Part shown: positions 1 to 55,188 of the stretch, in pieces
How positions within the stretch are numbered: the first letter of the stretch is position 1
How the letters are laid out: the number at the start of each line of letters is the position of its first letter
DNA from: Clostridia bacterium
Lineage (GTDB): Bacteria; Bacillota; Clostridia; Oscillospirales; Acutalibacteraceae
Direction: 5' to 3'
NCBI GenBank assembly: GCA_017537365.1
Contig: JAFYKZ010000025.1
Coordinates: forward strand, 1-55,188
DNA length: 55,188 nucleotides
The notes under the pieces: generated by a model
Told to the model about the DNA's origin: nothing
Seen by the model: only the letters and a program-made list of their open reading frames with translations
Databases searched by the model: none
Translations under genes and position numbers: made by a program

Positions 1-1
1 A

Positions 2-1165
2 TCTGTTCAAAAGAGCTTCGAAGAAATGACAGATGAAGAAGCATTCGAAGCATCTCTCAGCAGCTTAACAGGCGACCAAAAAGTTGAAGGCACAGTTATT
101 GCTGTTAATCCCACTGAAATTACAGTGGACATCGGCAGAGGAGTTACAGGTTATGTATCTGCTGCCGAATATTCTTCTGATCCTAATGCAAAGCTTATGG
201 ACGAAGTAAAGGTAGACGATAAGTTGAATCTTATCATTATGAAAATTAGTGATCAGGAAGGAACCGCAATGCTTTCAAAGCGTCGTTATGATGCTATTGC
301 CGGTTGGGACAATATAGTTGCCGCAAAAGAATCGGGCGAAATCATTACCGGTTTCGTTAAAGATGTTATCAAGGGCGGCGTTGTGGTTTACTCTAATAAT
401 GTTAGAGTATTTATCCCTGCTTCTCAGGCAACCGCTTCAAGAAACGAGTCCTTAGAAGACCTTAAAGGCACAGAAGTTTCTTTCCGTATCATTGAAATCG
501 GCAGAGGCCGTCGTGCAATAGGCTCTATCAGAAGCGTGCTTCGTGAGCAAAGAAAGGCTGCCGAGGACAAGATTTGGGCAGATATCGCTGTTGGCGACCG
601 TTTCACAGGCACCGTTAAATCTCTCACCAGCTATGGCGCATTTGTTGACATTGGCGGTGTTGACGGTATGGTTCATATTTCTGAGCTTTCTTGGACCAGA
701 ATCAAGAACCCATCTGAAGTTGTTTTAGTTGGCGATACTGTTGAGGTTTATGTTAAGGATATCGATACCGAAAAGCGCAAGATTTCATTAGGTTATAAGA
801 AGCCTGAAGAAAATCCGTGGGTAATCTTTGAGAATACATATAATGTTGACGATACTGTTAAGGTTACTATTGTTAGTATGACCACATATGGTGCATTCGC
901 TCGCATTATCCCCGGTATTGACGGTCTTATCCATATTTCTCAAATTGCTAACAAGCATATTGCTAAACCACAAGACGAGCTTACAGTAGGTCAAGAGGTA
1001 GAAGCTAAAATCACTGCTGTTGACTTTGAGAAAAAGCGCGTAAGCCTTTCTATCAGAGCTCTTCTTCCTGAAGAAGTTGTAGAAGAAAATGCTGAAGTTG
1101 CTGAGGAAACTGTTGCTGAAACAGTTGAAGCAGTAGAAACTGCTGAGGAAGCAACCGAAGAATAA
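2..1165 (+). CDS. rpsA: 30S ribosomal protein S1 (four S1 domains), 5' partial
   Basis: This is an RNA-binding protein that acts on the ribosome in mRNA capture. Counting from the ATG at 26, four S1/OB-fold domains are visible at about residues 16-85, 103-172, 190-260 and 275-345. The last two carry the canonical SYGAFVDIGGVDGMVHISEL-type and TYGAFARI signatures. An acidic Glu/Val/Ala tail follows. The frame stays open to the left edge, and the residues before the ATG at 26 (SVQKSFEEM) resemble the N-termini of S1 homologues. The true start therefore probably lies just outside the window and the ATG at 26 is internal. Four domains is the usual Firmicutes arrangement, against six in E. coli. 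A strong terminator follows directly. Confidence 0.93.
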   Translation, partial: SVQKSFEEMTDEEAFEASLSSLTGDQKVEGTVIAVNPTEITVDIGRGVTGYVSAAEYSSDPNAKLMDEVKVDDKLNLIIMKISDQEGTAMLSKRRYDAIAGWDNIVAAKESGEIITGFVKDVIKGGVVVYSNNVRVFIPASQATASRNESLEDLKGTEVSFRIIEIGRGRRAIGSIRSVLREQRKAAEDKIWADIAVGDRFTGTVKSLTSYGAFVDIGGVDGMVHISELSWTRIKNPSEVVLVGDTVEVYVKDIDTEKRKISLGYKKPEENPWVIFENTYNVDDTVKVTIVSMTTYGAFARIIPGIDGLIHISQIANKHIAKPQDELTVGQEVEAKITAVDFEKKRVSLSIRALLPEEVVEENAEVAEETVAETVEAVETAEEATEE

Positions 1166-1180
1166 TTGAACTATTCATTA

Positions 1181-1213
1181 TGCGTTGCGGTTTCCCGCAA
1201 CGCATATTTTTTA
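1181..1213 (+). terminator. Rho-independent terminator of rpsA
   Basis: A perfect 10-bp stem (TGCGTTGCGG at 1181-1190, CCGCAACGCA at 1195-1204) with a TTTC loop is followed by TATTTTTT. It lies 16 nt after the S1 stop codon. Confidence 0.93.
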
Positions 1214-1242
1214 GGTTTAAAAATAAAACTTTCTAAAAACGC

Positions 1243-1271
1243 TTGACATTTATAGAAAGTTGAAGTAAAAT
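1243..1271 (+). promoter_or_regulatory. Sigma-A promoter, probably of tRNA-Leu
   Basis: TTGACA (1243-1248) is separated by 17 bp from TAAAAT (1266-1271). An 8-bp inverted repeat, ACTTTCTA/TAGAAAGT (1228-1235 and 1253-1260), brackets the -35 box. The only downstream gene on this strand is the tRNA-Leu at 1580, now 309 nt away because of the 204-bp duplication described here. Confidence 0.75.
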
Positions 1272-1299
1272 AGCATTTGCAGTTTGTTATCGCTTTGCA

Positions 1300-1397
1300 G
1301 TTACGCAGAGTGCGGCTGCCATTTAAAAACAGTATTCAGCTTTTTAGCTTTATATATAGAATTTAATATTGATTTGCGGGTGTGGCGGAATTGGCAG
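1300..1397 (+). repeat. 98-bp direct repeat, upstream copy (tRNA-Leu leader plus tRNA 5' end)
   Basis: This stretch matches 1504-1601 with a single mismatch (C at 1337, T at 1541). It contains the leader of the tRNA gene and its first 22 bases. The offset is exactly 204 bp. Confidence 0.95.
1376..1397 (+). pseudogene. Truncated tRNA-Leu 5' fragment
   Basis: The first 22 nt of the intact tRNA-Leu downstream (5' acceptor strand and D-stem/loop start) are repeated here. The sequence then diverges, and no anticodon stem, T arm or 3' acceptor strand follows. It cannot make a functional tRNA. Confidence 0.85.
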
Positions 1398-1448
1398 CAT
1401 TTTTCCGAGCGCTGCCCGCGGCAGATGAAGCGAGGAATAAATGGCGCA

Positions 1449-1498
1449 GCGGTCAAAATTTATAAGCGCTCCAAGCTTATATAAATTTTGGGCACCGC
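1449..1498. repeat. Large imperfect inverted repeat between the two tRNA-leader copies
   Basis: GCGGT and CAAAATTTATAAGC on the left face GCTTATATAAATTTTG and ACCGC on the right, with a loop of about 7 nt. Weak outer pairing extends from AAATGGC (near 1440) to GCCATTT (near 1525). This makes most of the non-repeated 106 bp between the direct repeats one long stem-loop, as in a MITE-like element. No coding sequence is credible here. Confidence 0.6.
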
Positions 1499-1503
1499 AA
1501 GCG

Positions 1504-1601
1504 GTTACGCAGAGTGCGGCTGCCATTTAAAAACAGTATTTAGCTTTTTAGCTTTATATATAGAATTTAATATTGATTTGCGGGTGTGGCGGAATTGGCA
1601 G
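1504..1601 (+). repeat. 98-bp direct repeat, downstream copy
   Basis: This is the second copy of the 1300-1397 repeat. It runs into the intact tRNA-Leu, so its last 22 bases are the real tRNA 5' end. Confidence 0.95.
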
Positions 1602-1662
1602 ACGCACTAGCCTTAGGAGCTAGCGCTTACGCGTGCAGGTTCAAGTCCTGTCACCCGCACCA
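1580..1662 (+). tRNA. tRNA-Leu (anticodon UAG)
   Basis: The 5' acceptor GCGGGTG pairs with CACCCGC (1652-1658), followed by discriminator A and an encoded CCA (1660-1662). The anticodon loop CTTAGGA, closed by CTAGC/GCTAG, gives anticodon UAG, which reads CUA codons. An extended variable arm (CGC-TTAC-GCG) and the T arm sequence GGTTCAAGTCC are typical of class II tRNA-Leu. Confidence 0.97.
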
Positions 1663-1668
1663 AAAATT

Positions 1669-1712
1669 AGACCGAAAGTGAAGAGTATTTTCACTTTCGG
1701 TCTTTTTATTTC
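1669..1712 (+). terminator. Terminator of tRNA-Leu
   Basis: A 14-bp perfect stem (AGACCGAAAGTGAA at 1669-1682 with its complement at 1690-1703) has a 7-nt loop and is followed by TTTTATTTCTTT. Confidence 0.93.
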
Positions 1713-1760
1713 TTTAATTAATCACAATAATTTAATATCTTATAGTATTTAATAAATATA

Positions 1761-3020
1761 TTATGCTTTCTTTTTCAAAAGTTTTTTCATGAGTACAATA
1801 CCGTAATGCACAACAAGTCCTACCGCGATAGCAACTACAAGGTCAAAAAGAACGGTAAGAGCAAAGGTGATTACGAGTACAACCGTTTCGTAAATCGGAG
1901 CTTTTTTACATATCCCAACAAAATGACGCCACTCGCTCATATTATACGCAACCATAAAGAGCACTGCGGCAATAACAGGCATCGGTATAAATGCCGCATA
2001 CGGCATAAAAATCACAAGAACTAAAAGAAGTACGATAGCATGAACAATTCCTGAGATTGGCGAGCGTCCTCCGTTTTTCACATTTGCGGCGGTTCTTGCT
2101 ATAGCGCCTGTTGCGGGGATTCCGCCGAAGAGAGCTGAACAAATATTGCCAGTGCCCTGTGCGATAAGCTCGGTGTTAGAGTTGTGTGTATCTGATATCA
2201 TTTTATCCGACACAACGCAAGAAAGCAACGATTCAATCGCCGCAAGAATAGCGATAGTAAACGCGCTGGGTATCAGCGATACGATTTTGGCACCACTAAA
2301 ATTCGGTAAAGTAAACGGCGGAAGCGATGCACTGATTTTATAGAGGTCGCCAATCGTATTAACGCTAATATCCGCAAGAGCAACAACAACGGTAATAACG
2401 ATAACCGCAATTAATGAGCCAGGGATTTTTTTGCTTGTTTTAGGCCAAACAATTAAAATAGCCAGAGCAACAAGCCCTGTAACAATAGCCCAAGGATTAA
2501 GCGTTGAGATTGACTCTACAATCGCCGCAATCTTTTCAGGCGCTTCAATCGCGTTAGTACCCTTAGCAAATGTAACACCAAGAAAATCCTTGATTTGACC
2601 GATTACGATAGTTACGGCAATACCCGATGTAAATCCGACGGTTATGGTTTCGGGTATGTATTTTATAAGCGAACCCAGCCTAAAAAGCCCCATAATTATA
2701 AGGATAGCACCTGCCATGATTGTCGCTATGGCGAGACCGTCAATACCGTGCTGCGCAACAATTCCTGCAACAATCGTAGCAAAGGCTGCCGTAGGTCCTG
2801 AAATATTAACTCGGCTACCGCCCAAAAGCGCAATAACGAATCCTGCAACAATAGCAGTATAAATACCCTTTTCGGGCGAAACTCCCGAAGCAATAGCAAG
2901 CGCGATAGAAAGAGGCAATGCTATTATAGCAACGATTATTCCTGCCACAATATCCGAAACAAATTGCTTTTTTGAATAATCTTTAAATGTATCAAAAAGT
3001 TTTGGTTTAAATGTTTGCAT
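1761..3020 (-). CDS. SulP-family inorganic anion transporter without STAS domain
   Basis: This is an integral membrane transporter of the SLC26/SulP family, whose members move sulfate, bicarbonate or similar anions. The N-terminal family signature is visible (DIVAGIIVAIIALPLSIALA, then ISGPTAAFATIVAG). Hydrophobic segments fill the whole 419 residues. The protein ends with a basic tail (MKKLLKKKA) directly after the last membrane span, so the cytoplasmic STAS domain carried by most SulP proteins (550 or more residues) is absent, and no separate STAS gene lies nearby. AGAAGGAAAT precedes the ATG. It appears monocistronic. The substrate cannot be read from the sequence. Confidence 0.9.
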   Translation of the reverse strand: MQTFKPKLFDTFKDYSKKQFVSDIVAGIIVAIIALPLSIALAIASGVSPEKGIYTAIVAGFVIALLGGSRVNISGPTAAFATIVAGIVAQHGIDGLAIATIMAGAILIIMGLFRLGSLIKYIPETITVGFTSGIAVTIVIGQIKDFLGVTFAKGTNAIEAPEKIAAIVESISTLNPWAIVTGLVALAILIVWPKTSKKIPGSLIAVIVITVVVALADISVNTIGDLYKISASLPPFTLPNFSGAKIVSLIPSAFTIAILAAIESLLSCVVSDKMISDTHNSNTELIAQGTGNICSALFGGIPATGAIARTAANVKNGGRSPISGIVHAIVLLLVLVIFMPYAAFIPMPVIAAVLFMVAYNMSEWRHFVGICKKAPIYETVVLVITFALTVLFDLVVAIAVGLVVHYGIVLMKKLLKKKA

Positions 3021-3059
3021 AATTATTTCCTTCTGATTATAAGATTTATTTCAGCGTTT

Positions 3060-3089
3060 ATTTTACACTATTTTTATTATAAAACACAA
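3060..3089 (-). promoter_or_regulatory. Promoter of the SulP gene
   Basis: On the minus strand TTGTGT (3089-3084) and TAAAAT (3065-3060) are spaced 18 bp, about 40 nt upstream of the ATG. Confidence 0.55.
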
Positions 3090-3121
3090 TAGTTTTTGCG
3101 AATTTTTTAAAAAACATATAC

Positions 3122-3159
3122 AAAACCGTGTCTCCTGCTTACATAGGCGGCACGGTTTT
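3122..3159 (-). terminator. Terminator ending the ROK-to-SGNH unit
   Basis: AAAACCGTG (3122-3130) and CACGGTTTT (3151-3159) form a stem. On the minus strand it is followed by GTATATGTTTTTT. It lies just past the stop of the SGNH gene. Confidence 0.75.
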
Positions 3160-3171
3160 ATTTGATATTAA

Positions 3172-3840
3172 TCACTGAACATCTAAATTTTCTTTTATAA
3201 ACTTAATAATTCTTTTTGAAATAACCTCATAGCCGAAATCATTAGGATGAAGTCCGTCAACAGTATATTTCTCTTTATGAGCAGGTATTTCTGGGTATAT
3301 ACCTGAATTTGCAAACAAATCCAAAACAGGCAACGAATAACAATCAGCAACCTCTCTGATTATCTTAACATATTCGCGCAAAGAAAGCGATTCCTTTTCT
3401 TTACTGCCATCACCTTTCAGATTTTCCTCATTAGTTCTATGAAGCGGAGTTATCACGAATATAAATGCATCGGGATATTTTGCGATTAAATTTTTATATA
3501 AAAAATTAAGTCCGCCATAGAAAGTATCGGGTGTATTATCGTTTATATTACCGATAGGCGCATCACCGTGCCCAAAATCATTAGTGCCACCGAAAACCGC
3601 TACGATATCAGCATCCTCATCCATTGAATCTATTCTGGAAGAAAAATACTTATCATATCTTTCTTCTTTTGATGGCTTTATTTGTCTCGCTATTCTGGTG
3701 CCTCCAATACCGTAATTTCGGCATATTGCACCTGTTTTTTCCGCTATTTTGCTAACATAACAGTTTTCAGGCTTCGAGGCGCCATGTCCCTCGGTGATAC
3801 TATCACCCAAAAAATTAATTTTAAGTCCTTTTAATTCCAT
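3172..3840 (-). CDS. SGNH/GDSL-family hydrolase (probable carbohydrate esterase)
   Basis: This is a 222-residue intracellular SGNH esterase. All four blocks are visible: GDSITEG (catalytic Ser14), GIGGTR (block II Gly), GGTNDFG (Asn87) and DGLHPND (Asp195, His198). No signal peptide is present. It is the last gene of a minus-strand unit with ROK, SIS, GH38 and GH106-like genes. The family commonly removes acetyl groups from sugars or polysaccharides, and a role in de-esterifying an imported oligosaccharide is inferred from the neighbours. The gap to the upstream GH106-like gene is 18 nt. Confidence 0.9.
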   Translation of the reverse strand: MELKGLKINFLGDSITEGHGASKPENCYVSKIAEKTGAICRNYGIGGTRIARQIKPSKEERYDKYFSSRIDSMDEDADIVAVFGGTNDFGHGDAPIGNINDNTPDTFYGGLNFLYKNLIAKYPDAFIFVITPLHRTNEENLKGDGSKEKESLSLREYVKIIREVADCYSLPVLDLFANSGIYPEIPAHKEKYTVDGLHPNDFGYEVISKRIIKFIKENLDVQ

Positions 3841-3858
3841 ATTAAAAACCTACTCCCT

Positions 3859-6804
3859 TTATTTTAAGAAAATTCCGTTTTCAACAAACGAATAATCATC
3901 GGTCCATTTAGGATTCTTGCCGTCTCCCCAACCCCAAACACCTGTTTCGTGGAAGAAATAAAACGGCAACGCTGTATGGGTTTCTCCTTCTTTAAGATGG
4001 AAGGGACCTAGCAAGTTTCTTAAACTTCCCGTAAGGGTTATTTTAATCTCATTTTCACCCTCGCGGACAAATTCAGATATATCTATGCTATAAGGCTTCC
4101 ACATTATTTTGCCTGCATTTATACCGTTAACCTCTATTTCGGTTACAATACTAGGCAATTTCTCAAAACAGATAACGGCATTTTTAGCCTCATTTTCCGA
4201 TAAAACAAGTTTTCGACACAAGGTTATACTTCCCGCAAAGAAAGGATAGCCTTGGAGTTCAAGAGCGCCGTCTTTTACCTTTTCAGGAGCCTTATCAAGA
4301 TAAAATCCACCCTTTGTTTTTACGGCATTTCGCTCGATAAATTCAAATTCATTTTCTGCGTAAACCCCGAAATCACCCTTTAAGTATACCGCCTCAATTT
4401 CCATATCGTATGTAAGGCTGTTTTTTATAGACTCAAAGTATTTTATCTTATTAAGCATCTCATAAACGGCTTCGCTTTGCTCGAAATCACAAGATAGGCA
4501 TATCTCGTTTTCGCCTTTTTTAAGATATTTATAAATATCAATGGTTTTAAAGCAAGCGTCGTGGCAGTATCCTGTAATATTCTTTTCAACCTTACAGTTA
4601 TTTACAAAAATATCAAAAATCTCAGGTGTTTCAAGCATTAATTCTAAGCTACTGAATGTAAGTTCTTTAATAAAGGCATGGAAAATGATTTCAGCATTTA
4701 CCTTCTTTCCGTAAGAACAAAGTTTTTCCTGAACATCGCTTACAGACACATTCTTTGAAACCATTTCGCCATTTACAATCAAATCGCAAAAATCAAGAGT
4801 TATCGAATTCTTATCCGAACTTAAAACCTGCCAATCACCTTTTAATTTATCCGATACAGAAACTATATTTTTGTTTTCTGAAATTTTTTTAGCTTCATAT
4901 TCTTTTTCCTCATAAACAAAGAATATAACACTAGCGTTTGATGGGATTTCAGCGTTGATTTTAATAGTATCACCGCAATTTTCAAAGCAAGCAGGGATTA
5001 TCTCACCGCTTATTGCATCAAAAAGCTTTGCGTTTTTTCCCTTAGCATTAAGGGTGATTTTGTTCTCTTTATCGCCGAAATTGCAAATATAATACATTTT
5101 CATTTGCTTTTCTTTGAAACATCTTACGGTTGAGCGAATAAACTCGCTTTGCGATTTATCTTCAATTTCAAGCGAAATCAAACGGCAGTTTTCGGGTATA
5201 CTATCAGCTATATTCTCGCTGTTTGTTATAATGCATTTATTTGCAAATTCTTTAACCTTATCGGTTTTAATACCATTTATATATTCAGGGATTTCCTCTG
5301 AGAAAATAACCGTTCCGCCTTGGCTCTTAAATTCCAAAAGCATATTAAATGTGTTTTCGTCAAGGCATTTCGCAGGAGGAACAACAACCGCCGAATAGCT
5401 TTGAGTGCCTATATTAAACTTACCGTTTTCAATACTGCCGAAGCGTTTAATAATTCTGCTTTCGCCAAGGTGATATTGAAGTTGAGCATCCTCTAACACA
5501 TTCATAACATTGGTTAGCTTTTTGGCATAACTGTCAGTCTCAGCACGGTTATCGGTCAATAGCCAACCACTTTCAATAGTATGAAGAACTAAAATATTAA
5601 ATTTAGCATCACCCTCGGCAATCAACATACCGATACGGCTTACCATATCATTAAACACCTTATAATCCTTCCACCAAGGCTGATGACGATATAGCGAAGC
5701 AGGATAGTCGCGCTTGCGAATTCCTCTTAATGAATATCCTTCAAGGTGTTGGCATAAAAGATTAATACCATGCACCATCTGATGCTCATAAAGTTTTCTT
5801 AAATCCTCAAAGCTCACATTCCAACCGCAAGCCGCAAAGGTTTCGGATAAAATTTGCTTTTTGCCAAGCTGATTGCAAACAGAAGTAAGCTGCATTTCGG
5901 TCTGAACAGAGGGCATACCTCGGCAAAGATGGTCCATACCGGGAATATCCATAAATTCATACATTGGCATACAGCATCCATTTGCTAAAATATGCTCATA
6001 ATAATACTCTTCGAGCACCGCATGACCTGTAAGCTCTGAACCGTTTTCATTACACCATTTACCAATAGTTCCCATGAAGCTATCGGTAAAAAGGTCGCGC
6101 ACCAGTTGCCAATACTTAAATCTGAACTCCTCAAAACCGTCAATTCTGTAAAAAAGCTTCGGCAAATGCTCTCTAATCGGTTCGCCATATATCTTTTCAT
6201 ACTCTTTTTCGATATTAAACGACCACGGAATACCGTTTCTCGATGCCTGCGGTTCATCGGTAAAAAAGCCTTTCATCTTTTTAAAATCGCCGCCTAAAGT
6301 TTCGCGGTATTTTTCGTGGGTAGATTTTAAAAATTCACCTATAACCTCGGCGTTCATAGTGTCCACATAAAACGGATTTACATCAAAATAGCAATGGTAA
6401 ATTTTTCCGTCTATAATGACATTAGCTAATGTAAACTCATCCTCCACGGGAGCTTCAACCAAAGCGCATCTTAAATATTTTTGCTGATATTTAAGACCTA
6501 ATCCGTTTACCGTGCCATTACCAAATCCGCTCGGCCAACCGTTTTCATCATATCCCCAAGCGAGCATATCTAATGCTTCTCCCTCCTCTATGGAAGCAGA
6601 AACATTTTGAAACCATTCATCAGACAAATATTCTGTTTGAAGTCCGCCTCTTGCGTGCATAAAAAATCCGCCAAGACCCGCTTCATTCATCTGCCTTATT
6701 TGTTTTCTTGTTTCTTCCACATCTAGTTTTTCGTTCCAGGACCAAAACGGAGCAGGACGATATTTTTTAGGTGGATTTTTAAGTGATTTTTCAAAATCGG
6801 TCAT
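3859..6804 (-). CDS. GH106-like / GH2-type sugar-binding glycoside hydrolase
   Basis: This is a 981-residue protein without a signal peptide. Its N-terminus (PPKKYRPAPFWSWNEKL, then GLGGFFMHARGGLQTEYLS) is typical of a large bacterial glycosidase group related to GH106 alpha-L-rhamnosidases. A TIM-barrel region at about 1-430 is followed by a domain with a Rossmann-like look (about 430-560). Beta-sandwich sections follow, the last (about 870-960) resembling the GH2 sugar-binding jelly roll. I cannot assign catalytic residues with certainty. AAAAGGAG precedes the ATG. It lies 26 nt after the GH38 gene, so the two are probably cotranscribed and act on the same glycan. Specificity is open: rhamnosidase is the family precedent only. 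Confidence 0.75.
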   Translation of the reverse strand: MTDFEKSLKNPPKKYRPAPFWSWNEKLDVEETRKQIRQMNEAGLGGFFMHARGGLQTEYLSDEWFQNVSASIEEGEALDMLAWGYDENGWPSGFGNGTVNGLGLKYQQKYLRCALVEAPVEDEFTLANVIIDGKIYHCYFDVNPFYVDTMNAEVIGEFLKSTHEKYRETLGGDFKKMKGFFTDEPQASRNGIPWSFNIEKEYEKIYGEPIREHLPKLFYRIDGFEEFRFKYWQLVRDLFTDSFMGTIGKWCNENGSELTGHAVLEEYYYEHILANGCCMPMYEFMDIPGMDHLCRGMPSVQTEMQLTSVCNQLGKKQILSETFAACGWNVSFEDLRKLYEHQMVHGINLLCQHLEGYSLRGIRKRDYPASLYRHQPWWKDYKVFNDMVSRIGMLIAEGDAKFNILVLHTIESGWLLTDNRAETDSYAKKLTNVMNVLEDAQLQYHLGESRIIKRFGSIENGKFNIGTQSYSAVVVPPAKCLDENTFNMLLEFKSQGGTVIFSEEIPEYINGIKTDKVKEFANKCIITNSENIADSIPENCRLISLEIEDKSQSEFIRSTVRCFKEKQMKMYYICNFGDKENKITLNAKGKNAKLFDAISGEIIPACFENCGDTIKINAEIPSNASVIFFVYEEKEYEAKKISENKNIVSVSDKLKGDWQVLSSDKNSITLDFCDLIVNGEMVSKNVSVSDVQEKLCSYGKKVNAEIIFHAFIKELTFSSLELMLETPEIFDIFVNNCKVEKNITGYCHDACFKTIDIYKYLKKGENEICLSCDFEQSEAVYEMLNKIKYFESIKNSLTYDMEIEAVYLKGDFGVYAENEFEFIERNAVKTKGGFYLDKAPEKVKDGALELQGYPFFAGSITLCRKLVLSENEAKNAVICFEKLPSIVTEIEVNGINAGKIMWKPYSIDISEFVREGENEIKITLTGSLRNLLGPFHLKEGETHTALPFYFFHETGVWGWGDGKNPKWTDDYSFVENGIFLK

Positions 6805-6830
6805 TCTGTTTTCTCCTTTTGTTTTGAAGG

Positions 6831-9800
6831 CTATTTTTTAAAACGTAAGGTTTTAATTTCAAAAGGTTTAAAGCTAAGCTTTATACTATTATTTTTACTA
6901 TCAATCGGCTCGTCATTATATTCAAGCATATCAGTTTTGAAAACTGATTTAACCGACGAATTAAATTCTAAATTGCAAAGAGTATACGCACCCTCGGTCT
7001 CATAAACGCGGGCAATAAAGCCATTGCCGTCCTCAGCAGGCTTAACCGTTTCGATAATAACATTATCGGCATCTACATTTAAAAACGAGCCGCAGTTTTT
7101 GAGTGTTGCCTCACCGTCTAGTACAAGAGCAGGATAATTCAATTCATAAGCAGGTTTAATAACCGATTCGGTGCTGAATCCTGTTTCATGAACCAACAAC
7201 GAATATGTAAACTTATGAACACCCTTATCTCCTCTCGGGTCGGGACGCCAACCGCCCTTATGCAAGGTTAAACGCATATCGTTTCCATCTACCGATATAC
7301 CATACTTGCAGTCATTAAGAATTGCAACGCCGAATCTTGTATCCGAAAGGTCGGTCCACTTATGGTTGCAAACCTCAAACTGCGTTTTATCGGTCGGGTA
7401 GTTTTCGTGAGTAGGTCTTTTAATATTACCAAACTGGGTTTCAAATCTAGCCACATCAGATAAAACATTAACCTTAAAGCCCACCTTCAATAATGAGTGT
7501 GTGCTATTCCAGTCTACTTCCGATTCGAAATCTATACGGGGATTATCCGAATAGAAAACTATATCCTGAGAAAGCTCAGATTCCGCAAACTTATACTTAA
7601 TACGAATACGAAGCTGCAACGCGCCGATAGACACAACCTCACTTGAAACAAAATCAAGTACAGGATGCATTTTTTGAGACTGGTCATAGTCTATATCCCA
7701 ATTATCCCAGATTTGAGGAATATCCTCGCCGAAATAGAGAGTGTTAAGCGGAATGTTTTTATCCGATACAACCTCTAAGCCACGCTTCGTTTTATACGAC
7801 ACAAAGCGTCCCTTTTCCATAACAATATCTGCAAACGGAGTGTTTATTTGATTGCCCTCAACCTTAAACGGACATTCTGCAGATTTTGCTGTTCCTGATT
7901 TGAGCTGAGAAACCGAGAATGCAGGCAAAGTAATACCTGAAACCGCAGTACACTTATCACCATAAATATCAGTATATTGCTGAACAATAGTGTTTTCGGG
8001 TATAAAGTCGGTATTTTTTAGTATAATCTGGTCCTTTCTCTCGAAAGACAAGGTATTGCATATACTTTTTACTGACTTTTCGCCGTTAAACAAGCTCTCT
8101 ATACCGCTTTCAACTTCATCTATTGCCTTTTTGTTCTCATAAATTGCAACATCATGCGCATCGGCAAGACAGGTGCCAGGTAAAATATCGTGGAACTGAT
8201 TTAAAAGTAAGGTTTTAAGGGTTCTGCTGCGCAATTCTTCATCGGTATTATCGGTCATAACCGATAAAAGCTCGTAATTATGTATAGCCTTTTCAAGCAA
8301 ACGGTTAGTTCTCTTTATTTCGTGCAGTTGAGTCAAAGTTCCTCTATGAAGTTCAAGATAAAGCTCACCTGTAAAAACAGGTAAATTCTTTGAGGTTTCT
8401 TCTAAACGCTGCATAAATTTACTTACAGTTGTGCTTTCAAGCTTGGGCATTCCCGCCATATCTTTAACGATTTTTTCGGTTTCAAGCATAGAATAGCTTG
8501 GTCCGCCGCCACCATCACCATATCCATAAGACAAAAGCTTCATATTTGTCGATTCGGGATGTTTTATAGAATAAAGAGCTTTATTCTTAACATCGCATAT
8601 ATCAGGCCAAGCAAATGTTATATTAAAATGGGTTAATACCTCGGTACCGTCTATACCTCTCCAAACAAATGAATCATGCGGAAAAGTATTTGCCTCGTTC
8701 CAGGAAAGCTTGGTTGTTAAGAAATATTTAATACCGCATCCTTTCAAAATCTGAGGAATCGCCGCAGAATAACCGAAAGTATCGGGTTGCCAGAAACAGT
8801 CTGCCATATAACCCAGGTTTTCTTTTGTATATCTTTGACCTATAAGAAACTGCCTTATAATATATTCTCCCGCAGGGATATTATTATCACATTCAACAAA
8901 GGCACCGCCGTTCGGCTCCCATCTACCCTCAGCAGTTCTCTTTTTTATATTCTCATATATATCAGGATAATATTTTTTCATCCAATCGATATAAACAACC
9001 GAGCTTTGAAGATAATGATAATCGGGGTAAATCTCCATAAGTCTTAAAGCGTTTGAAAATGTTCTTGCCGCCTTATGAAGTGTTTCGCGAACAGGCCACA
9101 ACCAAGCAGTATCAAGATGGCTATGTCCTATAAGACCAACATACCCGAGTTCTTCTCCCTCTTGACTTTTCCTATCTGTAACGCTCTTTAATATTTCGTT
9201 TGCTTTTTTTAGAGACGGATGCCAGTCGAAATCAACCTCCTCAGGTTGAAGCGGCAAAATCTTAAAAAGCTCGCAAAAAGCATTAGCCGCCGCCGAATAA
9301 CTAGCGGTATTTTCAGCATAACAATCTAAAATTTGTTTTACTATTCTATGTAGATTTAAAAATTCTGCAACAGTTTCATCGCATTCAACTATATCTACCG
9401 AATAAAAGGTATGAACAAAGTTAGCAGGATAAAAGCTCCATTTATCAACCTCGCCGTTTTCATAAGGTCTGGTGCCAAGTATTTTATGTCCTGCATAACA
9501 CTCAATCGCAATTTGAAAGCTTTCTCCGCCTTTTGCATCAAGAGTTAAAGGCTGAACCTCGTGAAGACGAAAATCAGAGGGAATATCAGGCGAAACATCA
9601 AAGATTCCCGATGCTTTACCGTTTAAAAACAATAATCCCTCAACAAGACCTACATTCGGTCTTAAAAGAAGTTTTTTGCCTTCAAATTCGTTTGGAACAG
9701 TATAATCAGAGCGAACCCAGGCATAACCGAATTCTTCACCCCATTTATCACCCGAATTTGCCTTTTTCCAATTACCTTCGGGCATTGCCGCCTGAAACTT

Positions 9801-9944
9801 TGCGCGAGCCTCAGGTGTGTTATCGGGTGCTGGTATTTCGGATATTTCACAAGGAAGCTCATCTATCTTATTATATAAAAATTTTCTATATTCCCAGAAT
9901 AATCTTTTAACCTTTTCAATGGTTTTTTGAGTGTAGGTTTCCAA
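6831..9944 (-). CDS. GH38 alpha-mannosidase
   Basis: This is a 1037-residue cytoplasmic alpha-mannosidase. After an N-terminal beta domain (about 1-265) comes the GH38 catalytic barrel with GHSHLDTAWLWP (zinc ligands His276 and Asp278) and FWQPDTFGYSAAIPQ (Asp388, nucleophile and zinc ligand). A mid alpha-helical domain and C-terminal beta-sandwiches follow, as in bacterial and class II alpha-mannosidases. The start is TTG: AAGGAGG stands 8 nt upstream and no better ATG exists. The enzyme would release mannose from imported alpha-mannosides. The gap to the upstream SIS gene is 18 nt. Confidence 0.93.
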   Translation of the reverse strand: METYTQKTIEKVKRLFWEYRKFLYNKIDELPCEISEIPAPDNTPEARAKFQAAMPEGNWKKANSGDKWGEEFGYAWVRSDYTVPNEFEGKKLLLRPNVGLVEGLLFLNGKASGIFDVSPDIPSDFRLHEVQPLTLDAKGGESFQIAIECYAGHKILGTRPYENGEVDKWSFYPANFVHTFYSVDIVECDETVAEFLNLHRIVKQILDCYAENTASYSAAANAFCELFKILPLQPEEVDFDWHPSLKKANEILKSVTDRKSQEGEELGYVGLIGHSHLDTAWLWPVRETLHKAARTFSNALRLMEIYPDYHYLQSSVVYIDWMKKYYPDIYENIKKRTAEGRWEPNGGAFVECDNNIPAGEYIIRQFLIGQRYTKENLGYMADCFWQPDTFGYSAAIPQILKGCGIKYFLTTKLSWNEANTFPHDSFVWRGIDGTEVLTHFNITFAWPDICDVKNKALYSIKHPESTNMKLLSYGYGDGGGGPSYSMLETEKIVKDMAGMPKLESTTVSKFMQRLEETSKNLPVFTGELYLELHRGTLTQLHEIKRTNRLLEKAIHNYELLSVMTDNTDEELRSRTLKTLLLNQFHDILPGTCLADAHDVAIYENKKAIDEVESGIESLFNGEKSVKSICNTLSFERKDQIILKNTDFIPENTIVQQYTDIYGDKCTAVSGITLPAFSVSQLKSGTAKSAECPFKVEGNQINTPFADIVMEKGRFVSYKTKRGLEVVSDKNIPLNTLYFGEDIPQIWDNWDIDYDQSQKMHPVLDFVSSEVVSIGALQLRIRIKYKFAESELSQDIVFYSDNPRIDFESEVDWNSTHSLLKVGFKVNVLSDVARFETQFGNIKRPTHENYPTDKTQFEVCNHKWTDLSDTRFGVAILNDCKYGISVDGNDMRLTLHKGGWRPDPRGDKGVHKFTYSLLVHETGFSTESVIKPAYELNYPALVLDGEATLKNCGSFLNVDADNVIIETVKPAEDGNGFIARVYETEGAYTLCNLEFNSSVKSVFKTDMLEYNDEPIDSKNNSIKLSFKPFEIKTLRFKK

Positions 9945-9962
9945 AAGCGCTACCTCCTTGTA

Positions 9963-10583
9963 TTAGTTTTCGAAGAAATATTTTTCAATCTCTGCGCAGA
10001 GATAATGATATGTCGGCAGATGCAGTTCCTGAATTTTATAGGTTTCGGTTTCAGGCGCGCATATACAAACATCTGCAATTTCTTTAAGTTTTCCACCGCT
10101 TTGACCTGTTAAAGCTATAACCTTAATACCGAGTGCTTTACCAACAACCGCCGCCGCATATACATTTTTAGAGTTACCCGATGTGCTTATACAAAAAAGA
10201 ACATCCTTTTTTGAAGCTAGTCCCATCAACTGCTGTGCATATAAAAGCTCAGGGTTAACATCATTGCAAAAAGCCATATTCAAAGCCGTAGCCGAGGGCA
10301 AGGATATTGCAGGCAATGCGCCCTGCAACTCTAATAACCACTCTCTGTTTATATAATCGGCATTTTTTATCATTTCGCTCTTTTTTTCTTCTGATAAGCT
10401 TCTTTTGCTCAAAAAGCCTTTCATCAGTTCACCAACAATATGGTCGCAATCGGCAGAAGAACCACCGTTGCCGCAAAGCAAAAGCTTGCCGCCCGATTTA
10501 TAGGCTTCAATCATCATATTTTTTGCATTTTCAATGCTTTCTTTCGCTGTGTTCAAAGCTTCATAACGCTCGTATATATTCAT
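9963..10583 (-). CDS. SIS-domain phosphosugar isomerase, GmhA-like
   Basis: This 206-residue protein has a single SIS domain. The phosphosugar-binding signatures CGNGGSSADCDHIVGELMKG (about residue 38) and CISTSGNSKN (about 131) match the phosphoheptose isomerase GmhA subgroup. GmhA converts sedoheptulose 7-phosphate to glycero-manno-heptose 7-phosphate. In this glycosidase operon a related aldose/ketose phosphate isomerisation downstream of the ROK kinase is an equally fair reading. It lies 11 nt after the ROK gene. Confidence 0.85.
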   Translation of the reverse strand: MNIYERYEALNTAKESIENAKNMMIEAYKSGGKLLLCGNGGSSADCDHIVGELMKGFLSKRSLSEEKKSEMIKNADYINREWLLELQGALPAISLPSATALNMAFCNDVNPELLYAQQLMGLASKKDVLFCISTSGNSKNVYAAAVVGKALGIKVIALTGQSGGKLKEIADVCICAPETETYKIQELHLPTYHYLCAEIEKYFFEN

Positions 10584-10594
10584 TTTTAATCTCC

Positions 10595-11542
10595 TTATAG
10601 TAACGCGGTAGCAATAGCAGCATAATCTCCGATTTTCTCGCCAAGCTTAGCCGCAACCACTTCGCAACAGTTAGCATTGTTTTCTAATGCTTCTCTTTTT
10701 ATAACCTCGCTTGCAGACTGCCACAAAAGATTTTTAGAGCGAGCGAAAATACTTCCAATTACAATCCTTTCAGGATTTAAAATATCAATTAAAACCGAAA
10801 GACCTTTTCCTAAATATTCTCCGCAAATATTATAAACCTCTAATGCGGTTTCATCACCTTGCTCGGCGGCATCGGCAATAGTTTTAGCATTTATATCCTC
10901 TTTGTTCATGCCAGGCTTATAGTATAGCGGATATTCGCCTCTTTGAGATTTTTCGAGAGCTAAGATATAACCCAACTGAGCTATACCGCCTCCACTGCAA
11001 AAGCCTTCAAATGAGCCTGATTTTCCATATCCCACAGGACCGAATTTATCGAGCCTGATATGACCTACCTCGCCCGCATTATCATTAGTTCCGCTATAAA
11101 GCTTTCCGTCTAGAATAAGTCCTGCACCAAGCCCCGTTCCAAAGGTTAGAAAAACCATATTCCGAGTGCCTTCACCTGCACCAAATTTCCATTCGGCAAC
11201 CGCGCAGGCATTAGCATCATTTTGGAGGTTAACCGGTACACCGTAATGCTCTTTAATTTGGTCCACTATCGGAACATAATTCCAACCCACCAGATTTGGA
11301 GGTCCCAAAATAACGCCTTTGCTCGAATCCAAAGGTCCTCCGCAGGAGATACCTATTCTTTCGGGCTTTTTGCCGTCTAAAATTTTATCTGCCAAAGCAA
11401 TTAATTTATCTATCATTTTCGAAGGCTCAATTTTCAAATCAGTCTCGATTTTTTCTTTTTTAGAAAGTTTAATTTGACCTTCTTTATATTCCGCTGTTAC
11501 CACAGCGCATTTTGTTCCGCCAATATCAAAACCTAATAACAT
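10595..11542 (-). CDS. ROK-family sugar kinase
   Basis: This 315-residue protein has the ASKHA-fold ATP-binding loop GFDIGGTK at residues 4-11, the sugar/phosphate region NDANACAVAEWKFGAG, and FGTGLGAGLILDGKLYSG. No HTH domain precedes it, so it is a kinase and not a NagC/XylR-type repressor. The zinc motif CxCGxxGCxE usual in ROK proteins is missing: the equivalent stretch reads FGPVGYGKSGSFEGFCSGGG. It is the first gene of the unit. Phosphorylation of mannose or a related hexose released by the mannosidase downstream is inferred. AAAGGAT precedes the ATG. Confidence 0.9.
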   Translation of the reverse strand: MLLGFDIGGTKCAVVTAEYKEGQIKLSKKEKIETDLKIEPSKMIDKLIALADKILDGKKPERIGISCGGPLDSSKGVILGPPNLVGWNYVPIVDQIKEHYGVPVNLQNDANACAVAEWKFGAGEGTRNMVFLTFGTGLGAGLILDGKLYSGTNDNAGEVGHIRLDKFGPVGYGKSGSFEGFCSGGGIAQLGYILALEKSQRGEYPLYYKPGMNKEDINAKTIADAAEQGDETALEVYNICGEYLGKGLSVLIDILNPERIVIGSIFARSKNLLWQSASEVIKREALENNANCCEVVAAKLGEKIGDYAAIATALL

Positions 11543-11576
11543 ATTTTTTATCCTTTGGTAAAATTATTATATTTTT

Positions 11577-11605
11577 ATAATACAATATATTTTGAAAAAT
11601 TTAAA
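11577..11605 (-). promoter_or_regulatory. Candidate promoter of the ROK-SIS-GH38-GH106-SGNH unit
   Basis: On the minus strand TTTAAA (11605-11600) and TATTAT (11582-11577) are spaced 17 bp, 35 nt before the ROK start. The surrounding sequence is very AT-rich, so the call is tentative. Confidence 0.4.
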
Positions 11606-11641
11606 GTTTTTTTATTTATTACAACTCAAAAAATTTAAAAA

Positions 11642-11674
11642 GGTCAGCCGAATCCTAACGGATAACGGCTGACC
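11642..11674 (-). terminator. Terminator ending the transporter/giant-protein unit
   Basis: A 9-bp perfect stem (GGTCAGCCG at 11642-11650 and CGGCTGACC at 11666-11674) is followed on the minus strand by TTTTTAAATTTTTTG. It sits 9 nt after the stop of the 1.8-kb-residue surface protein. Confidence 0.9.
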
Positions 11675-11682
11675 ACCTCATT

Positions 11683-14600
11683 TTAACTACGCTTTGAGCG
11701 TTTTTTTACAATAATGAAGATAGTTTCGGCAGCAATAACCACAAGACCGATAACACTAAACAATACATATTTCAAAACATTTAATATTGTTTTTTCTTCC
11801 CCGATTGGCTTGATAATCGAGCTTAAAGGATTCTTTTCGCCAAGCGGCGCCTTCTTAAAGCTTGCAACCAAAGTTATAGGAGCATTAACGGGAGCTTCCA
11901 TATTATACTCGCCACCGTCTTCACTTAGCCATTTATCAAACTTGTATCCGTCCTTTGTCGGTATATCGAATATTTGAGCAGTTTCTCCTGCAAAAACATT
12001 CAATCTCTTATAAAGAACACCGTCTACCATAAGTAAAACAGGATAAGTGCGCTTCTGGAACTTAGCCTTGAAAACAGTATCAAGATAAATACCATCTGTA
12101 TCAAAATTCCATTCCTCGCCAAACTCAGTAAACCAACCCATAAAGAGCTTATCGCCTCTGTCGGCTAGTTTTCCGTAAGATTTAACTGTATTACCTCTTA
12201 AAATTTTATGAGAAGCTAATAACTTATCACCATCATAGAAAGATACAGTTTTATAAATATCTATATTTCGCAAAACACCGGTGTTTGGCATACCCTGGAA
12301 GAATACATCTGAGCCTTCGATATTAGCTCTGTTATCAAATTCCTCAAAGATTAGTTCGCCGTTTATATAAACTGTTAGAACCTTAACACCCTTATAGCCC
12401 TTATTATTAAGTACACGAACACCAACTTCGAATAAATACTCTTTTCCGCCGATAATATCATATTTAAGATTTAAGGTTGGCAAACCGCCGTCAACACCGC
12501 TTGAATACACATAAAGTGTATCAAACTTAGTGAAATATAGCTTTGCAAAATAGTTTTCATCCCATTTTGGTGAGAAGCTTATCTGAGGACCGTTTTGCAT
12601 ATTTTCGGTTGGAATATAAATTGCCTTAAATACGCGACCGCCTGTTTTAGCTGCTTTGTGGTAGGTATAATTCTTGGTATTTGTTGCACTTACCTTTGAA
12701 ACCTCAAAGTCATTATAGATACCTAAATCGCGCAAGCTGATTTCATCATAATCATCAAAACTATATTCTTCAAACAAAGCGGTAACATTCATATCCTTGG
12801 TAACATTGCCCTTGAATATTGCACCGTTTACTGTCCAACCGGCAAATACATGACCCGGTTTTTGAGGCTTCGGCAATTCATCAAGAGTTTTACCAACCTC
12901 AACACGATATGTAAGTATCTTTCCTTCAACATTTGCCTTAATCACTTTAACGAATGCAAAATGCGCATAAAGACTCATATCGTTATATACGGTATCAGCG
13001 TTTTCGTCCCAAAGCTTGCCGCCTGTTTTTTCAGTATACCAACCAGCAAAAGGAACGCCGTTTTTAGCCGCAGGCTCTTTAACCTTTGGTAACAATCCGC
13101 TACGCTCAACCTTATAAGTTCCCATAAAGGTATTTCCATTATAGAACTTAACGGTCTTATAAACAGGCTTGTTTATAAGATAAGCAGAACCTGAGCCACC
13201 ATGGAAATAGAACAGATTTTCACTAAGGTCAGCCTTGCAACCGATATATTGAACTAACAATTCACCGTTTACGGTAACCTCAAATACCTTCTTGCCCTCA
13301 TAGCCCTTATTCTTCATAACACGAACAGCAAATTCAATGTCATACTGTTTTCCTGCTTCGAGTGAAAGCATTTTTGAGATATCAGGACCGTTTTCGTATG
13401 TACCACTATTATAAACATGGGACATAGTGTTAGTCTGGAACCAAACTCTTGCAAAACTGTTCTTAGACCAATCATTAGTTAGTGCGATTTGAGGACCATC
13501 ACCATTGTTCATATTGCCAACGGGTTCAAGAATAAATTGAAGCAAACGACCGCCGCTTTCTGCGGTCTTTTCGTATTTATATACGGTATTTGTTTGATTC
13601 AATACCTTATTTTCCTTAACGCCTAAATCTTTAAGCGAAACGGTATCATAAGGTTCAAACTGAATATTCTCAAATTTAGCAGTTAAGGTAATATCGTTGT
13701 TTGTATAACCATCATACTTTTTGCTTCCGTTATAGAAGCCAACGAAAAGCTTACCCATAACTTTAGGAGCTTCGGGCATAAAGTAAACACCGTCAAACGA
13801 CTGATAGGTATACTTTTTACCTAAAACATCAACTGTAATAATATTAGGCTTTTCGTTAGGTGTTGCATTTTTATCAAGCAATATATCCTTAATAGAATTT
13901 AATGTTGCTTCAGAAAGACCAATATAGCCAGTAAGGAAGTTTTGGATTGCGGCCTGCAAATTTTCACTGCCATCACCGTACTCTTCGAGCATACGCTTAT
14001 ATGTTCCGTCCAACGTAAGATTTGGTTGGTAAGAATCAGCCGCTCTGAGACCTATTGCACTAAATGTAGTAAGCTCATACTCAGGACGGATATCATCATA
14101 CGAAACACCCAAAAGTCCATAAAGCAAGAATGCTAAGGTACCAGTTCTGTCAGCACCTGCAGAGCAGTGGAAATAGAAGGGATAATTATCTTTGTTCGCC
14201 AATTTCTCAAACATAGCCTTGTACTGGCTTATCTGATTGGAGTTCATTGTGAATATTTCCTGATAAGCTGCGCCCTGTGTATAATGCACATTTGAATTGT
14301 TCTCATCCCAAGGGGTATAATCGTGGTCCATACCGCCTCTGAGTTCTATTTCGGATTTCATTCCTAAATACTCAAATACATAGCGAGCATCATCATCAAG
14401 ATGAGATGTGTATTCATCAAGCGCGGCACCGCGATAAATAAGCTCATATTTAACCTTATCGCCGTCAGCATTTACCTGACCGCCCAAATCACGCATATTT
14501 ATAACATTTCCTGCGGTAATGTAACGAACAGGGGTGTTTACAACAGTGAAGCTATCAACCGCACTGCATTTGCCGGTGTTATTTCCGCAAACAAACCAAT

Positions 14601-17079
14601 AATAAGTTTTGCCTGGAACAAAGATACCAACCTCATTTGTAAGCGAGGTTTTTGTTGTTGTAACTATATAAGCATCTTCAAAGTCTTTATTATCTGCAAA
14701 GTAAACGGTATATTTACTGTTTTTGCCGCTATCAGTCCACTTGAATGTTGTGTTTTGATAGTCTTGATAGCTTCTTTGCGCCGCAGAATAATATTGTTTA
14801 ACAAACGCTGTCTGCTTAGAGGTCTCGGTTGATAGATAATCGTGTATCATATCAGTGTTAAGATAAATCTTCGTTTGCTCTGTAAGCTTAACTGCCGAGC
14901 TAGAAGACGGAACCTTAACAGTATAAACCGCATTAACAGTCATACTCTTGGTAAGACCGTTTACATTATGCTCCTCCCATTTTCCTGTTGCATTTTTGAT
15001 TGCAGGAACGGCAGGCTCTTTACCGCTAACGGTTGGATTACTTAATACAAACGCAACCTTTTTAACAAGCTTGCCGTTCGCATAATAAGAAACAAAATAC
15101 TCTTTCTCTTTATATTGAGCAATAAATGTTGTGTCTTCGGTTATTCTATCATTTTCAAAATCGAAAATCTTGCCGGTTGCCTCGTTTTTCCAACCAACAA
15201 AAGAATATTCAAAGCCTCCGTTTGAATAAGAAGGTGCAGCAGGGGGAGTTATGAGAGCTCCTTTACCTGTTGTCATGGCAGAAACTGTGCCGCCATTAGC
15301 ATCTTTAAAGGTTACATCAACCGCCTCGGTTGTAAATCTAGCATAAAGATTTATGTTGCTTGTAAGCTTAGTGTTTTTAAAATCGAATAGCTTGCCGCCT
15401 GATTTTGCAGTATACCAACCAATAAAGTATTGACCGCTCTTTTCAGGGTCGGCAGGCTGTTTTGCAGTAAAGCCTTTTTGAGCTAACTGGTCGAGATAAA
15501 GCTCATCGCCAACATAATATTTAGCGCGAAGCTCATTGTAACCCATAACCTGAATTTTTTCGATAGCTTCAACATAAATTTGCTGACCAGCCTTCGGTCT
15601 TGATTCGGGGTTAGCATAGAAAGAACTTACAATGTTGCCATCAATTTTGAGGTATACATAGTCTTTTCCTTTGTTAACTCCGGAAGCAACACGAATTCTA
15701 CCTTGCTCAAAAGCATACCAGGTGTTACTTTCAAATTTAAAGCTCTTTGTTCCGCTGGTACAGCCATCAATTTCCCAACCGAACATAATTTGGCTCTTTT
15801 GACCTGCAGAAATATATGCACGGCAGTTACCGCAGTTACCGCCTATATCAACAACCATAACCGAGCCGTCCATAGCGGCATCGCCGAATTCACCGGTTTT
15901 AAGAACATATTTAACAACGGTTGAATTGGTTGCTGAGGTAAGGTTAGCAGGATATGTATAACCTAAGAAATTATCGTGTTTTGTGTCTTTCGCAACACCG
16001 CCCGGAATGATATCACCAAGATTCACATAGTCAACATCAGTAACATATTCGTCAGGCTTAGCAAAGCCTGAGAAGCCTTGCTTTGAAACACCGTCATTTA
16101 CAAAATGAACAGTATAAGTTCTGGGGAATTTGTTGCCGTCATAAGCGTCATATCCGCCGGCAGTCTGATAATGTTTAGTATATTTTGAGGCTTTAACATC
16201 ACCATCTATTTTAAAGAACACATAGTCCATGCCCATATTAGGACCTGCTGTAACGCGAAGTCTACCAAACTCAATATCGTGTTTACCGCTTGTGTATTGC
16301 TCATCAATCTTAACACGCAAATCAGTAAATGAGCCTTGACCTGGGCAGAAATAAATAGCATCATCTCTGAACCATACCATGCAGTTAGCATTCCAATAGG
16401 TATCAAGAGCCAGTTTCCAGTCGATATCGCCGGTTACTTTGGCATCCCAACCCATTTTAACGATAACTGAATATGTGTCGGATTTTCCTTTATAGCTATA
16501 TGAACCGCTCTGAACAGAAGTTTTATAATCAGTTCCTGATAACCCCAAATCAGCGAGAGTAACTGTATCATATTTATCGGTAAATGCTTCGGGTTTAGAA
16601 CGCATATCTTCACCTATACTAATATTCTTGATTTTAGTGCCTGCGGGGAATGTTGTTGCAATACGAATTCTTGATACAGCCTTTCCAACATGCGAAGAAC
16701 TATGCGGAATGGTTGCTAAAGAAACTATATAGCGATACCAACCATCTTCAAGCGGTTCTACAACCATGCTAAGACCTTCTACACCATCTTTTAAACGAAA
16801 TTCGGTTGCAACCTGAGCGCTTCCGTCATAAAACCTCAATTTGCAAACATCAGAATCCGAGATAAGCACATTAAGGTCAAATTCGAGCGTTTTACCCGAT
16901 TCAAGATAATTTTCAACCTTTTCGGGCAAATCAAAATAATCGCCTTTCTTAAAAGTAACGCCCCCTTCAGCCAAATCGGCGCGCACACTTTGAATAGGCG
17001 CAATTATATTGCTAACCACCAAAACAGCAATAAGCAATAAGCCCATAATCATTTTAGATTTTTTAAATTTCAACATCAT
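11683..17079 (-). CDS. Giant membrane-anchored protein: beta-sandwich and InlB-type repeats with tyrosine-phosphatase-like domain
   Basis: This is a 1798-residue exported protein. A signal peptide (MGLLLIAVLVVSNIIAP region) leads. Beta-sandwich modules that open with Y-D-x-[VI]-[ST]-L-x-D-L occur at about residues 170, 1145 and 1470. InlB/Listeria-Bacteroides repeats (FxGWYTxxxGGKxxD type) lie at about 520-720, 1080-1140, 1330-1450 and 1640-1760. An FN3-like domain (about 735-850) precedes a Y_phosphatase3-type domain (about 850-1066) with NMRDLGG and the catalytic loop HCSAGADRTG (Cys972, Arg978). A membrane helix (about 1770-1793) and basic tail anchor the C-terminus. I chose the ATG at 17079 because AAAGGTG stands 9 nt upstream; the ATG at 17091 is too close to it. 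The target of the phosphatase is unknown. Confidence 0.85.
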   Translation of the reverse strand: MMLKFKKSKMIMGLLLIAVLVVSNIIAPIQSVRADLAEGGVTFKKGDYFDLPEKVENYLESGKTLEFDLNVLISDSDVCKLRFYDGSAQVATEFRLKDGVEGLSMVVEPLEDGWYRYIVSLATIPHSSSHVGKAVSRIRIATTFPAGTKIKNISIGEDMRSKPEAFTDKYDTVTLADLGLSGTDYKTSVQSGSYSYKGKSDTYSVIVKMGWDAKVTGDIDWKLALDTYWNANCMVWFRDDAIYFCPGQGSFTDLRVKIDEQYTSGKHDIEFGRLRVTAGPNMGMDYVFFKIDGDVKASKYTKHYQTAGGYDAYDGNKFPRTYTVHFVNDGVSKQGFSGFAKPDEYVTDVDYVNLGDIIPGGVAKDTKHDNFLGYTYPANLTSATNSTVVKYVLKTGEFGDAAMDGSVMVVDIGGNCGNCRAYISAGQKSQIMFGWEIDGCTSGTKSFKFESNTWYAFEQGRIRVASGVNKGKDYVYLKIDGNIVSSFYANPESRPKAGQQIYVEAIEKIQVMGYNELRAKYYVGDELYLDQLAQKGFTAKQPADPEKSGQYFIGWYTAKSGGKLFDFKNTKLTSNINLYARFTTEAVDVTFKDANGGTVSAMTTGKGALITPPAAPSYSNGGFEYSFVGWKNEATGKIFDFENDRITEDTTFIAQYKEKEYFVSYYANGKLVKKVAFVLSNPTVSGKEPAVPAIKNATGKWEEHNVNGLTKSMTVNAVYTVKVPSSSSAVKLTEQTKIYLNTDMIHDYLSTETSKQTAFVKQYYSAAQRSYQDYQNTTFKWTDSGKNSKYTVYFADNKDFEDAYIVTTTKTSLTNEVGIFVPGKTYYWFVCGNNTGKCSAVDSFTVVNTPVRYITAGNVINMRDLGGQVNADGDKVKYELIYRGAALDEYTSHLDDDARYVFEYLGMKSEIELRGGMDHDYTPWDENNSNVHYTQGAAYQEIFTMNSNQISQYKAMFEKLANKDNYPFYFHCSAGADRTGTLAFLLYGLLGVSYDDIRPEYELTTFSAIGLRAADSYQPNLTLDGTYKRMLEEYGDGSENLQAAIQNFLTGYIGLSEATLNSIKDILLDKNATPNEKPNIITVDVLGKKYTYQSFDGVYFMPEAPKVMGKLFVGFYNGSKKYDGYTNNDITLTAKFENIQFEPYDTVSLKDLGVKENKVLNQTNTVYKYEKTAESGGRLLQFILEPVGNMNNGDGPQIALTNDWSKNSFARVWFQTNTMSHVYNSGTYENGPDISKMLSLEAGKQYDIEFAVRVMKNKGYEGKKVFEVTVNGELLVQYIGCKADLSENLFYFHGGSGSAYLINKPVYKTVKFYNGNTFMGTYKVERSGLLPKVKEPAAKNGVPFAGWYTEKTGGKLWDENADTVYNDMSLYAHFAFVKVIKANVEGKILTYRVEVGKTLDELPKPQKPGHVFAGWTVNGAIFKGNVTKDMNVTALFEEYSFDDYDEISLRDLGIYNDFEVSKVSATNTKNYTYHKAAKTGGRVFKAIYIPTENMQNGPQISFSPKWDENYFAKLYFTKFDTLYVYSSGVDGGLPTLNLKYDIIGGKEYLFEVGVRVLNNKGYKGVKVLTVYINGELIFEEFDNRANIEGSDVFFQGMPNTGVLRNIDIYKTVSFYDGDKLLASHKILRGNTVKSYGKLADRGDKLFMGWFTEFGEEWNFDTDGIYLDTVFKAKFQKRTYPVLLMVDGVLYKRLNVFAGETAQIFDIPTKDGYKFDKWLSEDGGEYNMEAPVNAPITLVASFKKAPLGEKNPLSSIIKPIGEEKTILNVLKYVLFSVIGLVVIAAETIFIIVKKRSKRS

Positions 17080-17143
17080 TATTGCATTCACCTTTCATAA
17101 TATATTTATATTTAAAAAGTCGTATAAAACTTAATAATAACAG

Positions 17144-17177
17144 CGGAATAAAGATAACACTTTTTATCTGTATTCCG
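17144..17177. other. Hairpin in the leader of the giant phosphatase gene
   Basis: CGGAAT..AGATA (17144-17156) faces TATCT..ATTCCG (17165-17177) with an 8-nt loop. There is no U-tract on the minus strand, so this is a 5' leader or intercistronic structure rather than a clear terminator. Confidence 0.5.
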
Positions 17178-17207
17178 TTATCATCATTAAAACAAATGAC
17201 AATAGGT

Positions 17208-17237
17208 GCCTTTTGGGGCATTTCTGCCCCAAAAGGC
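17208..17237. other. Strong intercistronic hairpin between the two giant genes
   Basis: A perfect 12-bp stem (GCCTTTTGGGGC at 17208-17219, GCCCCAAAAGGC at 17226-17237) has a 6-nt loop. No U-run follows on either strand. A role as RNA-stability element or leaky attenuator setting the ratio of the two proteins is inferred. Confidence 0.7.
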
Positions 17238-17275
17238 TTAGAATTAGCTTAAAACACTATCTGCCAGTAATTCAA

Positions 17276-20200
17276 TTATTCAGCAGGAGCATATTTTGCA
17301 ACTAATGCATCAATAGCAGCGTAATCAGTTGATCCGTCATGGATGTAACTGTAAATAGCTTTAGCGCTCAACTTAGCTTGATAAGGATAATCCATATCAT
17401 CATAGCAATAGAACAAACCAAAGTAAGTTTCAGATGCACTAGCGCCCTTATCTGTTGACATATCGGCAATCTGATAGAAGATTACAGTATCAATAAAGGT
17501 AAGCTCGTTATCTAACTTTGTGAGTGCTTTTGTGATGATTTTAGAAACATTTTCCTCATCGCGTGCATCACCATAGGTAGACATACCTGTTTCGGTTATC
17601 CAAACGCGGCTGCCGCCATCGTTATGAGCCTTAACTTTGTTGTAAGCCTCATTAATGTAACCTGCCCACTCATTAACCTCTTTGTTTGCGTTGGATTCGA
17701 AATTATCACCGAACCAAGCATCATCCTCAGCATAATCAGGATAAGCATGGAGGTTAACGATTGTGAAGTAGTTATCAACTCTGGTATCAGCAACACCCTT
17801 ATTTATCGGATGTGAACCTGATTCAATAGCATTGTAGAATGCATCAATAAAATCATCTTCAATAGCATTCTTATTAGAACCTACAACGATTGAAGGAGAT
17901 GTTACCTGATTTGCAGAATCAACCGATTTAACAGCCTTAGAAATATACCAGCATAGGTCTGCCATAATAGCAGCTTTTTCTTCAACAGTATATTTGAAAG
18001 GAGTTCTGTCTGCATCAGATTCCCAAGCAATACCGTATTTCTCAAATCTTGTACCGGTAGTATTGATTTCATTGAAAGGCTCAAAGAATTTAATCTCAGG
18101 AACTTCTTCTGCTAATGCTTTAAATGCAGCAGCATTTACTTCAAGCCAAGCAATATAGTTTTCTGTATCAGATTTTGGATTCGGAACAGTTATATTGTGG
18201 TTCTTAGTAATATCGCTGTAATTTACAGGAAGAATAAATGAATCGGTTACATAAAGAATATCATTAATTCCTCTTTCTTTAAGCTCAGCAACCATTTCCT
18301 TGAAAGCTTCCATATTATCTTCTCTAACAGCAACACCGTTAGTTGCAGTTACATAATATAAATCGTGAATCGGCTTGCTTAAACGGTATGAATTAGCACC
18401 TAATGCAGCAGTAGCATCAGCGATATATTCAGCTGTTTTGCTTTCATCTTCACCAAGATGCTCTTGAACACCTATTGAAAGCTTGCCTGATTTAGCATAA
18501 GAGTTAACAGGAGCTAAATATTTCTGAATAGCGATTAAATCGAGAATATCGGTTTCGCCATCGTTATTGAAATCAGCAATACCCTCAGGCTTTTCAGACA
18601 TATCTATTAAACCTAATAAGATTTTCTTCATAGATACAAGGTCGCTTGCATTGATAACGCCATCGCCATCAAAGTCGCCCTTTGTACCCTCAGGCATAAT
18701 AATAGGTTTCTTCTCTTTGTAAGCACTGATTTCGTTATTCTCGCTGTTCCAATATGCGAAGAAGATTTCGCCTGATTTAACATTGCAGCTTGCATCGCCG
18801 GGTTTAGTTACATAATTACCATTAGCATCAACTAAACTTGCATCAACATAATCTTCAGCTATGATAACATCATCAATCTTAATGTATACATAATATTTGC
18901 CCTTGTTAGGACCGTTTGCAACTTTAAGTCTTGCGAACTCAACATTATAAGAGTTGCCTGAAACTAAAACAGAAGGCATTTCAACCTCTGGACCGTAAGA
19001 AGGTCTTAACCACATTCTACCGCTAGGATATTTTGCCTCTTCGCCAGGTGCTGCTAACCAAGCGCCAAACATATAAGACATATTGGTTTCAGTTTTATCT
19101 TTTTCAGCGTTATAATATTCAGCTTTTTCAAAGGACATCTGGAACTTAGGAACTGAACCAACAGTCCAATTATACTTGAAAAGAACAGAGCCTGTTGGAG
19201 ATGTGCGGTCATAATACAAGGAAGTACCGCCTGACATATGTTTCTTAGTTCCAAGAGTATCGCCGTTTGAATCCTTCAAATCTTCAAAACCAACTTCATC
19301 ATAAGCTTCATACTCTTCAACAAAAGGAGTAGCAGTTACTGCGTTGCCTGCAGGTAATTCGATCTTAATTACATTTGTTAATTGACCGCTTTTACCATAT
19401 GTACCATCAGCATTAACACCATCATAATAGTATGATTGAATCAATTTACCGTTTACCATATAGTAAACATAATATTTACCTGCGTGTTCGCCGGTCTTCA
19501 CCTTTAAACGACCAATCTCTATATCATAAGCCTGACCTTTTACGATAGGCTCATCCATATTCACCATAAGGCTATCGTTAGAAGGAACAAGATGCCATGC
19601 GCCATTCTCGCCAGGTACCGCACCAAAGGTAGATTGGTAAGGTGTTTTAACTGCATAGCAGAATGCATACTCTGATGAAGTGCCAAAATATGTAGTGAAT
19701 TTCGGCTCATCACCACCGGCAATCCAACGATACTTAAATTTAACAGAATATGTAGGTGATGTTACATTATAAGTATACTTTTGAGTAGAATCCATGGTTT
19801 TACCAGCCATAGAAATTTCGCCTACATACAAATTGTCAAATCCGATTTCATCATATTCATAATATGGTGATTCGGGTTCTTCTGGCTCTTCAGGAACTTC
19901 GGGTTCTTCTTCAGGAATTGAAGAAATGATGCCATCCGCAGTACCATTTACCATACGAATGATATTTGTCGGAGCCGGATTGGTTAATGCATCTGTATAA
20001 TGAGCTTTGATAGGCTCGCCATTAACGGTAAGAGAAACATAGTATTTACCTTTATTTTTACCGTTCTTTACCAAAAGACGAGTAAATTCGATATCAAAAA
20101 TCTCGCCGTTTTCTATAGGCTTATCTAACTGTTCGATACTGCTATTATTAGAACAGTCAAGATGCCATGCACCGTTTTCGCCTGCTACTTTTCCACCACC

Positions 20201-23200
20201 AACATCGGTAAGGGGCGGTTTTGCAGCAAAGCCATATGGATGATTAGGCCAAGCGTCATAATAAACAACAAGTGATGCTACTGTGCCTGCTGTCCAACGG
20301 AACTTCACTTTTGCAGAATATGATGGAGAAGTTGCTTTATATGTTATTTTTCTGTTAGCGCTTAAATCTATACCATTTGCAGGTAGCGAATTGCCATCTA
20401 TACGGAAATCTTCATATGTTACTTCATCATATGCATCATATTCTTCTACATAAGGAGAAGGAGCGATAGTCTGAGTGCCGCCACCCCAACTTGAGAAGTA
20501 AACTCTATTGGTCATGGTGAAAGGTGTGTCAGATTTAGGATCGGAGTTAGAGGTGTAAACACCCTGCTTGCTAACTAAACTACCATCAATATAACATTCA
20601 TCGATTAACTCGCCATTTATCTTAAAGTATAGGTAATAATCGCCTTTGTTTTCACCATTTTTAACTTTAAGTCTTCCAAGTTCAAGGTCGTAATCTTTAC
20701 CAACTTCAAGAGGTGCCTTTAAGCCAACCTGTGCTCTGTAGCCAACGCTTAACCAAATTTTACCGTTAGGATCATCTGTATTCGGTGGGGTCAACATAAC
20801 ACCAAATCTATAAGCAAATTTATCTTCTGTATCAAAACCTAAGTAGAAGTTTGTTTTCTCTTTATATTCTTTCAAACGGAATTTTACAATAGCCGAACCG
20901 GTTTCAGAAGTTTTATTATATGTGTAGGTCTTGGAACCAACAGTGTAGCTATCGGTTGGAAGAGCACTACCATTTGCGTACATATCATAATATGTTACTT
21001 CATCGTATGCATAATATCTTGAATCAGGATCGGGGTCATAAGGAGTTGCAGAAATTTTGCAAGTATTATTGTCTGCAAAACCAAGGAAAATCTTATTACC
21101 TAAATAATTAGCAGTATTTACATCATCTGCAGCTACATACTTTTCAAAGATAATTTCGCCATCTACCTTGAAGTAGGTATAATACTTACCTATATTTTTT
21201 CCGCTAGCTACCTTAAGTCTGGCAACTTCTAAATCGTAGTAATCGCCGGATGTAGGTTTGGAATTTAAAGCTACCGGAGAAGCCGCACCATTTGCTTTGT
21301 GTTGCCAATGGTTATCTTGTAAGAAATATGCAAAATTATTTTTGCTGCCCCATCCTTGCATGTGAATTTCAAATTTAGCCAATGTTTCCATTGTCCAACG
21401 TAATTTGAAAATTACAGAATGTGTTTTAGCTGCTTCTGTTGATTCAACATATGAAACTGAGTTATTAGTTTTTGTTAATTGAATACCGCCGGGGGTAAGA
21501 GGATTATTACCTGTATCCAATAAATCTTCATATCCAATTACGTCGTATGCTTCATATTGCTCTGCGGGTTCAACATATTCAGAAATTACATCATCTTTTC
21601 CGTTGCCCCAACCGCCGAAACGAATTTGGTTGGAAACTTGGCAATCATATTTATTAGCGGAAGAATAACCGCCGTTTTCATCGGTATTAGAATAGCCTTC
21701 TTGAATAAGCTTGCCGTTTACCTTTAAATAAACATAATATTGACCAACGATTTTGGGGTCGCCCTCTAAAACCTTTAAACGACCAAATTCAATATCAAAG
21801 GTATCACCCTGCTTAACTGCAGTATCCATCTTAACTGCAAATTCTTCTTTGTTGGGTTTTAAGTGCCAAGCACCGTTAGGAGCAACCTGGTCTGCTCTCT
21901 TAATCCAAACACCGAAAGGATGGGAAATGTTGCCGTTTTCACCTATATCGAACGAGAACTGGAATCCCGGTTTTGAACCTGCGGTCCAACGGAATTTCAA
22001 TATTGTAGATTTTGTATCAGATGTTGCATCATAAGTGAGGGTATGACCGCCGCTAATAGTATAGCTATCACCTAATTTGTTGCCGTTTTCTTTCAAATCA
22101 GCATAAGTGATTTCATCATACTCATCATATTTGGTTTCAGGAGCAGCACCTAACTCTGCATCCAAAGTTGAGAACTTAACCGAATGATAATCATAATCAG
22201 ATAAATCATTTTCGTCTAATTCGATAACACCGTAGCCTCTTATAGCTTCGTCGCCATAGTTGAAATAGGTCATACCGGGAACAGCAGTGATTTCAACGCC
22301 GTCTTCTTCAAACTTGCCGCTAAAATCATTTAAGTGGTCATGACCTGAGAATACGCCTAAAACATTACCCATTCTCTTAAGAGTTGCGTATTCACCGGTA
22401 TTATCATCAGCATAAATTGAATGAGGGAACTCGCCGGTTGAACCCACAACACCGTCTTTCAACTGCATTGCATATTTCTTATTACCGTAAGAACCTTTAC
22501 CGTTTTCATCCTCAACATAGAGATTCCATGTTTCAGGCATTGGGATATGCTGGAATACTAATGAATTAACACCTGCATCGTTATTAGCTTCCATCCAAGC
22601 TAATTGATCAGCATGAGGATTATCGTATCCACTGCTAGTATCTTCAGGGTCTTGATAAGAACCTGAGTCTACCATCCAAAGATTGAATGCTAAATCATTG
22701 CTATTAGATGCATAAATCGGGATTTTGCAAGTACCTGTACCCCAAAGGTCAGGATCAGCATCAATTGTACGGCAATCACCGATTGACTGCCAAACTCTTA
22801 ATAACGCCTCTTTGTCAGCAACAGGAACACCTTCTGCACCTGATTGTGGATCGTGGTTACCAAAAACTATTGAATACGGAATACCTGCTTCAACAACAGG
22901 TCCGAGTATTTGTGTAACTGTTTTTCTGTAATCAACCTCAGGGTCTTTTGTATTTATTTCGGTCATATCGCCTAAAAATACAACGAGGTCTGGATTTTCG
23001 CGTTCTATTGCCTGTTTCATTATATTGAGAACTCTTTGATGAACAGGATATTGGTCTTGAACATCAGAAAAGATAACAACTTTAAATTTGCCATCTTTAA
23101 ATTTCAGGGGAGTTTGTTCTGCACTTGCAGTCATCGGCACTGCAAAGAAAGAACCGAGCATAGCAAATGTTAAAACAAATGCTAATAGTTTCTTAAACTT

Positions 23201-23209
23201 TTTTCCCAT
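17276..23209 (-). CDS. Giant exported protein: metallophosphoesterase, six tandem repeats, dockerin, glycosidase-like domain
   Basis: This is a 1977-residue secreted protein. The signal peptide ends at about residue 30 (MTASA). A calcineurin-type metallophosphoesterase spans about 40-350, with SDVQ (Asp49), LGDMTE (Asp81), FGNHD (Asn118, His119), FQHIP (His221) and SGHDH (His290, His292). Motif I reads D-x-Q, not D-x-H. Six repeats of about 190 residues start near 364, 555, 735, 927, 1119 and 1303. A type I dockerin (about 1511-1566) has two calcium loops, DFDGDGVINASDL and DFNNDGETDILDL. A TIM-barrel glycosidase-like domain (about 1575-1975) has FNE (Glu1714) and WITETG (Glu1873) as likely acid/base and nucleophile. 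The ATG at 23209 is preferred over 23284 because it starts the signal peptide and has AAAAGGAG upstream. The dockerin implies docking to a cohesin encoded elsewhere. Confidence 0.88.
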   Translation of the reverse strand: MGKKFKKLLAFVLTFAMLGSFFAVPMTASAEQTPLKFKDGKFKVVIFSDVQDQYPVHQRVLNIMKQAIERENPDLVVFLGDMTEINTKDPEVDYRKTVTQILGPVVEAGIPYSIVFGNHDPQSGAEGVPVADKEALLRVWQSIGDCRTIDADPDLWGTGTCKIPIYASNSNDLAFNLWMVDSGSYQDPEDTSSGYDNPHADQLAWMEANNDAGVNSLVFQHIPMPETWNLYVEDENGKGSYGNKKYAMQLKDGVVGSTGEFPHSIYADDNTGEYATLKRMGNVLGVFSGHDHLNDFSGKFEEDGVEITAVPGMTYFNYGDEAIRGYGVIELDENDLSDYDYHSVKFSTLDAELGAAPETKYDEYDEITYADLKENGNKLGDSYTISGGHTLTYDATSDTKSTILKFRWTAGSKPGFQFSFDIGENGNISHPFGVWIKRADQVAPNGAWHLKPNKEEFAVKMDTAVKQGDTFDIEFGRLKVLEGDPKIVGQYYVYLKVNGKLIQEGYSNTDENGGYSSANKYDCQVSNQIRFGGWGNGKDDVISEYVEPAEQYEAYDVIGYEDLLDTGNNPLTPGGIQLTKTNNSVSYVESTEAAKTHSVIFKLRWTMETLAKFEIHMQGWGSKNNFAYFLQDNHWQHKANGAASPVALNSKPTSGDYYDLEVARLKVASGKNIGKYYTYFKVDGEIIFEKYVAADDVNTANYLGNKIFLGFADNNTCKISATPYDPDPDSRYYAYDEVTYYDMYANGSALPTDSYTVGSKTYTYNKTSETGSAIVKFRLKEYKEKTNFYLGFDTEDKFAYRFGVMLTPPNTDDPNGKIWLSVGYRAQVGLKAPLEVGKDYDLELGRLKVKNGENKGDYYLYFKINGELIDECYIDGSLVSKQGVYTSNSDPKSDTPFTMTNRVYFSSWGGGTQTIAPSPYVEEYDAYDEVTYEDFRIDGNSLPANGIDLSANRKITYKATSPSYSAKVKFRWTAGTVASLVVYYDAWPNHPYGFAAKPPLTDVGGGKVAGENGAWHLDCSNNSSIEQLDKPIENGEIFDIEFTRLLVKNGKNKGKYYVSLTVNGEPIKAHYTDALTNPAPTNIIRMVNGTADGIISSIPEEEPEVPEEPEEPESPYYEYDEIGFDNLYVGEISMAGKTMDSTQKYTYNVTSPTYSVKFKYRWIAGGDEPKFTTYFGTSSEYAFCYAVKTPYQSTFGAVPGENGAWHLVPSNDSLMVNMDEPIVKGQAYDIEIGRLKVKTGEHAGKYYVYYMVNGKLIQSYYYDGVNADGTYGKSGQLTNVIKIELPAGNAVTATPFVEEYEAYDEVGFEDLKDSNGDTLGTKKHMSGGTSLYYDRTSPTGSVLFKYNWTVGSVPKFQMSFEKAEYYNAEKDKTETNMSYMFGAWLAAPGEEAKYPSGRMWLRPSYGPEVEMPSVLVSGNSYNVEFARLKVANGPNKGKYYVYIKIDDVIIAEDYVDASLVDANGNYVTKPGDASCNVKSGEIFFAYWNSENNEISAYKEKKPIIMPEGTKGDFDGDGVINASDLVSMKKILLGLIDMSEKPEGIADFNNDGETDILDLIAIQKYLAPVNSYAKSGKLSIGVQEHLGEDESKTAEYIADATAALGANSYRLSKPIHDLYYVTATNGVAVREDNMEAFKEMVAELKERGINDILYVTDSFILPVNYSDITKNHNITVPNPKSDTENYIAWLEVNAAAFKALAEEVPEIKFFEPFNEINTTGTRFEKYGIAWESDADRTPFKYTVEEKAAIMADLCWYISKAVKSVDSANQVTSPSIVVGSNKNAIEDDFIDAFYNAIESGSHPINKGVADTRVDNYFTIVNLHAYPDYAEDDAWFGDNFESNANKEVNEWAGYINEAYNKVKAHNDGGSRVWITETGMSTYGDARDEENVSKIITKALTKLDNELTFIDTVIFYQIADMSTDKGASASETYFGLFYCYDDMDYPYQAKLSAKAIYSYIHDGSTDYAAIDALVAKYAPAE
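18721..22120 (-). repeat. Six tandem coding repeats (~190 residues each)
   Basis: The units start near nucleotides 22120, 21547, 21007, 20431, 19855 and 19303. Each opens with Y-[DE]-x-[IV]-[GT]-[YF]-x-[DN]-[LMF]. Most then show K-[FL]-[RK]-[WL]-T and GAWHL or an equivalent. All carry [YF][DN][IVL]E[FILV][GAT]RL and YY.[YS].[KT][VI][ND]G. The unit ends in an N-x-[IV] strand and an acidic, proline-containing linker. The fold looks like an all-beta, concanavalin-like sandwich. I do not recognise a named family. Confidence 0.8.
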
Positions 23210-23338
23210 AACTTTTTCTCCTTTTATAGAATTTTTTTGATTGCTTTGCAACAAAGCAATTGCCTTGGGACATGCAAATTTCATTTCTTCCTAAAATACC
23301 ACCTTTCTCTAAAACATTTATCCGTCTCTTTTTATATA

Positions 23339-23358
23339 AACTTATTTCAAAATAAGTT
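23339..23358. other. Small hairpin upstream of the metallophosphoesterase gene
   Basis: AACTTATT (23339-23346) and AATAAGTT (23351-23358) form an 8-bp perfect stem with a 4-nt loop in the 138-213 nt gap between two co-oriented genes. No U-tract follows on the minus strand, so read-through is expected. Confidence 0.4.
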
Positions 23359-23422
23359 CAAAGCAATTAAATATCTTTTCTTTCTCTCTCATAAAGAAAA
23401 GTATTATCTCATTATATATGTA

Positions 23423-24673
23423 TTACTTAGGCATAAGCTCAGGGCAGTATTTATAAAGCGGAGAAACATCATCCGTTTTATGAATATATTTATAAAACTC
23501 TAATGTTGCGGGCTTCGGACAACAAGGCTTCTCAGGGTCGCCGAAAGAGGAGAAGAAACCAAAGTTATCTTCGCTATCACTTACCGAATAACCCGAATAG
23601 TCGTTAAGCATATAGAACATAACCGCTTCCAAATAGGGCATTTTCTCGTTATACATTTCGAGAAGCGGCACCATATTTTCGCCGTTCATCACTTCTCTGG
23701 CTTCGTTGCCGTTATCTGTGAAACCACATTCAGTTATAATAGCAGGTTTACCCGCGTCGTTATGACGCTCGCAAGCCTTATAAAAGCTATCGCAATGCTC
23801 GAAATATTCTTCCAATGTTGTATCATTCAAATACTTATGGAAATTAATAGAATCAAAATACTTATCAGGGTCGGTTTCTGCAAAATCCTCTCCGTAGGGA
23901 TGAGCGCCTGATTCTATTGACTCATAGATATAATCTAAAATATCATGACCTTCACCGTGGGTTGAGAAACCTGGTGTTGTTACAATAACTTTCGGATTTA
24001 TCGCTTTAACTTCCTTATATATGTAATACTGCAAATCGGCTATCATATGAGCCTTTTCGGTTATGCTGTATACATATCCGTCGTCAACACCCCATTGATG
24101 TCCCTGCTTAGTAAATATATTTGCTCCCGGAAGTTCAGGCTCGTTCATAGACTCAACATGAGTAATTTCAGGAAATTCTTCAACAATCATTGCCCAAGCT
24201 TTTGCATAAAGCTTAATCCAACGGATATACATATCCTTTTCAACCGCAGGGTCGGGAACAACACCCGAAGTTGTTACCGAATAACCGTAAGGATAAATTG
24301 GAGCATCGCTTACCGCAACGAACTTCTTTATACCCGATTTAGACATCTTTTCAATTACTTGATGAATAAGCTTTCTTTGTCCCTCTTTGAAAACAGGGGT
24401 GTCTCCTTCTTCAACCTCAAACATCGAATCGAGCGGAGTGCTTAAACGGTAATATTCAAAACCGAAAACACCTGACATATCTGCAATATTATCAAGAGTT
24501 GAGCTCGGGTCCATTACAGGACGAAGTTCAAATACATGCGCATTAATTCCGTATTTCAAAGGGGTTTCTCTCTTAGTAATTGCCCCGCTATTAGTTTTGC
24601 TCGAGTTATTATCACAACCGGCAACACAAACAACAAGCAAAATCACTAAAAAAACAGCAATTATTTTTTTCAT
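23423..24673 (-). CDS. Exported lipoprotein with TIM-barrel glycosidase-like domain
   Basis: This is a 416-residue lipoprotein with signal and lipobox VVCVAGC (Cys20). The body is homologous to the C-terminal domain of the giant metallophosphoesterase protein. Shared stretches include YRLS.P, GI..[FI]..VSD, E.[PF]NE, YTE or ITEKA.MIADL.[YW]YI, AIESG.HP and the nucleophile strand. Candidate catalytic residues are Glu178 (in ESMNEPE) and Glu315 (in IITECGF), the pair expected of clan GH-A retaining glycosidases. Exact family and substrate are unknown. Its ATG overlaps the stop of the upstream gene by 4 nt, so translation is coupled. It is probably held at the outer face of the membrane next to the transporter. 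Confidence 0.82.
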   Translation of the reverse strand: MKKIIAVFLVILLVVCVAGCDNNSSKTNSGAITKRETPLKYGINAHVFELRPVMDPSSTLDNIADMSGVFGFEYYRLSTPLDSMFEVEEGDTPVFKEGQRKLIHQVIEKMSKSGIKKFVAVSDAPIYPYGYSVTTSGVVPDPAVEKDMYIRWIKLYAKAWAMIVEEFPEITHVESMNEPELPGANIFTKQGHQWGVDDGYVYSITEKAHMIADLQYYIYKEVKAINPKVIVTTPGFSTHGEGHDILDYIYESIESGAHPYGEDFAETDPDKYFDSINFHKYLNDTTLEEYFEHCDSFYKACERHNDAGKPAIITECGFTDNGNEAREVMNGENMVPLLEMYNEKMPYLEAVMFYMLNDYSGYSVSDSEDNFGFFSSFGDPEKPCCPKPATLEFYKYIHKTDDVSPLYKYCPELMPK

Positions 24674-27360
24674 TGTGCATTACCTCTTTTCTTCACAAAT
24701 AAGGCGATAATAACACCTAAAAGCGCAAGAATAACCGCGCCGATTACTGAATATAAAACGATAAATAAGATTGGCATTCCTTCTTTTGCGGAATCCACAG
24801 AAACCTTATTGCCATTAAGCTTTGAAACCCAGATATCTGTATCATTGGGGTCTTGCTCATAGCTTACACCCTCAGCTTTATAAGTATTATCTAGCGAGTA
24901 TACCGAGATATTATCAATTAAAGCGTCTTCTGAAAGCCATTTTATAATGCCTTCGTTTACAGGGTTTGCAAATGTGTATTCAACAATAGGAGAAGCAAAT
25001 TTATCATTTGGCTCATATATTCCCTTTGCCGCTATCGACAAGGCATCATACTGCAAAATAAACTGTATCTGAGTATTTTTATAATCAGCAAGATTATATT
25101 TAGAAACATCTAAAACGGTCTTTTTAGCACCGTCATTTATTGTTACCTTCTTTAAATCCTTCGAAAGAATCATAGATTTATTATCGGCAAAGCTAACAAC
25201 TAAATCTGCATTTTGCTCTAAAATAGTAAAGTTTGCAATATAATATCTGTTCTTATCCTTGGTTGCAACGCTGCCGCCCGAAAGCTTCATAGCACCGTCT
25301 TTAACCGAAGCCGAACCGTTTATAACAAGCTTATCAGAAATGTTTTTCTTATCGAATGACTCTCTTAGAGCAATGCTTGAATCCTCTGTTGCCTCGGGAG
25401 CAATATTTGTAAGCTTATAGTTGAAAATATCAAAAGATAAACCGCTAACACCGAAAATTGAAACATAACCCGCTGTATTAACATTAGGGATTACCGCACG
25501 GCAAATACCGAGTTTTGAAATATCCTCGCTATCTTCTTTATAGTAAACATATACTGTTCGGTTTTTTGCAACCAACATAATGTTATACTTTGTTTCTTGG
25601 TCTTTATAGAAATGATAACCTTCAACCTTTTTAGATTTAGTACCGTCATCAAATTCACATAAATTTGCAACCATTTGAGTATACGGAGTAGAATCCCAAC
25701 CGTAATATTCGAATTTTATGCTTGTTGAATTATCCGAAATAGAAGCAAATGAATTTTTACCGAAGTTAACACCAAACCACTGACTGTTTGCACCCTCTGA
25801 TACCATTTTTATATCAAACTGCAATATAAAATCGGTATACTGCTTCTTAGGTGCGAAAGCACTGTATGAGCCAGCATTTTCGAAATAAAGGGAAGGCTCG
25901 GTTGTGAAAGCACCCTTTGGACGAAGCGAAACACCCGGTCCTATATAATATGTACGGTCGCTGATGTAATACTCCTCAAAACCGTCAGGAGTGAGCTTGA
26001 TTCCGCCGAAGTTGTTGGATAAATCAGGCTCTGCGCAAGAAGCATAAGTATTTTTGATAACCTTAACTACATTAAGCTTTACATCTGATGCGCTCTTATC
26101 GGTGGAATAATTGCAAATTCCCCAGAATCCGTCATACTTTATATTATTAAATGTAAACTTAACTCCACCAATATTGAAATTGATAGAATAGTCGCTATTA
26201 ATAACAGCTTCAATCTTAACAGATGTATCTTCTATATTAAGAACGCTCAGAGGAATTAAATTCTCTCCGTAATCCTGTATTTTTCCGTTCTTAATAAGGT
26301 TTACCGATGCGAATTTACTATCATAAGCGCTAACACCTAATATTGTGGCATTATCCAGAGTGCCTGATTTTTTAGCACCGAGATAAAGGCCAAAGGTGGA
26401 ATTTTTACTGAGACTTGTTATCTCTGCCTCGAATGAAATCTCATAAGGCTTGCTTATTTTATCACTTGCAACAAGCTCGCTTTTTGCGGTTATAATATCT
26501 CCCGCTTTTTTAAATTCAGGGCCCGAATTACGAGAGATGAAAATTTCATCCTTTGTAAATCTTGCCTCGTTTATATGCCATTTGCTATCACCTAAGGCTT
26601 CATCGCCATAGGTGAGACTGCTATTTTCAAAATTATCAGAAAAAGCTAAATGAGTAGGACTGTCATAAACCTTGAAATTGCGAATATCGAACTGCTCATT
26701 CATACCGCCCCACATACAGAAATATCCGTTTGTATGCTCCATACGAACAAGAGTGCCATAATCGGTTGTGATAATAGGTTCGCCGTTTTCAAGTATTTCA
26801 AAGGTAACTTTATAATCCTTACCCGAAACTCTTTCTAGAGTTATAGCAAAATCGGTTGTTTTACCAACTGTTAACGCATTATTAAGAGGGGTGTTTCCAA
26901 GCTGTGTCCAAGATTCCATACCGCCCATCTCATAAATCGCGGTAACACCCTTTGAAACACACAGGTTGAAATCATAAAAAGATGCAGTTGTTCTCTCATC
27001 TTCACCGCCGAAACCGCAATAAATGAAACCGTCATTAGTGCCTAGCATATCTATCGAATAGGTGAATTTATTGTAATCTTTAAGCTTATATGCCGTAAGC
27101 ACCAGCGCCGAACCGTAATGATATGCACCTTCGAAATGCATACTGTAAGAATCGGTGGTAACTTTTACGCTATCACTTGTGAAATTCGGTTCGAGTGAGC
27201 CTGAATAAAAATGTTCTTCCATAACGGTAGATTTGTTCTGACCGTCAGGCTCGCCCTTGATAACAACACCCTGCGCAAAAGCGGATGAAGTTGCCGAAAT
27301 TATAATTACAGTACTAAGCAAAACGGCCAAAACCGCTCCTATTAGTCTGCGAATTTTCAT
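24670..27360 (-). CDS. Exported membrane-anchored protein with several concanavalin-like beta-sandwiches
   Basis: This protein of about 896 residues has an N-terminal signal peptide (LIGAVLAVLLSTVIIISATSSAFA). About four LamG/concanavalin-like sections follow (roughly 40-235, 240-440, 455-650, 665-850). Two end in FDIRNFKVYD and FDIFNYKLTN. A C-terminal membrane helix (about 865-890) is followed by KKRGNAQ. No catalytic motif is evident, so a glycan-binding role at the cell surface is inferred. The frame also offers a TTG start at 27375, but the ATG at 27360 begins directly with the basic signal-peptide head. It shares the operon with the ABC transporter upstream and the glycosidase-like lipoprotein downstream. 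Confidence 0.75.
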   Translation of the reverse strand: MKIRRLIGAVLAVLLSTVIIISATSSAFAQGVVIKGEPDGQNKSTVMEEHFYSGSLEPNFTSDSVKVTTDSYSMHFEGAYHYGSALVLTAYKLKDYNKFTYSIDMLGTNDGFIYCGFGGEDERTTASFYDFNLCVSKGVTAIYEMGGMESWTQLGNTPLNNALTVGKTTDFAITLERVSGKDYKVTFEILENGEPIITTDYGTLVRMEHTNGYFCMWGGMNEQFDIRNFKVYDSPTHLAFSDNFENSSLTYGDEALGDSKWHINEARFTKDEIFISRNSGPEFKKAGDIITAKSELVASDKISKPYEISFEAEITSLSKNSTFGLYLGAKKSGTLDNATILGVSAYDSKFASVNLIKNGKIQDYGENLIPLSVLNIEDTSVKIEAVINSDYSINFNIGGVKFTFNNIKYDGFWGICNYSTDKSASDVKLNVVKVIKNTYASCAEPDLSNNFGGIKLTPDGFEEYYISDRTYYIGPGVSLRPKGAFTTEPSLYFENAGSYSAFAPKKQYTDFILQFDIKMVSEGANSQWFGVNFGKNSFASISDNSTSIKFEYYGWDSTPYTQMVANLCEFDDGTKSKKVEGYHFYKDQETKYNIMLVAKNRTVYVYYKEDSEDISKLGICRAVIPNVNTAGYVSIFGVSGLSFDIFNYKLTNIAPEATEDSSIALRESFDKKNISDKLVINGSASVKDGAMKLSGGSVATKDKNRYYIANFTILEQNADLVVSFADNKSMILSKDLKKVTINDGAKKTVLDVSKYNLADYKNTQIQFILQYDALSIAAKGIYEPNDKFASPIVEYTFANPVNEGIIKWLSEDALIDNISVYSLDNTYKAEGVSYEQDPNDTDIWVSKLNGNKVSVDSAKEGMPILFIVLYSVIGAVILALLGVIIALFVKKRGNAQ

Positions 27361-27452
27361 AATATCATCTACCAATCCTTAGTAAATGCGATAATCAAAA
27401 CCCTTTTTTAAGTTTGGATTTTCGCCTTTACTTTGTTTAAATACTTGTTAAT

Positions 27453-28424
27453 TTAGAAATCAACATCAGGGGTAATCTTATCAGTAACCTTTTTAACCAC
27501 GATTACCATAACCGATACCAATACGGTTAAAATAAAGCCTACTGTAGAAATCAAAGGCATATCAGAACTCTGAGCCTTCGGCGCCATAGTAAACATATAC
27601 CAACCAACCGTATTATAAACACTGCCCGGTCCGGTTGTGTTTCCTGTCAGCAACATCGGTTGGATATAGAAAGCAGATACTGCCATAACCGAGTTAATCA
27701 GGAATACGCTGATAGTAGGCATTATGAGCGGAATATGAATTTGGAAAAGCTCGCGCCAGAAACCAACACCGTCCAGCTTTGCCGATTCAATAACGCTCTC
27801 AGGTATACGAGACATTGCAGACGCCATAAGAATAATATTAATACCTGCACTCGCCCAAACGCAGAATATTGAAATTAACCACCAAATTGTATTAATAACT
27901 GCGGGGTCGTTCAGCGTTGTTTCCCATCCGTTATAATTAAAGCCTAACATTCTAAGCAATTCTGCCGCAGGACCCTGAAGCATTCCGGGGCTATATGTAA
28001 ACATATAACGGTAGCAAAGGGTTTGGATTACGATAGATATCATGGTTGGCAAATAGAAAATTACACGGAACACCTTTTCACCGCGAATATGCTTTGAAAA
28101 GGCATATCCGATAATAACCGCCAACACAAGACAGGCAATATTAATAGGAAGCGCCCTGAACGCATTGAAAAACATATTCATGGTTTCAGGTCTCTCTTTA
28201 AACTGCCTGAATTGCTCGATAAAGTTATCTATTCCCGCAAATTTATAGGTATTTGCGAAATAATCCCAATCCATAAAAGCAAGTGAGATAGTTTCAACAT
28301 TTATGTAAAGCCAGAAAACTATAAAATGAAGCATCGGAACAATTAGTAAAGATGCAATAAACAAATTGCGTTTCAAATTTTTTCTTGGCCTTTTCGGTAT
28401 TTGGTTTCTTTTAGAATTAACCAA
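27453..28424 (-). CDS. ABC sugar transporter permease, MalF/LplB type
   Basis: This 323-residue membrane protein has about six spans and the coupling EAA loop ESAKLDGVGFWRELFQIHIP, which contacts the ATPase. The N-terminus is long and basic (KRNQIPKRPRKNLKRN). Translation starts at TTG with GGAGG 9 nt upstream. It works with the second permease and the binding lipoprotein of the same operon. The order permease-binding protein-permease is less common than binding protein first. Confidence 0.93.
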   Translation of the reverse strand: MVNSKRNQIPKRPRKNLKRNLFIASLLIVPMLHFIVFWLYINVETISLAFMDWDYFANTYKFAGIDNFIEQFRQFKERPETMNMFFNAFRALPINIACLVLAVIIGYAFSKHIRGEKVFRVIFYLPTMISIVIQTLCYRYMFTYSPGMLQGPAAELLRMLGFNYNGWETTLNDPAVINTIWWLISIFCVWASAGINIILMASAMSRIPESVIESAKLDGVGFWRELFQIHIPLIMPTISVFLINSVMAVSAFYIQPMLLTGNTTGPGSVYNTVGWYMFTMAPKAQSSDMPLISTVGFILTVLVSVMVIVVKKVTDKITPDVDF

Positions 28425-28463
28425 TGCGATATACCTCCAAATTGGTATAATATAATTTCTTTT

Positions 28464-30062
28464 TTATTTTACTTCGGTCATACGGAACTTTTTAACATAA
28501 TTGTTCTTTGAAAGGTCGAAGGTTCTTCTGACTTCCTTCATAATTTCAGCACCGTTTGTTTTCTTAAGCATATTCATAACAGTTGCAATATTTAAGTCTG
28601 CAAAAACAATCGGGCTTTCGTAAGTATATATAAGTGAAACTGCATAAGGACTTTCCTTATAAGCTTTAAGCGGGAAATCATAAACCTTTGTGCTGTTATA
28701 GTAAACATCGAAAACGCTCTCATTGTATTTAGTTAAAGCTTTGTCCTCAATTTCTCTTGCATCATAATTGAAAGGACGGATACCGCCGTTTGAACGAACG
28801 GTAAATTTCTTTAACTGGTCTTCGCTGCAAAGGAATACTAAGAATTCTTTTGCTAAATCCTTATGAGCTGCAGCACTAGGTACAAACATAAGGTCGTCAT
28901 AGGCACAATATAAATATTTCTCATTTTCATGGCCGTCAAGAGAAGGAATATTCATAAAGCGAATATCTGAATCCTGCTTGCCATCGGAATCACTGTCAAG
29001 AACACCGGTAAGTCTGGCTTCGGATTCACCGAAGGAACTTGCAAATGCGATTACAGGTCTTTCCTCGTTACGCTCGGCGTATAATGCACGGGTAAGCTCC
29101 TGAGTTGTGATAGTGTTAACAGCAGAAAGGCTGTTTTTGTAAGTACCTGTTTTTGTATCAATAACAAGTTTTTTGAAATTATCAAGCGTAGCGGCTATAC
29201 CCTTTTGCTCGAAAACCTTGCTTGAGAAGGTTTGGTTAAGAGTGGTCTTTGAGGTGTTGCCGAAGTTCCAGAAATCATAGAAGCTTCCCTCTCCTGCAAC
29301 ATTTGAATCATAAAGACCCTGATATTGAGCCCACCAGGTGAACATAAAGTAATAAACCTGCTCTAATGCTAATGCAGACCAACCAAACGGAACATACTTA
29401 TGACCGTCTTTGCTCTTATAAGCATTGATATCATCGCAAAGAGCTAACCATTCGGTAAGATTCTTAGGAGGAGCTATCCATTTATTTGTAGCTTTATCAA
29501 CCGATTCTGCAGAAACAGCAGTGGAAGATGTATGAGGGATTTTCTTTAAAGCATCATAGTTATAAGCCAAAGACATAGGCATTGCGGTGAACGGAACAAT
29601 CCAGGGATAAGAATCGCCTGTTCCAACCTGTCTTTCAATATAGCAACGGCCAACAACCTCTGGGTCTATGTAATCCGAAATCTTAACATCGCCCTTTGAG
29701 GTTTTAACGGTTGAATCAAAAACACTTTTAAGGTTTTCAATATATCCGCTTTGAACCCAGCTCTGCCAACGGTTTGAAGAGCCAATATACAAGTCTGCAA
29801 GATTTTTACCTGCTGTTAAACTGTTCTCTGCACCGCAGTCCATATCGGAAGAAGGAACAACCTGAACCTTAACGCCTTTTTCCTCGGCAAATTCCTTAGC
29901 GGCTGTCTCAATCCAATCATCACCGTAAGCACCTGAATAGTATTTAACAACTAAATCATAATTCTTACTGTCGGCATCTGAACCGGATGAACCGCAAGCG
30001 GTCATACAAGCAAGAATAGCACCAACCAGCGCCACCGCCAAAAGTCTTCTAAAAATTTTCAT
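28464..30062 (-). CDS. Extracellular sugar-binding lipoprotein (ABC family 1)
   Basis: This 532-residue lipoprotein has signal peptide MKIFRRLLAVALVGAILAC and lipobox MTAC|GSSG. The mature part has the open alpha/beta look of family 1 carbohydrate-binding proteins (DLVVKYYSGAYGDDW, KEFLVFLCSEDQLKKF). At 532 residues it is longer than typical monosaccharide binders (about 420), which fits an oligosaccharide ligand. AGGAGATG precedes the ATG. It sits between the two permease genes (gaps of 28 and 39 nt). Confidence 0.92.
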   Translation of the reverse strand: MKIFRRLLAVALVGAILACMTACGSSGSDADSKNYDLVVKYYSGAYGDDWIETAAKEFAEEKGVKVQVVPSSDMDCGAENSLTAGKNLADLYIGSSNRWQSWVQSGYIENLKSVFDSTVKTSKGDVKISDYIDPEVVGRCYIERQVGTGDSYPWIVPFTAMPMSLAYNYDALKKIPHTSSTAVSAESVDKATNKWIAPPKNLTEWLALCDDINAYKSKDGHKYVPFGWSALALEQVYYFMFTWWAQYQGLYDSNVAGEGSFYDFWNFGNTSKTTLNQTFSSKVFEQKGIAATLDNFKKLVIDTKTGTYKNSLSAVNTITTQELTRALYAERNEERPVIAFASSFGESEARLTGVLDSDSDGKQDSDIRFMNIPSLDGHENEKYLYCAYDDLMFVPSAAAHKDLAKEFLVFLCSEDQLKKFTVRSNGGIRPFNYDAREIEDKALTKYNESVFDVYYNSTKVYDFPLKAYKESPYAVSLIYTYESPIVFADLNIATVMNMLKKTNGAEIMKEVRRTFDLSKNNYVKKFRMTEVK

Positions 30063-30090
30063 ACAAACATCTCCTTATAATATTTAAAAT

Positions 30091-30939
30091 TTATCCTTTA
30101 ATACCGCCGCCCAAAGACACGGTCATAATTTTCTTTTGGAATACGAAATATAAAATTAAAGTGGGGATAAGCATCAAAACAATGGTTGCGAAAAGCTGTG
30201 GGTAGCTATATCCTAAATCAATCTTATCGGATATTTCTTTAACACCAACGCCGAGGGTTGGATGAGAAGGTAAGAACAGATACGGTCCCGAAAAATCGTT
30301 CCAGGTACCGATAAAGCCCATAACCCATTGCGCCGCAATCAGATTTATCGCCTGAGGACATAAAATCTGTATAAATGTTCTCCAATAACCTGCACCGTCC
30401 ATCATTGCAGCTTCGCTATATGTATGCGATATATTTTTGAATACCGAATAATACATCAAAAATCCAAAGCCCGATACACCGCAAGACATTACTATCAAGC
30501 CTATGTGCTTATCAAACAAGCCTATATCATTAAGCAGTTTATAAACATACGGTGTAGTACCTGCAACCGAAACAAACATAGGCATAAGGAATATAAAATA
30601 AAACACATTCTTTAATTTATAATCAAAACTTGCAATCGCATGTCCCGCGCAAAGCGAAAAGAAGGTTGATACCGTTGGTATACTAAGCGCAAGGAAAAGG
30701 CTGTTTACAAACATTTCCATAATATTGTTTTCACCGGTAAAAAGCAGTTTATAATTTTCAAAAGTAAAACTGGTGAACTTCCACTGGTCATAGAAAAATT
30801 CATTATTATTCGGTTTAAACGAATTTATGAACATCCATACAAGCGGTAAAAGAAGTGTTGCCGCATAAATGCAAAACAAGACAAATAAAACGCCCATAAT
30901 TATGCGGTTTTCTTTTTTTACTTTCTTAATTTTCTTCAT
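30091..30939 (-). CDS. ABC sugar transporter permease, MalG type
   Basis: This permease has about six spans and the EAA loop YSEAAMMDGAGYWRTFIQIL, and it ends with the MalG-like tail (VSLGGGIKG). A longer reading frame begins at 31035, but the first 32 residues look unlike a permease, and the predicted promoter (30976-31003) would start the mRNA inside them. I therefore chose the ATG at 30939, with GGGGGGA 12 nt upstream. It is the first gene of the unit. No ATPase gene is present; Gram-positives often share one MsmX/UgpC-type ATPase encoded elsewhere. Confidence 0.92.
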   Translation of the reverse strand: MKKIKKVKKENRIIMGVLFVLFCIYAATLLLPLVWMFINSFKPNNNEFFYDQWKFTSFTFENYKLLFTGENNIMEMFVNSLFLALSIPTVSTFFSLCAGHAIASFDYKLKNVFYFIFLMPMFVSVAGTTPYVYKLLNDIGLFDKHIGLIVMSCGVSGFGFLMYYSVFKNISHTYSEAAMMDGAGYWRTFIQILCPQAINLIAAQWVMGFIGTWNDFSGPYLFLPSHPTLGVGVKEISDKIDLGYSYPQLFATIVLMLIPTLILYFVFQKKIMTVSLGGGIKG

Positions 30940-30975
30940 TTTAGGCAAAATCCCCCCATGATTTTTTAAAATTGT

Positions 30976-31003
30976 AACATACGAGAATTTTTTTGTATAC
31001 CAA
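30976..31003 (-). promoter_or_regulatory. Promoter of the transporter/giant-protein unit
   Basis: On the minus strand TTGGTA (31003-30998) and TATGTT (30981-30976) are spaced 16 bp, the same spacing as at the GH42 promoter. Both boxes are poor matches to consensus, as expected for an activator-dependent promoter. TACAAT at 30976-30971 is an alternative -10. Confidence 0.55.
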
Positions 31004-31036
31004 AAATTAAGCAAATCATACAAAAAATTAAACATT
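30992..31036 (-). promoter_or_regulatory. 45-bp putative AraC operator, copy A
   Basis: This matches 36937-36981 at 39 of 45 positions and has the same orientation relative to the regulated gene. Read on the minus strand it contains successive T-rich boxes of the type TTTTGC-AT / TTTGC-TAA / TTTTTGGTA, about 10 bp apart. The last box covers the -35 region. Confidence 0.7.
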
Positions 31037-31266
31037 TTTTTAAGTTTTATAATTAAACTGTTATAATTTTTTGAATTTTTAAAATAAATCCAAGAATTAC
31101 GCTTTTTTATGACATAATTTTAAAAATCATATTTTTATTTTAAACCGCCCTAAACCCCTTATCAAGTGGAATATATTATCAGTTTTGCCTTTATTTGTTA
31201 TGGTGATAAGAAACAAAAATCTTCCTTTTTAAGTCTTTAAAAGCAAAAAGGAAAATTTACTTAAAA

Positions 31267-31300
31267 TTGCAAAAAACATTAAAATTTATGCAAAACAAAT
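31267..31300 (+). promoter_or_regulatory. Candidate AraC half-sites upstream of its own promoter
   Basis: Two TGCAAAA boxes (31268-31274 and 31289-31295) lie 21 bp apart, two helical turns, directly before the -35 box. The same box occurs in the 45-bp operator. The rest of the 30,940-31,399 intergenic region is AT-rich and shows no gene. Confidence 0.45.
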
Positions 31301-31304
31301 TAAC

Positions 31305-31333
31305 TTGACATTATTAAAATACAAATATATAAT
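31305..31333 (+). promoter_or_regulatory. Promoter of the araC-type gene
   Basis: TTGACA (31305-31310) and TATAAT (31328-31333) are both consensus, with the ideal 17-bp spacer. Confidence 0.9.
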
Positions 31334-31399
31334 ACAATTAAATATACATTTGATATAATTTTTTATATTTAAAAATTTGTTTATATCGGGAGGTTTACT

Positions 31400-32314
31400 A
31401 TGCAGGATATATACGAGGAAAAAGGCGAAATCAAGCTTGAAGACTATGAAATTGTATATCAAATATGCGACCATCCGGTCTTAATGACTTCGCCCCACTA
31501 TCACAATGTTATCGAGATAATCTATATTTTAGAGGGCGAGTTTCTTATTACAGTAAGTAACAAAAAATACACCTTGCGCCCTGGCGAAATGGTTTTAATC
31601 AATGCAAAAGAGGTTCATTCGGTTAATATCTTGGACTACGGCATACATAGGTCATTTGCAGTTAAATTCTTGCCGGAAACAATTTGTTCTGACAGTCAAT
31701 CGCTTATGGAGCTTAAATATGTTATTCCTTATATCGTTTCTTTCTCCGACTTCAAAACCTATTACACCAAAGAAGAAGTTGAAAACTCTAATATCAAAAA
31801 TTGTATAGATAATATTATGAAAGAGGATCGCGAGCGAAGCTACGCATATAAATTCGCAACAAGAATATATATTTCGCATTTATTCCTCGATTTAATCCGC
31901 AAAGTTAATACTATCAACCCAAACGAAGAGGAGATAAAGGATAGCGTTAAAAAAGAATTCATTAACATTTTCCGCTATATTTCCAACCACTACACCGAAA
32001 AATTAACCGCTGTTCAGATTGCCAAGAAATTCGGTTTAAGGCAATCGGATTTTTCGGCGCATTTTAAAAAGATAACAGGTAAAAGCTTTAACGAATATCT
32101 GAATTATGTTAGAATTTGCAAAGCAAAACGAATGCTTATAAGCTCTGAGAAAAATATAACCGAGATAGCTTTCTCGGTTGGCTTTACGAACACCAGTTAT
32201 TTTATCAACTGCTTTAAAACACAAATGGGCATAACACCCGCAAGCTTTAAACAGATATACACCGACCCACCAGCCAGCGTTTACTATCATTTAGAAGAAA
32301 ATTTTGTTGAATAA
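31400..32314 (+). CDS. AraC-family transcriptional regulator
   Basis: This 304-residue regulator has an N-terminal cupin sensor (about 25-100: SPHYHNVIEIIYILEGEF, then LRPGEMVLINAKEVHSV) and a C-terminal double-HTH AraC domain (about 190-290: KLTAVQIAKKFGLRQSDFSA, then NITEIAFSVGFTNTSYFINC). GGGAGG stands 7 nt before the ATG. It is divergent from the transporter unit and convergent with the second GH38 gene. The cupin probably senses a sugar. The shared 45-bp element suggests that it activates the transporter and GH42 units. Confidence 0.95.
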   Translation: MQDIYEEKGEIKLEDYEIVYQICDHPVLMTSPHYHNVIEIIYILEGEFLITVSNKKYTLRPGEMVLINAKEVHSVNILDYGIHRSFAVKFLPETICSDSQSLMELKYVIPYIVSFSDFKTYYTKEEVENSNIKNCIDNIMKEDRERSYAYKFATRIYISHLFLDLIRKVNTINPNEEEIKDSVKKEFINIFRYISNHYTEKLTAVQIAKKFGLRQSDFSAHFKKITGKSFNEYLNYVRICKAKRMLISSEKNITEIAFSVGFTNTSYFINCFKTQMGITPASFKQIYTDPPASVYYHLEENFVE

Positions 32315-32320
32315 AATTTA

Positions 32321-32352
32321 AAAGCACACACCGTTCGGTGTGTGCTTTTGCT
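32321..32352. terminator. Bidirectional terminator between araC and GH38
   Basis: A 12-13 bp perfect stem (AAAGCACACACC at 32321-32332 and its complement at 32337-32348, GTTC loop) is flanked by A- and T-runs. It serves both convergent genes. Confidence 0.93.
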
Positions 32353-32360
32353 TTATAAAA

Positions 32361-34787
32361 TTATTGCTCAATAATTCTTAATTCTTCTATTTTACCATCT
32401 TTGGTGATTTTAATTGTTTTCACCTCTTGCGCGGTAAAATCCAATTTAAATTTTCGGTTTATTGCCTTAAAGTCAACATTAACAGTTGTTGCCTCTCCTG
32501 CGGTTTCTGAAAATCTGATAACTAAGCCATCATTATTTTCGCTGTTTTTAAGAGCAGAAATACTGATATTTTTCTTATCAAGTTCCAAACCGGAATATTC
32601 TTGGGGTAACACACCGTCATGGTGGGATTCCTCAATCAAAACGGGAGGCATATTAAGCACTTTACCGCAATTTGCGATATCTGCTGTTTGATTCTCGGTA
32701 TGAGGGAATAAAATAAAGTTGAACTCTTGTTCTCCTTTATCTATAAACTCCATTTCATCATCACGAGTGCTTTGACCGTAATGGTCCAAATATGCACAAG
32801 AACGGGCAACAATAACTCTTAAATCATTGTCTATCGCTGAATGGCTATATCTTCCGTCATTTATAAGACCTAAGCCTGCACCTGTATTGCTATCGACCAT
32901 ATCTACCCATTCATGAGCAATATCCTCTTCTCCGTTTGGCGCTTTTTCAATAAAGCCATACGGCATAGAATATACAACCTTCGGAGACTCAACATTTACA
33001 GGGAAAGAGAATTTTATAATCTTATATTCCTCATCAACATCTAGAACCACACGGATATGAAGCCTTGCATCATTTTTATAAAGAGTATAATACTTTTTAA
33101 GAACCGAGTTGCCGTTTCTGGTAACCGATTTTATGGTAGCTCTCAAAGGTCCGTTTTCTATAAGACTTAAACTTCCGTCCCCAAAAGCTCCGATATCATC
33201 ATTAAGATGATTAATCAAATGCGACCAGGTATCATGCTTAGAATCATCGCAAACAATAGCACGACCTAGCTCACCCTTAGCAAATTCGCGGTTTTCTGCC
33301 TTTAACAAATAAGAGGTAACGGCGCCGCTTTCTTTATCAACAACAATCTTAACTAGGTTGTTTTCAAGAGTGCTTTCAGTAGCCTTTAAATCGGTTGCTA
33401 TTTCTGTTTCAGACGAATTTTCTTCTTTTTTATAAATATAATAAACCCTATAACCCGTCGCGGGAAGCTCAACCTCAAAAAGACATTTTGTAAAGTTTTT
33501 GCCATCTGTATAAGATGCTCTTACCATCTGATAAGGAACATCGTTTCCATTATGGTCAACCACTCTTGTTACACTATAAGCGCCAAAGCTTATAGAGGTT
33601 TTAACGCTAAACGGATGCGGATTGAAAACAACCATAGGAGAGCCTTCGCCCTCTCTGTACCAAAGTCGGTCTCTCATTTCGGAGAAATCGGCATCAAGGA
33701 AATCGGTTGTTTTAATTTTTGCGGCTATTCTTTGAAGGGCATAATTTTCAAGCTCATGCGCTTTTTGACGCGCATAGCCATAAGCGTTAGAAGCATCGAG
33801 ATAAGCCTCTTTAATACAACAGCCAGCTATAACATCATGGAACTGATTGAACATAACTCTCTGCCATGCTTTTTCAAATTCCGCATTATTACATTCTCCG
33901 CCAACTATAAGAGAAGCCAATGTATCATATATTTCAGCGCTAACGAGCTCGCATTCGCTGCGGCGGTTTTCAAATTTAACCCTGCTGTTTGCACTGTAAC
34001 AACCGGAGGCATGATGTTTTAAATCGCCTGTTACAACAGGCATTTCTATACCGTCTATATTTTCAAAATACTCACTCGGAACAGCATACTTAAACCCGTC
34101 TTTTTTAACCCATTCCTCAGCCTGCTTTAAATGCTCCTTTGAAGGACCGCCACCGTGATTACCTATACCGTAAAAAATCATCTGGTCCTGATTCTTTTCA
34201 AGATAAAGGTTCACTCTTTCCTCAGATAAATCACCGTTATATAATTCAAGTATTCTAAACGCTGTAACCTCGCTACCGTCAGGACTTACCCATTTATGTA
34301 AATTTTCCTCAGGTAAATCAAGGTTTTCTACTTCCCTTGTCGGACGCATATACACATAATTATCTATACCTGATTTTTTAAACAACTGCGGAAGAACTGC
34401 ACTATGACCGAAGGAATCAACATTATATCCTATATTAGTAATTTCACCGAAATTTTCTTTGAAAAACTTTTGAGAATAAAGAAAATGTCTGCAAAAAGCT
34501 TCGCCCGACGGAATGTTGCAATCGGGTTGCACCCACATACCGCCTACCGTTCCCCAACGGCCTTCTTTTACTCGCTGTTTGATTTCTTCAAACATTTCAG
34601 GGTCGATATTTTTTATCCAAAAATAGTAACCTGCGCAAGCGCTGGTGAATTTATAATTTTCATTCTCTTTCATTCTATCCAGAGCAGAACGAAAGGTCGA
34701 CCTTATCAGCGATAACCCTTCGGATATTCGCCACTGCCAAACAGGATCTAAATGAGCGTTGCCAATAAGGTAATTCTTTTCCGCCAT
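32361..34787 (-). CDS. GH38 alpha-mannosidase-like protein, second copy
   Basis: This 808-residue protein begins directly with the GH38 barrel: GNAHLDPVWQWR (His12, Asp14 as zinc ligands) and NVDSFGHSAVLPQ (Asp124, nucleophile and ligand). It lacks the roughly 265-residue N-terminal beta domain of the other GH38 enzyme, and the active-site surroundings differ (PVWQW against TAWLW). The two are therefore distant paralogues, probably with different linkage preferences. No signal peptide is present, so it acts in the cytoplasm. It follows the GH42 gene after 38 nt with its own AGGAG-type site. Confidence 0.92.
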   Translation of the reverse strand: MAEKNYLIGNAHLDPVWQWRISEGLSLIRSTFRSALDRMKENENYKFTSACAGYYFWIKNIDPEMFEEIKQRVKEGRWGTVGGMWVQPDCNIPSGEAFCRHFLYSQKFFKENFGEITNIGYNVDSFGHSAVLPQLFKKSGIDNYVYMRPTREVENLDLPEENLHKWVSPDGSEVTAFRILELYNGDLSEERVNLYLEKNQDQMIFYGIGNHGGGPSKEHLKQAEEWVKKDGFKYAVPSEYFENIDGIEMPVVTGDLKHHASGCYSANSRVKFENRRSECELVSAEIYDTLASLIVGGECNNAEFEKAWQRVMFNQFHDVIAGCCIKEAYLDASNAYGYARQKAHELENYALQRIAAKIKTTDFLDADFSEMRDRLWYREGEGSPMVVFNPHPFSVKTSISFGAYSVTRVVDHNGNDVPYQMVRASYTDGKNFTKCLFEVELPATGYRVYYIYKKEENSSETEIATDLKATESTLENNLVKIVVDKESGAVTSYLLKAENREFAKGELGRAIVCDDSKHDTWSHLINHLNDDIGAFGDGSLSLIENGPLRATIKSVTRNGNSVLKKYYTLYKNDARLHIRVVLDVDEEYKIIKFSFPVNVESPKVVYSMPYGFIEKAPNGEEDIAHEWVDMVDSNTGAGLGLINDGRYSHSAIDNDLRVIVARSCAYLDHYGQSTRDDEMEFIDKGEQEFNFILFPHTENQTADIANCGKVLNMPPVLIEESHHDGVLPQEYSGLELDKKNISISALKNSENNDGLVIRFSETAGEATTVNVDFKAINRKFKLDFTAQEVKTIKITKDGKIEELRIIEQ

Positions 34788-34825
34788 TATTTAATCTCCT
34801 CAAATTTTATTTCATCGTTATCATT

Positions 34826-36829
34826 TTATTTTAAAGAACTGCAAACAACTTTTTCAAGCACCATAACCTCGTACGGTTTAACTTCAATATTATTTTCGAA
34901 AATTCTTTCAGAAATAATATCTCTGTATTTTATATTATTATGATATGTTCCGCCTAATCCGCAAACATCAACCAGAATCAAGCCTTCGGTATCTTTGCCC
35001 TTGCGCGAAGCCACAATAATCGAATTGCCCTCTACCGTATTGCAAGAAATATTTGCTTTTTCGCAAACAGCCGAAATCAGTTTGTTCATATCCTTTTCGT
35101 CAGGCATAGTACCCAGAACATAAACAAAGCCTTTTCCAACGGGGAAACATTGCATAACCGAGCCGCCGATAATCTCTTTATGCCCATCTGTTACGGTTAC
35201 TATATCGGCATTTTTGTCAGGCTCAAATATTTCATAATAAGCGTTTCCGCTAAAAGCTTCACCATCGTTCCATTTAGATTTAACACTTTTTTCTCTGTCA
35301 GGAAACCAATATTTAAAGACAGCAGGGGTTAATTCCTCTAACATTCCGTGAAGACGGTCGGTAAATCTTGTTCCGTCTTTCGTGCGTATATCGGTCATAG
35401 GACCTGTAATCCAGATGCCGCCGTTTTTAACCCACTCTTCTATTCTTTCGCGAAGCTTTCCTTGGTCAAGAGTTATCATTAACGGAGAGAAAACCACTTT
35501 ATATTTATCGAGGTCTGCTTCCTCATCAATAACATCAGGACGAATACCTGCGTTTAAAAGCGGTTTATAAAAATATTTTTTCAAAGCTGTATCATAATGA
35601 AAATCGCCGACAACCTGTTGTGTCTCAAATATATTATAACAGAGTGAAGAATAATGTAAAGCAATATTTGTATCAACTTTTGTGTTATTTACAAAATCAG
35701 CGCATTTTTTGAAGTCCTTTGCTACTGCTTTTACTTCCTCAGTGCTATACATCGGTCGACCGCTCGAATCTAAAACCGAACCGTGAACCAATTCATGCCC
35801 TGCCCAATGAGTTCGCCACAACCAATACATAGTTGCCTCTCCGCCTAAGGCTAACGGCAACCAGGAATTAACATAACAAAAACCGTCAGGCTTGATACTG
35901 CCGTAAGTTCCGGTTGAACCCGAAAAACAGGTTGCAGTTTCGGTATTCCAGAAAGGACGGTCCTTCATTGTTCTCAAATAATCAAACCATAATAAGCATT
36001 CCCAAAGGTTTTCAGGAATATTATAGTGATTAAACTGTATAACGTCAAGAGGCTCATGCATTTTACGGTAGTTCATACCGTTAAACGGAATTTGGTCGGT
36101 GCCTATCGGCGCATTAGTATATTTTCTGAGAATTTTTGCCTGCATAGCAACAAAATCAATATTTGCCTGACCTGCGCTAATTAAAAATTCCTGCTTCAAA
36201 TGCGGATTTTCCCAAGTATCTCTCGGCAAAGGAACTTCATCGAAGCTATCGTAAATCTGGCTGAAAAGGTTAAGATTTAACCTCTTATTCATTTCTTCAA
36301 CCGTGCCGAATTTATTTTTTAAATGCTCATGATATTTTTTTAAGCAGTTTTCACAGAAACAACCCTCGTTATTCTGCAAATAAATTTCGTTATCAATCTG
36401 CCAACCGATTATTGCTTCTTCTTTACCAAATTCCATTGCCATTTTCTCAACGATTCGGGCAGAATATTTTAAATATTCAGAGTGATTTGAACAAGCGTGT
36501 CTTCTTCCGCTGTGTTGCATAACCCTACCGTTTTTATATTGCACTAACATATCGGGATATTTTTTAGTAAGCCATACAGGAGGCACAGCAGTAGGTGTTC
36601 CCATAACAATAGCGATACCCGCATTTTTCAGCTTATCAACCACCTCATGAAGCCAGGAAAAATCAAATTCGCCGTCTCTGGGCTCCATTTTGCGCCATGC
36701 AAACTCGCCTATTCTTGCAACATTTATGCCAATCGACAACATTTTTTCAATATCTTTATCTATTTCCGATACATCCCAATCCTCAGGATAGTATGCCACT
36801 CCCAAAAAAGGCGGTTTAACTACAAACAT
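34826..36829 (-). CDS. GH42 beta-galactosidase
   Basis: This 667-residue cytoplasmic enzyme has the GH42 start GVAYYPEDW. It carries IGWQIDNEI (Glu148, acid/base) and FWNTETA (Glu297, nucleophile), plus the zinc-binding cysteines Cys113 and CFCENC (157, 159, 162). A trimerisation domain (about 400-600) and a small C-terminal beta domain follow, the normal length for the family. It would remove beta-galactosyl residues from an imported oligosaccharide. It is the first gene of a two-gene unit and has the 45-bp operator just upstream. Confidence 0.95.
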   Translation of the reverse strand: MFVVKPPFLGVAYYPEDWDVSEIDKDIEKMLSIGINVARIGEFAWRKMEPRDGEFDFSWLHEVVDKLKNAGIAIVMGTPTAVPPVWLTKKYPDMLVQYKNGRVMQHSGRRHACSNHSEYLKYSARIVEKMAMEFGKEEAIIGWQIDNEIYLQNNEGCFCENCLKKYHEHLKNKFGTVEEMNKRLNLNLFSQIYDSFDEVPLPRDTWENPHLKQEFLISAGQANIDFVAMQAKILRKYTNAPIGTDQIPFNGMNYRKMHEPLDVIQFNHYNIPENLWECLLWFDYLRTMKDRPFWNTETATCFSGSTGTYGSIKPDGFCYVNSWLPLALGGEATMYWLWRTHWAGHELVHGSVLDSSGRPMYSTEEVKAVAKDFKKCADFVNNTKVDTNIALHYSSLCYNIFETQQVVGDFHYDTALKKYFYKPLLNAGIRPDVIDEEADLDKYKVVFSPLMITLDQGKLRERIEEWVKNGGIWITGPMTDIRTKDGTRFTDRLHGMLEELTPAVFKYWFPDREKSVKSKWNDGEAFSGNAYYEIFEPDKNADIVTVTDGHKEIIGGSVMQCFPVGKGFVYVLGTMPDEKDMNKLISAVCEKANISCNTVEGNSIIVASRKGKDTEGLILVDVCGLGGTYHNNIKYRDIISERIFENNIEVKPYEVMVLEKVVCSSLK

Positions 36830-36920
36830 AATGAATCTCCCAATCTATCAAATCAAGCTAATTGCATATATTTTTAAACTATATGCCGCAAAGTTTGTAA
36901 ATTTTCACATATATAATTTT

Positions 36921-36948
36921 AATATACATCGAAATATTTGTATATCAA
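36921..36948 (-). promoter_or_regulatory. Promoter of the GH42-GH38 unit
   Basis: On the minus strand TTGATA (36948-36943) and TATATT (36926-36921) are spaced 16 bp, as in the transporter promoter. The -35 box lies at the gene-proximal end of the shared 45-bp element. Confidence 0.6.
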
Positions 36949-36981
36949 AAATTACGCAAAATATGCAAAAATTTAAACATT
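36937..36981 (-). promoter_or_regulatory. 45-bp putative AraC operator, copy B
   Basis: This is the partner of 30992-31036 with 39 of 45 positions identical. On the plus strand it shows CGCAAAA (36955-36961) and TGCAAAA (36964-36970). It stands in the GH42/GH127-like divergent region and may also affect the plus-strand gene at 37079. Confidence 0.7.
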
Positions 36982-37078
36982 ATTTTCAAAGAAACCCTTA
37001 AATACGGTTTTTATTGTTGCATTATAAAATAAATTATGCTATAACAAAATAAAATTTCGTATATCGGGGGTCAAAGTT

Positions 37079-38368
37079 ATGATAAAACATATAAACGAAA
37101 AAGAATTATCCGCAAGAATAGCACTCAATTTTAAAAGACTGGCCGATTCTTCTTATTATCAAATAAACGAGGTTTTTGCGCCCGAAGCTTATGATTGGCC
37201 CGCCGATAAGGAAGGCAGAGCGCTTTTAAGCTTTGTTTCGCATTACAAAATAAGCGGTGAAAAAATCCCTTGTATGAACCAAATGATAGAAATGCTTCCC
37301 TCTAAACTTAATGAAAAGGGATATTTGGGAACCACACGCACGGATGTTATCTTAGAACAACAGCTTTCGGGGCATTCGTGGTTGCTTCGCGGTCTTTGCG
37401 AATACTATGAGCAATTCCCAAGTGATACCATTCTAAACTTTATAAAAAATATAACCGAAAATCTTTTTATGCGCACCAAAGGTATGTTTTCCACTTATCC
37501 GATAGACCGCTCGAAAAAAGACGAGGGCGATGTTAGCGGAAACGAAATCGGTTACTTCGGCAACTGGCTTTTATCCAGCGATATCGGTTGCGCTTTCATG
37601 AGTGTTGACGGGCTTTCTCATGTCTATAAAATCACGAAAAACATAGAAGTTAAAGAATTGCTCGACGAAATGATAGATGTATACCTATCCATCGATAAAG
37701 CAAATCTTCGCGTTCAAACCCATTGTACCCTGACTGCCGCTCGCGGAATGATGCGTATGTATTCTGTTACCAAGGAAGAAAAATACCTGAACGGCGCAAA
37801 ACAAATATACGAATTATATGTAAACGGCGGCGGTATGACCTATACATACCAAAATCTCAACTGGTGGAACCGTCCTGATACATGGACCGAGCCTTGCGCA
37901 GTGGTTGACTCGCTCATGCTCTCATTAGAGCTTTATAAAACAACAAAATTGGAAGAATACCGAAAAACCGCCGCAAGAATTTATCATAACGGTTTTTCTA
38001 CCTTGCAAAGAGATAACGGCGGCGCAGGAACAGATACTCTTGTAACCGAGTCAAGTCCATGGGATTATCTTAAAGCCAGAACTTATGAAGCCGCATTTTG
38101 TTGCAGTATGCGTTTGTCTGAGGGGTTGTGGTATATAAACGAAAATAAAGACCTTTTATATGCTGAAACCGCAGGTGAGGTTTCAAAAAATGAAAACGGA
38201 ATTTATCAGGACGGCGATATAATTTACGCTTTGCCGGACGAACAACTTTTGCCGTATGCCGAAGAAAAAGTTCAGATTGACGGTATGACATTAACCCCGA
38301 TAGTTAAGTATTACCGCGTTCCAAAAGAAATCATCGAAAACACCGAGCAGAAAATATTATTCAGATAA
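37079..38368 (+). CDS. GH127-like glycoside hydrolase (beta-L-arabinofuranosidase-type fold)
   Basis: This 429-residue protein looks like an (alpha/alpha)6 barrel, with many short helices and no signal peptide. It keeps the spacing of the GH127 zinc-thiolate site: WTEPCA (Glu271, Cys273) and FCCS (Cys341, Cys342). This parallels the Glu/Cys plus Cys-Cys set of the known GH127 beta-L-arabinofuranosidase. It is shorter than classical GH127 (about 650) because the C-terminal beta domains are missing. GGGGG stands 8 nt before the ATG. Arabinofuranosidase activity is a family-based guess. Confidence 0.7.
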   Translation: MIKHINEKELSARIALNFKRLADSSYYQINEVFAPEAYDWPADKEGRALLSFVSHYKISGEKIPCMNQMIEMLPSKLNEKGYLGTTRTDVILEQQLSGHSWLLRGLCEYYEQFPSDTILNFIKNITENLFMRTKGMFSTYPIDRSKKDEGDVSGNEIGYFGNWLLSSDIGCAFMSVDGLSHVYKITKNIEVKELLDEMIDVYLSIDKANLRVQTHCTLTAARGMMRMYSVTKEEKYLNGAKQIYELYVNGGGMTYTYQNLNWWNRPDTWTEPCAVVDSLMLSLELYKTTKLEEYRKTAARIYHNGFSTLQRDNGGAGTDTLVTESSPWDYLKARTYEAAFCCSMRLSEGLWYINENKDLLYAETAGEVSKNENGIYQDGDIIYALPDEQLLPYAEEKVQIDGMTLTPIVKYYRVPKEIIENTEQKILFR

Positions 38369-38369
38369 A

Positions 38370-38410
38370 AATATCCCGACAAGGAGATTTCACCTTGTCG
38401 GGATATTTTG
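38370..38410. terminator. Bidirectional terminator between GH127-like and pqqD-like genes
   Basis: A 15-bp perfect stem (38370-38384 with 38393-38407; core ATATCCCGACAAGG) is followed by T-rich sequence. It lies 1 nt after one stop codon and a few nt from the other. Confidence 0.9.
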
Positions 38411-38412
38411 TA

Positions 38413-38754
38413 TTAAAATTTCACAAAGCCATAGCTTTCAAGTATTTGAAAATACTTTGCAAGCCGCTCATATAAAGGCTCTGCCTTTTCGCCAAAATGC
38501 GCTTTAACATCTTCTCCTATGGCAATAATATCTCGTTCGCCGTCGATAAAAGGCCAAACGAAACTTCCCATTTCATCTAAATGGATAAAGCTATATTTAG
38601 GCTTTTTAAAAACCTTTTGAGCTATTTTATTGAAAAATCCTTTATTCTCAACCTCGAGAGTTATATTTCCGCTTTCATCTTTTTTCCAAGCAATTTCGGG
38701 ATTTTTCACAGGCTTTTTTTCAAGGAAGTTTTCCGCTGTTTCTGTTTTTTTCAT
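38413..38754 (-). CDS. PqqD-family peptide-binding domain protein
   Basis: This 113-residue protein has the PqqD/RRE-like winged-helix pattern: FIHLDEMGSFVWPFIDGERD, then a helical end (LYERLAKYFQILESYGFVKF). Such domains bind peptides for RiPP-modifying enzymes, but no radical SAM or precursor gene is nearby. Its start overlaps the stop of the OPT transporter gene by 4 nt, so the pair is translationally coupled. A peptide-sensing or adaptor role for the transporter is inferred. Confidence 0.8.
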   Translation of the reverse strand: MKKTETAENFLEKKPVKNPEIAWKKDESGNITLEVENKGFFNKIAQKVFKKPKYSFIHLDEMGSFVWPFIDGERDIIAIGEDVKAHFGEKAEPLYERLAKYFQILESYGFVKF

Positions 38755-40661
38755 ACTTCTTTTTTACGTTTCTTAAAGAGAGAAAATTTAAGCAAGGTTA
38801 AAATGATTATTGCAAACAATACTAAACCGCCTATATCTGAAATTGTCTTTGGAACAAATCCCGATAGGTCGATAATCTTATCAAGACCAAATATAGCAAA
38901 TACTGCAAGCAATATACCAACTAAGCCCTCACCCGCTATCATACCTGAGCAGAAGAGAATACCGTCATTCTTAATAGCTTCTTTTTCTTTCTCTTCGCGC
39001 TTGATTTTATCAATAACCAAACGAACGATACCACCTATCATAATGCAGGCATTAAGCTGAACAGGCAAATAAACACCTATTGCAAACGGAAGCACAGGAA
39101 TACCCAAAAGCTCAACAACAACCGCTATAAATACGCCGATGAATACAAGTGGCCAAGGAAGATTTCCGCCCATAACGCCCTCGATAATAAGCTTCATAAG
39201 GTTTGCCTGTGGAGCGGGAATTGCCTCTGAGCCGAAGGTCCAAGCACTATCGAGAAGATAAAGAGTTCCGCCGATAGCAAGAGCTGCAGCTGAAACACCG
39301 ATAACCTCAGAGATTTGTTGCTTTTTAGGAGTAGCGCCAAGCAAGAAGCCTGTTTTAAGGTCTTGCGAGGTATCTCCTGCAATAGCGGCGATTATGCAAA
39401 TAACCGAGCCAATTGCAATAGCACTGCACATACCTTTTATACCGTTGTTGCCTGTAAATTTAAGAACTAATGTTGCAATAAGAAGGGTTGCGATAGCCAT
39501 ACCTGAAACAGGGTTATTACTGCTGCCTACTAAGCCTACCATTCTTGAAGAAACGGTTGCAAAGAAGAAACCGAACACAACAATTATAATAGCACCTATC
39601 GGATTTACAGGAATTGCAGGAACTAACCAAACCAATAATGTAAGCACTAAAATCGCCGCTAGAACAATCTTCATGCTCATATCTTTTTCGGTACGCAAAA
39701 GAGAATTTGAAGCGCTACCCTTAACGCTCTTAATGGCGCCGCCGAAGGTTTTGATAATAAGCGGCAAAGATTTAATAAGGCTTATGATACCGCCTGCCGC
39801 CAAAGCGCCTGCGCCGATATATCTGATATAATTACTCCAGATACCTGAAGCTCCGCTCTCAGCGAAAATTTGACTGATAGTAAGCTCAGTACTGGGATAA
39901 ATAACCGCGTCCGCACCTATAAGCACAATAATCGGGATAAGAACAAGCCAAGCCAAAACACCGCCCGAGAACATATAAGAGGATATTCTCGGTCCGCATA
40001 TATAACCAACACTCATAACAGCAGGATAAATCTGAGTTCCGATTTCGCCGGCATAACCTTTAACTCTGCCTGAAACCTCACCCGATACCAATTTGAGTCC
40101 GTCAATAATAAACTTAAATAAAGCCGCAAATCCCATACCTGCAAATACGGTTGACGCGTTTGCACCGCCTTTTTCGCCTGCAAGCAAAACCTCTGCGCAA
40201 GCAGTTCCCTCAGGATACGGAAGAACATTATGCTCTTTAACTATTAAAGCATTTCTTAAAGGCACCATAAAGAACACACCCAAAAGACCGCCGATTAAAG
40301 CAATAAGGGTGATTTCCAATAAAGAGGGTTTACTGGTTTTGCCCTCTGCCGCCCATAAGAAAAGCGCGGGCAAGGTGAATATAGCACCTGCCGCCAAAGA
40401 TTCACCCGCAGAGCCTGCGGTTTGAACGATATTACTTTCCAAAATAGAGTTTCTGCGAAGTATAACTCTGATAACACCCATAGCAATAACTGCGGCAGGG
40501 ATAGAAGCAGAAACCGTCATACCAACTCTAAGTCCTAAATAAGCGTTAGCCGCGCCAAAAACCACCGCCAAAATCACACCCATAAAAATAGAGGTGAAAG
40601 TTAGCTCAGGAGTGATTTTTTCTGCAGGAACATAGGGTTTAAATCCTGTATTTTTATCCAT
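38751..40661 (-). CDS. OPT-family oligopeptide transporter
   Basis: This 636-residue, highly hydrophobic protein opens with the OPT signature region (ELTFTSIFMGVILAVVFGAA, then NAYLGLRVGMTVSASIPAAV). It has about 14 predicted spans. OPT proteins import small peptides or metal chelates with protons. The downstream PqqD-like gene is coupled to it, and the PepD dipeptidase gene lies upstream on the same strand but has its own promoter. Peptide uptake followed by intracellular cleavage is the likely theme. Confidence 0.93.
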   Translation of the reverse strand: MDKNTGFKPYVPAEKITPELTFTSIFMGVILAVVFGAANAYLGLRVGMTVSASIPAAVIAMGVIRVILRRNSILESNIVQTAGSAGESLAAGAIFTLPALFLWAAEGKTSKPSLLEITLIALIGGLLGVFFMVPLRNALIVKEHNVLPYPEGTACAEVLLAGEKGGANASTVFAGMGFAALFKFIIDGLKLVSGEVSGRVKGYAGEIGTQIYPAVMSVGYICGPRISSYMFSGGVLAWLVLIPIIVLIGADAVIYPSTELTISQIFAESGASGIWSNYIRYIGAGALAAGGIISLIKSLPLIIKTFGGAIKSVKGSASNSLLRTEKDMSMKIVLAAILVLTLLVWLVPAIPVNPIGAIIIVVFGFFFATVSSRMVGLVGSSNNPVSGMAIATLLIATLVLKFTGNNGIKGMCSAIAIGSVICIIAAIAGDTSQDLKTGFLLGATPKKQQISEVIGVSAAALAIGGTLYLLDSAWTFGSEAIPAPQANLMKLIIEGVMGGNLPWPLVFIGVFIAVVVELLGIPVLPFAIGVYLPVQLNACIMIGGIVRLVIDKIKREEKEKEAIKNDGILFCSGMIAGEGLVGILLAVFAIFGLDKIIDLSGFVPKTISDIGGLVLFAIIILTLLKFSLFKKRKKEV

Positions 40662-40702
40662 AATTTCTCCTAACCGTCAAAAAGACTTTAAATAATTCAT
40701 AA

Positions 40703-40731
40703 TATTCTACCACAAAAGGTGGTTTATTGCA
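40703..40731 (-). promoter_or_regulatory. Promoter of the OPT-pqqD unit
   Basis: On the minus strand TTGCAA (40731-40726) and TAGAAT (40708-40703) are spaced 17 bp. The spacer holds the small dyad CCACCTTTTGTGG. Confidence 0.7.
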
Positions 40732-40739
40732 ACCTGAAA

Positions 40740-42182
40740 TTATTTGCAATTTTCTAGTATTTCAAGAAGTAATTTATATATTTCAGCAGTTGAGCTTATT
40801 GATAACCGCTCGTTCACGGTATGAACATCCAGAAGCTCGGGACCGATTGCGATACAATCAAAATTTTCTATTTTATCCGCAAAAACACCGCATTCAAGCC
40901 CTGCATGAATAGCCTCAACCTTGGGTTTTGCTCCAAACTGCTCAAAATAGCATTTCTCATAAATTTTCTGCAATGAAGAATTTGGGTTAAACTCCCAAGG
41001 CGGATAATGACCGCCTGTTTCGATTTCGGCATCTATAACTGAGTAAAAGCGGTAAAGCTTGTCCTCCAAAGCCTTTAAAGCCGATTTTTTATTACTTCTC
41101 AGAGCATATCCAAAAGTGATTTTATTATTATCTGAATTTAAAACACCTAAATTAAGCGAGGTTTCAACCAAATTCTCTATTTCCGCGCTCATTTCCAAAA
41201 CGGAGTTTGGGGTGCAGAAAAGCGCAAATATAAATTTATCTAAAACTTCATCGCTAAAAGTCTCTGCGTTTTCAACTTCGCCCAATTCAATGTTTACCTC
41301 AAATTCAGGCTCTCTGGCAGAAATTTCTTCTTTTATAATTTTTACATATTCCTCTGCTTTTTCTTTAAATTCCTTTGCATTTTCGCATAAAAGGGTGGTG
41401 GTGCAAAAATTCGGAATTGCATTCGATTTATCTCCGCCTGAAACTGATACAAGCTTGAAATAAGAAAATGCTTTCATAAACCCTAATATTCTTCCTAAAA
41501 GTATATGCGCATTTTGTCTGCCCTCGTTTATGCAAACACCGGAATGACCGCCCTTTAAACCTTTAATAGTCAAGGTTAAAAGCTCTCCGCTTGAAGCCTC
41601 TGATTCACCCTTTAAAAAAGCATTAAATTCGCTTCCGCCGGCACAAGAAACCGTAACCGTATCAATTTCCTCCGAGTCCAGATTTATCATTTTTCGGCTA
41701 TTTAAAGGCGAGACATCAAGTGCCATAGCGCCTATCATTCCAATCTCCTCATCGGTGGTAAAAACCGCTTCAATTCGCGGGTGCGAAATATCATTTCTCT
41801 CCAAAATGTTTAAAATCATAGCGGCGGCAATCCCGTTATCTGCGCCAAGTGTTGTACCCTTAGCCTTTAAAAAATCACCGTCAACATAAAGCTTTAAACC
41901 GTCTTTTTCAAAATTAATATTATAATCCTTATCCTTTTGGCAAACCATATCTATATGCCCTTGCAAAATCAAAGGCTCGGCATTTTCATATCCTCTTGAA
42001 GACTCTTTAAAAATTATAATATTATGGGCATTATCCCTTATATATCTAAGCGAATTTTTGATAGCAAAATTCTCGCAATAATCGGCTATTTCCTTCATAT
42101 TTCCTGAGCCATGCGGTATACTTGAAATCTCGTCAAAAATCTCAAAAACTCTTTCAGGCTCTAATCCTTTTAAAGCAGACAT
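40740..42182 (-). CDS. pepD: Aminoacyl-histidine dipeptidase (Xaa-His dipeptidase)
   Basis: This 480-residue M20-family metallopeptidase cleaves dipeptides such as carnosine-type Xaa-His. It has SIPHGSGNMKEIADY at the N-terminus and LQGHIDMVCQK (His76, Asp78). It also has GADNGIA (Asp115), TDEEIGMIGA (Glu145, Glu146) and HAGLECG, with a late VHTVNE histidine. Its length and domain order match PepD. CGGAGG lies upstream of the ATG. Confidence 0.95.
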   Translation of the reverse strand: MSALKGLEPERVFEIFDEISSIPHGSGNMKEIADYCENFAIKNSLRYIRDNAHNIIIFKESSRGYENAEPLILQGHIDMVCQKDKDYNINFEKDGLKLYVDGDFLKAKGTTLGADNGIAAAMILNILERNDISHPRIEAVFTTDEEIGMIGAMALDVSPLNSRKMINLDSEEIDTVTVSCAGGSEFNAFLKGESEASSGELLTLTIKGLKGGHSGVCINEGRQNAHILLGRILGFMKAFSYFKLVSVSGGDKSNAIPNFCTTTLLCENAKEFKEKAEEYVKIIKEEISAREPEFEVNIELGEVENAETFSDEVLDKFIFALFCTPNSVLEMSAEIENLVETSLNLGVLNSDNNKITFGYALRSNKKSALKALEDKLYRFYSVIDAEIETGGHYPPWEFNPNSSLQKIYEKCYFEQFGAKPKVEAIHAGLECGVFADKIENFDCIAIGPELLDVHTVNERLSISSTAEIYKLLLEILENCK

Positions 42183-42217
42183 TTTATTTCCTCCGTGAAA
42201 ACTTAAAAATCTTAGTT

Positions 42218-42246
42218 ATTTTAACATTTTTTTAAATTTTTTTCAA
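42218..42246 (-). promoter_or_regulatory. Promoter of pepD
   Basis: On the minus strand TTGAAA (42246-42241) and TAAAAT (42223-42218) are spaced 17 bp, about 35 nt before the ATG. Confidence 0.75.
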
Positions 42247-42272
42247 GCATTTGTAAAATTTAAAAACTTGAC

Positions 42273-42300
42273 TTGAAAATATCAAAATATCATATATAAT
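42273..42300 (+). promoter_or_regulatory. Promoter of the flavodiiron gene
   Basis: TTGAAA (42273-42278) and TATAAT (42295-42300) are spaced 16 bp. An overlapping TTGACT at 42268 could also serve as -35. It is divergent from the pepD promoter. Confidence 0.75.
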
Positions 42301-42331
42301 ATAAATAGCATTTATATTAAGAGGTGTAATT

Positions 42332-44122
42332 ATGACTATAACAAATGACATTAAATATATCGGCGTTAACGACCGAAATATAGACCTTTTCGAAGGTCAG
42401 TATATCGTGCCAAACGGTATGTGCTATAACTCTTATGCGATTATGGACGAAAAAATCGCTATTATGGATACGGTTGATGCTAATTTCACTCATGAATGGC
42501 TTGATAATATCCAAAACGCATTGGGCGAAAAAACACCCGATTATCTTATTGTTCAACATATGGAACCAGACCATTCAGCAAACATTTTAAACTTTGCAAA
42601 AACATATCCTGATGCTACTATTGTTTCCTCGCAAAAAGCATTTAATATGATGAAAAACTTTTTCGGTACCGAGTTTGAGGACAGAAGAATTATAGTCGGC
42701 GAAGGCGATACCTTGAATTTAGGCAAGCATACTCTAACCTTTGTTGCAGCACCTATGGTGCATTGGCCTGAGGTTATCGTAACCTATGACTCTGCTGATA
42801 AGGTGCTTTTCTCGGCAGACGGCTTCGGCAAATTCGGTGCAAATGATGTAGACGAGGATTGGGCATGCGAGGCAAGACGCTATTATATAGGCATTGTTGG
42901 AAAATATGGTGCTCAGGTTCAGGCTCTGCTCAAAAAAGCCGCAGGTCTTGATATCGAGATAATCTGCCCACTGCACGGACCTGTTCTAAAAGAAAATTTA
43001 GGTTATTATATTAATCTTTATAACATCTGGTCGAGCTATCAACCCGAAGAAGACGGCATTATGATAGCTTACACTTCGGTTTACGGCAACACCAAGAAAG
43101 CTGTTTTGGCATTAGCCGAGCAATTAAAGGCAAAAGGTTGTCCCAAAGTGGTTGTGAACGACTTAGCCCGTTCAGATATGGCAGAGGTGGTTGAGGATGC
43201 TTTCCGTTACAGCAAATTAGTGCTTGCAACAACCACCTATAACGCAGAAATATTCCCCTTTATGAGAGAATTTATTACCCATTTAACCGAAAGAAATTTC
43301 TCTAACAGAACAGTAGCTTTAATTGAGAACGGAAGCTGGGCACCTGTTGCCGCAAAGGTTATGAAGGGTATGCTTGAAAAGAGCCAAAATATAACCTTTA
43401 CCGAAAATTCAGTTAAAATTTTATCGGCATTAAACGAGGAAAGCAACGCTCAAATTGAAGCGCTGTCTGACGAGCTTTGCCGCGAATATATCGCGCTTAA
43501 AGAGGACAACACTAATAAAAACGACCCCACCGCTTTATTCAATATCGGTTATGGACTTTATGTTGTTACTTCGTTTGACGGGAAAAGAGATAACGGACTT
43601 ATTGTAAACACCGTAACCCAGGTTACAAACACCCCTAACCGCATCGCTGTTACAATAAATAAAGAAAATTATTCCCACCATGTTATTAAACAAAGTGGAA
43701 AACTTAATATAAACTGCCTAACCACCGAAACTCCTTTCTCGGTTTTCGAGCAGTTTGGATTTAAAAGCGGAAGAAATGCGGATAAATTCGAGGGTAATCC
43801 GCCTACTCATTCCAATAACGGACTTGCTATTCTTCCCCGTTATATAAATTCCTTTATGTCATTAAAGGTTGAGCAATATCTGGACCTTGATACTCACGGT
43901 ATGTTTATATGTTCGATTACAGAATCTCGCGTTCTTTCGGATAAAGAGACCATGACCTACACATACTATCAAAACAATGTTAAACCAAAGCCTCAAACCG
44001 AAGGCAAAAAAGGTTTCGTTTGCAAAATCTGCGGTTATGTTTACGAAGGAGACACTTTACCTGATGATTTCATCTGTCCTTTATGCAAACATCCCGCTTC
44101 AGATTTCGAAGAAATAAAATAA
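42332..44122 (+). CDS. Flavodiiron protein fused to flavin reductase and rubredoxin
   Basis: This 596-residue four-part protein reduces O2 or NO in anaerobes. It has a metallo-beta-lactamase diiron domain (about 1-245, ligands in QHMEPDHS: His76, Glu78, Asp80, His81, plus APMVHW, SADGFG and PLHGP). A flavodoxin domain follows (about 250-390: [12 protein letters not shown]). Next is a flavin-reductase-like FMN domain (about 400-545: [11 protein letters not shown]). A C-terminal rubredoxin (about 556-594) has CKICGYVY and CPLCKHPA. All metal ligands are present. The fusion packs the electron chain into one chain. AGAGG precedes the ATG, and a free rubredoxin gene follows after 20 nt. Confidence 0.95.
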
Positions 44123-44142
44123 ATTTTAAGGAGGAAACTAAA

Positions 44143-44301
44143 ATGAGCAAATATGTATGCAACATTTGCGGTTGGGTTTATGACGAGGCTCTCGGCGACG
44201 AGGAAAACGGCATCGCTCCCGGCACCGCTTTCGCAGACCTACCTGACGATTTCGTTTGCCCACTTTGCGGTGTTGGCAAAGACGATTTCTCAGAAGAATA
44301 G
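44143..44301 (+). CDS. Rubredoxin
   Basis: This 52-residue iron protein has the two knuckles CNICGWVYD and [11 protein letters not shown]. It carries electrons in the cytoplasm. A frame extension to 44083 overlaps the preceding gene, but AAGGAGG (44129-44135) fixes the start at 44143. It is likely cotranscribed with the flavodiiron gene as an additional or interchangeable electron donor. Confidence 0.97.
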
Positions 44302-44344
44302 TAGAAATTTTTAACTTCGGTAATACTATCCTTTACTTTAATTA

Positions 44345-44456
44345 AAGCAAAATGCTAAATTATAAATGCAAAGTTTCGGTGTCGGCTATGCCGACTTATA
44401 TATCCGTCGCTTCGCAACACATTAATTTAGCACTTTGCATTTTAAATTTTGCACTT
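44345..44456. repeat. MITE-like imperfect inverted repeat
   Basis: An arm of about 27 bp (44345-44374, core AAATGCAAAG) faces a near-complement (44432-44456, core CTTTGCATTT). A 6-bp GTCGGC/GCCGAC hairpin (44381-44395) lies in between. It lies between rubredoxin and the ricT terminator and holds no credible ORF. Confidence 0.5.
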
Positions 44457-44470
44457 ATTATTAAATAAAC

Positions 44471-44505
44471 GGCGAAGCCATACCCGTTTGGGTGTTAAGG
44501 CGACA
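44471..44505 (+). repeat. Dispersed short repeat, copy 1
   Basis: GGCGAAGCC, then CGTTTGGG and GTTAAGGCGACA recur at 54054-54088 with one indel and few substitutions. Confidence 0.75.
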
Positions 44506-44534
44506 ATATAATAATTTTATCTTATTATATGGCA

Positions 44535-44566
44535 AAAAGCTATCTCACCTCGGTAAGATAGCCTTT
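44535..44566 (-). terminator. Terminator of the trpS-holB-ricT operon
   Basis: On the minus strand AAGGCTATCTTACC and GGTGAGATAGCTT form a 13-14 bp stem with one G-T or A-C type mismatch and a 2-nt centre, followed by TTTGCC and an AT-rich tail. It lies 5 nt after the ricT stop. Confidence 0.85.
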
Positions 44567-44570
44567 TCTT

Positions 44571-45413
44571 TTATTCTTCGTTTGAATTTTCTTTAGTTTG
44601 CTTTTTCTTTGTTACCAATTTAACCTGACTGCGATGAACCTTTCTCGGTATCGCTTCGGGGGTTTCCTCTTTAACCCATAAGTTTCCTGTTATAAGGTTG
44701 GCATCGGTAACTCTGGCAGTTCCCTCAGGAGTTCTAACGGTTGCGCCAACACGTGGAGTTATGGTATCCAAATACTCATAAGCCTCTTGCTCATATTTAA
44801 GGCAACACATAAGTCTTCCGCAGCTGCCCGAAACCTTAGTAGGATTAAGCGATAATCCCTGTTCCTTTGCCATTTTTATTGAAACCGTTTGGAAATCATT
44901 TAAAAAACGCTTGCAGCAATAAGGCTGACCGCAAATACCGATACCGCCCAAAATTTTAGCCTCATCGCGAACGCCGATTTGGCGAAGCTCAATTCTTGTG
45001 TGGAAATGAGCGGCAAGGTCTTTAACAAGTTCTCTAAAATCAACCCTACCCTCTGATGTAAAGAAAAATACAATTCTTCCGCCATCAAAAGAATACTCAA
45101 CATTTACAAGCTTCATATCAAGCTTATGCTTTTCAATCATTTTTTCGCAAACAGGCAAAGCCTCTGCTTCTTTCTGGCGGTTCTCTTCAACCTTTTTTAA
45201 ATCCTTCTCAGTGGCTTTTCTTAAAACCTTTCTAAGCGGGGGAGGAATATTATCATCCTCAACCGAGTGAACACCGCGTTCAATCGTACCCATTTCTTTG
45301 CCGGTAAGCATCTCAACTATAACCTTATCGCCCACCTCATATTTAAAACCGCAAGGGTCGAAATAATAAGCCTTTCCGCCTGGTTTAAATACTATTGATA
45401 CAACATCTGTCAT
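44571..45413 (-). CDS. ricT: RicT/YaaT, PSP1-domain regulatory protein
   Basis: This 280-residue PSP1-domain protein has the family core FFFTSEGRVDFRELVKDLA, the cysteine clusters CGQPYCC and CGRLMCC, and ILGGIGICG. In Bacillus RicT forms the Fe-S Y-complex with RicA and RicF, which guides RNase Y and influences sporulation and biofilm. It is the third gene of trpS-holB-ricT; holB-yaaT adjacency is widespread in Firmicutes and supports the assignment. The C-terminus is Lys/Glu-rich. Confidence 0.95.
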   Translation of the reverse strand: MTDVVSIVFKPGGKAYYFDPCGFKYEVGDKVIVEMLTGKEMGTIERGVHSVEDDNIPPPLRKVLRKATEKDLKKVEENRQKEAEALPVCEKMIEKHKLDMKLVNVEYSFDGGRIVFFFTSEGRVDFRELVKDLAAHFHTRIELRQIGVRDEAKILGGIGICGQPYCCKRFLNDFQTVSIKMAKEQGLSLNPTKVSGSCGRLMCCLKYEQEAYEYLDTITPRVGATVRTPEGTARVTDANLITGNLWVKEETPEAIPRKVHRSQVKLVTKKKQTKENSNEE

Positions 45414-45443
45414 AAAAAATATATCCTTTCAGCAAATAGAACT

Positions 45444-46370
45444 TTATCTCATTTGCATAACACTGCTCACAAGCGAGCAATATAATAAATTTAAGTTTAT
45501 GTTAAGCTCTAAATTCTTTTCAAACGCAGCAATTTCAGAATAAAGTCTAAAAAGTTTTTTAGCTCTGTTACCTTCGTTTTTTAGTTTGAGCTCTGATACT
45601 ATCAAAAGCTTTAATTCTTTTAAAAATTCTTCCGCTAAAAGACGGTTTTTCTCAAATGCCGCAGTTGTGCTTAACATTCCCCAACTATCATTCAGGTCCA
45701 TAAACCTCAAAAATTCTTTTGCGCAAATATTAGCCTTGCTTTTTTTCTTGCCTGAAAGCAATTTAATTGCCTTTCCGATATTAAGACCGGCTTCTTTCAA
45801 AGCAAAGGTTATAACCTCCGTAGTATACTTGCTGTTTTTAGAAAGATATTCAACTCCTGCCGATAGCTCAACCGAGGTTAAAGATAAAACAACCGAGCGG
45901 GAAATAACCGTTTCAAGCAAAGCGGATTTATTTTCAGCAATTAAAATAAAATAAGTGTTTTCAGGAGGCTCCTCTAAAATCTTTAAAAGCGCATTTTGAG
46001 CCTGAGGGTTCATATTATCGGCAGGGTCTATAATAAAAACCTTACCTTTTGCGGTATTAGGCTTTATAACCGCTTGCTCAATAATTTCTCTGACCTGGTC
46101 AACCGTTATAAACTTTTTATTTTCAGCAGGCTTTATAACCGAAACATCGGGGTGGTTATTGCTTTTTATCAAATTGCAATTAATACAGCTTCCGCAAGGC
46201 TTCTCCGCGCCTTCGCAAACCGCGCCCTTGCAAAGATAGGTAGCCAAGGTGTGTCTGCCTGTTCCCTCGTCTCCCTCAATAATAATAGCATGAGGCAAAC
46301 GATTTTCTTTAAAAGAACCTAAAACCGCATTTGCAATCTTCTCGTTGCCAACAAGCGGAAATGCTATCAT
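45444..46370 (-). CDS. holB: DNA polymerase III subunit delta' (clamp-loader)
   Basis: This 308-residue AAA+ clamp-loader subunit has the walker-A-like loop EGDEGTGRHT, the zinc module CEGAEKPCGSCINC, the DNA/ATPase region VFIIDPADNMNPQAQNALLK and the SRS-like motif VISRSVV. In the P-loop the usual Lys is Arg, in line with delta' being an inactive ATPase in many bacteria. Its ATG overlaps the trpS stop by 4 nt. Confidence 0.95.
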   Translation of the reverse strand: MIAFPLVGNEKIANAVLGSFKENRLPHAIIIEGDEGTGRHTLATYLCKGAVCEGAEKPCGSCINCNLIKSNNHPDVSVIKPAENKKFITVDQVREIIEQAVIKPNTAKGKVFIIDPADNMNPQAQNALLKILEEPPENTYFILIAENKSALLETVISRSVVLSLTSVELSAGVEYLSKNSKYTTEVITFALKEAGLNIGKAIKLLSGKKKSKANICAKEFLRFMDLNDSWGMLSTTAAFEKNRLLAEEFLKELKLLIVSELKLKNEGNRAKKLFRLYSEIAAFEKNLELNINLNLLYCSLVSSVMQMR

Positions 46371-47374
46371 AAAACAAAACCGACCTTTTTCATAGCCTTA
46401 TTATAGGTTTTATAAGCCTGACGGCAAGCCTTATCAGCACCCTCTTTATAAAGCTGTTCAAGAGCTTTTTTATCCTTGATAATTTCCTCATAAGAAGCTT
46501 TTATCGGAGCTAAGGTATCTGCAACCGATTCACCGACTGCTAATTTAAACTCGCCGTAACCCTTACCCTCGAATTCGCGCTCAATTTCAGCTACGGTTTT
46601 GCCTGTTACCGCAGAATAAATAGTTATAAGATTAGAAATTCCTGCCTGCTCCTCGCTAAAACGTACACAAGCCTCGCTATCGGTAACCGCTCTTTTAAAT
46701 TTGCGGATAATATCGTCCTTACTATCTAAAATAGCAACCCAGGAATTAACATTATCGTCCGACTTGGACATTTTTTTACTTGGGTCTTGAAGCGACATAA
46801 CGCGAGCGCCTGTTTTTGGAATATAAGGCTCAGGAATAGTGAAAACATCGCCATATTTGTTATTAAATCTAACCGCAATATCACGGGCGATTTCAAGGTG
46901 TTGTTTTTGGTCTGCACCAACAGGCACAAAATCAGGTTTATAAAGCAAAATATCTGCCGCCATTAAAACGGGATACGAGAAAAGACCAACATTAACATTT
47001 TCAGGATGCTTTGCTGATTTATCCTTAAACTGAGTCATACGAGACATTTCGCCGAACTGAGTATTACAGGATAAAAGCCAAGAAAGCTGAGTATGAAACG
47101 GCACATGCGACTGAATAAAAACAGTATTTTTCTCAGGGTCAATACCCAGCGCCAATAAAAGCGCATAGGTTGAATAAATCTGAGAACGAAGCGCCGCAGG
47201 CTCTTGACGGACTGTTATCGCATGAAGGTCGGCAACCGCAAAGGTACAATCAAACTCATCTTGCATATTAACCCAGTTTTTAAGCGCACCCAAATAGTTT
47301 CCGAGGGTTAACATTCCGCTCGGCTGAATACAGCTTAAAACCTTTTTCTTTTGTTCAGTTTCGATATTACACAT
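46367..47374 (-). CDS. trpS: Tryptophanyl-tRNA synthetase
   Basis: This is a 335-residue class I synthetase. The HIGH-type motif appears as QPSGMLTLGNYLGA and the KMSKS loop as KKMSKSDDN. The adenylate-binding region (PVLMAADILLYKPDFVPVGA) is present. It charges tRNA-Trp. It leads the operon trpS-holB-ricT. No T-box leader is visible: only about 30 nt separate promoter and start. Confidence 0.97.
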   Translation of the reverse strand: MCNIETEQKKKVLSCIQPSGMLTLGNYLGALKNWVNMQDEFDCTFAVADLHAITVRQEPAALRSQIYSTYALLLALGIDPEKNTVFIQSHVPFHTQLSWLLSCNTQFGEMSRMTQFKDKSAKHPENVNVGLFSYPVLMAADILLYKPDFVPVGADQKQHLEIARDIAVRFNNKYGDVFTIPEPYIPKTGARVMSLQDPSKKMSKSDDNVNSWVAILDSKDDIIRKFKRAVTDSEACVRFSEEQAGISNLITIYSAVTGKTVAEIEREFEGKGYGEFKLAVGESVADTLAPIKASYEEIIKDKKALEQLYKEGADKACRQAYKTYNKAMKKVGFVL

Positions 47375-47410
47375 ATATAAATCAAATCCTTAAATAATTC
47401 TAATCAATAT

Positions 47411-47439
47411 ATTATAACATAATTTTTTTAACTTTACAA
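47411..47439 (-). promoter_or_regulatory. Promoter of trpS-holB-ricT
   Basis: On the minus strand TTGTAA (47439-47434) and TATAAT (47416-47411) are spaced 17 bp. The -35 box stands 4 nt from the end of the upstream YfhO-like gene. Confidence 0.85.
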
Positions 47440-47442
47440 GAT

Positions 47443-50094
47443 TTATTCCTCAGAGTCGTTTATAGTGTCCTCCAAGTCGCTTATAGCCTCAGGATTTATT
47501 TTAAACCCGTTTTCAAATCCCTCGTTTATGCTTGGAACACTAATATTAGTATCAATATCCAGAATAGAAGGCTTTAAAAGTGCCTCCTCGGCTTCTATCA
47601 TTTTCTGTTGTTCCTCTATTTCCCATTTTTTGAAGGCTTTAAGTAGCTGTTCACCCTCAGGATAAACCGTATCCTTTTTATGAGTTCTGCTCCATAAAGC
47701 GAATGAAAGAATATATATAAGGAAAATAAGCGCCGCAAAGGTTGTTATGATTAAACCTAAATTTAATCCGGGTGTCATATACTTAAATTCTATTTTGCTT
47801 TCACCGGCTTTCACCTTAACCGCCATAAAGCCGTGATTAACATTTTCTATCTGGGCAGGTTTTCCGTTTACGGTTGCTGTAAATCCTTTATCATAAGGAA
47901 TAGAGAAAAATACAAGGCTTTCCTTATCGCGAGAAACCGTCGCAGTGAATCCGTTTTTGGTATATTTAAAGTCCTTTGAAGCGGTTTCTTTTAGCTTTTC
48001 GCAATCGAAACAGAAGGTATCATAATCGGTCGAAAGAGAGGTTTCGCCCTCTGAATAAAAGCTTATATCCTCGTCGGTTTCAATATCTTTAAACATATAT
48101 GCATATTTCTTAATCTGCTCTTTGTTTAAAACAACCGCTTTAAGCATCATACTGGCTCTTTGTTCATTATTAAAGCCCTCGCAAAATTCCTCAGTCATAT
48201 AATAGTCATACGAAAAGCCGTAGGGTATATAGTTTTCGTTTTCATAGATATAAAAATCATCTTCGGTTTTAAGATAATTATATCCCGGCATAGCGGTCTC
48301 ACCTGTTTCGGTATCAACAAAGCTTTCGCTGCTATGCTTACTGTTTATAAGATATTTAACCGAAAACAAAGACCTTAAAGCATAATAATCCTCCGAAGCC
48401 TCACTGTTAACAGTTCGCTCTATACCTATATAATCATAAAACTCCATTATGCTTGGAGATATGGTTGAATGAAAAGAAATATTTCCCGAATATCCTAAAA
48501 ACATAGTAGCATTGTTCGGACCGCCATAGGTTTCAACGCGGTATTTATCCTTTTGAGGCAGATTAATCTCCCCGTTTATAAGCTGATTTATAACAACATC
48601 CTTGGCATCGGTAGCGTGGGACCTGCCGCAAATCATATAAAAGTTTGCATAAACAATCGTTATTATACAAACACAGGCGGTTGCAGTTTTGAAAAACAGC
48701 TTTTTATCTTTCTTTATAGGCTTTAAGGTAAAACCTAAAATAACCAAACTCATTATAGCTATAAAGCAGGTTATGATAAAGCGTGAAAGATACATATAAA
48801 AGTCTTCTTCGCTGCTTCCCTGACTAAATAAGCCAAACAGCACTTTGCCGTTTTCATCCTTTTCTCTCGGAAAAAGACCTATAACCAAGCTTATAGCAAC
48901 GGTTATACCCATAACCCATTTAAAGCTCGGCTTCCAATCTACCGAATTATCCTCGGTTAGCATAACAGTTGCAAGGCTTATCATAAGAATCGGCATATAA
49001 AACCATCTGGTGTAGAAAGCCGTATTAAAAGCCGAAAATGCGCTGTTTAGAAAAGGTACTAATGCTATAAAAATGCAAATTCCTATAAGGGTTTTAAGCC
49101 AATGCTTTTTGCGGTTTTTAAACAACGCGAAAATTCCAACCGTGCTAAACAGCGGCAACCAACCGCCGAGCGACGACCATTGCACCTTAGCTCCCGGGAA
49201 AAACACAGGACGGGCAGGGATATCAGGCGGGAAAAAGAAGCACTCTAAAATATTTCCGTATATCTGCTCCTTGCCATACATTATGGCGCTCCAACCCATA
49301 AGAATATTGTCTACTCTTGGATTGCCGCTCACAGCCAAAACAGACGGAAGAAGTATAAATGCTGCTAGCGCAACACCCAATATTCCCTCAAACCATATAC
49401 ATAAAAATCTTGAAAACTTAAATTTATATGCACCTGTAAACACTCTTACGAAATAATAAATCAAAAGGAAAATAAACATTCCAAAGAAGAAATAGTAATT
49501 TGTTAAAGCGCATAAACCCACCATTAAAGCAAAGAAAAAACGTTTATTTTCGGTAACTAACTGTTCAAGCGATAATAAAAGCAATGGAAAAAATACTATT
49601 GCTTCGTGGAAATGGTTGAAAAATATATTATAAACCGCAAAACCCGAAAAGGCATACATTAAACCGCCAAGCTCTGCGGCGGCAGGTGTTCTTGTGAAAC
49701 GACGGATAAATAAATATCCTGTAAGCGCCGATAAAGCAAATTTTAAAATAAGCAAAGGTCCTATAAAATAAGGCACCCAGGCAGTAGGAAACGGAAGTGT
49801 TATCCAGAAAAACGGACTTCCCAAAAGATAAAAACTATAAGCACCGATAAAATTAGAGCCTAAATCGGTATACTGACTCCAAAAAATCTCACCCGACCTT
49901 ACAGCGCGATGGCACTCAGTATAAAAAGGTATTTGCTGAGCATTAAAGTCGCCGTAAAAGGTAAAAGTTCCGCCGTCTATTATAATATAAGGTATAAAAA
50001 ATGCCATAGCGGTTAAAAGAGCTATTAAAAATGTGCTGAAAGCTTTTTCTTTTTGCGGCTTTAAAATTTTAGCCTTTGAAACAGAAAAATTCAT
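47443..50094 (-). CDS. YfhO-family polytopic membrane protein
   Basis: This 883-residue integral membrane protein resembles YfhO, a GT-C-like glycosyltransferase family linked to lipoteichoic acid or lipid glycosylation. The N-terminal half holds about 12 membrane spans. GGTFTFYGDFNAQQIPFY marks the first extracellular loop of the family, and LGGLMYAFSGFAVYN is also typical. The C-terminal third (about 530-790) is an extracellular mixed domain, followed by a last membrane helix (about 795-815) and an acidic tail. Its promoter overlaps that of the divergent yfbR. Confidence 0.88.
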   Translation of the reverse strand: MNFSVSKAKILKPQKEKAFSTFLIALLTAMAFFIPYIIIDGGTFTFYGDFNAQQIPFYTECHRAVRSGEIFWSQYTDLGSNFIGAYSFYLLGSPFFWITLPFPTAWVPYFIGPLLILKFALSALTGYLFIRRFTRTPAAAELGGLMYAFSGFAVYNIFFNHFHEAIVFFPLLLLSLEQLVTENKRFFFALMVGLCALTNYYFFFGMFIFLLIYYFVRVFTGAYKFKFSRFLCIWFEGILGVALAAFILLPSVLAVSGNPRVDNILMGWSAIMYGKEQIYGNILECFFFPPDIPARPVFFPGAKVQWSSLGGWLPLFSTVGIFALFKNRKKHWLKTLIGICIFIALVPFLNSAFSAFNTAFYTRWFYMPILMISLATVMLTEDNSVDWKPSFKWVMGITVAISLVIGLFPREKDENGKVLFGLFSQGSSEEDFYMYLSRFIITCFIAIMSLVILGFTLKPIKKDKKLFFKTATACVCIITIVYANFYMICGRSHATDAKDVVINQLINGEINLPQKDKYRVETYGGPNNATMFLGYSGNISFHSTISPSIMEFYDYIGIERTVNSEASEDYYALRSLFSVKYLINSKHSSESFVDTETGETAMPGYNYLKTEDDFYIYENENYIPYGFSYDYYMTEEFCEGFNNEQRASMMLKAVVLNKEQIKKYAYMFKDIETDEDISFYSEGETSLSTDYDTFCFDCEKLKETASKDFKYTKNGFTATVSRDKESLVFFSIPYDKGFTATVNGKPAQIENVNHGFMAVKVKAGESKIEFKYMTPGLNLGLIITTFAALIFLIYILSFALWSRTHKKDTVYPEGEQLLKAFKKWEIEEQQKMIEAEEALLKPSILDIDTNISVPSINEGFENGFKINPEAISDLEDTINDSEE

Positions 50095-50122
50095 TTATAT
50101 AAATCCTTTTTAAATCTTTTTG

Positions 50123-50150
50123 TTGATATTATATCACTTAATGGTATAAT
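50123..50150 (+). promoter_or_regulatory. Promoter of yfbR
   Basis: TTGATA (50123-50128) and TATAAT (50145-50150) are spaced 16 bp. Confidence 0.75.
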
Positions 50151-50156
50151 ATTCAA
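50128..50156 (-). promoter_or_regulatory. Promoter of the YfhO-like gene
   Basis: On the minus strand TTGAAT (50156-50151) and TATAAT (50133-50128) are spaced 17 bp. It overlaps the yfbR promoter almost completely on the opposite strand. Confidence 0.75.
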
Positions 50157-50173
50157 TAAAGGAAGTGTTAATT

Positions 50174-50743
50174 TTGAAAAACAATTTTTATGCAGTTATG
50201 TCCCGTATGAAAAATATCTACCGTTGGGGACTTATGAGAAATACTAAAACCGAAAACCTTAGCGAACATTCCTTTGAGGTGGCTCAGATTGCGCACGCTT
50301 TGGCTATTATAAGCAATAAGCGTTTCGGCGGAAATGTGGACCCGAATTTCACCGCAGTTGTTGCTATGTATCACGATTCTTCGGAAATTATAACCGGCGA
50401 TATGCCAACACCTATTAAATATTATAACAACGAAATCAAATCAGCATACAAGCAAATTGAAGCCGCCGCCGAAAACAGTCTCAAAGATATGTTGCCCGAA
50501 GATTTTAAAGAGGATTTTCTTAAAATCTATTCGCCAGACGAAAAAATCAAGCGTTTAGTTAAAGCGGCAGATAAAATTTCGGCGCTTATTAAATGCACCG
50601 AAGAGCTTAATATGGGAAACCGCGAGTTTTTAGTTGCCGAAAAATCGGTTCGAAAAGCTATTGAAGATATGAAGCTTCCCGAGGCAGAGGTTTTTATGGA
50701 AGAATTTATGCCAGGCTTCTCACTTTCTATTGATGAGCAGTAA
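50174..50743 (+). CDS. yfbR: HD-domain 5'-deoxynucleotidase YfbR
   Basis: This 189-residue HD-superfamily phosphohydrolase acts on deoxyribonucleoside 5'-monophosphates. The metal-binding residues show as SEHSFEVAQIAHA and AMYHDSSEIITGDMPTPIKY, and a late KAADKISALIKC Asp completes the site. The closest parallel is E. coli YfbR in both order and length. I chose the TTG at 50174 (reads M-KNNFYAVMSR like YfbR); the GTG at 50165 overlaps the ribosome site AAAGGAAG. Confidence 0.93.
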   Translation: MKNNFYAVMSRMKNIYRWGLMRNTKTENLSEHSFEVAQIAHALAIISNKRFGGNVDPNFTAVVAMYHDSSEIITGDMPTPIKYYNNEIKSAYKQIEAAAENSLKDMLPEDFKEDFLKIYSPDEKIKRLVKAADKISALIKCTEELNMGNREFLVAEKSVRKAIEDMKLPEAEVFMEEFMPGFSLSIDEQ

Positions 50744-50745
50744 AC

Positions 50746-50773
50746 AAAAAAGACGGCTGATGCCGTCTTTTTT
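50746..50773 (+). terminator. Terminator of yfbR
   Basis: AAAAAAGACGGC and GCCGTCTTTTTT form a 12-bp stem with a 4-nt loop, 2 nt after the stop codon. Confidence 0.95.
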
Positions 50774-50775
50774 AT

Positions 50776-50940
50776 ATGTAGGGAAGGCACTAATGCCTTC
50801 CTTTTTCGGTACGGATAAATCCGTACCCTACAAATATTTGAAAATTATATTTTCGTTTGTAGGGTGCGGCGATTTTCGACGCACTGTAAACCTATATCGA
50901 ACTAAACGGGATGTCGATAAACGCCATCCCCTACAAAAAG
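50776..50940. repeat. Array of palindromic (REP-like) elements, left border
   Basis: Four successive hairpins are visible: GGAAGGCA/TGCCTTCC (50782-50801), GGTACGGAT/ATCCGTACC (50808-50827), GTGCG/CGCAC (50864-50884), and GGGATG/CATCCC (50909-50930). Several are framed by GTAGGG and CCCTAC. The segment 50911-50937 recurs exactly at 54393-54419. Confidence 0.8.
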
Positions 50941-50967
50941 ATAATAAAATTAAATTTAAAATTTGTT

Positions 50968-51735
50968 TTATTCATTATCTTTAATGCAATTTTCACATAA
51001 TCCCATTTCGGTTCCGTTTACTATATACCCTCTAAGTAAAACCGCTTCCCTACCGCAAAAATCACAGGTTCCTACCCATGTTGTTTTAGTTTCCTCAAAC
51101 TCGTTATTATTTTCCACCGTATCTGCTGACACATCAAATTCTTCGCTACCACAAACACAAACCTTTTGATCAATAGGTACTGACCTACAACAAACTAAGC
51201 ACATCTTAGAGTTTTCTTCTATATGTGTTGGAACAATCTCTAATTTTACACCTGTTATAGGATCACCCGACTTAGAAGTCGACTCTGTTTTTTCTGCTTT
51301 TTTATCCTTAGTTATCGGTTCGGAGAATTTATCTCCCGATTTACCCTTTATACCATACAACGATAAATTAGCAGATATATTTGTGTTTTGAACAATACTT
51401 GCTAATGCACCAATAAGTAATGCTACCGAATGGTATATACAATATTCAACAAATGCACTTATTGCAAATGCAAACACACTTATTACTATGGATAAAAAGG
51501 ACATTAAAATCGCTTCATCTTCATCTATAACGCTATATCCCTTATATACATTTACACCTATCGCAATTGCAATGATACTACCTAAAATAATTATAGAATA
51601 AAATATTATGGCTCCAAATCTTTCAAGCCTTTCAGCCCACTTCCAAAGGTCTGTTGAAACACCGTCAGGTTTAATACATTCATTAAGAGTCTTAGGTACC
51701 CTTTTTTTATATTGTCCAGTAAATAAATTTTTCAT
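50968..51735 (-). CDS. Membrane protein with C-terminal zinc ribbons, function unknown
   Basis: This 255-residue protein is not a member of any family I recognise. Two membrane helices are predicted (about 43-65 and 78-110), followed by a polar linker. The cytoplasmic C-terminal part has two Cys-rich knuckle sets: CLVCCRS..CVCG (about 180-197) and CDFCGRE..CENC (about 224-251). These probably make two zinc ribbons. It follows the CHAP gene after 49 nt, with AAGGAAG before the ATG, and is the second gene of that unit. Confidence 0.75.
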   Translation of the reverse strand: MKNLFTGQYKKRVPKTLNECIKPDGVSTDLWKWAERLERFGAIIFYSIIILGSIIAIAIGVNVYKGYSVIDEDEAILMSFLSIVISVFAFAISAFVEYCIYHSVALLIGALASIVQNTNISANLSLYGIKGKSGDKFSEPITKDKKAEKTESTSKSGDPITGVKLEIVPTHIEENSKMCLVCCRSVPIDQKVCVCGSEEFDVSADTVENNNEFEETKTTWVGTCDFCGREAVLLRGYIVNGTEMGLCENCIKDNE

Positions 51736-51784
51736 AAAAATCTTCCTTGTAAAAACAATTCATAAAATTTATTTTGTTAAATTA

Positions 51785-53620
51785 TTATTTGCGTTTTTTA
51801 AATTTCATTATATAAATAATTACTATTGCCGATATTACAAAACAAGTAATTATTATAGGTATTATTAGATTCTTCTTTTCATCGCTTAAATGTCCGTTGT
51901 TTTCTACACTAGAAGAATCTACATTTGAAATTTTAGAAATTATTTTACTCTTTCTTTCTCCACAAACCGCACAAAAACACTCTAACAATCCATCTTTTTC
52001 ATTGGTTGCTTCCAATATAGTCTCCCATCCTCCAAACTTATGACCACTAGCTGCAATAGTTTTATTTTCGCTTTGTTGGCATATAGAACATTTTCTTTGT
52101 GCCAGACCATCATTTACACAAGTGTTTTCAGCAACAGTTTCCCATTCTTCAAAATCGTGCTCATGCCCATCTTCGGCTAACATGGCAATTGTAATTTTCT
52201 CAGTTGCATTACAGTTAGCCCTTGTGCAATTCCTTGTTTTTTCACCTTGCGAATTTATTGTTGCTTTTTTAGTAACAACAAATTCAGACCATGAGTGATT
52301 TAAAGGCGATATGGTAGTTATATCACATATGTAATTACATCTTGAACAATGATGAGATTTACTGCCCGACTCAGTACAAGTAGCTTTTTTATCTATAACC
52401 CATTCAGTGCTACAATTATGACCTAGCGCAGCAATTGCTTTTGTATCTTTTTGTGAACACTTAGAGCATTTTCTCTCTGACGATCCTTTTGTTGTGCAGG
52501 TAGCCTGTTTTGTCATATTCCAATTTCCATAAGAATGTCCCATTGCGGATATAGTTGTATTACTTGTAGTAGCGCTACACCTACTGCAATGTTTAGATTT
52601 ACTACCCAAAGTAGTACAAGTAGCTGCTTTATCTACCGTATATGAAGAAGCAAAATTATGACCGAGCGCAGAAATTGCTTCACTTTTTGTTTTTGAGCAA
52701 CCCGTACACTTGCAGATTTTTGTTCCGCTTTCAGTACAAGATGCCGCTTTTTGTGTGCTCCAAGCACCATAACTATGAGAGCCTGTTGTGGTAAATGATA
52801 ACTCCGCACTCCAATATTCTTTCCCATTAACCATAGAATAAAATTGATAATAATATTTAGTTACATGTGTAAGAGTTAAGGCAAGTTCATCTTTTAGATT
52901 ATAATATGGGTACATAACAGTTTCACCTACATAATTTTTACTAGGTGTTTCATATTTTGACCATGCGCTAGAATATGAGCCGCCGTCCACTCTAACCCTT
53001 ATGCCTATTTTTGTAACAGAATAATTTGAAGGCTTATCAACTTTTCCCCACAAAATTGCATTTTTTTCGCTAATGGAATTCTTTGAAGAATAAGAAGAAA
53101 TATTAACCGAATTTGATGGTGTCCCTGACAAATAAATAAACCCTAATAAAGTACACGAAGAATATGCGCTTTTCTTTGTTCCTACAACACTACTAACAGT
53201 AGAGCCTGTTACTATTCCAGTGCCATTTGCAGCACCACCGCTACTATTTGTCATACCGCCTTCATTAACTGTCATATAATTTCCGTTAACCGCCGTAACA
53301 AAAGAAACATGTCCATAAGAATGTGCCGATGATTTCCATACCGCAATAGAATTTGCTTTAGCAACACTTCCTGTACTGTATCCTGCACTTGTAGCCCGAT
53401 CAAGCCAATTAATTGCGTTTCCCCAATTAGGTAATGCTATTCCTAATCTATCATAGGTTTGTTGCCATGCGTACCGAGTACATGGCATAGTGGTAACTCC
53501 ACTTATTGTTTGAGAAGAAGGGTATGGATTAGACGCCGCCAAGACTGATGTAGGTAATATGCTAACAATTAAAACAGATATAAAAATACATAATAAAACT
53601 ACTTTCGAATTTTTTTTCAA
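51785..53620 (-). CDS. Membrane-anchored CHAP-domain protein with seven Cys-rich repeats
   Basis: This is a 611-residue exported protein. A signal peptide (VVLLCIFISVLIVSILPTSVLA) is followed by a CHAP amidase/endopeptidase-like domain (about 30-165; candidate Cys47 in MPCTRYAWQQ and His104 in YGHVSFV). An FN3-like section (about 170-280) follows. Seven repeats of about 40 residues (about 280-565) have the pattern GH..-W-x(4)-ATC-x(2)-G-x(4)-C-x(2)-C. A C-terminal membrane helix and basic tail complete it. I chose the TTG at 53620 (M-KKNSKVVLL) because AGGGG is 9 nt upstream, whereas the frame-opening TTG at 53629 touches that site. Peptidoglycan cleavage is the family role. Confidence 0.85.
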   Translation of the reverse strand: MKKNSKVVLLCIFISVLIVSILPTSVLAASNPYPSSQTISGVTTMPCTRYAWQQTYDRLGIALPNWGNAINWLDRATSAGYSTGSVAKANSIAVWKSSAHSYGHVSFVTAVNGNYMTVNEGGMTNSSGGAANGTGIVTGSTVSSVVGTKKSAYSSCTLLGFIYLSGTPSNSVNISSYSSKNSISEKNAILWGKVDKPSNYSVTKIGIRVRVDGGSYSSAWSKYETPSKNYVGETVMYPYYNLKDELALTLTHVTKYYYQFYSMVNGKEYWSAELSFTTTGSHSYGAWSTQKAASCTESGTKICKCTGCSKTKSEAISALGHNFASSYTVDKAATCTTLGSKSKHCSRCSATTSNTTISAMGHSYGNWNMTKQATCTTKGSSERKCSKCSQKDTKAIAALGHNCSTEWVIDKKATCTESGSKSHHCSRCNYICDITTISPLNHSWSEFVVTKKATINSQGEKTRNCTRANCNATEKITIAMLAEDGHEHDFEEWETVAENTCVNDGLAQRKCSICQQSENKTIAASGHKFGGWETILEATNEKDGLLECFCAVCGERKSKIISKISNVDSSSVENNGHLSDEKKNLIIPIIITCFVISAIVIIYIMKFKKRK

Positions 53621-53664
53621 TTTAATCAACCCCTAAATGAAATTTAATAACAAATAAAAAATAA

Positions 53665-53727
53665 GTTAATGTAACGTAATTTTAACATAAATTTATGTTA
53701 TTGTCAATACGTTAATATAACGTATTG
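53665..53727. promoter_or_regulatory. Promoter and operators between the CHAP gene and the XRE gene
   Basis: On the minus strand TTGACA (53707-53702) and TAAAAT (53684-53679) are spaced 17 bp and drive the CHAP unit. The spacer is the 18-bp palindrome TAACATAAATTTATGTTA (53683-53700). A 23-bp dyad CAATACGTTA-ATA-TAACGTATTG (53705-53727) lies over the -35 side. A related GTTA-ATG-TAAC site (53665-53675) lies just past the -10. These look like operators of the adjacent XRE protein. For the XRE gene itself only TATAAT (53732) is clear. Confidence 0.8.
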
Positions 53728-53743
53728 AGGGTATAATAATTAT

Positions 53744-53998
53744 ATGAAAAAGATTTGCTTTTATAATAATAAAAACATCATTTCGGAAAGGCTTAAAAAA
53801 ATAAGAGAAGAAAGCGGATTATCTCAAAGCAATTTAGCCGCAAAATTGCAAACTATGAATGTCAATATCGACCAGCAAATGATTAGCAAAATCGAAAAAA
53901 ACAACCGGCAGGTTACCGATTATGAATTAGCCTGCATCTGCAAATGCCTATCGGTAACACCTAATGATTTATTGAATTTTTCTAATATGGAATTTTAA
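53744..53998 (+). CDS. Small XRE-family transcriptional regulator
   Basis: This 84-residue DNA-binding protein is nearly only a Cro/CI-type HTH: ISERLKKIREESGLSQSNLA, then QQMISKIEKNNRQVTDYELA and a final LSVTPNDLL helix. It probably binds the GTTA-N3-TAAC dyads directly upstream and so controls itself and the CHAP unit. GAGGG lies 12 nt before the ATG. Confidence 0.92.
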   Translation: MKKICFYNNKNIISERLKKIREESGLSQSNLAAKLQTMNVNIDQQMISKIEKNNRQVTDYELACICKCLSVTPNDLLNFSNMEF

Positions 53999-54010
53999 CT
54001 TTTTAAATAT

Positions 54011-54040
54011 TGTAGGGGATGGCACCCTTGACATCCCGCC
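54011..54040 (-). repeat. REP-like unit in inverted orientation
   Basis: On the minus strand this reads GGGATGTC, six variable bases, then GCCATCCCCTACA. It is the same unit as 50909-50937 and 54393-54419, but reversed. GGGATG and CATCCC can pair. Confidence 0.75.
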
Positions 54041-54053
54041 AACCAAATATAAT

Positions 54054-54088
54054 GGCGAAGCCGTTTCGTTTGGGGGTTAAGGCGACAG
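54054..54088 (+). repeat. Dispersed short repeat, copy 2
   Basis: This is the partner of 44471-44505 and shares GGCGAAGCC, CGTTTGGG and GTTAAGGCGACA. Confidence 0.75.
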
Positions 54089-54117
54089 ATATGCCAGTAT
54101 AGAATAAATACAAACTT

Positions 54118-54162
54118 GCCGACAAATTGAAAACTTTGTTTTCACTCTTTGTCGGCTTTTTA
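54118..54162 (+). terminator. Two-tier terminator downstream of the XRE gene
   Basis: The outer stem GCCGACAAA/TTTGTCGGC (54118-54126 and 54148-54156) and the inner stem GAAAAC/GTTTTC (54129-54143) are followed by TTTTTAAT. Confidence 0.8.
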
Positions 54163-54179
54163 ATATAAATCATACCTTG

Positions 54180-54255
54180 TCGCCTGAGGGGGAAATCGAA
54201 ATTCCCCCTTAGGCGAATCTTTCCGCCCTTTCTTTTCGCCTACATAAGAAAGGGC
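54180..54255. repeat. Two long hairpins in the rpsL upstream region
   Basis: TCGCCT-AGGGGGAAAT with its complement forms the first (54180-54216, one mismatch pair). GCCCTTTCTT/AAGAAAGGGC forms the second (54225-54255). Neither has a clear U-tract. In the 638-nt gap 53,999-54,636 I see these repeats, one terminator and the rpsL promoter, and no credible gene. Confidence 0.7.
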
Positions 54256-54392
54256 GTGCCCGTCGCGGCATGAGCGACAATATAAAATAATATTTAATTG
54301 GTGTATTGTAAAGAAGTGGCTCACCACACCGCTTTATTTTAAGCAAGAGTAATCCCCTGCCCTACAAAATGCAAATTGAAATGATATACTAA

Positions 54393-54419
54393 ATGTCGAT
54401 AAACGCCATCCCCTACAAA
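54393..54419 (+). repeat. REP-like unit, right border copy
   Basis: These 27 bases are identical to 50911-50937 and have the same orientation (starts ATGTCGATAAACG, ends ATCCCCTACAAA). Confidence 0.9.
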
Positions 54420-54540
54420 TATAAATCAAAGGTTTATATTGTGTTTATATGTTATTTTCAGGAAAAATTGGGTTAAAATATGAAAAATCAGGTTTAATTT
54501 CTAAAAATTACAAAATTATTACAATTTTATTAAAAAATGT

Positions 54541-54569
54541 TTGACATATCATAAAAGCTATGATAAACT
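54541..54569 (+). promoter_or_regulatory. Promoter of rpsL
   Basis: TTGACA (54541-54546) and TAAACT (54564-54569) are spaced 17 bp and leave a leader of about 60 nt. Confidence 0.8.
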
Positions 54570-54636
54570 AATATAGCATGCCGTAATATGCGAAAATATG
54601 CGGTTTGACTATTAAAAAAGAGAGGATGGTGTAAGA

Positions 54637-55059
54637 GTGCCTACGTTTAACCAATTGGTTCGCAGTGGCCGTGAAACTGTTGAGAAGAAGGCTAAGGCTC
54701 CGGCTCTTTTAAAGGGTTATAACTCTATGAAGCGTCGCACAACCGACAATGATTCTCCTCAGAAGCGCGGTGTTTGCACAGCCGTTAAGACTTCCACACC
54801 TAAGAAGCCTAACTCTGCTCTTCGTAAAATTGCGAGAGTACGTCTTTCAAACGGAATTGAAGTATCTGCTTATATTCCCGGTATTGGACACAACTTGCAA
54901 GAGCATAGCGTAGTTCTTATTCGTGGCGGACGTGTTAAGGACTTACCTGGTGTGCGTTATCACATCGTTAGAGGAACACTTGACACACAGGGCGTTGCTA
55001 ACAGAATGCAGAGCCGTTCAAAATACGGTGCAAAACGTCCAAAAGCAGGTGCGAAGTAA
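54637..55059 (+). CDS. rpsL: 30S ribosomal protein S12
   Basis: This 140-residue protein of the ribosomal decoding centre starts with GTG ([12 protein letters not shown]). Family signatures are [40 protein letters not shown] and [14 protein letters not shown]. The Lys of TPKKPNS is the wild-type residue at the site where streptomycin-resistance substitutions occur. AGAGAGG precedes the start. It opens the str operon, and rpsG is expected right after the window. Confidence 0.98.
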
Positions 55060-55188
55060 TTTTAGTTAGTATAATCTCTGCTGCTATTCCAAGGCGGTAT
55101 TTATATATATGTATAATATAAGCCGACTTGGTGCCACGGGGAAGTTACTCGAGTACCTATGATATCATTACTATGAAGGAGGGAAGCA
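55060..55188 (+). other. rpsL-downstream spacer with ribosome site of the next gene
   Basis: These 129 nt hold no ORF. They include TATAAT-like sequence near 55109-55116 and end in AAGGAGGGAAGCA, a ribosome site for a gene that starts just outside, presumably rpsG. A leader structure or internal promoter is possible but not demonstrable here. Confidence 0.6.

Follow-up and report, generated by a model that had tools for sequence, protein, structure and literature searches.

Arrays of predicted concanavalin A-like modules, a putative new CBM family, in phosphatase and glycosidase proteins of gut Clostridia

The locus and its module arrays

The window (the whole stretch of DNA analysed, 55,188 nucleotides of contig JAFYKZ010000025.1 from an Acutalibacteraceae Clostridia bacterium, assembly GCA_017537365.1) holds two very large modular proteins, here called protein 1 and protein 2. 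These and the neighbouring genes of interest, all on the minus strand, are as follows.

3859..6804, minus: GH106-like enzyme (PF17132, 50.3 bits)
6831..9944, minus: GH38 alpha-mannosidase-type enzyme (PF01074)
11683..17091, minus: protein 2, 1,802 aa; four modules, phosphatase domain, Listeria-Bacteroides repeats
13876..14508, minus: tyrosine-phosphatase-family domain, protein 2 residues 862-1072 (PF13350, E 7.7e-27)
17276..23284, minus: protein 1, 2,002 aa; signal-like start, phosphoesterase, six modules, dockerin, GH-A-type catalytic domain
17276..18490, minus: GH-A-type catalytic domain, protein 1 residues about 1599-2002 (PF00150, PF11790)
18515..18682, minus: dockerin type I, protein 1 residues 1535-1590 (PF00404, 41.7 bits, cut-off 22.9)
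22334..23086, minus: calcineurin-like phosphoesterase domain, protein 1 residues 67-317 (PF00149, E 9.6e-11)
23423..24673, minus: lipoprotein-like GH5-type glycosidase (PF00150)
27453..31035, minus: sugar-type ABC importer; permease, solute-binding protein, permease (PF00528, PF01547)
32361..34787, minus: second GH38 enzyme (PF01074)
34826..36829, minus: GH42 beta-galactosidase-type enzyme (PF02449)

Further genes at the locus code for a GDSL esterase, SIS and ROK proteins and an AraC-type regulator, and no match to GH76, GH92, GH99 or GH125 was found among the window genes scanned. By eye, residue 26 looks the likelier start of protein 1. Searched alone, its glycosidase domain matched PF00150, which we take to be a member of clan GH-A, at 27.1 bits and PF11790 at 23.5 bits, both over cut-off; within the whole protein it gave only a sub-threshold match to Glyco_hydro_cc (19.9 bits, cut-off 21). 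The lipoprotein-like glycosidase is a paralogue of this domain (29% over 405 columns, E 9e-51), and neither of the two matched a solved chain at E up to 1, the best such match of the protein 1 phosphoesterase being at E 0.082 only. Protein 2 has a signal-like start, six stretches of the Listeria-Bacteroides repeat and, by eye, a C-terminal membrane segment. Six dockerins and three cohesins over cut-off were found in the host draft genome, the cohesins lying one per protein in proteins of 237-476 aa that, judged by eye, each have a membrane-type segment.

The original prediction placed six tandem repeats of an unrecognised family at 18721-22120. The six are genuine, lie in one open frame and cover 18713-22129, so that the predicted span was accurate to 10 bases or fewer. 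With borders cut from motif positions, and with types that are explained below, the modules are:

21563..22129, minus: protein 1 module 1, type A; fold modelled
21023..21556, minus: protein 1 module 2, type B
20447..21016, minus: protein 1 module 3, type C
19895..20440, minus: protein 1 module 4, type F
19319..19864, minus: protein 1 module 5, type G; the nearest relative, L011, has another type in this position
18713..19312, minus: protein 1 module 6, type E
16057..16581, minus: protein 2 module 1, type I; residues 171-345; fold modelled
15496..16050, minus: protein 2 module 2, type H; residues 348-532
13126..13659, minus: protein 2 module 3, type J; residues 1145-1322
12226..12759, minus: protein 2 module 4, type J; residues 1445-1622

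The array of protein 1 occupies residues 386-1524 in modules of 178-200 residues. In protein 2 the three copies that had been named are present, and the count was short by one: in the fourth (module 2) the opening motif is degenerate. The two final copies preserve this motif, as had been claimed, but have the second-half landmarks in weak forms only. Pairwise identity is 28-38% among the six modules of protein 1 and 12-37% among those of protein 2. Leave-one-out profiles, each built from nine copies and searched against the tenth, recovered 10 of 10 (E 1.1e-43 to 3e-12, 42.9-145.1 bits), and the best score among shuffled controls (200 for each of the ten modules) was 10.4 bits. When the host genome (1.72 Mb in 31 contigs) was searched with the profile, only the ten window modules were returned.

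Relatives, module types and exchange

Relatives were sought in 84,980 genomes with a single pattern of the opening motif, a scan that undercounts because it requires this motif. It matched 20 stretches, 13 of which encode relatives, in 12 loci (L011-L022) from eight MAGs; five of the eight came from samples of goat, water buffalo or horse, and the relatives belong to a few gut Clostridia. In whole-genome samples, which overlap and each count the window's own genome, matches were found at family level in 3/150 genomes, at order level in 2/394, at class level in 5/391 and at phylum level in 1/398; three of the five at class level are short and marginal. The marginal hits (G158, G159 and G280, E 1.2e-4 to 8.3e-4) cover only part of a module, and G159, where the similarity is confined to a brief stretch of a beta-helix protein, was left out of the relatives. 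No module match came from G1075 or G1241, two other genomes of the window's genus, and one pattern scan of viral contigs matched 51 stretches, none of them encoding a relative.

The relatives also combine modules with enzymes. By Pfam, one G066 protein has a phosphoesterase, a dockerin and a GH5-type domain, a second a dockerin and a GH5-type domain, and a third Y_phosphatase3 and repeats; L018 and G066 share an identical 806-aa stretch and so may be one genome. L014 has modules with a dockerin and a GH5-type domain, its phosphoesterase being a separate gene downstream, L016 has a phosphoesterase and a dockerin, L020 has Y_phosphatase3, and L015 carries Laminin_G_3, a dockerin, a purple-acid-phosphatase N domain and a C-terminal phosphoesterase. 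Four modules with no recognised catalytic domain were found in L022, and G016, of another genus in the same family, has two modules followed by a region resembling, by eye, the protein 1 glycosidase, Pfam reporting repeats only.

From L011-L040 we took a further 85 modules (E at most 1e-12, starting by profile position 6 and reaching position 140, identical or contained domains dropped), 95 with the window's ten; seven of the 85 were left out of the alignment (A3) as near-duplicates or fragments. In a quick maximum-likelihood tree of the 95 modules (branch support by SH-aLRT alone, stars on 35 of the 92 inner branches, and a flag on some long-branch joins as unsafe) the clades are related to position in the array. 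Types were assigned by clade, with 4 of the 95 rows outside any type and with types H and K at nodes that lack good support after re-rooting. Type A is the first module in 7 of 7 proteins beginning with a phosphoesterase, a set identified by Pfam for the window, L016 and G066 and by eye for L011, L012, L013 and L015, the last of which is truncated at the beginning; L014 has its type A modules in fourth and fifth place. Among the six Pfam-confirmed dockerin proteins (window, L014, L015, L016 and two in G066), four have a type E module at the end of the array and two a type G3 module, and in middle positions the types vary.

Comparison of protein 1 with its nearest relative, L011, gave a mosaic. 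Modules 2-4 are 98% identical and the flanking parts 84-88%. Mismatches per base were 149/979 in the phosphoesterase, 68/565 in module 1, 32/1662 in modules 2-4, 250/546 in module 5, 79/600 in module 6 and 234/1428 in the rest. Modules 1 and 6, the phosphoesterase and the terminal part with dockerin and glycosidase have a dS of 0.44-0.57, and modules 2, 3 and 4 have values of 0.076, 0.089 and 0.017. Module 5 is 40% identical and of a different type; in the tree the L011 module 5 falls with the two copies of module 6 from these genomes, and that of the window with modules of L013. The stretch of low divergence begins somewhere in gene bases 1716-1794 and stops somewhere in 3374-3444, and the breakpoints coincide with module borders (1722/1729 and 3390/3421). 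Modules 2-4 and 5 seem to be products of recent exchange. The mosaic is most simply read as exchange at module borders, with recombination, we infer, as its cause, and the apparent trade in whole modules among related bacteria probably serves the recognition of varying sugar chains. A rival account of the mosaic alone, compatible with any reading of function and weighed apart from those, is that the 98% block and the odd module 5 are mis-joins between strains. Repeats invite such mis-joins, the window's assembly is in 31 contigs, L011 is a metagenome-assembled genome and L012 looks collapsed in the array region; against this, both breaks fall at module borders and other genomes have different module orders in open frames, which makes an assembly chimera a possible but doubtful source of the pattern.

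The divergence of the copies had been taken to imply long retention and selection. Selection appears to be purifying, with dN/dS against the nearest relative at 0.13-0.21 in modules 1, 2, 3 and 6 (module 4 gave 0.43, on so few changes that the value is uninformative); long retention explains the arrays only in part, given the apparent recent exchange of modules 2-4 and 5.

Named families and predicted fold

In keeping with the prediction of an unrecognised family, the modules gave no significant match in Pfam, NCBIfam or PHROGs, and a profile search of these collections returned no strong hit to a named CBM, LamG or DUF family, named matches being limited to the domains flanking the modules. 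Scanned singly against Pfam, none of 88 modules gave a significant match and no family matched more than two of them at E up to 1, among 25 listed of the 26 families matched. Matches to DUF5484, Adeno_knob and PapC_N (E 0.18-0.81, scattered and weak) and to phrog_10587 (E 0.09) in the array region were taken as chance, as was Adeno_knob in the single-module scan (best E 0.0041, 2 of 88 modules only). Laminin_G_3 (PF13385) is not among the families matching protein 1 or protein 2, nor among those 25 of 26, and the same Pfam scan detected it elsewhere in L015. No kinship was found between the modules and either the LamG-type domains in L015 and L016 (hhalign probability 1.8%) or a 901-aa neighbour protein. 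Against the sequences of solved structures the ten-module profile matched the mitochondrial-ribosome protein mS33 (E 0.012) and neurexin-1 (E 0.062); these were given no weight because the 88-row profile matched no solved chain up to E 10. In the parts of the literature open to our search no description of these modules was found, and one may still exist in print.

AlphaFold2 models of module 1 of protein 1 and module 1 of protein 2 (pLDDT 85 and 91) are both concanavalin A-like, lectin-type beta sandwiches, two-sheet jelly rolls. Their structural neighbours by VIA-align include CBM66, levan fructotransferase, galectins, laminin G and BT_1020. By structural element, strands and loops are equally conserved (mean entropy 2.26 and 2.28). 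A strong match to a named family or a fold other than a sandwich would have spoken against the original prediction; as no significant named-family match was found and both modelled modules are sandwiches, neither was seen.

Functional readings and known systems

Fold and context together suggest that the modules may be glycan binders, although a shared fold is by itself no proof of function, which counts against a CBM reading. The modules are discrete domains in a carbohydrate-active enzyme, a dockerin and a GH5-type domain lying in the same chain in protein 1 and likewise in G066 and L014. From the content of the locus together with the dockerins and cohesins we infer a secreted, surface-docked, multi-module glycan-gripping enzyme. 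The best explanation, to which we give a probability of roughly 0.68, is that the modules are a new putative CBM family (new in being set apart, by sequence, from the families of Pfam, NCBIfam and PHROGs), forming multivalent, exchangeable glycan-recognition arrays on surface-docked or anchored phosphatase-glycosidase machines. Protein 1 would be secreted and docked by its dockerin on a cohesin-bearing surface protein, its six different modules would hold a complex glycan, and the phosphoesterase and the GH-A-type glycosidase at opposite ends would act on it. The modules of the membrane-anchored protein 2 would do the like with the tyrosine-type phosphatase, and the neighbouring ABC importer might take up the released sugars, which the GH38, GH42 and GH106-like enzymes would trim. 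Several results count against this explanation: the cohesin carriers are single-cohesin proteins, with no multi-cohesin scaffold; the Foldseek scores are modest and headed by alginate lyases; the modules lack profile similarity to the Laminin_G_3 domains that accompany them in related arrays; and the glycosidases and the phosphoesterase find no good match among solved chains. In a bolder and rather unlikely version, about a dozen lectin-fold types under position rules would form a combinatorial array, cassettes being swapped at the conserved opening motif between gut Clostridia and so retuning the machines to varying phosphorylated fungal or microbial glycans.

Copy number varies in related proteins (six in protein 1, five in each of two L013 proteins), as might be expected if the sandwiches were a stalk that keeps phosphatase and glycosidase off the cell and apart from each other, with no recognition of sugar; distinct types conserved by position exceed the needs of a bare spacer, and together with the lectin-type fold they make this unlikely. 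We regard as improbable that the arrays attach the cell to host, fungal or bacterial surface glycans or proteins with the enzymes secondary, for the arrays are surrounded by catalytic domains, a dockerin and a catabolic-looking locus, even though laminin G and galectins are neighbours in structure space and protein 2 has Listeria-Bacteroides repeats and a membrane anchor. It is most improbable of all that the modules are themselves lyases or glycosidases of the same general fold. The first Foldseek hits were indeed the alginate lyases Aly36B and vAL-1 (E 2.5e-4 and 8.7e-4, scores modest), but their TM-scores are low (0.35-0.43 by query length) and other structures rank first in the VIA-align tables; moreover, runs of six to ten copies are usual for binding modules and unusual for catalytic ones.

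If the modules do bind glycans, as the CBM reading has it, they would add to the CBMs a family whose several types can be told apart and which is linked, in enzymes of cellulosome style, to phosphatases of two kinds; this would suggest that phosphorylated glycans serve as a food source in the guts of herbivores. If close relatives do exchange single modules, a comparison of arrays with and without a swapped module would also offer a direct test of how sugar specificity evolves.

Among known systems the closest is CBM66 of Bacillus subtilis (PDB 4b1l, 4b1m, 4azz), yet identity in the structural alignments is 5% and 11%, the window modules come in arrays of 4-6 copies, and no GH32-type enzyme was found among the genes scanned here. 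Other lectin-type folds score almost as well, differing by less than one Z unit in the case of protein 2 module 1 and following closely in that of protein 1 module 1. Laminin G and Laminin_G_3 share the concanavalin A-like fold, with no Pfam match of the window modules to the latter. Bacteroides thetaiotaomicron uses GH38 enzymes and phosphatases jointly on phosphate-bearing fungal mannan, according to PMC10154615, and the window resembles it in having two GH38 genes and two phosphatase domains, but with an ABC importer and a dockerin in place of a Bacteroides-type uptake system. On the strength of this cooperation we tentatively guess that the target could be a phosphorylated, mannose-containing glycan such as fungal mannan. 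Cellulosomal dockerin enzymes, such as those of Ruminococcus flavefaciens FD-1, are alike in having a dockerin beside a glycosidase and accessory modules, with cohesins in the genome. The host genome differs in having only three cohesins, one per protein, in proteins resembling the 'single-cohesin' proteins of unknown function named in PMC11557425, and the window differs from cellulosomes in that phosphatases are the partners.

Module-bearing proteins in other genomes

In L012 (region L012:4894-7502), a locus encoding relatives of the modules, a dockerin-like sequence follows directly after the start of module 2 and the glycosidase carries on in a different frame, so that modules 2-6 are absent. 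This absence could reflect either a deletion or an assembly collapse. The counterpart of protein 2 at the same locus is broken across two overlapping frames. A further module-bearing protein was found in a genome from another genus of the same family.

L061:604-8031, minus: module-bearing protein, 2,476 aa (genome G016)

It has two modules at its N-terminal start and 13 stretches of the Listeria-Bacteroides repeat.

Other genes of the window

24670-27375, minus: exported-looking protein, 901 aa; inspection by eye places a membrane segment at its C-terminus
37079-38368, plus: candidate glycoside hydrolase
51785-53629, minus: CHAP-domain protein

The 901-aa protein had no match in Pfam and NCBIfam scans; a close relative is encoded at an equivalent location in another module locus (L018:1910-4609), and likewise had no match in a Pfam scan. 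Sub-threshold Pfam matches to the GH88, GH127 and C5-epimerase families suggest that the plus-strand gene probably encodes a glycoside hydrolase of uncertain family. In the CHAP-domain protein several short cysteine-pair repeats were seen by eye after the CHAP domain.

Phosphoesterase motif

At 23051-23083 (minus), the protein 1 phosphoesterase has D-V-Q as its first metal-binding motif. The usual form of this motif is D-x-H, and D-[VI]-Q is common to the relatives.
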